Positions 1-64,000 of a DNA stretch of 64,000 bases are shown in pieces (within the stretch, counting starts at the first letter, position 1; each line of letters starts with the position of its first letter). This stretch comes from Zopfochytrium polystomum. Its lineage: Eukaryota; Chytridiomycota; Chytridiomycetes; Chytridiales; Chytridiaceae. The DNA lies in contig JAIVFJ010000017.1 in assembly GCA_025765615.1 (NCBI GenBank), positions 1-64,000 on the forward strand, in the 5' to 3' direction. Below the pieces are notes generated by a model. The model had not been told where the DNA came from. It worked only from the letters and a program-made list of their open reading frames with translations, and searched no databases. Made by a program: the position numbers and the translations under genes.

Positions 1-135
1 CTGCGGATCCCGCTGCACGCCGGCAAGCGAGATCCACACCACCCGCCGCCGCCATCGAAGGCGGCTGCGTCGGCGGCGGCGGCGGCCTCGCGGACGCCGC
101 CAATCGCCACCCCCGAAAATTGCAAAGTTTTTCCT

Positions 136-149
136 CCCCTAACCCTAAC
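136..149. repeat. Telomeric repeat tract at the 3' end of LINE copy A
   Basis: CCCCTAACCCTAAC on the plus strand, i.e. GTTAGGGTTAGGGG reading in the element's sense. It separates the retrotransposon from GC-rich DNA at 1-135 in which I see no recognisable gene. Confidence 0.8.
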
Positions 150-439
150 TTTTCAATAGTGTATTATTCGCTCCAACCCGAAGGTGAGGAATCTGCAGCT
201 TGAAAGTTAAAAAAGTACATGCATATGAAGGAAAAGAAAGAAAGTCCAAGAGGTCAGAGGGGGCACATGTGAGAGAGAGAGAAAGCCAACGAAGAAGAAA
301 AACAAAGAGGCCAAGGTGAAGAGAAGAGGTCTGAAAGAACAGTAGAACCAAACTTAAACCAGACAACAGCTTAAAACTATAAAGTCAACACAACAAAAAA
401 CAAATAGAAAACAAATGATGAGGCAACAGAAACAGACAC

Positions 440-3400
440 TCATCCACCTCCCACTGAAGCTCTACTCTCTGTATCAGAGTCAACCCACCCGGATCCGTCC
501 GGCTTCCCCATCACTGCCTGAGTCTCCTTAGCCAGCCACCTGTTCCTCGATTCCCTGAACCCCTTGTTGCGCACTGGATCCCAGTGCGCACGCAGGGCTT
601 CCCTAGCTTGCCGCCGCACCTGTGCCATCTGCATGCGAGTCCTAAGATCCGCCCTCCTATCATCCACTGTCCCTGCTTCCATCAAATAGTCCGCCTCCTG
701 ATCTGCTGTGGTCTCTGAAGCATCCACAAAGTCCCTCATTCCAGCGCATTCCACTCGAATCTTTGCAATCAGCCTAGCAAGCTTCATCCCCAGCTTCTTT
801 GAAGCAACCCTCGTCTCCTGAGGGATCTTATCCGCATCATTGGCTGTGTAGGGCGCCCAGAAAGTCAGAGTCTGCAGCAGCAGATCCAGCACTGTGATGT
901 TCCTCCTCGCCTGCTCCACGCTTGGGACGCACTCAGGGTGGTCCGCCTCCAGGAGGCGGCGCACACCTGAACACTCCAAGGCATGGTTCCTGTCCAGCTC
1001 AGCATCACACTTCTTGCACTTCTGGTGATAGGCAACACGGCCACCCATCCAAGCCACAAGGCATCTCAACCACCTCCTGTTAAACATTGCACCAGAACGA
1101 ACCACCTGGCAGGGCCCCCGGTGAGGGGGGACCACCAGGGGTGCCACCACTCCAGTCAAGTTGGCCTTTTCCTTATACTTCTCAAGTGACACAGTGTGCA
1201 TCTTCTGCATAGCCACAGCATCAATGTTTTTGGGCTCCGATCTGGTAACTTCAAGGTCATACGGATAAGTCCTGTGTCTGACAAACGGAATCTGTGCCAA
1301 GGCCTTCCGTGGCACTGACCCAAAATATAGATCCACATCCGGTGTGAACAGAGTGAGCCTGGTGAGGGATCCTGCAGGAGCCCGCCGCCCCCGCTCCGCC
1401 ATGTGCCTGTACATGTGTGCGGTGGTGTTTCTCTGGTCCTGAGTGTGGTGCAGTCTGTAGAAATATCTCGCGTTCAACATTTTGTTGCGTGCAACCATAG
1501 GCACCACTCCAAGAATCAGATGCATTGCCACAGTGCTGGATGTTTTCCCAAAAGACAAAGCCTGGCGCAAACACATGTCCTGGACCTTCTGGGCCGGGGC
1601 CAAGAAGGCCTCTGAATTTGGCCTCAGTGCAAACCCATACTCCAGCATGGGCCGCAGAAAGCACATGTACACCCTGTACGCATTCACAGGCCGGAATCCC
1701 CAGCCATTGAACCCTCGAGATTTCAGAAACTGAAGCATCTTCTCAGTCTTCTTCACCCTCATCTGCAGAGACGTCTCAAAGTCGATGCCGTTGCAATCAC
1801 GCACAAGTCCCAGCTGCAGTGTGGTCTTCTCCTGGGGGAGCACCACCCCATTCATCTGCAATCTCAAGTTTCGTGTCTTGGAAACAACAACACATTTTTG
1901 TGCTGCAAAGGTCATGCCCCGCCTCTGGGACCAGTTGTGGACTTCATCAAGCAGATTCTGAAGGACAGCCTTGTTCCTTGCAAACACTGCAGAGTCATCA
2001 GCAAACAGCAGAGAGTTGATCTTCAATCCACCACATTCCAACTGGCTGTGGGGCACCCTAGAGAGCGCCTCAGGCAGCGAGTTGATGGCAACATTGAACA
2101 GCATTGGGGACAGCACAGTTCCCTGTAGAAATCCCCGCGTCACTGGAATCTGATCAGACTTCTGTCCCATGACCAGAAGCTGGCACGCATTAAAGTCAAA
2201 CAAGGATCTGAGAATCGGCAGCAACTGGTTCCTGGTGAACTCAGGACTCTTGTCATTCTTGGCATTCCAGATGGATTCCCACACGTAGTTCCTGCTTGTG
2301 CAATCATAGGCAGCCTTGATGTCCAAGTACACCACAGTCAGATCAGGGTACTGTTGCTGAAGCTCATGAAGAGTGAATGCCTGGTCCATGGTGGACCTGT
2401 GGCGCCTGAAACCACCCTGTGAGGGGTGGATCATTCCTTCAACCACTCTTTCCACCTGCGGGGCCAACACCCGCTCATACACCAGCCTCAACCTTGAGCA
2501 CAGAGAAATTGGCCTGTAGTTTGCCACATCAGTGTTCACCCCCTTGTTCTTGTACACCAGGGCAACATTCGCGATCCCCCAGAGTGTGGGAACCACCTGT
2601 AGGGCTGCAAGCAGCTGAAAGAATCTCTGCAACACAGGAGCCACCACATGTGGGGCAATGCACACCAGTTCGCCAAACAGGGCATCCTCCCCTGGGGCTT
2701 TGCCCCGGGGTGCAATCTTGCAAGCCTCTTCCACAGCATTCTTCTTGATCCAGGCTACTTCAGATAGCTTCAGAGGCACCATGGGCCGTTCAGCACTGCA
2801 GGCAGCTAAGACATTCTGGTTGACGGCATCAGTACCAGTTGGCTCATGGCCAATGGTTCCCCTAAAGTGATCAGCATAGTCTGGAAGTTTCTGAGGGTCA
2901 AGGGCACAGTGAGTGCGCTCCACTCTGGATTTCTGACACTTAATTCTCTTGGCTTCAGCAGCAAAGTCCTTGACAGCTAAGTCCTGCACAGCAGAGTACA
3001 CCCTCTTCCTGTAGCGTTTGATGGCCACCTTTGTCAGCCTGTTCCACTGCCTGAACTTTGCCCAGGCGTCCTTCTGCCCGACAGGATCATCATCAGGGTG
3101 GGCTTCAGCCTCCATGCGGGACAGGTCCCGCCGGCGCTTCAGCTCCTCCAAATGCTTCTCCTCGACATCAGGGCCGCCTGCACCACCCCTAAACTTGGTC
3201 TTCCCAGCCACTTGGACTCCAGTGTCCACAAGCCACTTCACCACCAACTGAGATACAGAGTCTGCACAGGCACGTCTGCGCTCAAAAGGCCACTCCTCCT
3301 GAGCTACAGCAGCGGCATTCAAAGACTTCCATGCTGAGTGAATCTCTTGTCTCAAGGGCTTCCTGGTCTCTGCAAGTTTCTTCTCATACTGGACTTGTCT

Positions 3401-3538
3401 CAGCATCAGCCTGCGCACATTCAGTCTCTCAAAGGGTGGCTTCATGGTCAAGTGTGTTCGAAGCTCAAAGGTGAGCATCCTGTGATCTGTGAAGGCCAAG
3501 TGTTCCTCAGGTGCGTCATGGACAACCAAGTTATGCAC
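440..3538 (-). CDS. LINE copy A ORF2, reverse transcriptase and C-terminal zinc knuckle
   Basis: Reverse transcriptase of a LINE, about 1030 residues of open frame. Visible RT blocks: YRPISLCS, the A motif VVYLDIKAAYD, the B motif GFLQGTVLSP and the C motif SLLFADDSAVF, so the catalytic aspartates are intact. Near the C terminus a C-x2-C-x7-H-x4-C knuckle (KCKKCDAELDRNHALEC) matches the terminal finger of many LINE RTs. The frame opens at a GTG and its first 30 residues still resemble the end of an endonuclease domain (FTDHRMLTFEL), so this is not a separate gene: it is the second part of ORF2, put out of frame from the endonuclease at about 3535. Either one indel inactivated the copy or a programmed shift is used. 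Confidence 0.85.
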   Translation of the reverse strand: MHNLVVHDAPEEHLAFTDHRMLTFELRTHLTMKPPFERLNVRRLMLRQVQYEKKLAETRKPLRQEIHSAWKSLNAAAVAQEEWPFERRRACADSVSQLVVKWLVDTGVQVAGKTKFRGGAGGPDVEEKHLEELKRRRDLSRMEAEAHPDDDPVGQKDAWAKFRQWNRLTKVAIKRYRKRVYSAVQDLAVKDFAAEAKRIKCQKSRVERTHCALDPQKLPDYADHFRGTIGHEPTGTDAVNQNVLAACSAERPMVPLKLSEVAWIKKNAVEEACKIAPRGKAPGEDALFGELVCIAPHVVAPVLQRFFQLLAALQVVPTLWGIANVALVYKNKGVNTDVANYRPISLCSRLRLVYERVLAPQVERVVEGMIHPSQGGFRRHRSTMDQAFTLHELQQQYPDLTVVYLDIKAAYDCTSRNYVWESIWNAKNDKSPEFTRNQLLPILRSLFDFNACQLLVMGQKSDQIPVTRGFLQGTVLSPMLFNVAINSLPEALSRVPHSQLECGGLKINSLLFADDSAVFARNKAVLQNLLDEVHNWSQRRGMTFAAQKCVVVSKTRNLRLQMNGVVLPQEKTTLQLGLVRDCNGIDFETSLQMRVKKTEKMLQFLKSRGFNGWGFRPVNAYRVYMCFLRPMLEYGFALRPNSEAFLAPAQKVQDMCLRQALSFGKTSSTVAMHLILGVVPMVARNKMLNARYFYRLHHTQDQRNTTAHMYRHMAERGRRAPAGSLTRLTLFTPDVDLYFGSVPRKALAQIPFVRHRTYPYDLEVTRSEPKNIDAVAMQKMHTVSLEKYKEKANLTGVVAPLVVPPHRGPCQVVRSGAMFNRRWLRCLVAWMGGRVAYHQKCKKCDAELDRNHALECSGVRRLLEADHPECVPSVEQARRNITVLDLLLQTLTFWAPYTANDADKIPQETRVASKKLGMKLARLIAKIRVECAGMRDFVDASETTADQEADYLMEAGTVDDRRADLRTRMQMAQVRRQAREALRAHWDPVRNKGFRESRNRWLAKETQAVMGKPDGSGWVDSDTESRASVGGG

Positions 3539-4241
3539 AGCTCCAAGTCCAGCATCGATTCACAAGGAGCAAGTCAGTGACTCCCCTGCCTACTGGGCCA
3601 GCGATTCTAGGTGAGAAAGTGGTCCACTGTCCCTGAACTGGCTCAACCCTGCTCCATCCTGAACCATCAATCCAAGCGCGCCACCAGTCCACCCTCAGCC
3701 TGGGCTGCGAGTGAGCACAGCCGTACTCCTGCAGTGAAGTGTTGAAATCTCCAATGATCAGAAAGGGTGCCTGGGGGTTAGCCCCAGCAATCCTGTCTGC
3801 TGTTGCTGAGAATGACTGAAGCACCTCCAAATCCGTCGAGGGTGCAAAGTACACCACTGCCATGATAATCTCTGACATCCTGGCAATGACCCACTCCCCC
3901 TTTGTGTCCTTCTCCAGAGTCTGCACCACCAAGTCCTCCTCCATCCTCCTGCCCTTATGAATGGACACCCCCTTCTTGCCCTTATGCCCAAGCCGTTCCT
4001 CAAACTCCAACGCCGGTCCCCTTGAGTCAGCCACCAATCCCCTCAACGGGTTATTCTCCACCACAGTGATCCCAGTGTCCGCCAACAAAATATAGTCTGA
4101 ATGGAAATCTGAAAATGCTTGGTCTATGTTCTTGACATGTCCTGAGAGCGAGCAGTTCAAGTTCACAAATCCAAATCTAAGTCCATCAATCATCAAGCAT
4201 AGAGTCGGCACCACTGGAAGCTCCTGTGTCTTCAGCCCCAC
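3531..4241 (-). CDS. LINE copy A ORF2, endonuclease (EEP) part
   Basis: Endonuclease/exonuclease/phosphatase-fold domain that would nick the target DNA for target-primed reverse transcription. Seen in order: LRFGFVNLNCS, ILLADTGITVVE, VVYFAPS, and LIIGDFN with the catalytic Asp-Asn pair. The frame terminates at 3531 within the last strand of the fold, and the missing end continues in the adjacent frame that opens into the reverse transcriptase. It overlaps ORF1 by about 55 bp, a common ORF1/ORF2 arrangement in LINEs. The first Met in the sequence is a near-ATG codon, so the exact translation start is not certain. Confidence 0.75.
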   Translation of the reverse strand: MGLKTQELPVVPTLCLMIDGLRFGFVNLNCSLSGHVKNIDQAFSDFHSDYILLADTGITVVENNPLRGLVADSRGPALEFEERLGHKGKKGVSIHKGRRMEEDLVVQTLEKDTKGEWVIARMSEIIMAVVYFAPSTDLEVLQSFSATADRIAGANPQAPFLIIGDFNTSLQEYGCAHSQPRLRVDWWRAWIDGSGWSRVEPVQGQWTTFSPRIAGPVGRGVTDLLLVNRCWTWSCA

Positions 4242-6197
4242 GAGGCCTGGGTGTCTCTAAAGGTTCTGCCTCCGTCTCCGGCTCCTTCCCCTTGGCGGGA
4301 AAGTGTGACGGGTCGCGAAGCTTCCCCTTCAGGTCAGCCACAAACCGGCGGGGCACAAAGTCACAGATAGACTTTGCCAGCAGCACAGAGGGACGGAATG
4401 TCGGGTGGTTCAGAATTCCAGCAATACGGCTCAGATATGCACGCACAGCAGCAGCTTCAGCCTCGGCCCCTGATCGAAGGCGCGAGGGTTTCCAGGGTTC
4501 ACACTCATCATCCACCACAACCTCAGCCTTTTTACAGGCAGCCACAAACTTGGCCTTCTCAGATTCTAAAACCCAGCATTCCATCAATGACGCATGCTTG
4601 CCAATCACAGAGATCTCAGGGACCCGAGGGAATCCATTCGCAGCAGTGAATAGCAGTCTCAAACTGTGGCGGGGCGCAGCTCGACCAATATCTGAAAGAT
4701 TGGGCCTAACATATACTGGAACGTACTTCGCTCCTTCAAGGGACCACGCAGGCGGGACATAGTCTGGCGCTGCGCGGCGCGCCTCGACAACAGAGGATCT
4801 GGGTCTGAAAATCTGCTTGAGCTTGGTCTCAGTGTCAACCTTGGGGTCGGTGATCAACTTAATGCCCTTGCGGAAGTTGTTAGCGAAAAGCGGTTCTGGT
4901 GCTTTGGCTGCCGCGATGGCAGCAAAACTTAGCGGAAAACGTCGGGTCGTGGGGATACCCCCACTCCCCCTCAGATTGGGGTGTCCAGTGGAAGCTCGAG
5001 AGGAGGGGCGTTGCTCCTCCCTACGCGCTTTCAGCCTCTCCGTCAGGTCCCCCCGCGTTCCACCATCAGTCTCCGCGTCTTCGTCGTCGTCGTCGTCGAC
5101 CCTCCTCTCCCGGCGCACACTTCGGACGCGTTCCAGCTCCTCCTCAAGCGCGCGGATACGCTCGTCCTTTGCGATGATGGTATTTTCCAAATCAGTGATT
5201 TTTCCGCGTAATTTATCGAGGGTCTCCGTAAAATACGTGGCCTTGTCTCGGGATTGTTGGTTAAGGCGCTCCTGTTCTGTCCACCGACGTTGTTGACTGG
5301 CCATGAAACCGATTAATTCCTCGTTGGTCGGGGGGATGAGGGTGTACGTGGAGTCGGAGGAGGAGCCTGTCAGCACCGCCTGTGATGACGCTTGCGAGGG
5401 TTGGGATGGGGTCGTTCGATGGGACATATCTGGGCCGGCGTCGAGCGGTGCAGGGGTTGCGTCGCACGATGCGGGGTCGGTGTCGGGGGGCGCCCAATCG
5501 TCGGACTCCTCCGAGTCGCTGCCAGTGGGATTGCGGCGAGAGGAAGACACAGATCTGGTGGGAGGGGGATCGTGCGACGCAGATCGGCCCCGCTTCGCTG
5601 CTGTTGCGTCGATTGACGGGGGGGTACGATGTTTCGGGTGACGGGGGGGTTGCTGGGGCGTTGCTGGGGGATCGGATGCCGTGGGGGTTGTCGTGGTGGC
5701 GGTAGCGGTCTGCCAAACGTGGCGATTTGCGGCGTCGAGAGCGGCGGCGTCAGTAGAGTTTGGATCGGCCAGCACGCTGTGGAACCGGCTGGCGATCGTC
5801 GGCTTACAGTGGGAGCAGGCGATCGACAATCGACGGATACCGGATTTCGCGTTTGGTCGGCCAGCAACTCCTCGCGAGATGAGATGCTTGCTGCAGGTCG
5901 GGCAGAGGATCTGCTTCTGATGGTGTTGGAAGAGATCTCGTTCGAGCGAATGGAATTCGGCGGCAGTGGTGACGTTAAATCGAGATCGGGGAAACTGTGG
6001 CGGTGATGGCGTCGTGGGTGCGGTTTCCTGACTGCCTAGGACAGCTTCAGAGGCCGCGACGACCGCCGGTGGGTTGGTGATCGATGGGAAGTTGAGTTTG
6101 GTTTGCTTAGACAGCGTGGTCGACTGCGACTTTGCCTCGCGACGACGTCCTCGGTGTCTGTCCCAGACAGACACGAGAATGTGAAGAAAGAAAAAGT
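4186..6197 (-). CDS. LINE copy A ORF1 (gag-like nucleic-acid-binding protein), no own start codon seen
   Basis: ORF1-like protein of about 670 residues within the element. From the N terminus: a Ser/Thr/Pro-rich segment, a Cys pair motif LCPTCSKHL followed by ACSHCKP (C-x2-C ... C-x2-C, possible zinc site), a long low-complexity Pro/Asp-rich region, a predicted coiled coil around LRGKITDLENTIIAKDERI, then a basic/acidic run and a globular C-terminal part. This arrangement is typical of fungal LINE ORF1 proteins. No ATG lies in frame between the element's 5' boundary (about 6197) and a Met far inside the low-complexity region; instead the frame stays open across the junction into the 3' region of copy B, up to 6510, where an in-frame ATG exists. 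The stop is at 4186. Confidence 0.65.
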
Positions 6198-6211
6198 CCC
6201 CTAACCCTAAC
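6198..6211. repeat. Telomeric repeat tract between LINE copies A and B
   Basis: CCCCTAACCCTAAC, identical in sequence and relative position to the tract at 136-149. It marks the 3' end of copy B and the 5' boundary of copy A. Confidence 0.8.
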
Positions 6212-6510
6212 TTTTCAACGGGATTTATTCGCTCCAACCCGCCCCCGAAGGAAAGGGTGAGGAATCTGCAACTTTGAAAGTTAAAAAAGTACATGCGTGT
6301 GAAGGAAGGAAGGTCCAAGAGGTCAGAGGGGGCACATGTGAGAGAGAGAGAGAAAGTCAAAGAAGAAGAAAAACAAAGAGGCCAAGGTGAAGAGAAGAAA
6401 GCAGAAAGAACAGTAGAAACAAACTTAAACCAGACAACAGCTTGAAAATAGAAAGACAACACAACAAAGAACAAATGGAAAACAAATGATGAGGCAAAAG
6501 AAACAGACAC

Positions 6511-7636
6511 TCATCTACCTCCCACTGAGACAGCGCTATCTGTATCAGAGTCGACCCACCCGGATCCGTCCGGCTTCCCCGTCACTCCCTGAGTCTCCTT
6601 AACCAGCCACCTGTTCCTCGATTCCCTAAACCCCTTGTTGCGCACTGGATCCCAGTGCGCACGCAGGGCTTCCCTAGCTTGCCGCCGCACCTGCGCCATC
6701 TGCATGCGAGTCCTAAGATCCGCCCTCCTTTCATCCACTGTCCCTGCTTCCATCAAATAGTCCGCCTCCTGATCTGCTGTGGTCTCTGAAGCATCCACAA
6801 AGTCCCTCATTCCAGCGCATTCCACTCGAATCTTTGCAATCAGCCTAGCCAGCTTCATCCCCAGTTTCTTTGAAGCAACCCTCGTCTCCTGAGGGATCTT
6901 ATCTGCATCATTGGCTGTGTATGGTGCCCAGAAAGTCAGAGTCTGCAGCAGCAGATCCAGCACTGTGATGTTCCTCCTCGCCTGCTCCACGCTTGGGACG
7001 CACTCAGGGTGGTCCGCCTCCAGGAGGCGGCGCACACCTGAACACTCCAAGGCATGGTTCCTGTCCAGCTCAGCATCACACTTCTTGCACTTCTGGTGAT
7101 AGGCCACACGACCACCCATCCAAGCCACAAGGCATCTCAACCACCTCCTGTTAAACATTGCACCAGACCGAACCACCTGGCAGGGCCCCCGGTGAGGGGG
7201 GACCACCAGAGGTGCCACCACTCCAGTCAAGTTGGCCTTTTCCTTGTACTTCTCAAGTGACACAGTGTGCATCTTCTGCATAGCAACAGCATCAATGTTC
7301 TTGGGCTCAGATCTGGTAACTTCAAGGTCATATGGATAAGTCCTGTGTCTGACAAACGGAATCTGTGCCAAGGCCTTCCGTGGCACCGATCCAAAATATA
7401 GGTCCACATCCGGTGTGAACAGAGTGAGCCTGGTGAGGGATCCTGCAGGAGCCCGCCGCCCCCGCTCCGCCATGTGCCTGTACATGTGTGCAGTGGTGCT
7501 TCTCTGGTCCTGAGTGTGGTGCAGTCTGTAGAAATATCTCGCGTTCAACATCTTGTTGCGTGCAACCATCGGCACCACTCCAAAAATCAGATGCATTGCC
7601 ACAGTGCTGGATGTTTTCCCAAAAGACAGAGCTTGG
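6511..7636 (-). pseudogene. LINE copy B ORF2 C-terminal fragment
   Basis: About 370 residues of the reverse transcriptase C-terminal region, starting mid-protein at the truncation point and ending with the same C-x2-C-x7-H-x4-C knuckle as copy A. It differs from copy A by scattered substitutions only, so the two insertions are recent relative to the divergence of the family. It lacks the catalytic RT blocks and the endonuclease and cannot be autonomous. Confidence 0.85.
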
Positions 7637-7654
7637 CCCTAACCCTAACCCTAC
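7637..7654. repeat. Telomeric repeat tract at the truncated end of LINE copy B
   Basis: CCCTAACCCTAACCCTAC at the right-hand border of the tandem LINE pair. To its right is unique DNA. Confidence 0.85.
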
Positions 7655-8800
7655 CCTCAAACTCAAAGTTGGGGTCCCCGGCGAGCGTCAATGGACACCC
7701 TGTGGCCGTCAATGCTCCTCAATCACTCAGAGGATAAGCGCGGCCGTTAGCCACGCCACCACCGATCGACTCACCACCCCCTTCGGACGATTCCAGCTCT
7801 TCACCACGGTCGCGGGAGTCCCGTGGAAATAGCTGCTCGAACGACACACACCCTGGGCTCTGCACAGCAGCAGCTGGATCCGACGGACAGCCTGCAGAAA
7901 AAAGCGATTACGCCCTCGTCCTGAAGTGGGCCATTACTCAAGGCGGCGATCGGATCTCAAGCGGAAGGGAGTTTTGAGTGATTTTTCCGAGTGCCGTTTT
8001 CGTTGAAGGGTTTAAACAGTAGATAACTTTTGTCTGGTGGTGACTCTTCATAGGTTTTGGAAGACCGCTCTGATGGCCGGCGACCCACCGGGAATCTGCT
8101 CGCCTGCCGTCAGAGCCGTTTCTTCCAAAAAACTGTGGGTAGTCGTCACTAGGCCGAAGCTCTCCAAACTGTTTCAAGGCTTCAAGGAATCGAACGACAA
8201 TGCGAAAAACCACGGAATACTCCTCCCAACCTGCAAAGAGCAAAGAATTCGTGCCCACACGAGCAAGCGTCTCAGCAGCACGCGGCAAGTGCTTCACCGT
8301 GTTGTACAACGACCCTCAATCTGATTGCCGTCGACCTCGGAAGCTCGCTTGCCATAGGCGAGGACGCGATGAACGACTTAACTGGCGGACAGGCGGAGAC
8401 CCTCGGTCGCGTCGCCGCGACCGTTGTTGAGGTGGACACGGGCATGTCTTCTGGTTTTGCTTCTTCTCCTTGCCTCTCGGATGGCGCGGCTTTCGCCGGC
8501 TAAAGTCCAGTTATCTTCTTAATCTTCATTCCATTTCAAAGGCATTCCAGCTTTTCTGCCTCTCTTTCGCCGTGTTGACCTCTTTTCCCGCCACGCAACG
8601 TGCATTTTTCTTTCTAGGGTGCCATCGAATAGAAACTCACTGTGGATCGCCATAATATTGACCAAACGGTTGCTGCATCTTGGTCTGCTTAAGGTCTGCT
8701 TGACTGGCTCACCAAAGCTCTGCACTAGATCCCTTTTCTTCTCGCGGAGCTTTGGTTGAAGTGTGCTACATACAAAAACTTTTTCGATCATACGGCACCA
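7655..8800. other. Intergenic region with no assignable gene
   Basis: Unique DNA between the LINE pair and the ankyrin cluster. Short coding-like stretches are present on the plus strand: one frame from an ATG at 8073, another from 8200, and a third around 8310-8500 with regular codon-like composition ending at a TAA near 8500. They are in different frames and match nothing I recognise, so they may be exons of a small gene or decayed coding sequence. No function is proposed. Confidence 0.3.
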
Positions 8801-10047
8801 TCACGAGATGGCGCAGGACAACGCGCTGGTCCCCCGGGTCGCGCCCGCCTCCACCAACGCCTCCACAATCTCCTTGTGCTTAAAGTGCTGCGCGACCATC
8901 ATCGGTGTGAATCCTTCCGAGCTGACGCGGTTCACGTCGGCGCGACCCGAAGCGACAAGGAGCCTGATCATATCCACCAGGCCATTCGCCGCCGCAAACG
9001 TCAGCGGCGTGTGCCCGTCGAAGCGCTCCCCGTTCGGGTCCGCCCGGCCTCCAGGAGCGCAACCACGCAGTCCGGGTGCCCGCCCATCACCGCCGCCGCC
9101 AGCGGCGTCACACCTTTGCTGTTCGCCACGTCTACTTCCACGACGACGCGATCACCCGCGTCGTTCTTGATCGCCAGCAGCTCCGCGATAACGTCTCTGC
9201 GCCCCACACATGCGGCCGCAAACAGCGGCGTGATCCCTTCGAGGACTGTCGCGCCGCCGCCGCCGCCCTCGCCGCTTGGTTGCTCCTCGCGATACGTTGC
9301 GCGCGGGTCCGCGCCGTGCGCGAGAAGCCACTTGACGACGCTGGCATTGGACGGCACGGCGCTCACGGCGGTGGCGGCGGCCGCGGCCGCGGCGTGCAAC
9401 GCTTGACGGCCGTTCTTGTCGGCCGCGTGGATGTCGGCGCCACGGTCAAAGAGGAGCTGGACGCAGTCGGTGCTGCCGGCCGCGGCGGCCGCCAGGATCG
9501 GAGTCGCTTCGTCGTGGTCGCGGGCGTTCACATCCGCGCCGCGATCCAGCAGGAGCGCAGCCATCTCGGCATGGGCATTGCGACAGGCCGCGTGAAGTGC
9601 AGTCTCCCGGCTGTCGCTCGCGGTCGTGACATCCGCCCCTCGCTCGAGCAGCAGCAGTGCGCAGTCCCCGCTGTTTTCAGAGATGGCAGTGATCAACGGT
9701 GACTCGCCCTTGGAGTCTCTGATGTTGATATCGGCGCCGTGGTCGAGGAGGACGGCGAGAAACTCGGGGAGGTTCATTTGGCTCGAGATGTGGAGGGCAG
9801 TGGTGGTCAAAGTCCCTGGCGGCTCGGCGGGGTCGTCCGGAATGAAGACTGGAACGACGACGAGGTTGTCCGGGTTCGCACCCTTCTTGAGGATGGACGT
9901 TACCAGGTCGAGGTTCTTGCAGGCGCAGGCAGTGGAAAGGGCCTTTGTGTCGGCATAGACGGCGGGTTCGTACCAGGGGAAGGCCTCGGCAATGGCCTCG
10001 CAGGCGGCGGCGACGGCGGCGTGGCGGGCGGCGTTGTCGGTGGCCAT
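8801..10047 (-). pseudogene. Ankyrin-repeat protein gene with a frameshift near the C terminus
   Basis: Starts at ATG 10047 and encodes an ankyrin-repeat protein, a protein-interaction scaffold; partners unknown. At least seven repeats are visible with cores such as TALHISSQ, ESPLITAI, TALHAACRNAH, QALHAAAA and TPLFAAAC, and recurring LLLDRGADVNARD-type turns. The frame closes at about 9001, but the expected last repeats (HTPLTFAAANG, then FTPMMVAQHFKHKEI) continue in another frame to a stop at 8801. The break is in a GC run at about 9045, where one base appears to be missing. It could be a real inactivating deletion or a sequencing error. Two partial relatives lie just upstream on the opposite strand. 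Confidence 0.75.
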
Positions 10048-10201
10048 TGAGTTGTCTGTTGATTGCTGCTTAATTTTTTTTCTTTTGAAATTTTCCGAAT
10101 TTGGATGTATTGTCTTTGCAGTTTTTGCGCCACCCGCCCGTTTGGCTGCGGATGCAAACCCCAAACCCGCAGACCCCTCGGCAGGCCAGCCGTTGTGGCC
10201 C

Positions 10202-10443
10202 TTTGCACCGCCTGCGTCGACGCGCACACCCCGTTGACGTTTGCGGCGGCGAATGGCTTGGTGGATCTGGCCAGGCTTTTGTTTGATTCAGGCCGCGCGG
10301 ATGTGAACCGCGTCAGTGCAAAGGGGTTCACGCCGATGATGGTCGCGCAGCACTTTAAGCACACGGATATCGTCGAGGCGTTAGTGGAGGAGGGTGCGTC
10401 GCCGGGCAGAGGGACCAGCGCGTCGTCCTGCACTGTCTCATGA
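10202..10443 (+). pseudogene. Ankyrin paralogue, C-terminal fragment
   Basis: In-frame fragment of about 75 residues matching the last repeats of the minus-strand neighbour (HTPLTFAAANGLVD, GFTPMMVAQHFKH, VEALVEEGA) and ending at a proper stop. It is preceded by an ALCTAC stretch that corresponds to the N-terminal part of the next paralogue (around 10945), so an internal deletion has joined the beginning of the family to its end. It sits inside the upstream region of the minus-strand gene that starts at 10047. Confidence 0.65.
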
Positions 10444-10809
10444 TGGGTGCGAGTGCTCGACGTGAACAGACAAGACATAAGGGAGAAGCGCGCGTCTCGC
10501 ACCATCACAGAGCTGCGGCTGTTCGGTTGGCAAAGAGCAAAGAGACAGAGAGTGATGAGTGCGTGTGTGTGGTGGTGCAGATGAGATGGGACGTCGAGAC
10601 CGGGAGCGGAAGCGGACAGGCAGAATTGCCGCGGGGTCCTCGGAATCCGCAATCAAACAGAGTGATCAAAAGGAAAAAGGAAAGCAATCTCCCGACGGGG
10701 CTCCTCCGTCGGTGGCGTAAATGCGTTAGTTTTGTCTCGTTCCCAACTCAGTGTTTCCATTTCCTTTTTTTTTTTTTTTTTTCGTTTTTTCTTTTCGTTA
10801 CTACATATC

Positions 10810-11700
10810 ATGGCCACCACCACTCAACCGCCGCCGCGGACACCGCGGCCCGTCACGCGGCCGTCGCCGCCGCGTGCGAGGCCATTGCCGCGGCCTCCCC
10901 TTGGTACAACCCCGCTACCTACGCCGACACAAAGGCCCTTTGCACCGCCTGCACCGACAAGAACATCGACCTGGTCAAGTCCATCCTCAAGAAGGGTGTG
11001 AATCCGGACGGCCGCGTCGTCATTCCTGTCTCTATCCCAGATGACCCCGCCGAGCCACAAGAGACCGAGACGGTCTCCGCCCTCCTCATTTCGAGCCAGA
11101 TGAACCTCCCCGCATGCGTCGCCGTCCTCCTCGACCACGGCGCGGACGTCACGATCGCGAGCAGCAAAGGCGTGACCGCCCTTCACGCGGCCTGCCGCGA
11201 AGCCCTTCCCGAGATGGCTGCACTTCTGCTGGACCGCGGCGCGGCGGCCGACGCCCGCGCGCACGACGGAACTCCCGCGATCCTCGACGCCGCCGCAGCC
11301 GGCAGCACCGAGTGCGTCCGCCTGCTCCTGGACCGCGGCGCCGCGGCGGATTCCGCCGCCAACCCGGACCGCTTCGACCGCACGCCGCTCCTTGCGTCGC
11401 TGTGGGCCGAGAACATCGACTGCGTGCGGCTTCTGCTGACCCGCGGCGCCGACCCGAACGGCATCCTCGGCGGCGGGGGCGATGTGCCCGATATGCGGGC
11501 GATCCTGCTGCACGTGGCCGCAATGCAGGGCAGCGCCGACGCCGTGGCGGCGCTCCTCGACGCCGGCGCGGATATCCGCAGGGCCGACGCGCACGGCCAC
11601 GAGGCGCTGCACGTCGCCGCGGCAGTGAGCGACCCGCCGCCCGACGCCAGCGTCGTCAAGTGCCTCCTCGCGCGCGGCGCGGACCCCAACGTCCTCGTAC
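10810..11700 (+). pseudogene. Ankyrin-repeat paralogue, broken at both ends
   Basis: Plus-strand relative of the gene at 8801-10047. The family's N terminus (AARHAAVAAACEAI, then PWYNPATYADTKAL) and about seven ankyrin repeats are clear, including VTALHAACREA, APAILDAAAAG-like and EALHVAAA repeats. The ATG at 10810 corresponds to the family start but is out of frame with everything that follows, implying an indel in the first 30 bp. Similarity to the paralogue stops near 11700 (GADPNVLVPGK) and is replaced by unrelated sequence. A T17 tract lies just upstream (10769-10785). Confidence 0.65.
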
Positions 11701-11861
11701 CCGGCAAAGGCCCTCGTCGTCATCCGTGGCATTGTGGTGCAGCTGGTGGCTTGCCGCGTCATCGTCCTCGACCGGGCCTTCTGTTGCACCGCTGTGCGCG
11801 GCCATTCAGCGTGGGTAGGGGGTCGGCGAGCCTCAGCTAGCGGCGGAGGTGGTAGGCCTCA

Positions 11862-12345
11862 CGTAAAACTATAACAAAACGAAAAAAATTGACAAAAAAT
11901 CAATTACTCTGTGGGGACGCTGTGGTGAAATAAAACCGTAACAAAATGAAAAAATTGACAAAAAAAATCAATTGCAAGTCTGTGGGAACGCTGTTGGGGG
12001 CACTCTGTGTGGGACGCAGTGCGGGCTTTGGGAGTCTGTCGGACGCAGTCTGGGGTTCGGGAGTCTGTCGGAACGCTGTGGAGAGGGGACTCTGTGGGAC
12101 GCTCCGGCTTCGACGCCCTCTGTGGGACGCAGTGAGGACATAGTTTTTTTTGCCCTCACCATAACAAAATGAGAAAATTGACAAAAAAAATCAATTTCCG
12201 GAATTGGCAGACTCTGTGGGAAGGCTGGTGCAAGGGGCACCCTCTGTGGGAACGCTGATGAGAGGGCGCCCTCTGTGGGACGCAGTGCGGCTTCGTTTGC
12301 ACTAATCGGCTTCGTTGGCACTGATCGTGGGCCGGATGGATATGT
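11862..12345 (-). repeat. Repeat-rich 3' region of the second LINE
   Basis: Two interleaved repeats. Three copies of an A-rich core (ATAACAAAATGA then AAATTGACAAAAAAAATCAA on the plus strand; AATTGA...TCAATT is itself inverted) occur near 11870, 11940 and 12165. Between them are about nine variants of a GC-richer unit, consensus CTCTGTGGGACGCAGTG. The block ends at GGATGGATATGTCTAGG (12334-12350), whose CTA is the ORF2 stop codon. A related block with the same core and the same end motif occurs alone at 25190-25544. Confidence 0.7.
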
Positions 12346-15300
12346 CTAGGGTAAGGGATGTGAGAAAACTGGAGCTCCAGAGGCCAGGTCAAGTTGGAGG
12401 CGGTGCATCATGATACGGCTTATGTGGCCAATGAGAGAGGGGGAGTTCAAGCGAGAGTTGAGGTCAACAATCATGTCAGAGCAGTATTCATTGTAAAAGT
12501 CAGGGAAGTTATGGGTCATGGGGTGATGGAGGAGGGCATTGGGAAAAGAGGTGCAGTAGCCAACCAGGCGTTTGAAGGTTTTGCGACAGAGTGTGGTGAG
12601 GTTGTTGAGGAAAGTACGGGGGAGAATGGCAGTTTTCCACAGAAAGCGGACGCGTGGGAGGAGAACGTTACGGATGAGGTAAGAAGCAATTTTGTCACCC
12701 ATCTTTTTGTGTTTGATAATGTCGAGGAAATTGGTGGTGGTGGAAAGGATTTGCTGCCGTGCTGCTGAGCTCATACCGTCTGCTGTGAAGTAGTTGCCTA
12801 GGTGTCGAAAGGTGGTGTTTGGCGGGTGGATGGGAAGGACTGTGGTGCCCCAGTTGATGGTGGTAGGTGCTGATCGCGGGGTGTTGACAGCGGAGATGAA
12901 GATTTTCTTGGTGTTAGACTCGATGTCGTTATGTGACTGGTACTCAAAGAGGAGGTCGGCCTGAAGCTGCAGATCCTCCAGGGTGCTGGAGAGGGTGTTG
13001 GTGTCGTCGACAAGGGCAAAGCCAGTAACAGAGACAGGGGGTGGGGGGTTGAAGAATTGGACAGGGAAGTTACGAGGGGTGGGAACTGAGAAAATGAAAC
13101 CGGTGGTACAGCGATCAAGAACGCAAAGAACAGGGTCCCAAAAGATACGCCAATCAAGGGGTCCCTCAAGGGAGCCTTGCTGAATCATAGTGCCAATGGG
13201 GAAGGAAGGGGATGGGCCAAAAGCTGTGATGACAGAGGAACGAAAACGACGTTGGGAATTGACACGCATGCGAACATAAGAAGAGGGGAGGTGAATACGT
13301 TCCCAGGAGGCAATGAGGCCAGCAACAGGGGTGCTGTCAAAAGCTTTCTTAATGTCGTTGAGGAGAAGGTATAAGGGCTGTTTAGTGGAATGGGCAAGGT
13401 CAAGGGCGTAGCGTACAAGGTGGAGAGGCGGGTCAGGAGAAGAGCCAGGTAGGGCAGAGAAGTTGCGACCAAGGAGTACATTGTGAGAAGAGAGGATGGA
13501 AGAGATACGAGAAAGACGGATGGATTGAACAACTTTGGCAGCAAGTTCGCAGAGGCTGATTGGACGGAGGTTAGTGATGTCACCACCCCACGCAGCTTTC
13601 TTGGGTATGGGGAAGATGGAGGAAGATGCCCAAGAGTCTGGGATGTCGAGGAAGAGAAAAGAGCGAATGATGAGGGAGGAGAAGAATGCAAGAGCATCAG
13701 GACCAGCTGCGAGGAGAAGCTCTCTGGAGATTTGGGAGGGGCCAGGGGCTTTGTTTGAGGCAAGAGATGTGAGAGCGTTTTTGACATCGTTGGCAGAAGG
13801 GGGCAGCATAACCTTGGAGAAAAGATCTGGGGGGATGTGGGGACGGGGTTGCATCTCAGAGTGAAATGGAGAGGATGGTGGGAAGGGAGTGAGGGTACGA
13901 GGGCGAAACCAGTGTTCAACCTGTTGTTGGCAGATACCAGGGACAAGGTCAGGATCGTGGGTGATTGAGGGACCTTCGGCAGTAGTATAGCGAATGTGGT
14001 CGATGCTAGAGTTGCTGCGCGTGCGGTTGAGGATGTTGTTGAGGACAGTCTTTATCTTGCCAGAAGAGAAAAGGTCGTGTCTATGTGTGAGAGCTGTGGC
14101 AATGTCCTCCATTTTGTGCTTTTCTGCTGCCTGGCGTTGGGCACGGTAGATGGCCTGGCGATGGCGGTTGAGGGCGGGGAGTAAAACATCACGATAGTCA
14201 GTTGTGTCCAAGAAGCGGGCTTTGTACTGAGAGTGGATGTGGGACAAGAAGGAGTAAGACTGATCTGCGCCCCACTCAGATGGGGTCAAAGGAATGGAAG
14301 GGAAGATGTTAGCCAGATCATGCGCAGGGTCTTTGGCAAGTGCCCACAGTTTCTCTACTTTCCAACGTGCAACAAGGAATGGTTTGGCACGGCAATCTAT
14401 CTTTGGCGCTACTGAGGAGGTTCCCTTGTGAGGAAGGAACTTTTTGCCAAGCCGAAGCAGTAACTCGTGAAATGATGTGGAGAGTGTGTCAAGGTGGCTG
14501 ACGAGGAGTGATGCACATTCTGGGGAGGGGTATTGAAAGGGTAGGGATGGAGAATGGAGGAACTCAAGCTCGGAGGGGAGAAGAATGCTGTCCAAGGCTG
14601 CAAGGGCTGCTGAGAGGGGGGCAAGCTCAACTGAGACGGCTGAAGTGTAATTGTCGAGTTGCTCCTCTGAAGCTTCCAGGGGTTTGATGACCTGCCGGCG
14701 CAGAGGGGAGAAGGGAAAAGTGTGGAAGGGGGAGGAAGCAAGAATTATGTTGAAGGGGAGGTGGTCTGAAGTGTCAGTGAGATGGGGCTCTTCAAGTGGA
14801 GAAGAAATGTTAGCTTCAGTGACGTAGTCAAGAGCAGGGGGTGAGAGCCAAATGCTGTCCAAACGAGAGGAGTAGGAGCCAGCAGTGTGTGTGTAAGAGG
14901 GTAAGTCTGGGTGCAGGTGTCGAAAGGAATCAACAAAGCCTTTCAGGGAGAGGGTGGGGAGGAACCCATGGTGGGAAGTAGGTGTGGGGGCTCTGGTGGA
15001 GTGGTCAAGGGGGTCAGTGATGGCATTCCAGTCACCAAACCAGTAGGCTTGGTGGGGTGAGGTGGAGTCAGATGAGGCAAGAGAGTTGCACCATTTTTGT
15101 AAGTCAGGGAGTTCCTCAGATTGGGGGTCAGCAGGCCAGTAAATATTTCGCAGGAGGATGGAGCGTCGAGCAAAAGATAAGGTGAGGGCAATGGCACGAG
15201 TTCCAAAGTGGGAGACGTCAGTGATGTGTGGTGCCAGGGAAGATGAAATGATGAAACCAACGCCAGCGTGACGGGAGGGGGTGGAGGATATGAAGAAACC

Positions 15301-15516
15301 TTTGTAATTCCTAGTGATGTGACGAATGGAGTGGGTGGCCTCTGTGTCAGAGCAGCCAGTTTCTTGAATGGCAAGGATGGTGGTTTTGGTGTGATCGAGC
15401 CAGTGGAAGATAGATGCAGCCTTGGTGGGGAAGGCACGACGGATGTTCCAAGTTGCAAAGCGAGGGAGGGGTGGTGGTGTTGGGGGTGGTGTGCAAGACA
15501 CAGGGCTAGTTGACAT
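12346..15516 (-). CDS. Second LINE ORF2: endonuclease-reverse transcriptase
   Basis: About 1056 residues from ATG 15516. The N-terminal EEP endonuclease shows ATWNIR, AIQETG, RNIYWPAD, FGDWNAI, SRLDSIWLS and SDHLP, i.e. all the usual metal and phosphate-binding positions. RT blocks follow: NLRPISLC, LLLNDIKKAFDS, IQQGSLEGPLDW and GFALVDDTNTLS. The third block has VDD rather than the common Y/F-A-D-D. No Cys-His knuckle is seen at the C terminus. The single frame is intact, so this copy may be recently active. Its TAG stop lies inside the conserved motif that starts the 3' region. Confidence 0.9.
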   Translation of the reverse strand: MSTSPVSCTPPPTPPPLPRFATWNIRRAFPTKAASIFHWLDHTKTTILAIQETGCSDTEATHSIRHITRNYKGFFISSTPSRHAGVGFIISSSLAPHITDVSHFGTRAIALTLSFARRSILLRNIYWPADPQSEELPDLQKWCNSLASSDSTSPHQAYWFGDWNAITDPLDHSTRAPTPTSHHGFLPTLSLKGFVDSFRHLHPDLPSYTHTAGSYSSRLDSIWLSPPALDYVTEANISSPLEEPHLTDTSDHLPFNIILASSPFHTFPFSPLRRQVIKPLEASEEQLDNYTSAVSVELAPLSAALAALDSILLPSELEFLHSPSLPFQYPSPECASLLVSHLDTLSTSFHELLLRLGKKFLPHKGTSSVAPKIDCRAKPFLVARWKVEKLWALAKDPAHDLANIFPSIPLTPSEWGADQSYSFLSHIHSQYKARFLDTTDYRDVLLPALNRHRQAIYRAQRQAAEKHKMEDIATALTHRHDLFSSGKIKTVLNNILNRTRSNSSIDHIRYTTAEGPSITHDPDLVPGICQQQVEHWFRPRTLTPFPPSSPFHSEMQPRPHIPPDLFSKVMLPPSANDVKNALTSLASNKAPGPSQISRELLLAAGPDALAFFSSLIIRSFLFLDIPDSWASSSIFPIPKKAAWGGDITNLRPISLCELAAKVVQSIRLSRISSILSSHNVLLGRNFSALPGSSPDPPLHLVRYALDLAHSTKQPLYLLLNDIKKAFDSTPVAGLIASWERIHLPSSYVRMRVNSQRRFRSSVITAFGPSPSFPIGTMIQQGSLEGPLDWRIFWDPVLCVLDRCTTGFIFSVPTPRNFPVQFFNPPPPVSVTGFALVDDTNTLSSTLEDLQLQADLLFEYQSHNDIESNTKKIFISAVNTPRSAPTTINWGTTVLPIHPPNTTFRHLGNYFTADGMSSAARQQILSTTTNFLDIIKHKKMGDKIASYLIRNVLLPRVRFLWKTAILPRTFLNNLTTLCRKTFKRLVGYCTSFPNALLHHPMTHNFPDFYNEYCSDMIVDLNSRLNSPSLIGHISRIMMHRLQLDLASGAPVFSHPLP

Positions 15517-15558
15517 AGTTGACTAAGGGGTGCAGGAAGTCCTGCTAATAATGTCTCT

Positions 15559-15559
<1 letters not shown>

Positions 15560-15595
<36 letters not shown>

Positions 15596-15633
15596 GAGAA
15601 ATAAGAGTGATATCAATAGCAAAGGGGCTTTCA

Positions 15634-15674
<41 letters not shown>
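15560..15674. repeat. T35 / 40-nt spacer / A40 inverted homopolymer pair between ORF1 and ORF2 of the second LINE
   Basis: On the plus strand T at 15560-15594 and A at 15635-15674, separated by 40 bases of mixed sequence. In the element's RNA this reads U40-spacer-A35 and could form a hairpin of more than 30 A-U pairs directly after the ORF1 stop and just before the ORF2 start. The exact tract lengths may be affected by sequencing slippage. Confidence 0.8.
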
Positions 15675-15676
<2 letters not shown>

Positions 15677-15688
15677 TAAGAATATTGG

Positions 15689-17353
15689 TCAAGTTGAGGC
15701 AGTGTTCCTAGTTTTTGAGGCAGTTTTTGGGGCAGGTTTGGGGGCAGGTTTGGCAGCAGGTTTGGGGACAGGTTTGGGGGCAGTTCTGTTGGGAGGAGTT
15801 GAAGAGGAACTGGAGCTTGAGTGTGTGGTGACAGCTGATCGAGCTGGGACAGTAGTAGTAGAAGAAGGTTCAGCGGAGGAACGGTCGTCAAGGTCCTCAT
15901 CAATCGGGTCATTGTATTTCAACCATTCTTCAATTGTCCGGAGGCGAGAGCTGAGGAGCTGGGTGGTTGTGTCCACTGTCGTGAGGCGGCTGTCCAATTG
16001 TGCAGTGAGTGGCTCCAGTGTGGTGACTCGCTGATTTAGGTTGTGGATGGCGCCAGCATGGTTTTTGAGTGAAGTATCCACGTTGGCTGCAGCAGCTGCA
16101 AGTCTCTGAATGTCGTGGTCCACCTTTGCTAAGCCGTGTTCCAGTGCTGCAGGGATTGGCTCAAGTTGGGAAAGCTGAGTGGTGAGTTTTTGGATGTCAG
16201 TGCGTACTGTTGTCTGATGCTCTTTCAGCTCTGTGCGCAAGGAGGTCTGTTGTGCGAGAAGCTGTTGCTGGATGTTTTCAAGGACCTTCAAAATTGACTG
16301 CAGCTGTGGAGGAGGGACAGGAGGGGGAGCAGGCAGGACAGGTGGGGGAGTTGTGGTGTCAGGAGGGGCCTGAGCTGTCTGGCTGTTGTCTTTGGAATCT
16401 GCTGAAGTGGCTTGGTTAAGGAGGGAGCCAGAGGGGCGGCCAGTTTTGCAAGATTGAGAGGTATGGTTGGAGTTTCCACAACGGCGACAGCAGGGGAAGG
16501 GAGTGAAATCTTCCTTTTGGAGTGGGTGAAATGGGAGTGCACGGCCATTGAAGACAACTGATTGGTTAGTTTTTTGCAACATCAATGCGCGGGTTGTAAA
16601 AACAAAATGGGCAGACGACGAAAGGCCAGCAGTGCCCTTTGCTGAGTTGAAGAATCCTGGAATGCGAACTGACGTGCACCCAAACTCATATTGGATGGCC
16701 TGAAGGTCATAGATACTTGTGGAGCGACGAATGTTATAAAGGACAGCTGTGCGTTGCTTTTCATCGCTGATTCGCTGCTGGTTTTCTGCAGAAGGTTCCA
16801 GTGGTCGAATAGTGACACCTGCACCCATAATAGTTATGAACTGAGGGGGATTGTGAGGAGGGCCGTCAAAAAGAACTGTGGCGGATGCGGAGGCAGAAAG
16901 CTGGTGGTGTGCAAAATGAATAGCCATTATGGAGCCGCACGAGGATAAAGCAGAGGTGATTGCATGACGCAGGGAGTCCTTTTGCTCATCAAAGTTCTTT
17001 CTAGTAGTTCCAGGAGCCAGGTGTTGGAGTACGAGTTGGTTGGTAGGTTCGTTGGTGAATTCTGTGGCAGCAGCTGGTAGTCGACAGGTGTAAGAAAATT
17101 TAATGTGTGGGGATGTGGTCTGAAGACGGGCAGCCTGTTCGTTTGACAAAGGATGCAGAAGGCGGAGCGAGTAAGAAGTCTGGTCCTTTGAGAGCAAGGG
17201 CCGCTGTCGGATGGTGAGGTCGCAAGTGGAGATAAAGCGTAGGATGTCAAGTTCAGTGAGTGGGGCAATAGTGGGGTCTGGCTGAGTGGTGATTGTCAAT
17301 ATGTGTTGATCAGCGTGGGTGCCGAAGAACGTGGAGGGAGGTGAGCTGCTCAT
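15689..17353 (-). CDS. Second LINE ORF1: gag-like protein with zinc knuckle and coiled coil
   Basis: About 554 residues from ATG 17353 (the frame is open further upstream, into the leader repeats, but that part is repetitive). Features in order: an N-terminal domain with RRM-like character (SALSSCGSIMAIHF, SASATVLFDG), a second such region (FGCTSVRIPGFF), a zinc knuckle PCCRRCGNSNHTSQSCK (C-x2-C-x4-H-x4-C), a Pro-rich linker, a long coiled coil from about ILKVLENIQQQ to LRTIEEWLK, and a basic Lys-Pro-Ala tail. Such proteins coat the element's RNA. The stop is 14 bp from the A40 tract on the plus strand. Confidence 0.8.
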   Translation of the reverse strand: MSSSPPSTFFGTHADQHILTITTQPDPTIAPLTELDILRFISTCDLTIRQRPLLSKDQTSYSLRLLHPLSNEQAARLQTTSPHIKFSYTCRLPAAATEFTNEPTNQLVLQHLAPGTTRKNFDEQKDSLRHAITSALSSCGSIMAIHFAHHQLSASASATVLFDGPPHNPPQFITIMGAGVTIRPLEPSAENQQRISDEKQRTAVLYNIRRSTSIYDLQAIQYEFGCTSVRIPGFFNSAKGTAGLSSSAHFVFTTRALMLQKTNQSVVFNGRALPFHPLQKEDFTPFPCCRRCGNSNHTSQSCKTGRPSGSLLNQATSADSKDNSQTAQAPPDTTTPPPVLPAPPPVPPPQLQSILKVLENIQQQLLAQQTSLRTELKEHQTTVRTDIQKLTTQLSQLEPIPAALEHGLAKVDHDIQRLAAAAANVDTSLKNHAGAIHNLNQRVTTLEPLTAQLDSRLTTVDTTTQLLSSRLRTIEEWLKYNDPIDEDLDDRSSAEPSSTTTVPARSAVTTHSSSSSSSTPPNRTAPKPVPKPAAKPAPKPAPKTASKTRNTAST

Positions 17354-17439
17354 GAAATAGGGGGGTGCCAATCCCAATTCAGCACAAAGGTTGTGATGTG
17401 GTTGCAATGTGGTTGTGGTGGTGAAGGAGGAAAGTGATT

Positions 17440-17895
17440 GCTGGAGGCAATCTGGCAGCAATCTGAAGTCAATCTGACGATGATCTGACGACAATCGGAT
17501 GATTATCTGGCAATCTGACAAGAATTGGGCGTTCTGGTAATAATCTGTGTCAATCTGGCGACAATCTGATGATGATATGATGATCTGGAGACAATCTGAC
17601 GAAAATCTGACGTTGACCTGACAATGATGTGACAATCTGACGAAGATCTGACGTCAATCTGACGATCTGGAGTCAATCTGATGAAGATCTGATGTCAATC
17701 TGATGATCTGGAGTCAATCTGACGTTGACCTGACGATGGTCTGACGATCTGATGAAGATCTGACGTCAATCTGGCAGTGGCAAAGCGGTGGGGGGTGGTG
17801 GTGGAGGGTTCTGGAGTCAATCTGAAGTCGATCTGATGATGATCTGGCGATCTGACAACAATCTGATGTTGATCTGACGTTGATCTGGCAGTGGG
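17440..17895 (-). repeat. Short-period repeat in the 5' leader of the second LINE
   Basis: Dense array of units around ATCTGACG (variants CAATCTGACG, GATCTGATG, GATCTGGAGT), spaced mostly 11-13 bp, covering about 450 bp on the 5' side of ORF1. It is interrupted by two GGTGGTGG-rich stretches (17790-17812 and 17900-17945). Position suggests promoter-monomer repeats as in some mammalian L1 leaders, or transcription-factor sites; both are inference. Confidence 0.75.
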
Positions 17896-18016
17896 AAGGC
17901 GGTGGAGGGCGGTGGCAATGTGGTGGGGGGTGGTGGTGGTGGTGGAGGGTGCAGTCTTGAGTGTCTCTTGACAAGGTTTTTTTCCTGAATCAATTCTGAC
18001 TGTTTCCTGATTTTCT

Positions 18017-18174
18017 TTGGCATCAGTTGATCTAGTGAAGTCCCTTTGTTCAGACAAGACAGCAAGGAATCAAGAGTTTGACGTAGATGACCTAGATGCC
18101 CATGCAATTGTGTCTGATGCCATTGGAGCTGCAGCTGCTGTAGATGCTCAAAACACAAGGAGTTCTCTTGATGT
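18017..18174 (+). other. Probable upstream exon of the recombinase-helicase gene
   Basis: A stop-free stretch with protein-like composition (DVDDLDAHAIVSDAIG, VDAQNTRSSLDV) followed by a good donor site, G|GTGAGC, at about 18174. It lies 170 bp before the first secure exon of the recombinase-helicase gene and has similar codon use. However, joining it to the exon at 18342 in the obvious way does not keep the frame, and no in-frame ATG is visible. The second LINE begins about 100 bp further upstream, so the true 5' end may have been displaced or damaged. Confidence 0.35.
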
Positions 18175-18341
18175 TGGTGAGCTCCTGCTCCCCTTGCTCA
18201 TTTGACACTGCATATTTTTCCTAAAAGACGTCTTCTCCCTCTCTCTCTTTCTCACTTACTCTCTCCCACACACACACTCTCTCTCTACGTCACATATTTT
18301 CAATGTTTTAAGATGTTACAAGTCTTGGTGATTCATTTCAG

Positions 18342-21300
18342 AGCACTGGTGCATTTGCTATCCAGGCTGTGAGTGGTGCAGTTGATGTTGAAGTTGCAAA
18401 GAAATCTTCTTTTCATCCTGGAAATGGTGAGTCCATCAGCTCCCTTTATCTTTGCCTCTTTCTTTTCACCATTTGAAGCTTACTATTTCTTTCCATTTGT
18501 TTCTGTGCAGATGCGTTGAAGTATTCTGCTTACTTGCCTGAGTTTAAGGCTTTAATTTGCAAATTCTGCACATCAGCTGTTGGCCCCAAGAATGTCAGGA
18601 AGCATGCCCGCAAGGTCCATTCAGATTTGAGTCCAGATATTCTTTCAAAGCTAGCTGTTGAGCTTGTGGCTTTGGCATCTAGGAATGTGGTGCTCGATCC
18701 TGCACAGCTGCCTGTTCCTGGCCGTACTCAGCGCAGGGTGCCCATTTTGGTTGTTTGCCCTGGTTTCAAGTGCACCACATGCTCTTCTGTCTTTGTGGAT
18801 AAGAGGAGAGTCCACAAGCTGGAGCACCATATCGATTCCAGCTGTCCATGCACTTTGGCCTCTGTAGTTCCTGTCGCAGCAGTGCAGCGCTGGGCCTACT
18901 TTTGCAGGTTCTTTGAAGTAGAGTCTGGTAATGCTTCCATGCAGGATGAGCTTATGGAATCTCAGTCTGATAGTGCTGCTGAACTTGCTGCTTCAAGTGC
19001 TCAAACCTCTGCCCTCCTTTCTCAATTGGATTGGGGTGTGAAGAATATCAGGAATCTTTCAGCAACTGATAATAGCAGCTTGAACTTGGCCTCAAAAGGT
19101 GTCATACACAAATCAAACTGGGCAGAAATGCACCAATGGCACCAGCTGCTGTCTGGATGTGATCTAAGTTTAATATCTTCCTTAGCACAGCAACCAGAGA
19201 AAAAACCTGCCTGCACCTCTGATGTTGAAATATCTCTTGTGCTGAAGGAAGAGATGTTTTTCAAGTTTTTGCTGGAGGCACATGTTGAGGCAAAGGCAGC
19301 GCCTAACGTTGTGAGATACGCACTCAATCATGACCGGCAAGACAAAGAGGCTGCTGGTCGCAGAAAATTTGGTGTTATGGACAAAACTGCCTGCGATTAT
19401 GCAGTGCCCTTTGTTGGTATGATCAGGATTTTTCTGCGAGCATACAGGCTTGGGCCCAAAGAGCTTGCAAGGATACCTGCAGTGCAGATTGCTTTTGATA
19501 AGCACAAGGAAAGAATTGAGAGGCTTGTGAATGCTGAAGCTTTGAACCAAGTACGCACAGCGTTCTTTCAGTTTTGTGGTGCCCTCATCACAGAATTTGA
19601 TGGTGGTGCTAGAAAACCTTGCACTGCAAAAATTGCAATCGCTTGTTTGGGTGTGGATCCAAGCAGGAAGCTTGCATGGTGTGAGCCGTGGAATTTTAGC
19701 AAACCCCTCTCCGCGCTGATATACCACTTCAGAAGTGTGGGGTACTTTTGCCTGAAGAAAGCCCACATCACCGTGGCTGGAATGGCTCAAAGCAGTGACA
19801 ATGGTGTGATCGGCAAGCAGGATGATCCATCCACTGTACCAGCTCCATATGATGATGATGAGCTGGAAGAGCTTGTGATTGATTTTATGGAATTTCGCTC
19901 AAAGTTTCTGGTGCTGTCTGCCAGCCATGTGTGCGATTATTTACACAGAGCACGAGCTTACTGCCTCAAGACAAAGAATCCTTCCATAAGCCAATTTCAT
20001 GCAGACAATGAAGGCTTCCATTTTGCAGGGAAGAATATCTTTTACAACTCTTTCAAGCCTGTTGCCAGAGCTATGGTGGAGGAATTGATGGAGGACTACT
20101 TGAAAATTAGCCTGCACAAGGAGATGGGCACCGAGCCCTGGAGCGTGGATATGTCCGCTTTGAAAGATAATCTGTGGGACTCCACCAATGGATTTTCATT
20201 TGTCTCTCATCCTGATAATTGCAATGCTGTCAGTGCTGGACCCGATTTGAAGAAAAGGGCTGTCGGATATTTTTTTGATAAGTCTGAATTGAGGAATGGG
20301 GGGCTGGCTGCTGAAATTGGACAACCCTTCCCAAGGGGGTTGAAGATGGAAACATCTTTGGATTGGCTTTCAGATGTGCGTCAGTTCAAAAAGAGTTTGG
20401 CCACATGTATCATGTTTGCTGCAGGTGCTTCAAACAGGGCCACGGAGCTACTGGCTGCCCTGGTGCAGAACGATACTGATTGGCCTTGCACTGTGCGCCT
20501 CTTCAACGGCTGGGTTTTCCTGCAGCAGAGCTACAGTAAAAGCATGGCAAAGAGGGAATCAGTTGTCCTGCACTTTTTGCCAAAAGCTGTGGGCCAAATT
20601 CTTGTAGACTGGCTTGTGCAGGGGCATCCTCTGCACATGATGATTGAGACTGTCATGTTTCAGCAGGAGTGTCCCCCCTTGCTATTTTGGGCCAAGGGAG
20701 GGGTTGTGAAGCCTGATGATCTGTCACAAGACATGTCCCTCAAGACTGCAGCATATGGCCTTGGCGCTGCCACTGGAATACGCATGTTCCGGCAAGTACA
20801 GGCCTTTGTGATAAGGGCAAAACTTGGTGCACATGAGTCTATGCAGCTGGGATCTGCTGGACCTGATACCAATGAGGAAGAAAACGATGGATTGGCATAC
20901 GAGGCTGAACTTCTCCATGAGCTTGAAAGCACAGAGCAGCTTTCCCAAGTGGGTGTGGCACTCACCTTGCAAGCAGGCCACTCTGTCAAGACTGCCCTCA
21001 AGTACTATGGGCTGACACAAGAAGATGTCGTTGGTGTCAACGAGTCAGCCATGGGGGCCTTTCTTGCTGCTTCAAACAAGTGGCACCAATTCTTGGGGCT
21101 TGGGGAAGACAGTCTTGTGTCCAAGGACACTGATGGGGATGGTGATGCTGTTGTGGTTGTCAGTGCAAAGAATTTTGAGTCATTGAAGGTCAAAGCTTAT
21201 CCAGACAAGGACCACCTCAAAAAACCCTCTTGCACAGTGCACCCAGTTTTGAAGACTGGCCCAGTTCCAAGCTCTGTGATAACTGCATTACGCTCAATTC

Positions 21301-23895
21301 ACAGTGGAAAAGATATTGTCCTCAGGGCAAATGGTGGTCAAGCAAAGGCCATTTTCTTGGCAAGCACTAGCAGCAGCACACCCCAGCATTTGCTTGCAGC
21401 TCTTCCAACTGGGACTGGAAAAACAGAAATATGGCTTGCTCCACTCAAGGCAGAAAGAGAGCATGGCAAGCCACTCTGTGTCCTGTTTTTGACACCTTTT
21501 GTTGCATTGGGAAAGGATATAGTGCGGAGGGTTGAAAAGGCTGGGCTTGAAGCACAGTATGTGAGCCACACATCGCTGAACCTTGTCACTATGTCCACTG
21601 CTGTGATTGTTATGACTGTGGATGCCTCACTAAATGCGGAATGCATCAAGTATGCCCTGACGTTGATTGAATCAAGTAGGCTTCAGAGGCTTGTCATTGA
21701 TGAAGCCCATGTGGCACTCTTTGACTCTTGGCGCACAATATTCCAGGATGTGAACAACCTTGGACAGCTGGCTGCCAAAGTACCATTTCTCTTGACAACT
21801 GCAACTCTGCCTCCAAAGCAGGAGGCTACTTTGGGTGCAATTTATGGGTTGCAACAGCTGCATGTTGTGAGAGCCCCAGTTCAGAGAGCAAATGTCAGAT
21901 TGGAGGTGCACAAAGTCAATGGTGGTCAAGCTGAGATTGAGGCGCATGTTCAGATGCTAGTGCGAGGAGTACTTGATCGCGGTCAGTCTGTGATGGTCTT
22001 TGTTACCACCAGGAAGGCTGCAGTCTTGTGGGCTGAAACCTTGAAATGTGGAGTAAGTGTTGAAAGTTCCATCTGTTTGATTTTTGTTTTCCTTGTGAAG
22101 TAAAGCTGACTGTTCTTCTCAGTACTATTATTCTAAAGATGGTCAAGGAGACGAGATAATGGACAATCATCTTTGCAATTTTTTGAACGGAAGATTGAAA
22201 ATCATTGTTGGCACAACTGCCTTGTGTGCAGGAGTGGATTGCCCAGATGTTAGGCTTGTTCTACACATTGGTCATCCCTTCTCCCTGACTCAGTGGGTTC
22301 AAGCAGCAGGAAGAGCTGGGAGAGATGGTTCAGCGGCTTGTGCTCAGATTGTTTTGCACAATGATGGACAATCACATGCTGCAGAAGAACCCTATGAAGG
22401 CATTTTGTTCAAAGATGATGCTGTCAGCTTGGATCGAGATGCAATCAGACAGTTTGTTTCCAGAAACCAGTGTAGGCGGATGACTATATCCAGCTTTTTT
22501 GATGCTGATACTTTTTCATGTGGTGAACATGGCCAAGATGCAAGCTGTGATGTTTGTGACCCTGCCAATCACTGGGAACCCAGCCTCCTGGTTCACTTTG
22601 AACTCAGCAGAACCATTGCAGGTGCAGATTCTAAGACCCAGGACCTTTGTTTGGCAACTGCAGAGAGTGCTCCTCCTGCTTCTTTTTTTGTAACTGCAGA
22701 AAGCAGGAATAAGGGGAAGGCTTCTGCATCTTCTTCAGAAGACAGAATCTCTTCTACTGGCCCCTTTGATCTGTCAAGGCCTGGCCCGCCAGTTACTCCT
22801 CATCAAGTTGGAGTCAAGTTGTTCAGAAGCCAGCTGGAAATCTCTGGAATGGGCACTCTTCTTCCTGCCCCTCAGTTCAACCGTTCCCTTGGGCCAAAGA
22901 GACCAAGATTTTTCACAGAAGCAAACGATATGCAAGAGGAGGATGGAACAACAGCAAGTCAAGTTGAAGAGGAGTTCATTCCTGCAACAAGCCAAGCATC
23001 TGATTTTGCTGTTCCACCAAAACACCCTGTGTTCCCAATGGGCAACAGGTCTGGTGACACATTGTTTCCAAGATTTATCTCAGCCACTGCCCCAGAGGCA
23101 GGTATGTTGAATAGTGCTGAGATGGGTTCTGCTTATGATGGTGTTGGAGGGTATGGCAGTGCTGCTCCTGGGACTTATCCTCCATTTGATTTGCCCTCTT
23201 TGGTTGGAGCATCACCACTGCCAGCAAGGGCAGAAGGCTGTGGTGCTCTTCCTTCCTTCGGAGAAATTGGCTCTAGATTTGATTTCAGTCCCATCAGCTG
23301 CAACATCCAAAGGTGTATTCCAGCAACTGGAACTGGGTTTGCAAAGCAAAGGCAAGCACCAGCTGCAGTTCCTCCTCTAGTTGGAGTGATTGGAAACCCT
23401 CAGATGAAGGCCAGGACCATCCTTTGTATCCAGCAAGCATATCACACACACAAAGGTGATTGTGGAGTTTGCCTTGCGTTGGGCGTCGCACCAGGGCCAG
23501 CACGAATGCATAAAGGTTGGGGGAGTTGCCCTAACTCTGATGCGACCAAAGGATCAAACGTGTGGGCTAAATTTGATGATTCTGCCAGCTGCTATTTCTG
23601 CTACCTTCCTCAAGATGTTTGTGGTGGACAAGGAGTGAAAGGAAACTGCAGATTTCAGAGCAAGTTTTTCATTTTGGATATTCTCAAAGTGCTTGCAACT
23701 CACCGACATGCTCTCGACAGAGCCAGGCAACTGACAACTTCACCAAATGCACTGCCTGGAATGAACCAGCTGCATATTTTGTACCCAGAAAAAACAGGCA
23801 CTGCTCCAGCCAGCTGGTTTAAATTGATGCGGTGGAATGGCCTTCAGGTCTACCCTGCATTTGTTATTGTAGCTGCAGTGATGTTTGCGCCATAG
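18342..23895 (+). CDS. C2H2 finger - tyrosine recombinase - RecQ-type helicase fusion protein
   Basis: Exons 18342-18426, 18511-22052 and 22123-23895 join in frame (1799+ residues; N terminus incomplete). Seen in order: two Cys-His finger motifs (ICKFC...HARKVH, about 18560-18620; KCTTCSSVF...H, about 18770-18840); a tyrosine-recombinase catalytic domain with box I Arg in GASNRATELL (about 20430), a K/R hairpin SKSMAKRES (about 20540), RMFR in the H-x-x-R place (about 20780) and GHSVKTALKYYGL with the His and nucleophile Tyr (20976-21012); then a RecQ-type helicase with LPTGTGKTEIW (Walker A, 21400), VIDEAHVALF (DEAH, 21697), TTATLP and QAAGRAGRDG (motif VI, 22303). A RecQ zinc site follows (CRRM...SCGEHGQDASCDVC), and a C-terminal Cys/His cluster (CGVCLAL...CYFCYLPQDVC). 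Related C2H2-RecQ proteins are common near fungal chromosome ends; the recombinase assignment is from motifs only. Likely acts on DNA in the nucleus, possibly as a mobile-element protein. Confidence 0.85.
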
Positions 23896-24396
23896 GATAG
23901 GGGACTGGACCTTCTCCATTCAAATCCATTCTGTTTCTTGTCTTTGCTTCTTGGTTACTAATTGCTGACGTTTGTTCGTGTTGTTAGAATCTCTTCCTTT
24001 GGTTTGTCTCTTGGCCTGTTTTCTTTGTATTCATTTTCAGTTCCTGTCTTGTTGCAATGAGGCACAGGGGGTTTTTTTTGTAGGTGTCATCCAGACCTTG
24101 GATATCAAACCTTTTTTTCCCCTCGCTTCAATGGTAGGGATGCTAGAACACCCAGCCTCCTTTACGTCTTTTGTTTGCTTGAAATGATATTTCTTTCTTC
24201 AAAAGAAAACTTCTGTCTCCTTGAAGTAATACAATAAAAATGCCCAAAAAACCTCCTTTTTGCTGATACTCTGCAAAGTTGAGTGCCCCAGTAACTGATA
24301 TTGAAGCACAGGGGGTCCCCAGGTTTCTGAAAAATTTAAAGATCCAACGACCCAGCTGAAAGGACTGTGAAACACAGTTGCAAGGCAAAAGTTGTT
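23896..24396. other. Region downstream of the recombinase-helicase gene
   Basis: AT-richer DNA without a recognisable gene. It precedes the tandem 334-bp repeat. No poly(A) signal was assigned. Confidence 0.3.
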
Positions 24397-25021
24397 TGGG
24401 CCAACCTTGACCTGCAAAGGTTACTTAACAGAAATCTCCGCCAGGACCTCAACGTTAGCACCTTTCTAATGTATTTTTGACTGATCAACACATTAAGCAT
24501 ACTCCTACAGCCGTCCACCGCTGTTCTGGAAAAAAGTTCTAAGTGAGGGCTGAAAAAAAAAAAATCAAAAATCCTTTGTGCCCAAGTTTACCTTGCACAG
24601 ACCCGAGCCCAGGATGTGAGGGCAGGACCAGTAAGCAAACCACATGCGTAGAACACGATTCCAGCGTCGAAACGGCAGTGGGCTGTGTTTCCAGAAAAAA
24701 ATTATAAGTGAGGACCAATTTTTTTTTTTTTTGGGCCAACCTTGACCTACAAAGGTTACTTAACAGAAACCTCCGCCAGGAGCTCGTCCTTAGCACCTTT
24801 CTAATGTATTTTTGACCGATCTACACGTTGAGCATAATCCCACGGCCGTCCACCGCCGTTCCGGAAAAAATTTCTAAGTGAGGACCGAAAAAAAAAAAAA
24901 ACGAAAATCCTTTGAGGCCAAGTTTACATTGCACAAACCCGACCCCAGGACGTGAGGGTAGGCCCAGTAAGCAAACCACACGCGTAGAACACGATTCCGG
25001 CGTCGAAACGGCGGTGGACAG
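24397..25021. repeat. Tandem 334-bp direct repeat (about two units)
   Basis: Unit 1 begins at 24397 and unit 2 at 24731, both with TTGGGCCAACCTTGACCT followed by the same succession: TTACTTAACAGAAA, GCACCTTTCTAATGTATTTT, CCGTCCACCGC, an A-rich run, then CACGAT and GCGTCGAAACGGC. Unit 2 ends at about 25021. A sub-motif (TTC-x-GGAAAAAA-x-TTCTAAGTGAGG) recurs within units. A diverged third copy lies at 26975-27130. Confidence 0.8.
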
Positions 25022-25189
25022 CCTCCTGCAAAAGATTTCCTGAGTGGGAGTGCGTTTTGGATCTGGAGTTTTCGGAAAAACCCGCGATATTCCCTGTTTG
25101 CCACTAATCGACCCAAAGTTTTTTTTGCAGATTCGGAATCCTCTCGCAATTCTAGCTTAGAGATGTGACACTTAGAACGTCGAATCACG

Positions 25190-25544
25190 TCATCTTTGTG
25201 CCGGTGGGAGAGCTCAAAGTGTGGGTGGTCGCTGTGGACTTAGTTTTTTTGGCCCTGGTGGAAAACAATAACAAAATGAAAAAATTGACAAAAAAAAACA
25301 ATTAGACTTGGTCTCATATGAGTCCATATTGAGTCCATATTGAGTCTATATGTGTGGACTCAATAGTGAATGAAAACCATAACAAAAACAATAAAATTGA
25401 CAAAAAAAAACAATTAAGGAGACACAAAATGGACTCATTAATGGACTTGATAGTGGACTTGATAGTGTGGACTTGATAGTGGCCCCACTTTCACTAAGTG
25501 GCCCCACTTTCACTAAGTAGGGCCCGGATTGATATGTCTAGGTG
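25190..25544 (-). repeat. Solo tail block related to the 3' region of the second LINE
   Basis: Contains two copies of the same A-rich core as at 11862-12345 (AAATTGACAAAAAAAAACAA near 25285 and 25410), the same lead-in (ACTTAGTTTTTTTGGCCCT), different minisatellite fillers (GAGTCCATATT and GGACTTGATAGT units, GGCCCCACTTTCACTAAGT twice) and the same end motif GGATTGATATGTCTAGG at 25528-25544. No coding part of the LINE accompanies it. Confidence 0.7.
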
Positions 25545-25822
25545 ACCATTGTCACGCAAGTACCATCAATTATTAAGGTGTAGTCATTAAAAATAGTGCT
25601 GAATTCTTTTGAACACTTGGGACCCCCATGCTAGGCACGGGTTTAGAAGGTCAACCTTTTGTTGATCCAAGGTTAATGGCTCACAGAGAATTACTGACGT
25701 AGTTGAAACTAAGGTGTCAGGAACAGGGCAGGACAGGACAAGGCAGACAAGGAACTGAGAGGAGTGATGATTGTATTGGAAACAATAATTCACTTGAGGG
25801 ATGGGACAGGTCCCCCATCCCC

Positions 25823-25830
25823 CTTTTATA
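25823..25830 (-). promoter_or_regulatory. TATA box, outward-facing, left inverted repeat
   Basis: CTTTTATA on the plus strand, TATAAAAG on the minus strand; mirror image of the one at 26817. Confidence 0.5.
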
Positions 25831-25940
25831 CCTTTTGAGAGTCTTTCTTGTCAAGACTCAAAGAAAGTTCCAGAAAGAGCAATTAGTAATACAATGATAC
25901 CAATGATACCAATGACAACAAGACAAGTCAGGAAAGCAAA

Positions 25941-26008
25941 GAAGGTTCCAGAAGGTTCCACAAGGTTCCATGAAGGAATGTTCTAGAAGGTCCCAGAGGT
26001 TTCCAGAG
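25941..26008 (-). promoter_or_regulatory. Heat-shock-element array in the left inverted repeat
   Basis: Shorter mirror copy of the array at 26600-26712, with the same GAA/TTC pentamer alternation (GGTTCCAGAAGGTTCC and following). Confidence 0.55.
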
Positions 26009-26191
26009 GGTGATTCATAACATAAGGCGCATAACATGCGGCCATATTGGATCTTCTAAACGTTGATACTTGTAATTTAACAATCGCAGAAATCTATTCA
26101 CAGACCTACACCTCGTGCATGTTACGGATGAATGGTTGAACAGAATTTACCTCAATAGAACAAAACACATAGAGAATGATGTACTTGTGCG

Positions 26192-26550
26192 TTTATTAGC
26201 CCTTGGTTTCTTGTTGGATTTACAGATGGAGATGAACGTTATAGTTGTATAATTCGTACCGAATACAATAAGTTTGGATTTAAATTGGTGTTCACTTAAG
26301 GGAATATTCGTAATACTCCAGAGAATCTTAAACTTCTTAAATTTGGCAATCTGAATAAAGGAACACTTAAAGAAGATAAATCTAATCTGGGTAATCATAA
26401 AAAGAGAATATCTGGTTGAAGTTAGAGATTTTTTTTAGATGTATCCTTTGCAAACTTCGAAAGCAATTCAATTTTCAAGCATGGAGTCAAATCTTGGATG
26501 TAATTAGATCTAAGACTAGGCAAGACCTGACAGAAAAAGATTGGAAACAA
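26192..26550 (+). pseudogene. Decayed LAGLIDADG homing endonuclease, mitochondrial-intron type
   Basis: Three reading-frame segments in sequence resemble a group I intron homing endonuclease. 26192-26299 reads PWFLVGFTDGDERYSCI, the LAGLIDADG helix with its conserved Gly-Asp, then KFGFKLVFT and a stop. The next segment, in another frame (about 26311-26420), has NLKLLKFGNLNKGTLKED, like the region linking the two helices, and about 26474-26550 reads AWSQILDVIRSK...LTEKDW, like the C-terminal region of these proteins. Base composition is AT-rich, as in fungal mitochondrial DNA. Frameshifts and stops show it is dead. It fills the interior of the foldback element. A direct search against mitochondrial intron proteins would settle this. 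Confidence 0.7.
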
Positions 26551-26599
26551 TAGTTGCATTTAAAGGATTGTTTGCTAAATGTTATGAATCACCCTCTGG

Positions 26600-26712
26600 A
26601 AACCTCTGGAACCTTCTAGAACATTCCTTCATGGAACCTTCTGGAACCTTCTGGAACCTTCTAGAACATTCCTTCATGGAACCTTGTGGAACCTTCTGGA
26701 ACCTTCTTTGCT
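26600..26712 (+). promoter_or_regulatory. Heat-shock-element array in the right inverted repeat
   Basis: Alternating pentamers nGAAn/nTTCn run almost without interruption for over 100 bp (for example GGAACCTTCTAGAACATTCC). The heat-shock-factor site is defined by exactly this alternation, and three units suffice for binding; here there are roughly twenty. It lies about 105 bp upstream of the TATA box at 26817. Confidence 0.6.
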
Positions 26713-26816
26713 TTCCTGACTTGTCTTGTTGTCATTGGTATCATTGGTATCATTGTATTACTAATTGCTCTTTCTGGAACTTTCTTGGAGTCTTGACAAG
26801 GAACACTCTCAAAAGG

Positions 26817-26824
26817 TATAAAAG
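26817..26824 (+). promoter_or_regulatory. TATA box, outward-facing, right inverted repeat
   Basis: TATAAAAG downstream of the GAA/TTC array; predicted transcription start near 26850, leaving the element toward 27 kb. Confidence 0.55.
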
Positions 26825-26974
26825 GGGGATGGGGGACCTGTCCCATCCCTCAAGTGAATTATTGTTTCCAATACAATCATCACTCCTCTCAGTTCCTTGT
26901 CTGCCTTGTCCTGTCCTGCCCTGTTCCTGACACTAAAGGATAGAGCCCCAAACTAAGGGAATTGTTCCCAGCCT

Positions 26975-27130
26975 TTTTTTTTGGCCGACGTTTGCCAGCA
27001 AGGTAAGCTTGTAAAAGGCTGCGCTGAGAGTCTGGCTTTTGCACCTTTATAATCTTCTTTTGACTGATGAACACGTTTAGCATAGTCCCAACACCTACCC
27101 GCTGCTTTCGAAAATGTTGCTATTGATGAC
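26975..27130. repeat. Diverged third copy of the 334-bp repeat
   Basis: Partial match to 24397-25021 in the same order: GCACCTTTATAATCTTCTTT, TGACTGATGAACACGTTTAG, then CCC-x-CTGCTTTCGAAAATG in place of the A-rich run. It lies on the far side of the foldback element. Confidence 0.5.
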
Positions 27131-27478
27131 TGAAGGTTCTCGAGCAGTTCTCCGCATCGCTGAATAACGCGCAGACCGCAGACACATACTCTGCAATTCA
27201 TTCCTCTACGGCAGAGCGATGCTTTGCGTACGCCTCCTTGTGCTCGGTGGCTTTGATGTACCCCAACATCGAGCTGCACGGGTTTTCGTTCATTTTTTTT
27301 TTGGTGGCGAGGCAGGCCACCGTCGCCTTTCGAATGTGGTCCATGGTGACACGTGCTGCCAGATCCAGCCAACCACACCGACCACCTGGCGTTGGCAACT
27401 GCGCCCAGCGCAGTGGGGGGTCTGTCCATTCTTCGGTGACTCTGCAAAAACTCAACCCCCTGCGATAAATATTTATTG

Positions 27479-27553
27479 CACACACACACACACACACGCA
27501 CGCACGCACACACACACACACGCACGCACACACACACACACACACACACACAG
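27479..27553. repeat. (CA)n microsatellite in the 5' leader of the DUF4246 gene
   Basis: CA/CG dinucleotide run of about 75 bp ending 3 bp before the ATG at 27556. Confidence 0.9.
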
Positions 27554-27555
27554 AC

Positions 27556-29175
27556 ATGGCGATCAACCTGGACCTCTTGTCGGTGGTCCTCACGACGACC
27601 CCTCTGCAGCACGATCGCTCCCACCTGAGCATCGCAGACTGGGCCAGCCTTCGGGCCACCTGCAGGCTGCTCCGCAGCTCGCTCGGCCGCATCCCTGGCG
27701 AGCCGGACACAATCCTGAGCTTGGACAACCTCAGTTGGCCTTCCGCCATCTCCCCGATCGACCCGGCTCGCGGTGTCTGGGTCCTCACGCGCACCAGCAA
27801 CATCGGCGTCTGCGACTTCAAAAACCACTTTCTGGTCAATGGCGAAAGCATTGCAACGGGCGATGGGGGACTTCTCGGGCTAGCCGGCTGCGGCTACTCG
27901 CTGTTCAGGATCTCGCACATTCCGTCCAGAGACAAGATGAACCGGGATGGACTGAACGTCTGCGTCTGGGTGGACTCGAAAAGCGACTGGGTGAGCGGGC
28001 AGATGCGACTTGCCAAGTCAGGTTGTCTGGGCATCATCGGCAACTTTCCATGGAAGATCCACAGCGTTGCGCTCTCGCCTAACATTAATTGCCGCTGGGG
28101 CGACGGAGGAGAACTGACTCTTAAGTACCCGGTCCGCTACGCGCCAGAGCTTGATGTCCCCGACAGTCTGCGCCTCCGGCTCGTCGAGACTGCCCTTGCC
28201 ATCGATGCCACCGTGCAGGACGTGCAGCAGAACGGTGTCGCCAGAGACATCATCGACCCGGACCTCTTCCCAAACTACTTTTTGGACGGCCGATCTGGCA
28301 TGATCCGGCGTGTCCACGAACGCATGAACAAACTTAACTTTGACAACGGCGGGATAGGCGGCGAATCGCGTAAGGGACACATCCGCTCTGAGCTGAATGC
28401 CGGGCGCATCCCAACCGTCCTGCTGCCGAGGGAGTCGTACCATTGGATCCCTTCTGACGTCGAAGTCTCGCCTCAAGGAAAGGTCCGCTTCCTCTCGCCC
28501 ATTCACAACCTGCCGCAGCGGTTCTCGCAAATGGAGAACGATGTCGCCACGCTGTTTGAAAGAATGCTGCCGCTCTTCGACGATAGCATCTTCCCGGGCC
28601 GCTCCAACCATCAACGGCTCCAAGTAATCGTCAAGCTGCAGATGTACGAGATCCCACCGCACTCGACCTACACCGGCAAGTGGCACCTGGAGGGCCAAAC
28701 CGAGAACATTACTGCCGCGGGGGTGTACTTCCTTCAAGTCGACGACGGCCTGCGCGGTGGACACCTGAAGTTCCGGCCACGGTTCCTTCCGGACCACGAA
28801 ATTGAATACCGCACGCGCGTCGTCCCTGTGGTCCAAGGCACAGCTGTCTGCTTCCGGAACACGCTCCCGCACAGGCTCGCGAAGATCACAAACCCTACCG
28901 CCGCGACGCTCCGCAGGCTGTTTATCAACTTTTTCGTTGTTGACCCGGCGTGTCCGCTGCCCTCCACCACGACCGTCTCCGCCCCGAGCTCCGCGTCATT
29001 GCAGGAGGCCAAGGACAAGCGGGCGGACGCGCGCGCCGCGATGGCCGAGGCCGTCAGCGGGTGGGGGTTCATACATTGGGGGAACGTCGGAAACCTCGAG
29101 TACCTCGATGAGTGGACGAGGTTGGGGTACGAGAACGATCACAGAGTCAAACCGGAGACTATGTCTGAATCCTGA
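27556..29175 (+). CDS. DUF4246-family putative iron/2-oxoglutarate oxygenase
   Basis: Single-exon gene, ATG 27556 to TGA 29173, 539 residues. The N terminus (SIADWASLRATCRLLRSS) resembles an F-box-like helix pair. The C-terminal half carries the hallmarks of the fungal DUF4246 family: LQVIVKLQMYEIPPHSTYTG, then WHLEGQTENITAAGVYFL with an H-x-E metal pair, then VVQGTAVCFRNTLPHRLAKI with the second His and Arg. This is the 2OG-Fe(II) dioxygenase layout (HxE...H...R); substrate is unknown. The (CA)n leader sits immediately upstream, and an AT-rich AAATATTTATT lies at about 27465. No introns are needed. Confidence 0.75.
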   Translation: MAINLDLLSVVLTTTPLQHDRSHLSIADWASLRATCRLLRSSLGRIPGEPDTILSLDNLSWPSAISPIDPARGVWVLTRTSNIGVCDFKNHFLVNGESIATGDGGLLGLAGCGYSLFRISHIPSRDKMNRDGLNVCVWVDSKSDWVSGQMRLAKSGCLGIIGNFPWKIHSVALSPNINCRWGDGGELTLKYPVRYAPELDVPDSLRLRLVETALAIDATVQDVQQNGVARDIIDPDLFPNYFLDGRSGMIRRVHERMNKLNFDNGGIGGESRKGHIRSELNAGRIPTVLLPRESYHWIPSDVEVSPQGKVRFLSPIHNLPQRFSQMENDVATLFERMLPLFDDSIFPGRSNHQRLQVIVKLQMYEIPPHSTYTGKWHLEGQTENITAAGVYFLQVDDGLRGGHLKFRPRFLPDHEIEYRTRVVPVVQGTAVCFRNTLPHRLAKITNPTAATLRRLFINFFVVDPACPLPSTTTVSAPSSASLQEAKDKRADARAAMAEAVSGWGFIHWGNVGNLEYLDEWTRLGYENDHRVKPETMSES

Positions 29176-30146
29176 CCGGAAGTTGTGGGAGACGCGAAGC
29201 GTGGTACACTTTCGACGGCACCGAAGTGGAAAGCTTTCTTAGCAGAAACGCGGAGTACACACATCTGCTTTCACAAATAAAACCCAAAGTATTGTCGCGA
29301 AGTAGGCAGATGCAGGTCGTAGTTGTTGTGTCTTCTTGCAAATCGTTTCGCGCTAACTTTCAGTCAACGAGTCTATATGACCCACGACGCAGCTTCCTGC
29401 CGCCCACTTGGTTCCAACCTTGCAACCGGCTCGAGCGCACGGGAGAACCCACCGCCACCACCAACCCGGAAGCCGCGTTGCTGTGAAGGAGGCGAAGGCA
29501 GACTTTGCTTACTATCGTTTCTTTTTGGTGTCCGTCGATGACTTTGGCGAGAGCTAAATCTGCAGGGTTAAAACAAGAAAATATCGCATCGATAAAGGTC
29601 TTGCCAATCACAAAACTGCATCCAGGCTTGACGTTGAACGTGGCACTGTGGTTGAATCCAATAGCGCATTTAGTTGTCTTTATCCAAGTTAATCCTTGAA
29701 CCTGTCCACGCACTTTTATGCGCGACAACAAGGAGAGAGTTTGGCATGCCCACGGAAAACACGCTGAAGCGGCGTAAACGAAACTACCTGCGGATGAACA
29801 TCTTTTTTTTTTTTGTTTGGCATTCGTTTGTCATTCTGTATTGAGAGGACTTTGGTTTCTGTAAAATGAGGCTGGTATCCTCCCCGAAACGAGCATTTTT
29901 TCGAGGCGGAGAGGAAACAGCAAGGAAAACACGCGGGCTATTTCGCCCACTGTCCAAGCTGTCTAGAAAGAAAAGGCGACGACCCTGTATCAGTCGGGAC
30001 GCACCGGCGGAAGGAAGAAAGGAATGTTTGTGGAAGTTAGAGGTCGAGGGAGGCTATCAAAGTCTGAACGATGAGGAACGGGTACAACAGCAGTTTTGAA
30101 GAAGAGAAAAGGAAAAAAATAATTTCCAAAAAGGGGCACGCCTTTT
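29176..30146. other. Intergenic, no gene recognised
   Basis: Between the convergent DUF4246 and polygalacturonase genes. Only short frames of biased composition occur; no RNA gene or repeat was seen. Confidence 0.4.
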
Positions 30147-31446
30147 TCACGAGCAGCCGGCCAGGGACTTGCTGACGCCAGTGCAGCTGGGGTTCTTGGG
30201 GGTGATGTTGATGTTCGAGAACGTGAAGCCGGAGCAGGCAGCGCAGAGGATGTATGTGCTGAACTTGGAGCCGCTCGCCATGGTTCCGTGGACGTTGTCG
30301 AGGGTCAGCGCGGAGATGGGGATGCCGTCGGTCGGGGTGCCGGTGGGCGATCCGTTCTCGTAGTCCTGCTCGATGACGATACCGTACTTCTTGATGCCCG
30401 ACAGCGTAATGTCCTTGTACGAAACGTTCTTGACGTAGCCGCCCGTGGCCTTGTAGACGGTCTTGATGCGAACGCCGTTGTCCGAGTTGGAGATGGTGCA
30501 ACCCTGGACGGTGACACCGTCGACGGTCTTGCCGCTGTCGATCGAGCCGATGGAGATGCCGTGGCCGCCGGAGCAGTTGTTGTTGAGGAACTTGATGTTG
30601 CTGCCCTTGTTGACCGCCAAGCAATCGTCCTGGTTTTGGACGTTCGAGTTTTGGATCGTGATGCCGGTGGCGCTGACGTCTTCGGACGCGGTGGGGGAGA
30701 GCATGGCGGTCAGAAGCGCTGACGCTGATCTTAGTTAAACAGAGATGCTTACCGAATGCGTCAGTGTTGTGGCCGAGTGTCTTGCCGCTTGACAGCTGGT
30801 CGCCGTCCGTGTTATCGACCGTGATGTGGTCCAGGGTGGTGTCGGAGCCGCCGATACTGAAGATGTGGATGGGCGAGTTCTTGATAGTGATACCCTTGAT
30901 GGTCGATCCTCCTGTGGTCAAGACCTTGAAGAATTTCGGCTCTGGAAGGCGCGGGGGATGAAAAAAAGGGAAAGCGCGTCAGCGTCGACCGTAACATCAC
31001 CTCAACCTCCCCGCGCACAAGGAGCGCAGCCCGACAACCCCCGCATTCAACTTACTGTCAACACCGCCGTTCGCGCCCTGGGTGTCCCAGTACAGCTGAC
31101 CGTTTCCATGGAAGGTGGCGCCGGTTCCGTCAAAGTTGATCTTGCTTCCGCCGAGGGTGAACAGGAAGTCGCTCTTTGTAAGCTTGTCCGACTTTGCCCA
31201 CGTTATCGTGCCCTTGACGGTGACGGAGGTGCCAGACTTCAGGCCGGAGAGGTCCAGCTTCGTGTTGGCGGGGACAGTGAAGGGGCCCTGAATGACAATG
31301 TTGGTGGACGAGAGGCAGCCCGCGACATCAGAGGCCTTGGCGATGGTGCAAGATGAAGAACTGGCGGGGGCCGGGGCAGCCGAGGCGGCGCCGATGATGG
31401 CGAGGAGGGCGACTCCGAGCGAGGTCAGGGTGGAGAGGGCGTGCAT
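30147..31446 (-). CDS. Secreted polygalacturonase (GH28)
   Basis: Hydrolyses alpha-1,4-galacturonan (pectin) outside the cell. Exons 31446-31056, 30941-30753 and 30679-30147 join in phase to 370 residues; introns are 114 and 73 bp with GT-AG ends. The N terminus is a signal peptide (hydrophobic LGVALLAIIGAASAAPAP). The four GH28 signature motifs are all present: GHNTDAF (N-T-D), NQDDCLAV (D-D catalytic pair), SGGHGISIGS (G-H) and RIK in NGVRIKT. The ends of exons 1 and 2 interrupt codons, and the NTD motif sits at the second splice junction. Length matches fungal endopolygalacturonases. It suggests a plant-debris saprotroph or plant-associated lifestyle. Confidence 0.92.
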
Positions 31447-31552
31447 CTTTGTATGAGTTTTTGTAGTATTCGTTCTTTCTCTTCTTCTATCAAAGAGTGT
31501 ATACAATGAGGAATTCGCGGTGATGTCGATAGAGGGAGGCGGGGCCGCTCCA

Positions 31553-31560
31553 TTTTTATA
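31553..31560 (-). promoter_or_regulatory. TATA box of the polygalacturonase gene
   Basis: TATAAAAA on the minus strand, 107 bp upstream of the ATG at 31446. Confidence 0.5.
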
Positions 31561-33471
31561 CTCGGAGGGCGTTTGTTTATTTTTTTTTTTTTTTTGTTTC
31601 GAAAGAAGAGCAGCACAAAGATCAGGTCACATGTCCAAGCCCAGCTCAGCACGGGGAGCCACCCACTAGTGCTTTCTGGCTAACCCTGACTGTTGGACAG
31701 AAGTCCGCCACGCGTCGGGATTCAGGCTGGGTTATGGCTCGCACCTCCACGCATGCCTCGTGTTTCTCTAACTCTCTCACTCTCTCTCTGGCGTCGCGAG
31801 TGGCCGCAGCACAACGCCCCCAAGTATAGTCGTTCAAATCCGCAAACCGGCCAGCGAACGGCGTGCGACTATCTGGCGCGGAGGATTTCGTGGAGATTTA
31901 GCGGTGGTGAGACAAGGGTCTCGTGGCCGATGTTTGGACAGACAGCCACTGCCTTTTTTGGAAACGACGTGTTTCTTTTTTTTTTTTTTTTTTTTTTTCT
32001 TTTCTGGCGGGTCGGCGCAACCGCGCCGCAGCGTGGTTGACGTCGTTGATGCGTCGCGCGGTCATGGAAAAGTCATACGCCGGTTTGCGCGTTTCCACCA
32101 TTCTTTAAATTGTTGCAAGGCTCCCGGAGGGAGTAGTCGACGGGCATTCTTTTGGTTGGGGTTCAAGGCGTCAACGCAATCTACATTCTACCATAATTAA
32201 TGGCAATTCATCTTGGCTTCACGATTTTGCATGAACAAAGCGCGTGGCGCCTTTTGTTCCGCTTTATTTTATTTTGGGGGTCACCGACCTTCCAGATTCA
32301 CTTCAAGGTCGCGTGAAATAGTATTACTGTCCGGCTGGGGGCAGTGAGTGTCTATATCCACGATAAATACAACAATTCCGAAAAACCGTGGAACGAAGCG
32401 TGGAGGTGTCCCAGGCAGGTTGTTAATATTTCGTTGAAACCTGCATCGTCTTTATTCCGATAGCGCCCATTGACCATGACTCGAGAGGGTGACGCGGATC
32501 GTTGAAGCTCGTGTTGCAGTGTCGAATGCATTCGCAAGTTGCAATGGCCGCGAAATCAACGAATTCGATGTTCTGGCTGCTTCCTCTCTCTTCGAGGAAA
32601 CATTGGATTGCAGAGAAAGAAGGTGGTAAACAATTGGGAACTGCTAAGGACAAAGACGGAGGAAGCCGTGCCGCAGACAAAAAAGCCACAATCCTTCTCT
32701 TTTCAATTTCTTTATCATTATTCTACATTATTCTACGAAATAAACTTGAAGCAAATTCGAACGGTGCAGGGCTCGAGGAAACTGCGAATTCGTCAAGTGC
32801 AAACGCCTTTCAGTCAGAAGCGGCGATTTGACCAGAACCGAGGCGGGACCAAGCTGGAGCTTGCAGCGTCGGCTGGCGGCACGGAACGGGCGGACGGGGC
32901 ACTCTCAACTGCTCTGCTAACAGTGTTGATAGTGCAAGCATCAAACGGGTCAAATTGGCTCTCGCCTTCGAGCTTGTCCTGAAGAAGAAACCACAAAGAA
33001 AAAAGAAAGGGAAAGAAAGGAAGAAAGGTTGTTCATTGTGCTGTTGGCGAAAAGTCAGGAAAGGATCAAGCCGATGCTCGATGGAAGGGAATCTTCCGTC
33101 CGCCCCGGAAAACAAAGGCAGGGCTTCGGTGTCTTCATGTTCTTGATCGTGGAACAAGCCAATCTTCAGACACTGCTTCCTGTTTTCACTCCGATTGGTT
33201 CGGCCAGTTGTCTACACAAAAATGAATCTGGTGATTTGACAGAGAGAGAGAGGGAGAGAGGGAGGGGTGGAGGCACTAATAGGACTGCTTCAGTTCGGGC
33301 CATGTCTTCGTTGCTCCTTATTGAAGACAGCACACGTCGCGCGGTATGAAGACACTGATTCCAACAGCACAGTCACGTAACTTCTCCTAAATCGTTCGCC
33401 CATAAAACCACTCATTGAAAGGAATACCCAAAAACGAAAAACAAAAAAAAAAAGAAAAAACGTACGAAACA
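31561..33471. other. Long intergenic region
   Basis: About 1.9 kb between the polygalacturonase promoter and the cysteine-rich peptide gene. It holds T-rich tracts (31575-31595; T24 at about 31975-31998), an AG microsatellite (33241-33265) and many short frames, none with recognisable similarity. Confidence 0.4.
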
Positions 33472-33920
33472 ATGCGCTCATTCTTCGCCGTCCCCGTCCT
33501 CGGGCTCATTTTGGCCGCCTTCGCGATCGTGCAGCCGGTAGTCGCTGCCCCCGCCCTGCCGTTCGTGCAGCAAGAAGAATTCAAGCCAAAGTGTACAAAG
33601 GGGGACAAGTCTCCCGAGCTTCTCTCCGCTTTTAGAATCTGCACGTCAGGCAAGTAGGCGCACGCCATCTCACACTCTTGCTCTCCTGACGTTTCTTGCT
33701 CTTGAACCTCAACTTCCGATGTTCGTTTCGTCTTTTTGTCCCCCTGCTCGCACATTCCACCGCCCCTTTGTCTTACCGCCCACAACAACAACTAGGCTGC
33801 GAATGCAGGCGCGCCCACGTCAATTTGCAGGCGGTCATGGTGTGCAAAGGTATCGCCGAGACGAAACATCACGATATTTGCCACAATGGAGCCATGTGTC
33901 ACTGCGCGAGAGGCTGGTAG
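33472..33920 (+). CDS. Small secreted cysteine-rich protein
   Basis: Exons 33472-33649 and 33796-33920 give a 100-residue protein. The first 25 residues are a signal peptide (FFAVPVLGLILAAFAIVQPVVA). The mature part has eight cysteines (KCTKG, RICTSGCECRR, MVCKG, DICHNG, MCHCARGW), enough for four disulfides. The frame only works with a GC-AG intron: donor TCAG|GCAAGT, acceptor CTAG|GCTGC. The GT five bases on gives a Cys-poor frame instead. It resembles secreted effector or antimicrobial-like peptides in general form; I recognise no family. An A-rich leader (33437-33460) precedes the ATG. Confidence 0.6.
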
Positions 33921-34726
33921 TTTTCTCGTCTTGCGGTTGATGTTTGCTTTTGCGTTTTGCTGCCTTTTTATGTTTCGTTTTTTCAGTTTGGGTTTTTTTT
34001 CGCGCAAGCAGTTTGCAGTCAATTCATTTATAAAGGATGGTTTCGAGCCAATGATTTGCACAGAATGGTGTTATATTTGTGGATCAGGAACGTGCGAGAA
34101 CGAAGGGACTTGGTTCTCACGACACGAGTCGCTTGGACGGCCAGATCCGATGAGCGATCGCCGTGAGCGATCTCCGCGAGCGACCGCAACAGCGGAAGTA
34201 CCAATAGAGGTCTTGCTCGCTGTGACGGGCTGCTTGTCCATCGCATCTTCGGTGCAGGCGGTGTCATACGGGAGAGGAACTCACGGGTGTCGGCAGATGG
34301 GGCGCCCGTCGAGAGAGGCACGGTGGAACTCGAGTAGGACCTTTGCATGCAATGAAGGCGAAAGACGGTTGCGATCGCATAGGCATCGCTCGGGGGTTGC
34401 GAGAGCAGATCGTGGGTCGGTGGTTGGTGGGTGTGTCTGTGACGTGGAACAAGCAACTCCGCTGGAAACCCCGAATGAAATAATTACCCCCGTCATTCGC
34501 CGGCATCGGCGAAGGCGGACAACCGTCCGTCACCTACCCCACGCAGCGCGCGAACTTGCAGCAGCCCGTCCCTCGAAATTTCCCACTGCCTTTGAGGGCA
34601 CTCCCACCAGACGCCGATTCTGGGTGGCGTCCAGCTCAGCATCAGCGATTTTGAAGCTGCCCAAACTGGCGGCGAATAGTAATTCTTTGCGGCTGCACCA
34701 TCCCATCGCGTACGTCGATCAGCAGC
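33921..34726. other. Intergenic, nothing assigned
   Basis: Contains frames without family resemblance or splice-consistent structure. An upstream exon of the F-box/WD gene could lie at its right end. Confidence 0.3.
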
Positions 34727-36147
34727 ATGCTTGATCGCGTTAGCGTCGTCGGAGACCGCCTGGTTCGTTCAGCGTAGCGATGTTCCAACCACTTGCTCAG
34801 TTTCCCAAATTCCTCATCAAACTCCACTCACTGCTTTAATCAGATCCCGGGCCGCATCGGCGACGATCTCTCAGGCCTCCCGAACGAGTTGGTTGGCCGA
34901 ATCCTTGCGCTCATCACCGATCATCGCTCTCTCGCTCTTCTCTCCTGCGCCTCCAAACGCTGGTCCGTCATTGCTGCAGACGACGCGCTCTGGCGCCCCT
35001 TGTTTCTCGCAAAGTGGAGTATCCCAAGGAGGCTTGCGCGCCACAGTGCGCTGACCGACAGACACGCAAAGCGAAGTGAGACCTGCGACAGCCAGTTGCG
35101 CTCCCTGTCAATCACCGAGGTGGCGTGGAAGAAGCTGTTCGAGTATCGACTGGCGATCGAGCATCGATGGAGGAAGGGCGAACCAACTGTGAGGAAGATT
35201 CCACTCCCTGGCGGCTCCATCGTGGGAGTCCACCCGGACTTTGTTGTTGCGTCTTTCAGCTCCAACGAAGCCAGAATCTTGAGGCGATCCGATTGGGCCT
35301 GTCTTCAAACGTTTCAAGTACCCGCGACAAGCGTCGAGTGTGCGGATGTAGCTGTAGATGGGGCGACCCTCCTGACTGGACTGGGGGATTACACTGTCCG
35401 GTTGTGGGACGCTACGACGGGCGAATGCGAGCTTTTCTTTGAGACCCCGAGAACTAACTTCAATCTACATCGAAGAGTGCGGCTATTTGGTGATCACATT
35501 CTCTTAGTTGACTTTGTCGGCAACATCAAGGTGTGGGACCGCTTCACGGGAGAATTGACTCTTAGCTTCGCGAGGGACGATCATAACTTTGTTGACTGGG
35601 ACGCTACAGCGGACGGCCTTATCTCACTGTCGTTAGACGGCTGCATCCATTTGTGGAATTTCGCCACGAGGCTGTGCTGTGTTGTTGTGCTGGGTGACGA
35701 AAATGCCCATCCCAGAGTTGGTCGCATAGTTTCAGACGGAAAGCGCGTGGCTGTGAACTGGCATCACGATGGTCCCCGCGGGGGCACTGACGTTTGGGAC
35801 TTTGAAACCGGAGACATCATCGTCAACCTCTCGGTTTCGTCATTAAACGCGATCCACTTGATCGGCAATCTGCTTGTTGGTGCTCTCTCAGTGGCGCGCA
35901 AGATCCAACTTTGGGACATTGAAACTGGCCAAAACATCAGATGCTTCAACTTTGATGCATTTTCTTCGATTTCGGCTCAAGTGAGCTGTTCGGCCCTCTT
36001 TCTTTCTGAATCGGTCAGTGAAACATCGAAACTGGCAAGCCAAACTAACCGTGGCTGTTATTATTTTTTCCTTAGATTCGAGGTCGTGCGAGTGACGCAG
36101 CAGTACTGGACTTTGGAGAGGACATTCCTTTTGCAACTGAGTTTTAA
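34727..36147 (+). CDS. F-box / WD40-repeat protein
   Basis: F-box at the N terminus (LSGLPNELVGRILALI, then LLSCASKRWSVI) followed by a conserved helix-rich linker and WD40-type repeats: ADVAVDGATLLTGLGDYTVRLWD, DNIKVWDRFTGEL-like, LISLSLDGCIHLWNF, GGTDVWDFETGDI and ARKIQLWDIETGQ. F-box/WD proteins are substrate receptors of SCF ubiquitin ligases. The last intron is clear (donor at 35981, acceptor ending at 36075) and adds a short tail ending DFGEDIPFATEF at 36147. The start is less certain: the long frame opens at a non-ATG codon; an ATG at 34727 could be joined to 34844 via a small intron (CTG|GTTCGT...CAG) and keeps frame. Confidence 0.7.
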
Positions 36148-36606
36148 AGATTGCAAACATGAGGTCAACAAAGCAATGAGATATTCTTTCTAGTACAGAG
36201 CCAAAGTATTCGGATATGGCTACAAGAGGCTGTCGCTCACAGTGGGTACCAATTTACGTGAGGTAGACAAATGGCGCGTCACAGATCCCTCCCTACACAC
36301 GCGAGCTTGATCGCCGCACTGGATAAACCATAACTGCAGAAGCATGGCTCCCATTCACAATCATGACCACAGTCCCGACGACAGTTTTGTAGGTAGCGTT
36401 CGCAGCAGCATTTCTTCGTTTCTTTGTGCAAAAAAGGTACCAGGAAGAAAGGCGGGGGAAGACGGGTTGGTGTGGGGGCTTGGATGGAATCGTTCTCTCC
36501 CCGTCTCTCTGCACGCGCCGCATGATCCACGCGCGAATGTGCATGAGTTTTTCACTTCGCATGCTTGCGATTCCAGTGAAGAACGCCAACGTTTGCACAA
36601 AAACTC
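36148..36606. other. Intergenic, nothing assigned
   Basis: Separates the F-box/WD gene from the seven-TM receptor gene on the same strand; probably holds the receptor promoter. No motif was assigned. Confidence 0.3.
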
Positions 36607-38842
36607 ATGTCGACACAGGCTGACCCCAAAGTGAGCCGGCTCGGCGGTGGCGGTGCTGTTTGGCGGGACGGCGACAGAGCGCGCCTTCCGTTCCCCCACG
36701 TCCCTGTCCTCCCGCAGAATTGCCCAGCGTCGGTCCCCCCGAGCTGCCGTCGCCCTCCCCTCTACCACCCGCCCCCCCCCCCTCCCTACTTCCAGGGCCA
36801 CTACTCACTCTGCCCGCTGATAACCCGGCACATCAGCACGTTCAGCCCCTCGTTCCGCCAACATCTATCGATCCTGACACTCGACGCTGACTCGCCCGTT
36901 ACTTTTCCCCATCCCCCACGCCGTCGCCCCAACAACACCAAGCCGTATCTCGTAAGCTTCGACCCGCCCACGCGCGAGCAGGCAACAACCTTGCACGCGT
37001 CGGCCCTGGTTACGCTTACGCTCTCGCTTGTCGGGTCTGCGTTTATCGTCGCCGCGTCGCTGGCGGAGAGGCGGTTTCAATCGATCGGTGAGGAGGTTGT
37101 GCGTCGGTGGGGTGGCGGGGGTGTGGGGAGAAGGTGGAGCAGCGAGACGGAAGTCTGAGTGGCGGGACTCGCGTTCGCTCCTCCACCCCGCCGCCGTGGC
37201 GGGAGCAAAGCAAAGCTTTGACACGTGACTCATATTTGTTTTCCTCCAACGTCTTCGCTCCATCCTTCTTCGTTGTGCCCCACTTTACCCCTGATTCACA
37301 AAACACACGCCATGGCACTTCGCATCTCCAAAAAGGCGACCGCTACCCCTTTTACATCTCCTTGATAAAGCTGTCCTGGAGCATCACACACACCATCGAC
37401 CACTCACTCTTCTTCGCACTGGATGGTCGGTTGCCACACCGCCAGTGTCAAACATTGGGCGGGTTCTTGTTTGTGAGTATGCATCGTCGTCGTCGGCTTC
37501 TTATCCTCTCCCCGCCAACTTTGTCCCTCGCATCTCGCTTTTCGATGGCCATTCAGGTCCTCCTTTCCGCCGAAGGTGTCATGGCGGTTTCCATGTCCCT
37601 CTCCATGTTCGCGGCGCTGAGCCTCGGGTGGCCGATCGCCTTCGGCAGCGGCGACTGGATCCTTCTGACGGTGACATTCGGGGTTCCCGCCATTCTCGTG
37701 ACGACCGCAGGCAAACGTCTTTTCGTTTATTGATTTCCGCCTTACCCGCATGACCCCTCCCCAGTCAAGCTAGACGCGCTCGGAGGCGACCTTTACTTTT
37801 GCTTCTTCGACACCACGTCACCAAACGGCATTGGCTTTCTCGCCTTCGTGGGCGTCTCGGCGACGACGTTTGTGATTGTTCCCATTCTTTTGTACGACCT
37901 TGACACAGTCGCGCTCTCGTCGATTCTAAATGCTTTGAAGGTATCTCCTTGTCATTAAGCAAGTACGGAGAGTTCGGACGCGGTCGAAAGCGGCCATGCG
38001 CGAGGACGCCGGAAACGCGAGCGAAAATCCCGGTGGCAGGGGTATCCTTGCAGACCACGTTCAGCGGTCCGTTTTAATTAAGACCTGCCGTAAGTGTGCT
38101 CTCTTCTCTCTGCATCTTCCTCCAAAAAAATGTACTGTCTTTGCCCTAATGTATACGATGTTATCTGCTCTTTTTTCGTGTGCAGGCTACACCGCAACTA
38201 TCCTCGTGACATTTGTCCCGGCGGCCGTGTTTGGGTTATCCGTCGGGCTGCAGCGGTCCGAGCAGTACGCAATGGTGTTTTGGGTGGTGTGCACTGTCAA
38301 CGCGGGTGGCTGCGTTAACGCGATCGTAAGTTGCATATTTCTTTCCCTCGGAGCATGCGGATCTATCATTTAAAACTTCGAACCACACCGGCTTTCACCG
38401 GCGATAGGCATTCATCTGGCAACGGCATCTCTCCCAGTGGGACGCGTCATCAGAGTCACAGTCGTCATCGGCAGTGACGGCAGATCCCGGCGGCGGCGGC
38501 GGGGAACGAAGGTACCTTGAGGATGCGCGGTGGTGGCGTCAAGGGGCAGGTGCTGACGGAACGGGGGCCGCGAGTGCGGGCGCTTATAGCAGCACGGAGA
38601 CGCTGGCGGATGCACCCGGTGCGAGCGTGTGTCCTGCACTCGGCGCTGGCGGGGGCGGCGCAGATGGCGTAGCGGAGACAAAGTCATGTATGGTAGACGG
38701 GGTGGTCGGGCTAGAGAATGGAAGGTCGCTGGGGCGCGTCAGCGAGACCGGCTTGTTCTTGCTGGCCGGCGAAGGGAGCCGCAGCGGGAGCGGCGGTGGA
38801 AGTGGTGACGGGGATGGGTTGCTGGCAGGACGGCCGTGGTAG
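36607..38842 (+). CDS. Seven-transmembrane receptor (GPCR-like)
   Basis: Eight exons join in phase: 36607-36630, 36718-37087, 37336-37472, 37557-37710, 37765-37891, 37941-38089, 38186-38325, 38408-38842 (511 residues). Seven hydrophobic segments result: TM1 ALVTLTLSLVGSAFIVAASL; TM2 YPFYISLIKLSWSITHTI; TM3 GVMAVSMSLSMFAALSLGW; TM4 WILLTVTFGVPAILVTTA; TM5 FLAFVGVSATTFVIVPILLY; TM6 YTATILVTFVPAAVFGLSV; TM7 AMVFWVVCTVNAGGCVNAIV. A basic third cytoplasmic loop (VIKQVRRVRTRSK) and a Gly/Ser-rich cytoplasmic tail follow the expected topology. It resembles cAMP-receptor-like/Git3-like fungal receptors in layout; ligand unknown. The fourth donor may be GC (GCAG|GCAAAC) or a GT six bases later; both keep frame. 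The first intron (87 bp) is also an open frame. Confidence 0.7.
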
Positions 38843-38995
38843 CGCACTCCTCTTATTCAATGCCATCAAAAGCTGAAGAGCACATCGCAGGAGCACAATT
38901 AACCAAGCGAACGGTTACATCCAGCAGAGTCCACCGTGAATTGGTGTGCACTGAAGAGTGAAGACTGAGTGGCGTTTATTTACCGCCACCCCATG

Positions 38996-39068
38996 AGCAG
39001 CGTAGTGTAGTGGAAGCACGATGGGCTCATAACCCAAACGATCGAACGACCGAAACGTTCCGCTGCTA
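38996..39068 (+). tRNA. Initiator tRNA-Met (CAT)
   Basis: Folds into a cloverleaf: acceptor stem AGCAGCG/CGCTGCT, D arm GTGT...GCAC, anticodon loop CTCATAA flanked by TGGG/CCCA, T stem GAACG/CGTTC with loop ACCGAAA, discriminator A. A1-T72, a G-G-G/C-C-C anticodon stem and A at position 54 of the T loop are eukaryotic initiator features. The first anticodon-stem pair is A-A and the variable loop is one or two bases long for this type, so slight decay is possible. No intron. Confidence 0.85.
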
Positions 39069-39566
39069 CACGAGTTCCTACTTCTGTTGGCATTCCGAGG
39101 TTTAGGAGCTTTTAGCCCAGCGCCTTCGTGGCGAATCCTCCAAGAAGGAAGGACCGACGCCAATGCTCGACTCCTCCTTCGCAGCTCCACGCCCGGGACT
39201 TGCACCTTACGATGAATTGATCTGGTTACAAATTTGTTGACGGAGCATCGCAACTGTCCTGGTTTGGAGCGGGGAAGCACGGTGGCGCCAAGTTGCAGGT
39301 GCTGCTGAACGGGAGCGCGATTGCGAGCTCGGGTGCTGATAATGCGCGGCTCCAGCGGTTGGCGCGGAAAGGTGCTGTCCCGTTGTTCCACGTAAAACGT
39401 GGGGATTGGAAGCTGAATGCTTTTTATTAACGTTTATGATTGCCAGTGGGATTATATAACTCAAAGAGGCTTGACTTCACTTTAAAATTGTCGTGGCCAA
39501 TGTGAAAACCATTTCGGTTCGAGCGGCGAAGGCATCTTGTTCGAACTGAGATTTGGTTTTTTGCAT
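39069..39566. other. Intergenic, nothing assigned
   Basis: About 500 bp between the tRNA and the RRM remnant; no run of T typical of a Pol III terminator is found directly behind the tRNA. Confidence 0.3.
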
Positions 39567-39938
39567 TTAGCCGCTGTTTCCGCGAAAGCCGTCACTGGCG
39601 GTGGAGGTTTCTGCAGGCGGAATGGCATCGGGTAGATCGTTCCTGCGAGTGCGTTTGTGCGCGTAAACGCACCCTCGTGCATCTCGCAGGTCGACTTGGT
39701 AGCTCGGGTTCAATCTTAGCCTCAAAGGACGCCCGTTAAAAGTCATACCCTGGAAGGCCTTGAGAGCGTCCCTAGCGGTTTGCAAGGTAAATTTTACGGC
39801 CCATAGACGGAAGAGAGGGATAACGTCAGGCTTGCGGCCCGTCACTCAAGTTTAAAAATGGACAAAACGTACGTGGGAGAAAAGTGCAGCAAGCTCATCA
39901 GTGATTGTCGAGCTGTCCAGATTTTCGACGTATATGGC
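39567..39938 (-). pseudogene. RRM-type RNA-binding protein, partial or decayed
   Basis: Two segments together form one RNA-recognition motif: IYVENLDSSTITDELAALF (RNP2 side, 39938-39870) and LWAVKFTLQTARDALKAF...GMTFNGRPLRLRL (RNP1 side to last strand, 39845-39700), with a short Pro/Ser tail to the stop at 39567. To join them a 24-bp 'intron' (39868-39845) is needed, which is too short for splicing, so there is either a decayed frame or another splice solution. No start codon was found upstream. RRM identity is fairly clear; integrity is not. Confidence 0.45.
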
Positions 39939-40269
39939 TCAGTATTGCGGCTTCCTGCTCAGCAGGAAGGGTCGTGAGAACATTGTTTTAGGGCACCCTT
40001 TTTGTTCAACGGCCCAGCACGAATCGACCTCACCCAACAGCACAGGGCGCACGTTCCGGCTAGTGTTGCTGTCCTACGTACGAAATCAGCCCCTGGTGAA
40101 AAACCGATCGTGTTCTCCGTTTCGCTGCTTCTTCTCTCGTGCTCATCACAAACGTTTTAAATTGTGAAGGTGCGCACTTCAGAAAGAAGCTTCCCCATTG
40201 AATCCTAACGCCGCAAATCTCACGAGACTAAAACGGTGAAAGAAAGGAAACTGCCAAGAAAGAGAGAGA

Positions 40270-40300
<31 letters not shown>

Positions 40301-40341
40301 CTCTCACCCTCCCCACAGTTCAAGCTCTCAAACGAACTCCT
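39939..40341. other. Intergenic, A-rich tract
   Basis: Holds an A-rich run (about 40269-40300, interrupted A28) just beyond the stop of the aldehyde dehydrogenase gene. No gene recognised. Confidence 0.4.
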
Positions 40342-42372
40342 TCACAACTTCCCCCGCGACGACAACCTCCCCACCCAAAACGCCAGCACCACCAAAGCCC
40401 CAATCCTCCCCCACCTCCCGACCGCGCGCGCAACCGTCTTGGCCAGCCACCCCGCCGGCTCCCTGACGAGCACCATCATCATGATTCGCGTGACGAGCGG
40501 GGACGGCGGCTTTCCGTTTTTCGGCGGGTACCTGGGAGCGTTTCCGGCGTCGAGGTCGCCGCGGCCGCGGGGCATCCACATGGTGGTGCGGCGGTGGGAG
40601 AAGGCGAGGAAGCCTGCTTCGCCGTGGTAGGCGCCCATGCCGGAGCCGCCGACGCCGCCAAAGGGCAGCCAGGGGAGGTAGGAGTGCATGTAAAAGTCGT
40701 TGACGGTGGCGGAGCCGGAGGAGGTCGAGTTGAGGAGTTTGGAGGCGGTTTTGGGGTTGGCGAAGACGTAGAGGGAGAGCGGGTGGTCGCTGGTTTTGGC
40801 GATGATTGTTAGGAAGGGAGAGTATCAGAATTTGATAATTTGATTGCAAATGTATTACTTTCAAAAAAAAAAAAAAAAAAAAAAATTAGGACCCACCGTT
40901 TGTTAATCCGCTTGATCGCGTCGTCCTCGTTATCGACCTCGATGATCCCCAGCAAAGGCCCAAACACCTCGTCCTCCATGATGGGGTCGTCGTCGCGCAC
41001 GCCGACAAACGCGGTCGGCGCAATGTACAGCTCATCCTCGGCCATCTCGCCACCAAAGAGCACGCGACAGTGACCCAACTCCGTCTGCCGGCGCATAACC
41101 GATTCCAGACGGCCAAAGTGCCGGTGATTGATGATTCGCGCGTATTGCGGCGAATCGCGCGCAGAGTGTGGGAGGAAGTAGGAGGACGCGACTTTTTTGA
41201 GGGCCTCGTAGAATTGCGGGGCGATCTTTTTGTGGACTGGAAAAAAGGGCGAGGAAGTGAGGGTGTGGTTTCGCGGTTTGTTAGAACGTTTTTTAGCAAT
41301 TACGGGAGGGTGGAAAAAACGCAATTTTCATTACCGAGCACATAGTCCGGGCACAAGCAAACCTGGCCCGCCTGGGTGGTCTTCGCCCAGAACAGCCTCT
41401 TACAAGCGGCGCCAACATCCGCGTCCTCGTGAATGTAGACGGGACACTTTCCGCCGAGCTCCAGCACGACGGGCGTCAAGTGGCGGGTTGCGGCGGCGTG
41501 GATGATGCGGCCGACGGTGCCGTTGCCGGTGTAAAAGATGGTGTCGAACTTTTGCTTGAGCGCTTCGGTGGTCTCGGCGGCGCCGCCAAAGACGAGCTTG
41601 ACGGCGCGGGGGTCGAGGACGCCAGGGAAGCGGCGGAAGATGAAGGATTCGGAGTGCGTCGCGACCTCGGAGGGCTGGCATGTTTTTGTATTCAGGCGTG
41701 GGGGTGGAGGTGTGGAGTTTAGCCGATGGTCCCGTCCGCATCGCGTGACTGTCCGGCGATGGTGCCACTCGCCCCACCCACCTTCAAAACCACGGCGTTC
41801 CCAGCAGCAATGGCCTGGGCGAGTGGCAGCATCGTGAGCTGGAACGGAAAGTTCCACGCGCCGATGACCAGCACGACGCCGAGCGGCTCGCGGCGGATCT
41901 CGGGGCGACCGCCGGCGGTAAAGACAAGGCTGCCCGGCTGCGGCTCGGGGCGGGTCCACTCGTCCAGGTGGTCGAGCATGTAGGCGATCTCATTTGCCAC
42001 GATGAGGACGTCGCCGGCGGAGGCGGCTTGCTTGGGCTTACGGGGTCAGGAGGCGCGCGTGTGGATGGAAAGATGGGGGGGGTTTGGTTAGGTCCGAAGA
42101 CGAGGGGTGGCAAGCCCAACTTCAAAAAGGGAGGCCGCACTTGCCTTGCGCATGTCCAGTGCGAGCGCTTCGCAGATGTTGTCGTTGTTGTCGAGCAGCC
42201 ACGAGCGCAGAGCGCGTAGCTGGGCCCTGCGCCACTCGATGGGGCGGGTAACGCCAGCATCGAAGGTTGCGCGGGCGGAGGCGACTGTAGAAGCGATGGC
42301 GGAGAGCGCTGTGGCGGGCGTCGACGCCGGTGGTGCCGGGGCCGTTTTTGGTGTGGAGGTTGCCGATGCCAT
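40342..42372 (-). CDS. Fatty-aldehyde dehydrogenase, class 3, tail-anchored
   Basis: Oxidises long-chain aldehydes to acids with NAD(P)+. Exons 42372-42145, 42030-41782, 41674-41335, 41236-40897 and 40789-40342 join in phase to 534 residues. Motifs: [16 protein letters not shown] (cofactor fold), KPSE at the second splice junction, [19 protein letters not shown] (general-base Glu), [12 protein letters not shown] (catalytic Cys) and [13 protein letters not shown]. The last exon ends with a hydrophobic segment ([14 protein letters not shown]), as in ALDH3A2/Hfd1-type enzymes anchored to ER, lipid droplets or mitochondria. The first intron has a GC donor (AAG|GCAAGT). T/A runs inside intron 4 (40863-40885). 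Confidence 0.92.
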
Positions 42373-42525
42373 GATGATGATGATGATGATTGACGGCGGT
42401 GGAGGCGATTAGTTTTGCCGTTGGGTCTTTTATGCGAAACGACATGGACAGAGAGCGAGCGAGCGAGACTCGTCTGAGACTGGGCCACTGGCGCCCTTGG
42501 GCTCTCCTGTTATTCACCACGCACA

Positions 42526-42540
42526 CACACACACACACTA

Positions 42541-42625
<85 letters not shown>
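42526..42625. repeat. (AC)n then (CT)n microsatellite
   Basis: ACAC run (42523-42538) followed by about 85 bp of CT repeats, 150 bp upstream of the aldehyde dehydrogenase ATG. Confidence 0.9.
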
Positions 42626-42629
<4 letters not shown>

Positions 42630-42689
42630 ACATGCCGTGTTATTCAGCAAGACAAAAAGCCATTTCCGTCCCGAGATCCTGAAGGTTGT

Positions 42690-43666
42690 GTCCGCGTGTG
42701 ACGGCAGGTGGCGGGGGTAACGAGCACAAGCACATGCATGGACAATGGCCAGCAGCAACGAGCAATGTTAGCCGCAGGAAATGTATCGACTGGGCTTCCC
42801 GCATTCAGAGGTCGGCCACGCTGCCACACCCAACAAAAGAAGCTCTGGTACCCAGACGCATTCCCGTGCGTACCCGTGATAGACGGCTTCCCTGGGTGGG
42901 TTTTGGGCATCGTCGTCGAAGCTCGTTAGGCCTCTGACTCGGTGAGAGGGTGCGGCCGACCGGGCGCACCCGTGCTCGTCGTTGTCCCGTACAGCCGCGG
43001 CGGAGGTAGGTCCACATCGTCAATCCTGTGGCATATGTCCGCGGCATCATCAGCCTGCCGTGGAGAAGAAGCAATCGCCTCGTCGTCAAGTCGAGGAAGT
43101 GCAGCTTTTGGTCCCCACCAGCGGTCTGATGAGATGGTCAGGAGAATGAGTAATTTGTCAGATGGGATTGAACCGTTACATGTTAGCGCAAAGCCGTCTC
43201 TGATCCGCCCGTGCTCCCAGGACCTTTTGATCAAACAGTCGCGGAAGGAGTGCGACGGAATCAAATAAGGTTGCGCCTACCTGAGATTTGGCTCCTCCCC
43301 TACTTCATCGTAACGCGCCGCGGCCTGCAAGCAAATTTGCTCTGAAAAAGGACTCGAGACCCTCCCACGGGAGGCTTTCCATACCCTCTCGTGGGGGGGT
43401 GGGAGACTCCGCGATAAGCAAGACGGTGAGGATTGGTCTGCGTTTCTTTTTTTTTTTTTTTTTTTTTTTTTGCATTACCGCACGATATCAACTTCACTCC
43501 CTCCCCAACCCCGAGCCAACTCGTCGTCCCGCGCACCCCCGCGTTCGTCTTCTGGAGGGTTCCGCCCGCCTCATGAACAGCGAGCTTCTATCCACCATCC
43601 GCCCGGTTTCCCACCCAATCCTCTCGGGATTTCACGCTCCGTCGTAGGAGCGGTGTTGCCGCCGTC
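42690..43666. other. Intergenic with an unassigned minus-strand frame
   Basis: A minus-strand frame (43264-42926, about 112 codons, non-ATG opening) with ordinary composition is present (DRWWGPKAALPRLDDEAIASSP); I recognise no family, and it may be an exon or chance. A T23 tract lies at 43447-43470. Confidence 0.25.
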
Positions 43667-45188
43667 TCAAAATCGCGCGTCGAGCCGGAAGCCGCCGAGG
43701 CGGTACCGCAGGGCCGCGATGAGGGAAGCCGACAGGAGGCAGAGGGAGCCCATGACGAGCAGCGCCGGCCGGTACGCCTGGGTGCCTGCGTGCGGACCGC
43801 CAAAGGCGTCCAGAAGGTATCCGGCGATCGGACCGCCAAAGGCCATGCCAAAGGCGCGGGAGGAGGTCGTCATCGACTTTGTTGAAATATGGATTGATCA
43901 GCGGCACGGAACCCCAACAAACACCACCAGGAAAAAGAGAGAAAGAATGTGTCAAACTCCTCCTCACCAAGGTCAGCGCGGCCTGGTGGATGCCAAAGAT
44001 CGCCGCGTTCACCGGCGGCTGCAGGGAGAGGATGGCGCCGGAGCTGGAGCCGTTGACGACGAGGAACAGTATCAGGGTGGCCAGGGAGTTTGAGACGGTC
44101 CAGATGGCGAGGATGGAAGCGGCGGCGAGGAACAGTGCAAAGCCGAGTGCCGAAACGGGCCCAAACGCCGAGTCGGCGAGGACGCCAAAAAGGATGCGGC
44201 CGAGCCCCGACGCGAGGTTGTAACCAGCGACCAGCGCGGCGCCGACGGAGCGGTCGAGGCCCGCAGAGGTGGCGTACGTAGGTAGGAAGAATGGGGGCAC
44301 GAAGATGGGGAAGGTTGCGAGGCCGGTTGCGACGAGGAGCAAGACGAAGCTCGGGTCTTTGAGGAGGGCGGGTTTGAAAGCCGCGGAGGCGTCTGCAGGG
44401 CGGCGACGGGGGACGAGGAGGAAGGAGCACGGGAGGGTGATGGCGAGGGCGACCGCTGCGCAGACGCGCAGGGACCAGGGCAGGCGGAGGGGCGAGGCGG
44501 CCATGGCTTGGAGGGCGAGGGAGAAGGCGGCACCGCCGATGCCGCTGGCACTGTAGACGATGCCGACGGCGAGGGCGCGATGGCGGGTGAAGTAGGCGGC
44601 GGCGATCGAGTTGGAGGCCCAGAAGGCGAGCGCGTAGCCGGTGCCGACCAGCGCCTGGGCCACAAACAGCAGCGGGAGGCTGCCTCCGCCGTCGCCGACG
44701 GTGCTGGTTGGGGTGGGGCTCTGCCCAGGGGAATCAGTGGCGGAGCCGACGGCCCAGGACATGCAGAGGTAGCCTGCGGCGAGGAGGAGCGAGCCGGCGA
44801 TGCTCGCAGCGCGGTTGCCGAACCGGTGGACGGCGTTTGTGCAGGGCACGGCGAGGACGGGCATCATGACGATCGAGAGGCTCGAGGCCCAGCCGAGCAC
44901 GGAGGCTGAGGCGAAGCGGGCGGAGATGAGGATGTCCTGGACGATCCCGAACGAGTAGACCAGGCCCAGGGTCACGAAGAGCATCGCGGAGGCGCCAAAC
45001 ACGACCGGCCAGCCCCGTGCCGGGTCCTCGTCGTCGACATAGGGGGCGTTGTCGTTTTCGTCTTGCTGGTCCGCGAGGTTGTTCGAGCCAATTAGGCTCG
45101 CGGGGCGATCGGCGGTCGCCGGGGCCGCAGGCGGGGGAACGCCCGTGCGGCGCAGCTGAATGCCCGGCGGCACCGAGGTGTCGGCCAT
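43667..45188 (-). CDS. MFS transporter, monocarboxylate-transporter-like
   Basis: Exons 45188-43968 and 43876-43667 (intron 91 bp) give 476 residues. A cytoplasmic N terminus of about 60 residues is followed by twelve hydrophobic segments, starting GWPVVFGASAMLFVTLGLVYSFG, a layout typical of the MCT (SLC16-like) branch: the first segment's GLVYSFGIV and FLLVPRRRPAD after segment six are characteristic. The loop between segments six and seven is short and basic. The second exon supplies the last two segments (AFGGPIAGYLLDAF, LLVMGSLCLLSASLIAALRY). Likely a plasma-membrane or vacuolar H+-coupled carboxylate carrier; substrate unknown. Confidence 0.85.
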
Positions 45189-46069
45189 ACTGCCTGAGGA
45201 AGAAGTGAGGCGATGGGAAGGTGTGAGTATCAAAGAAACTGGCGGGTAGTGCGAGAACAATGGGTCCCCCGTTGAGTTGAGGATCTTATACTGTAGCTGT
45301 AAGCGGGCGATGGCGCCTTGCTGGGGCTAAACAAACCGAATTTTTAATGAGAGACCTCCGGTCCCGGTTCAACCCGATCAGGTCGGTCAAGTCATTTTCA
45401 TTCGTCAAGGCGCGATTCATCGTTCGCTCCAAAACGTTCGGCCCGAAACGCTGGGTCCCGCCTGCGCTGCCCCCTCTCCGACGAAAAAGTTCTAGATCAG
45501 GATCGGATCGGTGCTTGCTTTAATTGTCCAATGCATTGGAGCTATCCGAACTTCTTGGTGGGTTGTATGTGTTGCTCTTGCAGTGGTTTTCCTGGGATTC
45601 TCCAAGCATAAGTAATGCCACCTGAGCCTTCCATGTTGATTTTAGTCTTGTGAGACCAGATGACATTCTTAAAATCCTCAACAGTCCAGTTTTCAAATTT
45701 TCAAGCCAAGAATTCTGTTGGCCGGCTAGCGAGAAGTCCCGCCTCGATAATAGTGTCGCCAAAAGCGCGGGATAGGGTGTGCATCACGCGTCTGTTGACC
45801 GACTGCTTGGGCAGCCCGGACGGTGGGCCAGTGTGCAAGGCCGGCGCAAGCCTCAATGGGCGGTTTTTGGGGGCTGCGTGTTTCTGAAATTTTGCCTCCA
45901 CCTACTGTTTTTACTTTCGATTTGGCGTTGCGTGGTACTGCATGTCTCCGCGCATTTCAACTATGCTCGCCTCTTAAAACCTTCCCTTTTGGGCTGTCGC
46001 GAATCTCCTCTTCGTCAGCGGTCGGAGAATTCCTGATTTTATGCGACGGGACAAAGGACTATAAATACG
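45189..46069. other. Intergenic, nothing assigned
   Basis: About 880 bp upstream of the MFS gene and before the TATA box at 46070. No protein similarity or repeat recognised. Confidence 0.3.
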
Positions 46070-46077
46070 ATCGCCCC
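46070..46077 (+). promoter_or_regulatory. TATA box of an unidentified transcript
   Basis: TATAAATA, followed about 30 bp later by a pyrimidine-rich leader (CCATCAGCACAACTCCCC and on, to about 46250). This looks like a Pol II promoter, yet no long frame follows; the four repeat units begin about 225 bp downstream. Confidence 0.4.
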
Positions 46078-46296
46078 TGGACGCCATCAGCACAACTCCC
46101 CCGCTTCTCGCGTTTGGTCTGTTCCGCCTTGTCAACCCCCACTCTTCACCCGACTCATTCTCCTTCCCAATCAACCACCAAGCACCAGTTGACCGACTCC
46201 CCTCGTTGCAAGGGAACCAAACCATCTCCTTTCCTTGATTCCACGACAGTACAACCCTTTCGCAAGATGATGATCCCTTCGGTGGAGCCGCCTTCC

Positions 46297-46850
46297 CTAT
46301 GAGGTCGAAAACAAGTCCTATCCACGGCACGTCGGTTACGCGAAACCCATGCCGTCGGTGGACTTTTGCCTTTCTTCTTCATTGGGGCAACCCTCCCTGC
46401 GTGTGCCCGTTCCCCCATCTCTCCCCCCCCCCCCCACACTTTTTGTTTTCTGTTTTGGCCATATGAGGTCGAAAACAAGTCCTAGCCGCGATGCCCGTCG
46501 ATCTGTCGCTCGGGCTTGTGTTGCTTCTCTCATTTGGAGCGATCAAATACCACGAATCAGGAGAACGACCCTATGAGGTCGAAACAAGTCCTAGCTGTGG
46601 GATTGACAGCTCATAGTCCTACTGTTGGGATTTGCTTTGGCCCTCACGGAGGTTCATCTCCCTTTTGTCACTTACCGGACTTTCCGAGTTTTCGATATTT
46701 GTTAACCCTCCAGCCGAAGAGAACCGCTTGAGCTGCCCGGAATCGCTGTTGATTCAACCACTGGGCAGCAGCAGCCAACCTTGTCAGTACCCCCACACCC
46801 CTATTCCTCTCATCGAACTACCTATGAGGTCGAAAACAAGTCCTAGCCGC
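46297..46850 (+). repeat. Four copies of a 26-bp motif with irregular spacing
   Basis: The motif, core ATGAGGTCGAAAACAAGTCC followed by TAGCCGC in most, occurs at about 46299, 46463, 46573 and 46823 (the third lacks one A). Beyond the core, 40-60 bp downstream of copies 2-4 also align loosely (GGATTTGCTT..., CTCAC...GG). All copies are in the same orientation, on the transcribed side of the TATA box at 46070. Each core starts with ATG, but the frames that follow differ and are short. Confidence 0.75.
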
Positions 46851-47304
46851 TGAACACCCGATCAGGCCGCTCGGATTTGCTTCTGATCTCACTGGTGGAT
46901 CCCTATTTTCGTACTACTGAGCAATTGCAACACGAGCATCTGCTGTTCCTGTCTCACGACTTGACGTCGAAGAAGCCAGCGGGTCGTTTCTCCCCGGAAT
47001 GGGCAGTGCGAGCCAGTATTTGGTAGCGCTCCACCAGCGCGGCAAGGCATAGATGGCGGACGCGACGCGCAGAAGTTCAGCCATTTTTGGGACTCATATC
47101 GATACCACTACAAAAACGGCTGAAAAACAGTTTAAGACTTTGCGCCCATGGTCATGTATGTAGGGTAACTTGCAGGGTTATAGGGGTATGTATCCATCAG
47201 GAGTATTCATGAAATAAAAGCCGGTCTACTTTCAAAACGAAAATGAAACGGATGTATTCGATCGACAAAATTTCGTTAGCGAATAGAGATTTCCAACGAT
47301 CGCC

Positions 47305-48417
47305 ATGGAAGAGCCTGACACCCTGAATGGTGGCTGTGCCATCGCTTTCGGTCCACCTGCCGTCGCCGCCGTGCCGCCCGCCTCGTCGCTTTGGCTTCCC
47401 CACATCGTTGCGAGCACGATCTGCCACTACGCACCTTCTCTGAGTGATGTCTTCACAATCGCGACTCTCTTTCGGCTCCCACGGTTGCAGGCACAAGCCT
47501 TGCTCCAGTTGCACGACGGATCCCTCGACCGCGTTCGATCCCACGACGCTCTCGACCTCCTCGCCAACCATCTGCCGCGAGTTCGCGTTGGGGAGCTGCA
47601 CACCGAGCGTGCCATCGACTGCGCCGAGTCTGTGGAGCTCCTCGAGTGGTGGAAGAACTCTGGGCTGCAGCTGCGGTACTCGGAGCAGGCGATCGACGCG
47701 GCAAGCGAGAACGGACGGATCCCGTTGCTGCAGTGGTGGAAAGACAGTGGGCTTCCGCTCAAGTACACTAGGCGTGGAGTGGACGCAGCATCAAGAAACG
47801 GCAGGGCCGACATCCTGCAGTGGTGGAAGGACAGCGGGCTCGAGATGAAATACGACCAGACGGCGATGGATGAAGCAAGTGGAAACGGCCAAATCCTCGT
47901 GCTGCAGTGGTGGAAGGACAGCGGACTGCTTCTCAAGTATGAGAATGCGATAGAAAGGGCGTCAATTTTCGGACACACCAACGTTTTGCAATGGTGGATG
48001 GACAGCTGCCTGGACTTGAAGTATGATCAAAAAGCAATGGACAACGCCAGTTGGTGCGGCCAAACAGCAGTGCTCCAGTGGTGGAAGGACAGCGGACTAA
48101 GGCTCCATTACACGAAACGGAGTCTCTTCGCCGCGGCATTCTTCTGTCAATTAAGAAGCCTGCAATGGTGGAGAGACAGCGGGCTCGACGTTGACTGGGA
48201 CATTCCCCACTTTTTCGGCATGAATAATGTCGAATTCTTGGACTGGTGGCTTGAGTCAGGTCTGCTTCGGGAGTGGGAAGAACAACAGCCGGACGCAAAG
48301 CAAGCCTTCATCAATCTTATGGACAAATACGGGGTTCTGCGTAGGTCCAACAAAGTGCAGAAGTGGTGGCGCGACCATTACGGCCTGTGTGAGAGCGAAT
48401 TGCCATACTCACGCTGA
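47305..48417 (+). CDS. WW-K-D-S-G-L repeat protein (ankyrin-like, F-box-like N terminus)
   Basis: Single exon, ATG 47305 to TGA 48415, 370 residues. Residues 30-60 look like an F-box (SLWLPHIVASTICHYAP, DVFTIATLFRLPRLQAQ). From about residue 105 there are eight degenerate 33-35-residue repeats of the form [LLQWWKDSGLPLKY ... DAASENGR], which are ankyrin-like helical pairs with a conserved WW. Such proteins are numerous in chytrid genomes; a function in protein binding is inferred. A separate fragment of the same family lies on the opposite strand at 49105-49322. Confidence 0.75.
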   Translation: MEEPDTLNGGCAIAFGPPAVAAVPPASSLWLPHIVASTICHYAPSLSDVFTIATLFRLPRLQAQALLQLHDGSLDRVRSHDALDLLANHLPRVRVGELHTERAIDCAESVELLEWWKNSGLQLRYSEQAIDAASENGRIPLLQWWKDSGLPLKYTRRGVDAASRNGRADILQWWKDSGLEMKYDQTAMDEASGNGQILVLQWWKDSGLLLKYENAIERASIFGHTNVLQWWMDSCLDLKYDQKAMDNASWCGQTAVLQWWKDSGLRLHYTKRSLFAAAFFCQLRSLQWWRDSGLDVDWDIPHFFGMNNVEFLDWWLESGLLREWEEQQPDAKQAFINLMDKYGVLRRSNKVQKWWRDHYGLCESELPYSR

Positions 48418-49104
48418 TCAGCGTAATGCGACCAAATGAATCTTCGAGGCGATGTTTTTTAAATCGGGGGACAACCCGACCAGGCGGCTAGTTGACCAAA
48501 GCCAACTTTTCAATAAACTGGCAAGCCGAAAATGAACTTACACTGTGCCCTCATCTCGCTTCTCTGTTTTATGGTCGTGCACGGCATCTCGGCCGAGTTC
48601 TTCTTACTTTGGCGTTGCCTGCGCACGGCCCATATAACTTTTAACGAGCCGCATATCGCCAACAGCTGGCGTTTCGCATACTCCGAAAGCAAGAACGGGG
48701 TCGGTCTTACGTCTCGAACCGGCGGAGTAGGTTCCACACGGACACGACCCCATACGTGGTTCTGTCAACCCTAACCCTATCCTGGACAACATAAAATACG
48801 GCTCGCTTACGCTTGGCGACTTGGAGGTTGCTCGCGCACGAGTGCAGATCGCGAATGCGTCGGTGCTCTGTGCAAAGACGGTCAGGCGTGGGCGCGATGC
48901 TTCAAAAACTGCCAAGACGAAACGCACTACAGCCTCGATCGTTGGGGGTTTCTGGAATGACGTGTCCCTTCGGAGCCGCAACAAACTACAATGACGGCAG
49001 CGTGTGCGTCATGATTTGCGCTGATTTATCTTCATCTTCGACAGGACTTGACGGACGATGAGGGGCTGGATCATTAACACGCCATGGAATGGGCGTAACT
49101 TTTT
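48418..49104. other. Intergenic with an interstitial telomere-like tract
   Basis: No gene recognised. Contains AACCCTAACCCTATCC at 48767-48782. Confidence 0.35.
48767..48780. repeat. Interstitial telomere-like repeat
   Basis: AACCCTAACCCTAT: two telomeric units, not associated with an identifiable LINE end. Confidence 0.5.
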
Positions 49105-49322
49105 CATTCGATCTGTAAAAGCCCATTTTCCTCAATCCACCTCCTAGCCCCAGACTTTCTTCCAAGCCTGTCCACATATGACCTCGTATACTTGAACTCC
49201 AAGCCGCTGTACTTCCACCACTGCAGCGCCGCGACGTTCCCCGACCGAATAGCCGTATCAATGGGCTTTTCAGAGTACTGTTGCGGGATAAGATCCCGCC
49301 AGAATCCGAGCGTCTCAACGCG
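49105..49322 (-). pseudogene. Fragment of a WW-repeat protein gene
   Basis: Minus-strand frame reading VETLGFWRDLIPQQYSEKP, then AIRSGNVAALQWWKYSGL and EFKYTRSYVDRLGRKSGA, ending at a stop at 49105. It matches the last two or three repeats and the C-terminal tail of the family represented at 47305-48417. The upstream end is blocked by a stop, and no ATG is present, so it is a relic. Confidence 0.7.
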
Positions 49323-49429
49323 CTACAGACTGCTAGGCACTGTTTTTTGTGTCTGGGTCGAGCTTGCTGATGGGGCTCTCTGACGTACTCTTTGGCGTTG
49401 GCTCAACAACGCCGCTGCACCTCGCCGAC

Positions 49430-49841
49430 TCCCCGATCGGATCATCCGCCCTCGGCGTCACACACGTGTACCCCGCCGCAAACTGCTCCGGCACTCCATC
49501 CCTTATCTTCTCCTCCCTCACCACCCCTTGCCCCTCGGCATTGCGCCGCCTCCCAGATCTGTGGCAACGGCGCGACCAGCTTCGTCGTCGACGCCGCGGC
49601 GTTCGGGCCAAATACGACTTACGCGGGGCGGGCCCTGTACGCCGACGAAGCCTGCTACAGCGAGATCGGTGCGTTGTTTGTGCGAGCGGACGGGTCGTGC
49701 TTCCGGTTGGACGACGTCAATTCTACCGGCAGCACGTCGGCGAGCGTCTTTGCGGCAAGGGTGACGGTCAGGGCGTGGGCGAGCGGGGATTGCAGCGGGC
49801 CTGTGGTGCAGTCGAACGGCGTTTGGGACGGCGTTCTGTAA
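49430..49841 (+). pseudogene. Secreted Cys-containing protein, partial
   Basis: Two coding-like pieces in different frames: ALGVTHVYPAANCSGTPSL (about 49450-49510) and, from about 49555, QICGNGATSFVVDAAAFG...YADEACYSEIGALFVRADGSCF...ASGDCSGPVVQSNGVWDG to a stop at 49841. The spacing of Cys and N-x-S/T sites suggests an extracellular domain. No signal peptide or start could be located and the two parts need a frameshift to join. No family recognised. Confidence 0.35.
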
Positions 49842-50196
49842 GGGGAGGGTTGGGACGGTGGTGGTTGTGAACGGGACAACAACGAATCGAAGCCAAACCT
49901 TTAGAATTAAGCATCCGCTTCAACTGTCGAGCATGTCGGAACCTCATTGAATTATTATTCTCTACTGGCTCCAATCCCCAATGTCCTTCATGAAAATTAA
50001 ACTCCCCGTCAACTCGACAAAATCAGTCGCTGCGGCGACCCACCCCTCCCCACCTCCTTGGAGAACTGTTATCAGTGGTTGGATTCTTTTTTGTGGCCAA
50101 AGAAAATAACACAACGAGGTTTGTACTCTAAATCCACAAGGAGTGGGACTGCAAGGGGTCCGGTTTTTCCCCCAAAATTTCTTTTCCGCCCCGCCC

Positions 50197-51255
50197 TCAC
50201 ACAACCACCCACACAGCAGCCATCACGGCCGCTCCAACGACCCCACCCGCAACCGCCGAAGCTAGTACCCCCCGCCGCCTCCTTCGCACTCCACGCGCCG
50301 CTCGTCGTCGTCTTCGACACCGTCAACGGCAGCGTTTGCGTCGACACCCCCGGCGCGGAGGTCGTCAGCGACGCGGTCTGGCCGCACGCGCCCTTGAGCG
50401 TGATCTTGGACAGGGAGAGGGAAGCTCCGGGCGGGGCGAAGTTTGCGAATCTGAGCTTGCCGGCGACGATGGCCGGGGGGTTGGTGTTGGCGAGGAGGTC
50501 TGCGATGGGGAGGAGGAGGGATTGCGGGGCGGCGGAGGGGGTGAGGTAGGACGCGAGGGTGCGGCGGGTGGGGGAGTCGGCTGTGTTGATTGTTTGATTT
50601 TTATTTTTATTTTTTTTTTGTGGTTTTTGGTGAATGAAGTGGGTTGTGGGTGAGAAGGCGGTGGCAAAAGAGCGATGAGGGGGGGGGGGGCCGTACCGCC
50701 TTGCGAAGGAGACAGCGAGATGTTAAAGTCGAACCCGACGGGGGCGACGAGGTCGATGGCGATGGCCGAGTAGTTGGACAAGTCCTTGAAGAAGGCGACG
50801 CTGAAGCTGTAGTTCGTTGTGGGGCGTGGTGTTAGTCTAAAATGGGAAAACAAAAAGCAACGAACACACCTATTCGCCCCCTTCGTCCCCGTCGTCCCAA
50901 CATCCACAACCAGCCTTCCACCGGCAGGGTCCAAAGTAAACACGGTGCCGTCCTCCTCGACGCCCTCGTAGTACCCGCCGATCAAGTCCAGGGTGGTGTT
51001 GCAGCCCTTAAAGTTTGCCGGTTCGTTGCAGTCGGGGCCCATGCCGTGCGACGGGCCTGGCGAGTACAGGTCCGGGGTGCGCGGGCGGAAGTCGTCGACG
51101 AGGAGGTCGGGGTTGCAGGCGGAGGGCGACGGCGTCGGGGAGGCCGCGGGCAAGGTTGTGCTTGTTGTGGAGAGGGCGGCGGCGGGGGAGGAGCCGCTGA
51201 GGAGCAGCAAGAAGGTGGCGGCGGCGGCGGCGGCGGTGGCGGCGTGCAGCAGCAT
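50197..51255 (-). CDS. Secreted protein with probable GPI anchor (C terminus frameshifted)
   Basis: Exons 51255-50869, 50835-50697 and from 50580. The N terminus is a signal peptide (MLLHAATAAAAAATFLLLL). Conserved-looking parts: PDLLVDDFRP, GPDCNEPANFKGCNTTLDLIGGYYEG and, in exon 2, FKDLSNYSAIAIDLVAP, a beta-sandwich-like pattern seen in secreted chytrid proteins. Exon 3 reads APPGASLSLSKITLKGACG and runs to SGAWSAKEAAGG; its natural end, a hydrophobic GPI-like tail (VLASAVAGGVVGAAVMAAVW) with a TGA at 50197, is in the next frame. The shift lies in a G6 run near 50265, so a sequencing error or a true one-base indel both fit. A decayed copy is at 53955-54320. Confidence 0.6.
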
Positions 51256-51875
51256 CTTTTGGTCTGCTTCAGGGGTAGAGTCGGGTGGGGGTGGGGTTTG
51301 GGGGATGTATGGAGGAGGGGCGGGGACCTGCGGTCTTTATAGGCAAGCGTTGCGACTGGATTGCTCTGGCCGAGCAGAAGCGGATGTGGATGCCAGGGCG
51401 GTGTCTTGCCCTTGCCGTGTTTTCTACCAAAACAATATTTTTTCATTTTTTAGTCTAGAACTGGAACTTGTCTAGCGGAGTTTGGAACAGCCTTCCTGCA
51501 ATTTGATTGGCTGAACAAAGTGATCCTTCTCATTGTTTCCTCTCTTAAAAATATTTTCTTCTTAAAGCCAACTTGGACGGGCAGAGGTAACATTTCTCGT
51601 GCAAACAACAATACCAAAAATTTCTTGTCCATTATGGACAGGGTCACAATGGACTGACAATGACCAAAAGAACCCAAAGGACGACACGAAACAAAGACAA
51701 CCAGCCAAGCTTAGTAAGCACCGCGGTTTCAGCCGTCAGCGGGTGTGTTGCAGCTTCATATCAATCTTATTATCACCTCGTGATGACGAACAGCATATCG
51801 GGGCTAGCTTTTACTCAAAGACTCCCCCACTTTCCCCCCCTTTCCCCTCCCTGGGTCTTCAATCGCCCCCCATCC
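51256..51875. other. Intergenic, nothing assigned
   Basis: Between two minus-strand genes. Apart from the TATA box noted, no feature was recognised. Confidence 0.3.
51335..51341 (-). promoter_or_regulatory. TATA box of the GPI-type secreted protein gene
   Basis: TATAAAG on the minus strand, 80 bp upstream of the ATG at 51255. Confidence 0.45.
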
Positions 51876-53121
51876 TCAAACGCCCAGTTTCTCAATCAAG
51901 CTCCTGGCCGTGTCCACCACGGTCTCCTCGAGCCCACGAAACGTCGCGCCCAGCACCTGCACGGCCCGCTCGTTGACCTCGTTCGGCGGGGCGGGGATCT
52001 GCGCGGTGGGCGGCAATTTGCGGTCTGGGAATCGTCTGCGGAGGACGGCGACGAGGTCCTCGTGGGTGTGGATTCCCGCCGAGACGAGGAACCGCTTGCC
52101 TGCGGCGTCGGGGACGGTCATGGCGAGAACGTGGGCGCGGGCGGCGTCGCGGACGTCGACGAAGCCGGCGGCGACGGGTTGGACGGTCGCGTGGGCGCCG
52201 GTGAGGTAGTCGGCGATGTACTTGCACTAAGAGGTATGGTGAGATCTTTCTTGACGAGATGAAAGTTGCGGATAGGGGGAAGGGGGGGGGAGATGTTCGT
52301 GTTCTCACCGAAGTATTTACTTCGTCGACGCTGGTCACCTTCTGGAGAAGCGGGCCGTACACCAGCGGAGGGTTGCAAACGGCGAGTTCAAAAGGCGGGG
52401 ACGTCTCGTCCATAAATTTCCACGCGGCCTGTTCGAATCGGAAGAAGCAAGTCAAACAGCGCCATTTCAGCAAAGATGAATTAGAAGCGCGCACACCTTC
52501 TCAGCCAGTGTCTTGGACGCCATGTAGGACACGAGCGGCGGAGTGTTTGCGCCGTTCTTCTCCAGTATCTGGATAGCGCCCTCGTTCCAGTCGGCCTCGG
52601 ACAGTCCCTCAGGCAGCGCGGGCTTGTCCGTAAAGATAGCCAACGAGGACGACGTGACGACCACTCGTCTGACTTTAGTTCCATGCAGCAAGACCGACTG
52701 GAGGATCCCCGTGGTGCCCTTCACGGCCGGCTCGACGAGGTCCTTGTAGGGGTCCTGGACCTTGAAGTGGAACGGAGAGGCGGTGTGGATGACGTAGTCG
52801 ACGTCCTTGACGGCTTCGTCGAAAGCGCCGTCGTCGGTCAGGTCCTTGACGACGGCGAAGGACAGGTTTTCGGGGTTGGGGAGGACCGATTTGAGGTAAG
52901 AGCCCTTTTCGACGGAGCGAAGCGTTCCGCGGACGTGGTAGCCGGAGGCGAGGAGCTCGCGCGTGATGTGGGCGGCGATGAATCCTGTCACGCCGGTAAC
53001 CTTGATTGCGGGGGCAAGGAGGATATTTTTTTGTTTGTGTTTGGCGTTAGATAATAGGAATCCAAAGAATAAAGTTACTACTGCATCTGCTTTGGAAGCA
53101 CTTTACCAGAACTCGGGGCAT
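51876..53121 (-). CDS. NAD(P)-dependent reductase, Gre2 / dihydroflavonol-reductase-like
   Basis: Exons 53121-53107, 53000-52497, 52428-52309 and 52226-51876 join in phase to 329 residues. The first exon is only 15 nt (MPRVL) and is followed by VTGVTGFIAAHI, the dinucleotide-binding T-G-x-x-G-F-I-x-x-H; choosing this start restores the first strand of the Rossmann fold. The active-site Y-x-x-x-K is present in SYMASKTLAEK at the end of exon 2. The extended short-chain dehydrogenase family includes yeast Gre2 (methylglyoxal/isovaleraldehyde reductase) and plant DFR. Cytosolic carbonyl reduction is likely; substrate not determined. Confidence 0.88.
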
Positions 53122-53228
53122 TTCCAAATGCTTCTTTGTCGCTCAACGGTGTCTACCGAGTGAATGGAGATGTTGGAATGTTTCTTGCTTGTGTTTTCGT
53201 TCTCCTTCGACTGGCCGGCAGTCCTTCG

Positions 53229-53236
53229 CTATTTAT
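53229..53236 (-). promoter_or_regulatory. TATA box of the reductase gene
   Basis: TATAAATA on the minus strand, 108 bp upstream of the ATG at 53121. Confidence 0.5.
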
Positions 53237-53273
53237 ACTGGAACAGTGATCTTGAGGTGACCTGCACAGGTGC

Positions 53274-53276
<3 letters not shown>

Positions 53277-53312
<36 letters not shown>
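53277..53312. repeat. (GT)n microsatellite
   Basis: About 36 bp of GT dinucleotide repeats, upstream of the reductase promoter. Confidence 0.9.
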
Positions 53313-53314
<2 letters not shown>

Positions 53315-53954
53315 TAGCTTACAAACGCAACGATTTTGAAGGTGTTGAAACTTGTCAACCCTGTGTTTCTGTTTGTTTGTTTACGCTGCAACCCTTCGGC
53401 TCCTTTCTCTGGCATTTCAAATTTGCGTCAGCCTACATGTATTTCTGCCGAAACCCTGGCTTGTCGGCTTATATAATAGAAAGTGCGGGTGCGGGAGCGG
53501 GAAACCCTGTTCAAGCAAGAATTCGCTCGGCTGTTCAGAGAGTTTGGGTGGCACCAAACGGCTAACACAACCGAAATCGCCAAGCAACCAGTGCTAGCAA
53601 CCCTCCTTCCAGTTTTGCGCACTCCCCTGGCCTCCACCTCAGCCTCTACTGACAGTGGAATGTGCCAAGCTGGTGTTATAGGATGGTAAAGCTTTCGCCC
53701 CCCATTCGATCGCTACGGGGGTCGAAGCCGGCGTTACAATCCGTCGGTTCAAAAACCGTATCTGCCTAGCGGGGAGGGGCAGGAGTTGACTTTTTTTTTT
53801 GTGAACAAGTAATACGCAAAGAAGTTTTCGACTGTCACACCAACAAAGGAAAGCAAAGGAGGGTGGGGGGTCAAAGAGAACAGTTTGACAGGGGGGAGAG
53901 AGCGGGAAGTGTTGGGGGAGGGACCGTGTACATCGACGTCTGACCGCCACGCGC
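53313..53954. other. Intergenic, nothing assigned
   Basis: No gene or RNA could be supported. A 7-10-bp inverted segment around 53715-53760 was examined for a tRNA and did not fold convincingly. Confidence 0.3.
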
Positions 53955-54320
53955 CCTAGAGTTTGATCCTGGACACGCCGAGGGATGCGGCGGGCGGAGC
54001 AAAGCTTGCGAGTCTGAGTTTTCCGGCGACGGCAGGGGTGGTGGCGAGGATGTCCTGAATGGGGAGGAGGAGGGATTGCGGTGCGGCGGAGGTGAGCTAG
54101 GAGGTGAGGGTGCGGCGGGTTAGGGGGCTGGCTTGTTGTTTGCGGAGGGTGTGGTTTGTGACTGGAAAGACAGACCGGGGTGAAAGAGGATAAGGGGGCC
54201 CGTACCGCCTTGCGCGGGCGACAGTCGAATCCGACGAGGGCGACGAGGTCGATGGGCGATGGCCGAGTAGTTGGACAAGTCCATGTTGAAGGCGACCTTG
54301 AAGCTGTTGTCGTTGCGGGG
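53955..54320 (-). pseudogene. Decayed copy of the GPI-type secreted protein gene
   Basis: DNA similarity to 50400-50590 (exon 3) and 50695-50815 (exon 2) of the gene at 50197-51255, in the same order and orientation, with many substitutions, indels and stops. Matching landmarks include GGGGAGGAGGAGGGATTGCG, GTACCGCCTTGCG at the intron border, and GCCGAGTAGTTGGACAAGTC. Exon 1 and the signal peptide are missing. Confidence 0.7.
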
Positions 54321-54636
54321 TCGGGGCAGCGGTCAAATCAAACAAAAAGCAACAAATGATGTGGTGTGTTTAACACGGGAATTTGAAGCGAATAATGCAA
54401 AGAGCAAAGTGCTTTCACTACTCTTTTGGAGGGAGGCGATGGCATGGGGTTTATCTTCTCCTGAAGCCCTAATAACGACCGTCTGCCATTGATTGAAGGG
54501 GTTTTCAAACGCTCATTCATTTTTGCTTTCTTTCATAGAAACTTGGTCCAGAGGCCCCCTGTCCCTCATCGTGCACCTCATCGTCCAACAACCCGCCTTT
54601 ACCACCACCTCACACTATTCAACATTTTTTTTTTGT

Positions 54637-55699
54637 TCACTCCTTCTTCTTCCACACGATCCACACCAGAGCGATCGCCAACTTCATCGCCGCGACCCAC
54701 CACAAGCTCGGCGCGAGCCCTCCGGCGGCCTTGGACACCCACCCGCCGCAAACGGCGCCAAGGAACGTCAGCACGAAGCCGGCGGCCCTGCGATCTCTCT
54801 TCGGGTTCGCTCTCCACCTCGCAAACAGCTTCGGATCCGACACGAGGTCGCACAGCAGACTCGTAATGACGATGGTCGGCACCTCGTTGAGTCCGAGGCC
54901 GCGCGAGTTGACGATCTGTCCTCCGGCCTGGAAGCTGAGGCAGGCGACGGCGACGAGCTGCGGGTAGTCGACGACGTCTGCGGTGTAGGGGGTTGGGAAG
55001 GCGCCGTCGACGGCGCGGGCGTTGATGAGGATAGCAGCGGCGGCGATGCAGGCGGTTTGGAGGAGGAAGGAAGCGAGGAGGGTGCGGCGGAGGCGCGGGC
55101 CACCGAGGAGGGCGTGGAAGCGGGCGAAGGAAAAGCAGCCGGCGACGAAGAAGAGGAGGGAGGTGAGGGAGCGGGTCCAGTTGTTGCTGGTGCCGAGGGT
55201 GCCGAGGGCGATGAAGACGGTGTTGCCGGTTTGCATGGAGACGAAGGTGCTCCAGACTGTTTTGGGGAGGGTTGGGGATGGTTGGTGGGGTGAGATGAGC
55301 GTGAGTTGAGCGAGCGAGCGAGACCACACAGTCAGTCACTCGGGACTCACCGTTGAACAGCGTGCTGTCCGTGACGCCGGTGGCAAAGCAGCAGACCAGC
55401 AGCGGGATGTACGCGTAGGTGGCGTCGACCTCCTCGGCAAAGAAGGACGAGGTTGGGCGGCTTTGGATCGCGGGCTCCTTTTCGCCTGCGGCGGGCACAG
55501 CGACGGCGGCAGCGGCAGCGCCGTCCTTTGGTGCTGGGGCGGCGGCGGCGGCGTCGGCAGTGGTGGTGGTGGTGGCAGTGGACGCGCCTGTTGCGATAGA
55601 CCCGGTCGAGGTCGACGTCGGCGGCGTCTGCGAGCGGCCGGCGTTGCCGGCTTCGAGGAACGGAGAGGAGGCGGCGGCGGCGGTGGCGGCTGTCGCCAT
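54637..55699 (-). CDS. DUF1275 (YoaK-like) membrane protein
   Basis: Exons 55699-55351 and 55256-54637 give 322 residues. After a low-complexity Ala/Thr-rich cytoplasmic N terminus of about 90 residues come six hydrophobic segments: YIPLLVCCFATGVTDSTLF, then STFVSMQTGNTVFIALG (the family's M-Q-T-G-N signature), SLLFFVAGCFSFARF, TLLASFLLQTACIAAAAIL, LVAVACLSFQAGGQIVNSR and a C-terminal pair. The FQAGGQ-x-x-x-S/R pattern is also diagnostic. The family is widespread in bacteria and fungi; its transport function is not established. The splice site falls just before the family signature. Confidence 0.9.
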
Positions 55700-55753
55700 G
55701 GCTGGCTCGGTGCTCAATAATTGTCCAAGAAAGTTTTTTTCTTTTTGTCTCTC

Positions 55754-55800
<47 letters not shown>

Positions 55801-56404
55801 TTCTCTCTTCCTCTCTGTCTCTCCGATCGGGCCGAGATGATCTGAATTTGCAAAAAACGTCACAAACAGCAGCAAGCAAGACAGACAGACAGACAGTAAG
55901 ACAGACAGACAGACAGAAGGGACTCCTCCACGCGAAAGGAACACGCCAACAAGATCCAATTCCGTGAAAGGGATAGAGAGAGAGAGAGAGAGAGAGTCAG
56001 AGAGAACGAAAGTGAGAGACAGAGAGAAAGAAAGAGAGTGACAGGAAAGAGGCTTTCGCGCCTCCACTGAACTTTCTTTTTTTTATTAACACAACGTTCC
56101 CTTTACCCGTCACACGCCATCATTGCGCGCAATTTCCACACACACTCTCCACTCTTCCAAGCGCGCGAGCAAGTCTGCTAACTTGGTCCACACGGGTTTC
56201 CACGGCGCCCTCCTCTCCTCCTTCTTATCCCCGCAGGCCGAACCCATCCAACAATCAAACAACTATCCGTCCATCCCGAGCTGAATGAAACACGAGTTGG
56301 GAGGAAAGCCGAAAAAAAAAAAAAAAAGAGAGAGAGAGAGAGAGCTACTATTGACTTCACCTTTCAGATACTGACCACACCACCTCATACCCCACCCGCA
56401 TTGT
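55700..56404. repeat. Intergenic microsatellite cluster
   Basis: (CT)n at 55747-55815, (CAGA)n at 55876-55915, (GA)n at 55975-55996 and (GA)n at 56328-56343. Part of the first lies in the 5' leader of the DUF1275 gene. No gene recognised. Confidence 0.8.
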
Positions 56405-58727
56405 TCACCACCAAAACCTTCTCACGGGCCTCTCCCTCCCCCTCGCCCTCAACGCACCCACCCGTCCCCCCGCCGGCGCCAGCTCGCCCCTCCTGCTCAG
56501 CATCGCCGCCAGCCTCCCAACCCCCGCGACCAACACGACCCCGCCGACCGCCGCGGCGCCCGCGGCAACCGCCAAAAACGCGGGCACGCCCGGCGCGACC
56601 TCTGTCGCGGCCTCCCACCCGGACGGCACGTTCATGCCAAACAGCCCGGCGACGAGGGCGGCGGCGGAGACGGCGAGGGTGGCGAGGTTTGTTTTGAGGT
56701 CGAGGACGATGAGGTCGTTGCGTTGGGCGGCGAGGACGACGGAGAGCATGGATTGCGTGGTCGCTAGGTTGGTCGAGGTTGTGGTGGATTGCGCGACGAG
56801 TTCTGAGAAAGAGGGGGTGTGTGTGAGTTGGGATGGGTGAGAGAGAGAAGAGAGAGAGAGAGGGAGAGAGAGAGAGAGAGAGTGTGTGTGTGTGTGTGAG
56901 TCGTGCGGGGCACAACTTTGACGCGCCACGCGTGCAATACACCCGTGCACAAACACACACACACACGACACCCACCCAACCCACCTAATGCACCCACCCC
57001 ACAAACGCACCTTCCGCAAACTTGAGGTAATGCTCCAGCATCATCTCCGCTTCCAAATGGTCCGACACGGCGTGCGGGAATCCGTTCTCCTTATCGCCGA
57101 GATACAGCTCTGCCAGGTCCTCGTCACTGCCAAAAGGAACAACGTCAACAACCTACCACCCCACTAACCCTCCCCGCACCTGTGCACGAGCTCCGAAATC
57201 GCGTCCTTGACCCTGCCGAGGGTCTCTGAAAACGCGTTGATGCGGCGTGTGAGGATGAGCAAGCGCTTCAGCTCGTCGGTGTCGATGCCTTCGTTGAGGA
57301 GGTCGAGGAGCTCAGCTGCGGCGGACTGGATGGAGAGTAGGTCTTCGCGGAGGGTGGTGAGGACGTGGATGAGGATGGATTCGAGGGCGCTGTGCGAGGG
57401 TTGGTTAAGGCGGACGGAAGAAAACGGAAAAAAGGGGGGAAAAAGGTCTGGAACACAGTCGGGGTGCCCCCTCACCGCAGCTCGAAATGCGGCGCGTCGC
57501 CCCTGCCTGCGAGGCGCCCCTGCATCTCGTGGATGAACGTCGAGTGGATGACGCCTCGTCGACCCGGGTGGTGCGAGCCGTCCTCGCTCTCGGCGTCGCC
57601 CGCGGCCGCGGCTGCAGCATTCGTCGTCGCGGCCGCCGCGTCCTTTTGCGCGAAAGGGTCGGCAAAGACGGTGACGCTGGAGGCTGCAAGAAAACGAAAT
57701 AAAAAGAAGAAGAAGAAGAAGGCCGCAAAGGGGGCTCCGGTCATTTGGGAGCTTTGAAACGAACAAAGATGCAACACGTACACGTAATCAAAGCGCGGAT
57801 AAAAGCGAGGTTGAGCAGGATAGCCTGTTCGCGGACGAGGATGACTGGTATCTGCGCGTTGAGCGATGCGTCGATCTGTGCACGTTCACGTCGTCGGAGT
57901 GAGCCGACGCTTTACACCTACTAACCCCCCCCCCACCTTTATCAGATCACGCGGCTGCAAAGAGTGGGCGGCGCAAAACTCGTGCTTCTTCACTCTCTCC
58001 TGGACCTTCGAGACGGCGCCGGACGCGTCGAAGCGCTTTTTGCGAGAAAAAAAAGTATCGATTAGAGTAATGTCGCGGTGAGAGCGCGCCGGGGGGGGGG
58101 GGGGGGGGGGGGGGTAAAGGCTGCCCTCTCTCTCGCAATACTTACGACGCCCTCTATCAGCATGGTAGCAGACGGGCCAAGCCTGACGCCGGGTGGCGGA
58201 GGCGGAGGGTGTGTCTCCGACAGGGGTGGCGGAGGCGGCGGCGCCGGCGGCGGGGTTGGTGCCGCTGCCTGATGCGATCGCGGCCGATCGGGGTGTCCGA
58301 GGTCGCGATCTTGCGGCGGCGTTGGCGATCCGATGGTTGCGGGCAAGAGCCTGCGGTGGGACGCTGTTGGGGGCGGGGAGATGGCGGGGGGCTGTTGGTG
58401 TTGTTGTTGTTTTGGTGGTTTTGATGCGGATGAGGTCGACGACGATGAGGTCGACGACGAAGGCGATGAGGACGGCGATGCTGGTGGGCGGAGGGAGAGA
58501 AGGAGTGTTGGTGATGGTGGTGGTGGTGGCCGTGTTGTTGGCGGGAATGGAGGCGGCAGTGTTCTTGTTAAGTTTGGAGGTGGTGCCCGTGATGGGAAGA
58601 AGAGATGGTGGTAGTGGTGGGCAAGGATGTGGACAACGCGTGAATGAGAAGCGACGGAGGTGCCGATGTTGTAGCGAGGCTGATGCGACCGCTGCTGCAG
58701 CAGGACGAGGAGCGAAGTGGGCCGCAT
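56405..58727 (-). CDS. MRS2: Mitochondrial-type Mg2+ transporter, Mrs2/CorA family
   Basis: Seven exons join in phase: 58727-58146, 58035-57937, 57875-57782, 57683-57476, 57389-57180, 57126-57011 and 56802-56405 (568 residues). A basic, Ser-rich N terminus (MRPTSLLVLLQQRSHQPRYN) fits a mitochondrial presequence. The core shows DASGAVSKVQERVKKHEFC, HSLQPRDLIK, IPVILVREQAILLNLAFIRALIT, then a helical stalk (LTTLREDLLSIQSAAAELLDLL, SDEDLAELYLGDKE) and TM1 ending in the family's G-M-N (LVAGLFGMNVPSGW), followed by TM2. The G-M-N selectivity motif identifies the family. Exon 1 is unusually long and Pro/Ser-rich. The gene symbol indicates the family; orthology to yeast MRS2 versus LPE10 is not settled. 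Confidence 0.88.
58091..58114 (-). repeat. C24 tract in intron 1 of the Mrs2 gene
   Basis: G24 on the plus strand, so a pyrimidine run in the transcript, about 55 nt before the acceptor of exon 2 (58035). It could act as an extended polypyrimidine tract, and the complementary strand can form a G-quadruplex. Confidence 0.85.
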
Positions 58728-59094
58728 CTTCTACGGAGGGCAGGGCAGGCGCCTCGGCGGATGATCGACGGAGTAGTGCGGACTTCAATGCTCGCGCCAA
58801 AAGAAAAAACGATATTTAAATATGAGGCTTTTGGTTTGACAAGAAGAAGACTTGGATGGCACCCGACGAGGTCGCGAGGTCGGTTTCCTTGTTCCTGCAG
58901 GATAGTACACTCCTATGCCCGACTCTCCACGCGGCCGAATGATTTGCCAGCAACAGGCGCTCTCCTCACCCAGCAACCAACAGCCGGGGGCCGCACTGCT
59001 CGATAATACCCCCAACCAAACCAACCAAAGAGCTTTCGTTAAGAGTACTAATGGACACTGTTTCGTTGCGACGACTAGGTCAGCCTGCCTCGCT
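58728..59094. other. Intergenic, shared upstream region of two divergent genes
   Basis: Lies between the Mrs2 gene (minus) and the long ankyrin gene (plus). No motif assigned. Confidence 0.3.
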
Positions 59095-61801
59095 GCGCTG
59101 CCACCTCTCGTAATTTGGGCGATCGCAAACCATTTGGTGAGCCAAAGCGCGCGGCGCCGTCATTGCCTGTTTCCAGTTGCTGACCGGAAACGCGGGGCCG
59201 CCCCAGGTCACAGAGGCCAACCGCGGCAATTCAGAGGAAATCCTCACAGAAACGAACTCGGACGACGGCGATTACGAAGATGTCGACGATGGCGAGGTTC
59301 GTGGCGATTGCGCGAGCGACGATAGCGACGATGACGACAATGATTCCAGTCGCCGAGATGGATCTCTTCGATTGAGATCTTTGCTGTCCCTGGCCTCGTC
59401 TTGCCGGGGTCTCTGGACGCTCCTCGCCGCCACCCCACGGATCATCACAGACGTGCCTTTCTCGATGCCATTCTTGTTAAAGGCGCAGCTGTGCTTGCTC
59501 ACTGGCAGTCAGGCGCAAAGCCGTTCGCGGTCTCAATCAATAACTGATCGATTCACGCATGCCACCGCCAGCGCACTCTGCCGCGCAAGCCGGTTCCCAG
59601 CCTGTGCCGAGTCCGTTTTCAAGACACTCGCCCACAGCACATCGAGCCTGCGTCCACCTTCAAACAGAGAGGTCGCGTCACTGATGTCCCTCTCCAGCCT
59701 GCTGGATTACGCTCGCTCGATTCATTCACAGGGAATGTCCGCGCTCGAAGTCGCGGCGTCTTGCGGCAATCTTGCAGCCTGCCGCGTCCTCGTTGAAGAG
59801 TGCGCGGTTCCCATCCGCTCTGCTCCCACCGCGCGCTGGGACGCCCTGAATCTTGCGTGCCGGGGCAACCACGCCGACGTGGCCGAGTTCCTGCTCAGCC
59901 GCGGTGCCGACCCGCGGTGGTCCTCCTCGTTGCGACCGAACGGCCACCCTGGCGATCCAGTCGGACAGCGCAGTGCGATGCTCCGCGGACTGGACGAACG
60001 TTTCTGCCGGGACCATTCCCTTGAGAAGCCAAGCCACGTCGGCATGACGGCGCTGCACTGGGCAGCGCACCACGGGAACCTGGTACTCTGCCGCAAGCTG
60101 GTGGTCGAAGGTAGTGCGGATCCTGATGCCATCAACCGCCTCGATGGTCGAACGCCGCTCCAGATTGCCGCCTTCAGAGGCCACGTCGATGTCATCGAGT
60201 TTCTGGGGCGAGAGGCCGGCGCCAACCCGAACCTGCCTCCCGCAGTCCCGCCAGACGTTCCTTGGAACATGGGTATGCACCCTCTATGCTCGGCGGTCGC
60301 CGGGGGCAATCTCGGCGCGTGCGTCGCGTTGGTCCATCTTGGCGCAAGCGCCATCGTGGCCCGTCACGAAAATCGGTCGCTGCTCAACGTTGCTATTGGC
60401 ACGAACGCGCCCCTCGAGGTCGTCACGTGGACGTTGCAAGTCCTGCCACGAGAGATCGTCACGGCGAAGCGGTTTGGCAACCTTGCGATCCACACCGCAG
60501 CAATCGCCGGGCGCGCCGATATTGTCGAAGCGCTCCTCGCAACGGGCGACCCATTCCTTCCCGACGCTGTGAACGACGAAGGGCTCACGTGCGCCCACTT
60601 GGCAGCCGAGAACAACTGGACAGAAGTCCTGGAGGTGCTCATCCGCGCCGGCGCGGCAGTGCACGTCGGGACCGCCACCGTTTCTCCACCGCTCATTACC
60701 GCGCTCGAACACAACCACCGCGACATTTGCAAACTGATCCTTCAGCACCGTCCCGACGCCTCTCACGGGATCAGCATCTCCAAGCAGTCGACCCTGTCGT
60801 GGGCAACGGTTCGCGGGGACGTTGAACTCGCCGCGCTGCTGCTCGACGCGGGCGCGCCGCTCGACGAAGCCAACGTGAACGGCGACACGGTGCTGGACTA
60901 CGCGATCGAGCACAACCACCTGAACGTGCTGGAGCTCATCCTCGACCGCCGCCCCGACGCCGTCCACCTGATCGACCGCGACCGATGCTCCCCGCTCGGC
61001 GTCGCGGCGTCAAAAGGACGGCTCGACGCCTGCCGCCTCCTCCTCGCCCGCGGCGCGCCGGTGGACGTCCCGCACCACACGGGCCCCGCCGTGTTCGTCT
61101 GGCCACCGCTGTTCAAGGCGGTCGTCCACGGCAAGACCGACGTGCTCGCGCTCCTCCTGACGGCTCACACAACCTACCCGTGCGTACTCCCCGCAGCCAC
61201 CGAACAACCGCCCTCGTCCTCCTCCACCGACCACCAGCGTCCGCCGCCAGACCTGCGGCGCCACCCGCGTCTCGCCCCGCTGCTCGCCGCAGCCGCGCAG
61301 CAGGCGGACGCGGTGACGCTCTGCGCGCAGCTGCTGGCCGCCGGCGCGCCGCTGGACGAGCGCGACGAAACGCGCGGCGGCGCCACAGCGCTGCACTTTG
61401 CTGCGGCCGTCGCGGTCGGCGGCGGCGGCGACGGCGGCGACGACGAAGACCCGCTCGTCGCGCTGCTGGCCGACGCGCACCTCTCGCGCAGGGTGACGAT
61501 CGATGGGCGCGCGTCGCGCGGGCGGACGCCGTTGCACGTGGCGGCGGTGGTGGGGGCGGCGGGCGCGGCGCGGGCGCTGGTGCGGCGGGGAGCGGACGTG
61601 GGGGCTGTGGATGCGGATGGGGAGACGCCGGTTGCGTTGGCGCGGGGGCGCGGGTGGGGCGCGGTCGTGGGGGTGCTGGAGCGCGCCGCGGCGGCGGTGG
61701 GTGCGGTGGGGGAGGCGGGTGAGGGGAACGGTGAGGATGGTTGGGAGACAGATGAGGGGGAGGAGGGGGAGGTGGGGGACGCGAGCGTTGGGGTTTCGTA
61801 A
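59095..61801 (+). CDS. Long ankyrin-repeat protein
   Basis: The main exon (59177-61801, 874 codons) opens at a splice acceptor (TTTCCAG|TTGCTG). A short upstream exon ending at 59136 (LPPLVIWAIANHL, F-box-like) fits in frame with a 40-bp intron but has no visible ATG, so the 5' end is incomplete. After an acidic region the protein has about 15-16 ankyrin repeats: MSALEVAASCGN, WDALNLACRGN, MTALHWAAHHGN, TPLQIAAFRGH, MHPLCSAVAGGN, LAIHTAAIAGR, LTCAHLAAENN and others through TPLHVAAVVGAAG and TPVALARGRG, with an acidic tail. It is longer and more diverged than the 8.8-11.7 kb ankyrin cluster. Confidence 0.75.
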
Positions 61802-62444
61802 CTGGTGTGCCCCCTGTGTGAATATATCATGTTAGATAACAGGCCACTTCCTTCTTCACCTCTTCTGTTCTTTCCACTGTGCCCTCGCTCCGGCAGCCAA
61901 GTGGTATCAAAACAATCGCGAAAGCTCTGGTAAACGGGCGCGGGGCGATGATGTGCGGCGGGGGACCATTGCGTCTGGTGTTATTCCTTTCAATCAATGA
62001 GCAAGAAAGGGACAAGCACGCTTCTCCGAGAAGTGACAGGAGAACCAATAGACCGTCGTTGATAGGGATATTGATACGGTGGTAATCTAAGAATGGATAG
62101 GCGGAGGGGCGCAAATGATACATTGTCACTGGCCGTTAAACCGTCAACGACGAAGATTGTTGAAAGGGTGAGGTCGAAGAAAGCCATAGAATGATGACCA
62201 GACCGATTCAGCACGGAAACGACTGAAAATAGGGATGAAAAGGGAAAACGTAAAACGCCGCAGGGTATTGATATGGGATAATAGGATGATAAGAACGAAA
62301 CAATTCGAAAGCAAATGGATGCATGCACCATATTCTAGATGAGTGAGGATAAGAGAATAAGAATGGGCAATAAATGTAAGAATATGAATGTGTTTCGACA
62401 GGGGAGATCCCGAACGGTTCCTTGAGAAATGAGAGTAAACGCAG
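61802..62444. other. Intergenic, nothing assigned
   Basis: AT-richer spacer between the convergent ankyrin and nuclease-like genes; probably both 3' ends lie here. Confidence 0.4.
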
Positions 62445-64000
62445 CTAGGCTGTCACAGCGTTGGAGATCGGCACGAGCCCGGAGGAGAGAACATTTGAAG
62501 CGACGCCAACAAGCGCGGCGCCAAACAACTCTTCCCCGCGCGCGCTGAAAGGCGGACTGTTCGCGTGCAGGTGCACGTGCCTGACCGCATCGTCGTAAAT
62601 AGACCGGACGGTGCGCGTGCTGCCGTAGAAGCTCTGCCGCTTCAAGTCGTCGTCGCTCATTCTGCGGAAACGCCCGGCAGCTTCGTCGAGGCGGTTTCGA
62701 AACTTAGCGATCATCATTTTCTTGTTTTCCCAATACTCGAGGTTCCTTGTCGGCACCTCGGCCAAGCCGACCATCGGCACGTAGCGGGGCGACACGACGA
62801 GCATGGCGCCGTCGCCCGTTTTCACGGCGATGTCAAACTCGCCATCGTGTCTCGGCCTAGGTACGCATTCGAAGGACTCATCGGATCGCTTGTGCATGAG
62901 GAGCGCGGCGGCAACCATTCCTTTAAACCCGGCGTTGTTCACGCCGTTCTTCCAAAAGTTGGTGCTGCGTTGGCGGGCGAGGGATTGCTTGCAGAGACGG
63001 CGGCAAATGTAGAGTAGCTCGTCTACCCTGGTGCGGCCACGAAGCGGCACGGGGGCCTCAGGGCTGGCGACGGGTAGGGCAGAGAATCTGGCGGCATCAC
63101 CTTCTCGAGAGTCCGCCGTTACGCCCGACTTGAAAAGGTTGCTGGAGACGCCAATGACCACCGTGCAGTGCACGTTCCTTCTGTCAAACTGAAAAGGGAG
63201 CGAGTGGCCGTCGCCGTTGCGGAGAACGGAGACGTATTCCAGGACCTGATGAAGTGCTTCCTTGAAAGTTTTGGCAACCTTGGTAGTCTTTCGCTCCTTG
63301 CGGGATTTCTCGGTTTTCTTAATGAGAGTCCAAAACTGGGATTGCAAAAAGGTAGGTCCCACGCTTTTGAATCGGGAGACCACCGATTCCAGCTCCCTCA
63401 AGTTTGAAATGCCTTCCCCGCCGCGCACTCCAATTGATCGATAGTCAACGCCGACGATGTAGGGAGTTTGTATGTACTTGAACTCAATGACTCGTACGTC
63501 GCCGTCTTTGCCCACAATCGCCAGGTCGGCGTACTTGCCACCGACCGTAATTTCCGAGTAGACCTGTTCGTCGGGAGCCAAGAGCGCCACGACAGCCATG
63601 GTAAAGATAGCTCCAAACGAGGCCTCGTTCAACCCGCCCCTCCAAAAGACTTGGGCCGGCAGATTGGCCACGGTGAGCTTGGTTAAAGCGCAGGCCTGGT
63701 CGAGAACCTGCTCTTGCCTTTCGATGCCGCGGAGCGGTTTGGACTCGGCATCAAGGAGTGGAGGACTCTCAAGAGTTCGTTCTTGAACGTGATCGGCGCG
63801 GCCGCTGCTGCCGACCGGAGTAGCCGCGAGAAAACTTGCGTTTGGAGCGCTAGCCTTGATCTCCTCCTTCGGTGCTGTGGGGCGCTGTGGGGAAGGAGGA
63901 GGGGTACGCAGACCGTGGGCAGAGGACGCGCGGGTTGGGCTGAATGTTGGTGGAGTGAACAATGAGGGCTGCGTTAGACGTGGTTCAAATAGGAGTGAGA
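62445..64000 (-). CDS. PD-(D/E)XK nuclease-like protein with internal duplication (5' end beyond window)
   Basis: Stop at 62445; the frame is open to the right edge, with no ATG in view, so the N terminus is outside. After a Pro/Ser-rich region the protein has two related modules. Module 1: QVFWRGGLNEASFGAIFTMA, then YSEITVGGKYADLAIVGKD...VRVIEFKYI, matching the D...E-x-K core of PD-(D/E)XK nucleases (PDDEXK_9/DUF1703-like), then HQVLEYVSVLRN and VVIGVSSNLFKSG. Module 2: NFWKNGVNNAGFKGMVAAAL, then DGEFDIAVKTGDGAMLVVSPRY, where E-x-K is lost (SPRY), and AALVGVASNVLSSG. Such proteins occur in chytrids in multiple copies; function unknown. Confidence 0.7.
   Translation of the reverse strand, partial: SLLFEPRLTQPSLFTPPTFSPTRASSAHGLRTPPPSPQRPTAPKEEIKASAPNASFLAATPVGSSGRADHVQERTLESPPLLDAESKPLRGIERQEQVLDQACALTKLTVANLPAQVFWRGGLNEASFGAIFTMAVVALLAPDEQVYSEITVGGKYADLAIVGKDGDVRVIEFKYIQTPYIVGVDYRSIGVRGGEGISNLRELESVVSRFKSVGPTFLQSQFWTLIKKTEKSRKERKTTKVAKTFKEALHQVLEYVSVLRNGDGHSLPFQFDRRNVHCTVVIGVSSNLFKSGVTADSREGDAARFSALPVASPEAPVPLRGRTRVDELLYICRRLCKQSLARQRSTNFWKNGVNNAGFKGMVAAALLMHKRSDESFECVPRPRHDGEFDIAVKTGDGAMLVVSPRYVPMVGLAEVPTRNLEYWENKKMMIAKFRNRLDEAAGRFRRMSDDDLKRQSFYGSTRTVRSIYDDAVRHVHLHANSPPFSARGEELFGAALVGVASNVLSSGLVPISNAVTA

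What the first reader, a model, noticed from the sequence alone, without database searches (positions are those of the whole stretch)
18342..23895. One gene fuses a tyrosine recombinase to a RecQ-type helicase
The protein between its N-terminal Cys-His fingers and its helicase domain contains every expected block of a tyrosine-recombinase catalytic core, in order and at sensible spacing: box I Arg (GASNRATELL), K/R hairpin (SKSMAKRES), R-M-F-R at the H-x-x-R position and GHSVKTALKYYGL with His and Tyr. This would make it an integrase able to cut and join DNA, with a helicase attached. Crypton and Starship elements also use tyrosine recombinases, and C2H2-RecQ proteins are abundant at fungal chromosome ends without an explained role. 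A fusion suggests that this helicase family is a mobile-element enzyme. H to R in the third position is unusual and may alter activity.
Basis: partly seen in the sequence, partly recalled or inferred. Interest (0 to 1): 0.88.

Follow-up and report, generated by a model that had tools for sequence, protein, structure and literature searches.

The report
Recombinase-helicase fusion in fungal subtelomeres
A chytrid fungus gene encodes one protein that joins a predicted DNA-cutting-and-rejoining enzyme (a tyrosine recombinase) to a DNA-unwinding helicase, and relatives in other fungi share this build, which gives puzzling helicase genes near fungal chromosome ends a concrete, testable role.

The parts
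18027..18176 (+). predicted upstream exon (start of the gene not found)
   Evidence: open in the frame of the gene, GT/AG borders; no expression data
18313..18426 (+). predicted exon
   Evidence: open in the same frame, GT/AG borders
18511..22052 (+). main exon: OrsD region, central region, YR domain, helicase lobe 1
   Evidence: open frame
18528..18833 (+). OrsD domain (PF12013)
   Evidence: 37.5 bits, cut-off 26.6
19989..21140 (+). YR domain as modelled (384 aa)
   Evidence: AlphaFold pLDDT 76.7, pTM 0.82; YR-superfamily matches in VIA ranks 1-37
20436..20438 (+). box I Arg
   Evidence: invariant in 12 rows; on lambda R212 in the profile alignment
20538..20540 (+). beta-hairpin Lys
   Evidence: invariant in 12 rows; on lambda K235
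20790..20792 (+). box III Arg (RMFR; the position -3 is Arg, not His)
   Evidence: invariant in 12 rows; on lambda R311
20979..20981 (+). His of GHS
   Evidence: invariant in 12 rows; on lambda H333
21006..21008 (+). Tyr, the predicted nucleophile
   Evidence: invariant in 12 rows; on lambda Y342
21339..21821 (+). DEAD helicase domain (PF00270)
   Evidence: 45 bits, cut-off 26
22053..22122 (+). intron
   Evidence: GT/AG, keeps the frame; same junction in paralogue P0001
22123..23895 (+). last exon: helicase lobe 2 (Helicase_C, 22174-22329), weak RecQ zinc-binding match, C-terminal Cys-rich region
   Evidence: Helicase_C 36.4 bits, cut-off 23.5; RecQ_Zn_bind 16.5 bits, below its cut-off of 25

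Best explanation
The gene encodes an OrsD-YR-RecQ fusion of the fungal OrsD-RecQ helicase family, whose published relatives lie at chromosome ends; the members sampled here carry a tyrosine-recombinase catalytic domain that Pfam does not recognise. Shown: domain order in one frame, YR fold by prediction, five catalytic residues conserved, purifying selection on the domain, multicopy and often subtelomeric state in this genome. Inferred: the finger region binds a specific site; the YR cuts and rejoins strands through the Tyr with the Arg-Lys-Arg-His site; the helicase on the same chain opens or remodels the DNA for pairing, strand exchange or copying. The likeliest outcome is integration, excision or exchange of the gene-bearing segment among chromosome ends, as a self-propagating subtelomeric element or one co-opted for end maintenance. 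The identity of the domain I hold at about 0.95; the stated confidence is for the whole mechanism.
Against: No Pfam YR model matches. Foldseek E-values are only 0.03 and 0.10. hhalign probability is 4%, and single-sequence comparisons with Cre and lambda found nothing. Most VIA alignments stop before the His and Tyr. The third catalytic His is missing in 11 of 11. No element ends, target duplications or circular forms were seen. The window copy is 18 kb from a contig start without a telomere array, one copy-bearing contig (C190) has it 44 kb from an end, and a piece on the telomeric contig C177 lies about 58 kb from its array. Paralogue gene conversion could lower dS.
Confidence: 0.62

Rival explanations
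1. The domain works like a type IB topoisomerase: it nicks and reseals DNA through the Tyr to relax or resolve what the helicase makes, without site-specific exchange, and serves subtelomere replication. RecQ-topoisomerase partnership is recalled, not tested.
Confidence: 0.16
2. The YR fold is kept only as a DNA-binding module of a helicase and does not cut DNA.
For: Domesticated Crypton YR domains (DUF3504) lost catalytic residues and may serve as DNA-binding domains (PMC3212892, passages); the third His is missing here in 11 of 11.
Against: Both Arg, Lys, His and Tyr are invariant in 12 rows; YR core dN/dS 0.11 and 0.16.
Confidence: 0.1
3. The domain is a telomere-resolvase-like enzyme that processes chromosome ends (for example hairpin or junction resolution) rather than moving a segment.
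Confidence: 0.06
4. The resemblance is chance: a helical region with motif look-alikes.
For: No Pfam match; Foldseek E-values above 0.01.
Against: All high structural matches are of one superfamily; all five residues align in register; family-wide conservation.
Confidence: 0.03

Closest known systems
Fungal subtelomeric RecQ-like / telomere-linked helicases (Ustilago maydis UTASa and UTASb, Agaricus bisporus var. burnettii RecQ genes)
   Same: RecQ-type helicase, OrsD domain reported for UTASb, multicopy at chromosome ends (PMC10532341, PMC7593156, PMC7473861; passages)
   Different: described as helicases; [quoted passage not shown] Whether those very proteins carry the YR was not tested here.
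Phage and Xer-type tyrosine recombinases (lambda Int, Cre, XerH, XerA)
   Same: predicted fold and Arg, Lys, Arg, His, Tyr in register with lambda Int
   Different: third catalytic His absent; fused to fingers and an SF2 helicase; no detectable single-sequence similarity
Crypton transposons
   Same: YR-encoding elements of eukaryotes including fungi (PMC3212892, passages)
   Different: CryptonF proteins carry a GCR1_C domain, not matched here; the word helicase does not occur in that paper's text; no element ends recognised here
Starship captains
   Same: fungal YR that moves DNA (search listings only; domain details recalled)
   Different: no DUF3435 match in 12 members; helicase fused; family not confined to Pezizomycotina
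Type IB topoisomerases
   Same: shared fold at lower Z; similar residue set (recalled)
   Different: fingers, RecQ helicase and multicopy subtelomeric genes

Membership tests
Tyrosine recombinase superfamily | YR catalytic fold | tested here: met
Tyrosine recombinase superfamily | two Arg, Lys, His/Trp and nucleophilic Tyr in order | tested here: met
   11 of 11 distinct proteins, 12 of 12 rows; register with lambda Int
Tyrosine recombinase superfamily | usual but not defining: His at the third catalytic position | tested here: not met
   0 of 11; PMC4381057 passages say this His is less conserved and that several Cre variants without it recombine
Tyrosine recombinase superfamily | strand cleavage and exchange through Tyr | not testable with these tools
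   needs purified protein
RecQ-type SF2 helicase | DEAD and Helicase_C lobes | tested here: met
   both above Pfam cut-offs
RecQ-type SF2 helicase | RecQ zinc-binding domain | tested here: inconclusive
   16.5 bits, below cut-off 25
Fungal OrsD-RecQ / telomere-linked helicases | OrsD domain with RecQ-type helicase | tested here: met
   OrsD matched in 8 of 12 rows of A3, one of which is the domain fragment itself
Fungal OrsD-RecQ / telomere-linked helicases | position near telomeres | tested here: inconclusive
   copies on C42, C76, C378 lie about 6-24 kb from TTAGGG arrays; the window copy is 18 kb from a contig start without an array
CryptonF | GCR1_C domain | tested here: not met
   no match in 12 members at E <= 1; that the library holds this model is recalled
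Crypton | short terminal direct repeats at defined element ends | tested here: inconclusive
   ends not resolved; available copies are not independent insertions
Starship captain | DUF3435 YR domain | tested here: not met
   no match in 12 members at E <= 1; that the library holds this model is recalled
Type IB topoisomerase | relaxation of DNA without sequence-specific exchange | not testable with these tools
   fold shared at lower Z (7.2, 6.0)

The most novel reading that the evidence does not exclude
The subtelomeric OrsD-RecQ ('telomere-linked helicase') genes of fungi are a kingdom-wide class of YR elements in which recombinase and helicase are one enzyme: they move between, or recombine, chromosome ends by site-specific recombination, with the helicase as part of the reaction. 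Part of chromosome-end plasticity in fungi would then be driven by an enzyme annotated so far as a plain helicase.
Probability: 0.4. Interest if true: 0.93.

Novelty: new variant of a known kind. Interest (0 to 1): 0.84.

Why it matters
RecQ-like genes at fungal chromosome ends have been known since at least 1998 (reference lists seen), and a role in telomere maintenance has been suggested from the helicase and its place. If the family carries a competent tyrosine recombinase, the working hypothesis becomes site-specific DNA cutting and joining, and there is a single residue, the Tyr, to mutate. It also adds a YR lineage that Pfam does not recognise, fused to a helicase, present in a chytrid, basidiomycetes and an ascomycete, with the third catalytic His replaced in all 11 proteins examined.

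Tried and rejected
Sequence methods that gave nothing: Pfam at E <= 10 on three cuts of the YR region and at E <= 1 on 12 members; phmmer against PDB sequences, only weak PriA helicase hits; hhalign of A3 with Cre alone and lambda alone (P-values 0.62 and 0.57). Only the trimmed family against a 10-sequence YR profile gave the in-register alignment, with a low formal probability of 4%.

Structure libraries: Foldseek on PDB puts YRs in ranks 1-5 for the long model (E from 0.032) and in 5 of the first 6 ranks for the domain alone (E from 0.10, rank 4 unrelated), so the domain-only model did not improve Foldseek's E-values. Viral library: several integrases on top, best E 0.036, with an uncharacterised phage protein at rank 4. 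VIA is a second look at Foldseek's candidates only.

Element ends: edges shared by C185 and C378 near C185:113.25-113.30 kb and 120.37-120.41 kb show no terminal inverted repeat or target duplication that I could recognise; C378, C600 and C737 share flanks, so they are not independent insertions. The window has no blastn similarity to the other fetched copies between the repeat at 12.0-12.35 kb and 18546, most alignments beginning at 18592, so its 5' end is undefined. Dispersed repeats (window 12037-12350 and 24392-25504) were considered as termini and rejected because their place and orientation vary around copies.

Contig-end clustering: of 20 copy-bearing contigs I fetched 13; 8 of these are at least 100 kb, and 7 of 8 carry a copy within 20 kb of a contig end (1.4 expected, P 1.1e-5). 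But C19 and C209 end inside the gene (assembly breaks) and C42 duplicates C185; without these three it is 4 of 5 within 25 kb (1.1 expected, P 0.006). The other 7 contigs were not fetched.

Dropped values: dN/dS for C42 (frame-disrupted copy) is not used; the C378-C185 helicase value (0.45) includes sequence past the intron border and is not comparable. P0039 is recognised by the YR profile (E 1.8e-20) but left out of the residue counts because its box III alignment is ambiguous. P0002, the deposited model of the window gene, was left out of the 11 proteins but is a row of A2 and A3; P0003 ends before the domain.

The protein searches score only candidates sharing most words, so the family is surely larger than seen here. 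The known TLH proteins were not fetched. No gene expression data were at hand.

Full report
What is in the window. The window is bases 1-64,000 of contig C17 (544,369 bases) of an 80.2 Mb assembly; the deposited proteins that match the gene are from the chytrid Zopfochytrium polystomum. The exon 18511-22052 encodes an OrsD (PF12013) region, a long central region without Pfam match, and the first lobe of a DEAD-type helicase; after a 70-base intron the frame continues through Helicase_C and a weak RecQ zinc-binding match to the stop at 23895. Two upstream exons, 18027-18176 and 18313-18426, fit the frame; the first exon was not found.

Catalytic residues. An hhalign comparison of the 11 fungal segments with 10 phage YRs gives a local alignment of 132 columns that places box I Arg on lambda R212, the acid at +3 on D215, the Lys on K235, the box III Arg on R311, a non-His residue on H308, and GH...Y on H333 and Y342. 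Its score is 26.4 (E 0.0098 for the single comparison, probability 4%), against at most 16.5 in 20 column-shuffled controls (lambda and Cre residues checked). The third-position residue is R in 6, Q in 2, and A, G and S in one each of 11 proteins; the acid at +3 is E or D in 10 of 11. PMC4381057 (passages) says that this His is less conserved than the Arg pair and that several Cre His-289 variants still recombine, so its loss does not exclude activity.

Selection and copies. The genome search lists 52 matches to the main exon on 20 contigs, a lower bound; three (C17, C378, C185) are near full length without stops, the rest are partial and many have stops. Between the three, Nei-Gojobori dN/dS is 0.11 and 0.16 for the 235-codon YR core (window against C378 and C185), 0.20, 0.24 and 0.19 for the 380-codon YR region (three pairs), 0.21 and 0.22 for helicase lobe 1 (window pairs), and 0.29-0.35 for the whole exon. 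The YR is held at least as strictly as the helicase; gene conversion among paralogues could affect these values. Contigs C42, C76 and C378 end in TTAGGG arrays about 6-24 kb from their copies. C185 and C378 share one 7,167-column alignment around the gene at 88% and otherwise only short pieces in the stretches compared, so the gene region occurs in unlike surroundings; C185 and C42 are 98.9% identical over 10.6 kb, a duplicated block. No element ends of a known type were recognised. Against a purely subtelomeric picture, the copy on C190 is 44 kb from a contig end, and a piece on the telomeric contig C177 is about 58 kb from its array.

How it most likely works. The finger region would recognise a site, the YR would cut and rejoin strands through the Tyr, and the helicase would open or remodel the DNA. 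What moves or is exchanged is probably the gene-bearing segment at chromosome ends. Architecture, conservation and selection are shown; the reaction, its site and its product are inferred. A topoisomerase-like role is the main rival.

Known or new. Relatives at chromosome ends are known from Ustilago maydis and Agaricus bisporus (passages of PMC10532341, PMC7593156 and PMC7473861). [quoted passage not shown] In ten paper searches, of which I saw at most 20 listed titles and abstract starts each, none described a YR-RecQ fusion; one search found 0 papers holding both OrsD and tyrosine recombinase. The library lacks most subscription journals and bioRxiv, so this does not prove novelty. By Pfam it is neither a GCR1_C-type Crypton nor a DUF3435 captain. 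I file it as a new variant, of YR enzymes and of the OrsD-RecQ family, with activity and mobility open.

Noticed in passing
135-7648: Two LINE-like copies on the minus strand (by eye; 94% alike, 135-1572 and 6197-7643); both 3' ends run into TTAGGGTTAGGG (137-148, 6199-6210), and the truncated copy's 5' edge also abuts TTAGGGTTAGGG (7637-7648). Perhaps a retrotransposon that inserts at, or ends in, telomere repeats.
   Followed up: partly
12346-17653: A second LINE-like pair of open frames on the minus strand (reverse-transcriptase-like ORF and a zinc-knuckle ORF, by eye) ends just upstream of the YR-RecQ gene.
   Followed up: no
9001-11840: Two oppositely oriented, partly similar (78-81%) frames with ankyrin-like repeats by eye.
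   Followed up: no
25714-26933: Inverted pair of ~298-base repeats, 98% alike, around 624 bases; the same repeat flanks an insertion that interrupts the gene copy on C76 at the point matching window 20116-20120, like LTRs. The stretch between looks like a mitochondrial intron ORF by eye.
   Followed up: partly
24392-25017: Downstream of the gene, a ~335-base unit occurs twice in tandem (89-90% alike) and recurs near copies on C76, C190, C428 and C185, in varying orientation.
   Followed up: partly
genome G000 (own assembly): All 261 matches to (TTAGGG)4 are on the plus strand and none on the minus strand (only the first places are listed): an odd asymmetry, probably of assembly or contig orientation.
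   Followed up: no
G000:C19 and G000:C209 right ends (L035, L036): Both contigs break off inside the YR-RecQ gene with the same last 200 bases, a sign that near-identical copies are collapsed or broken in the assembly.
   Followed up: no
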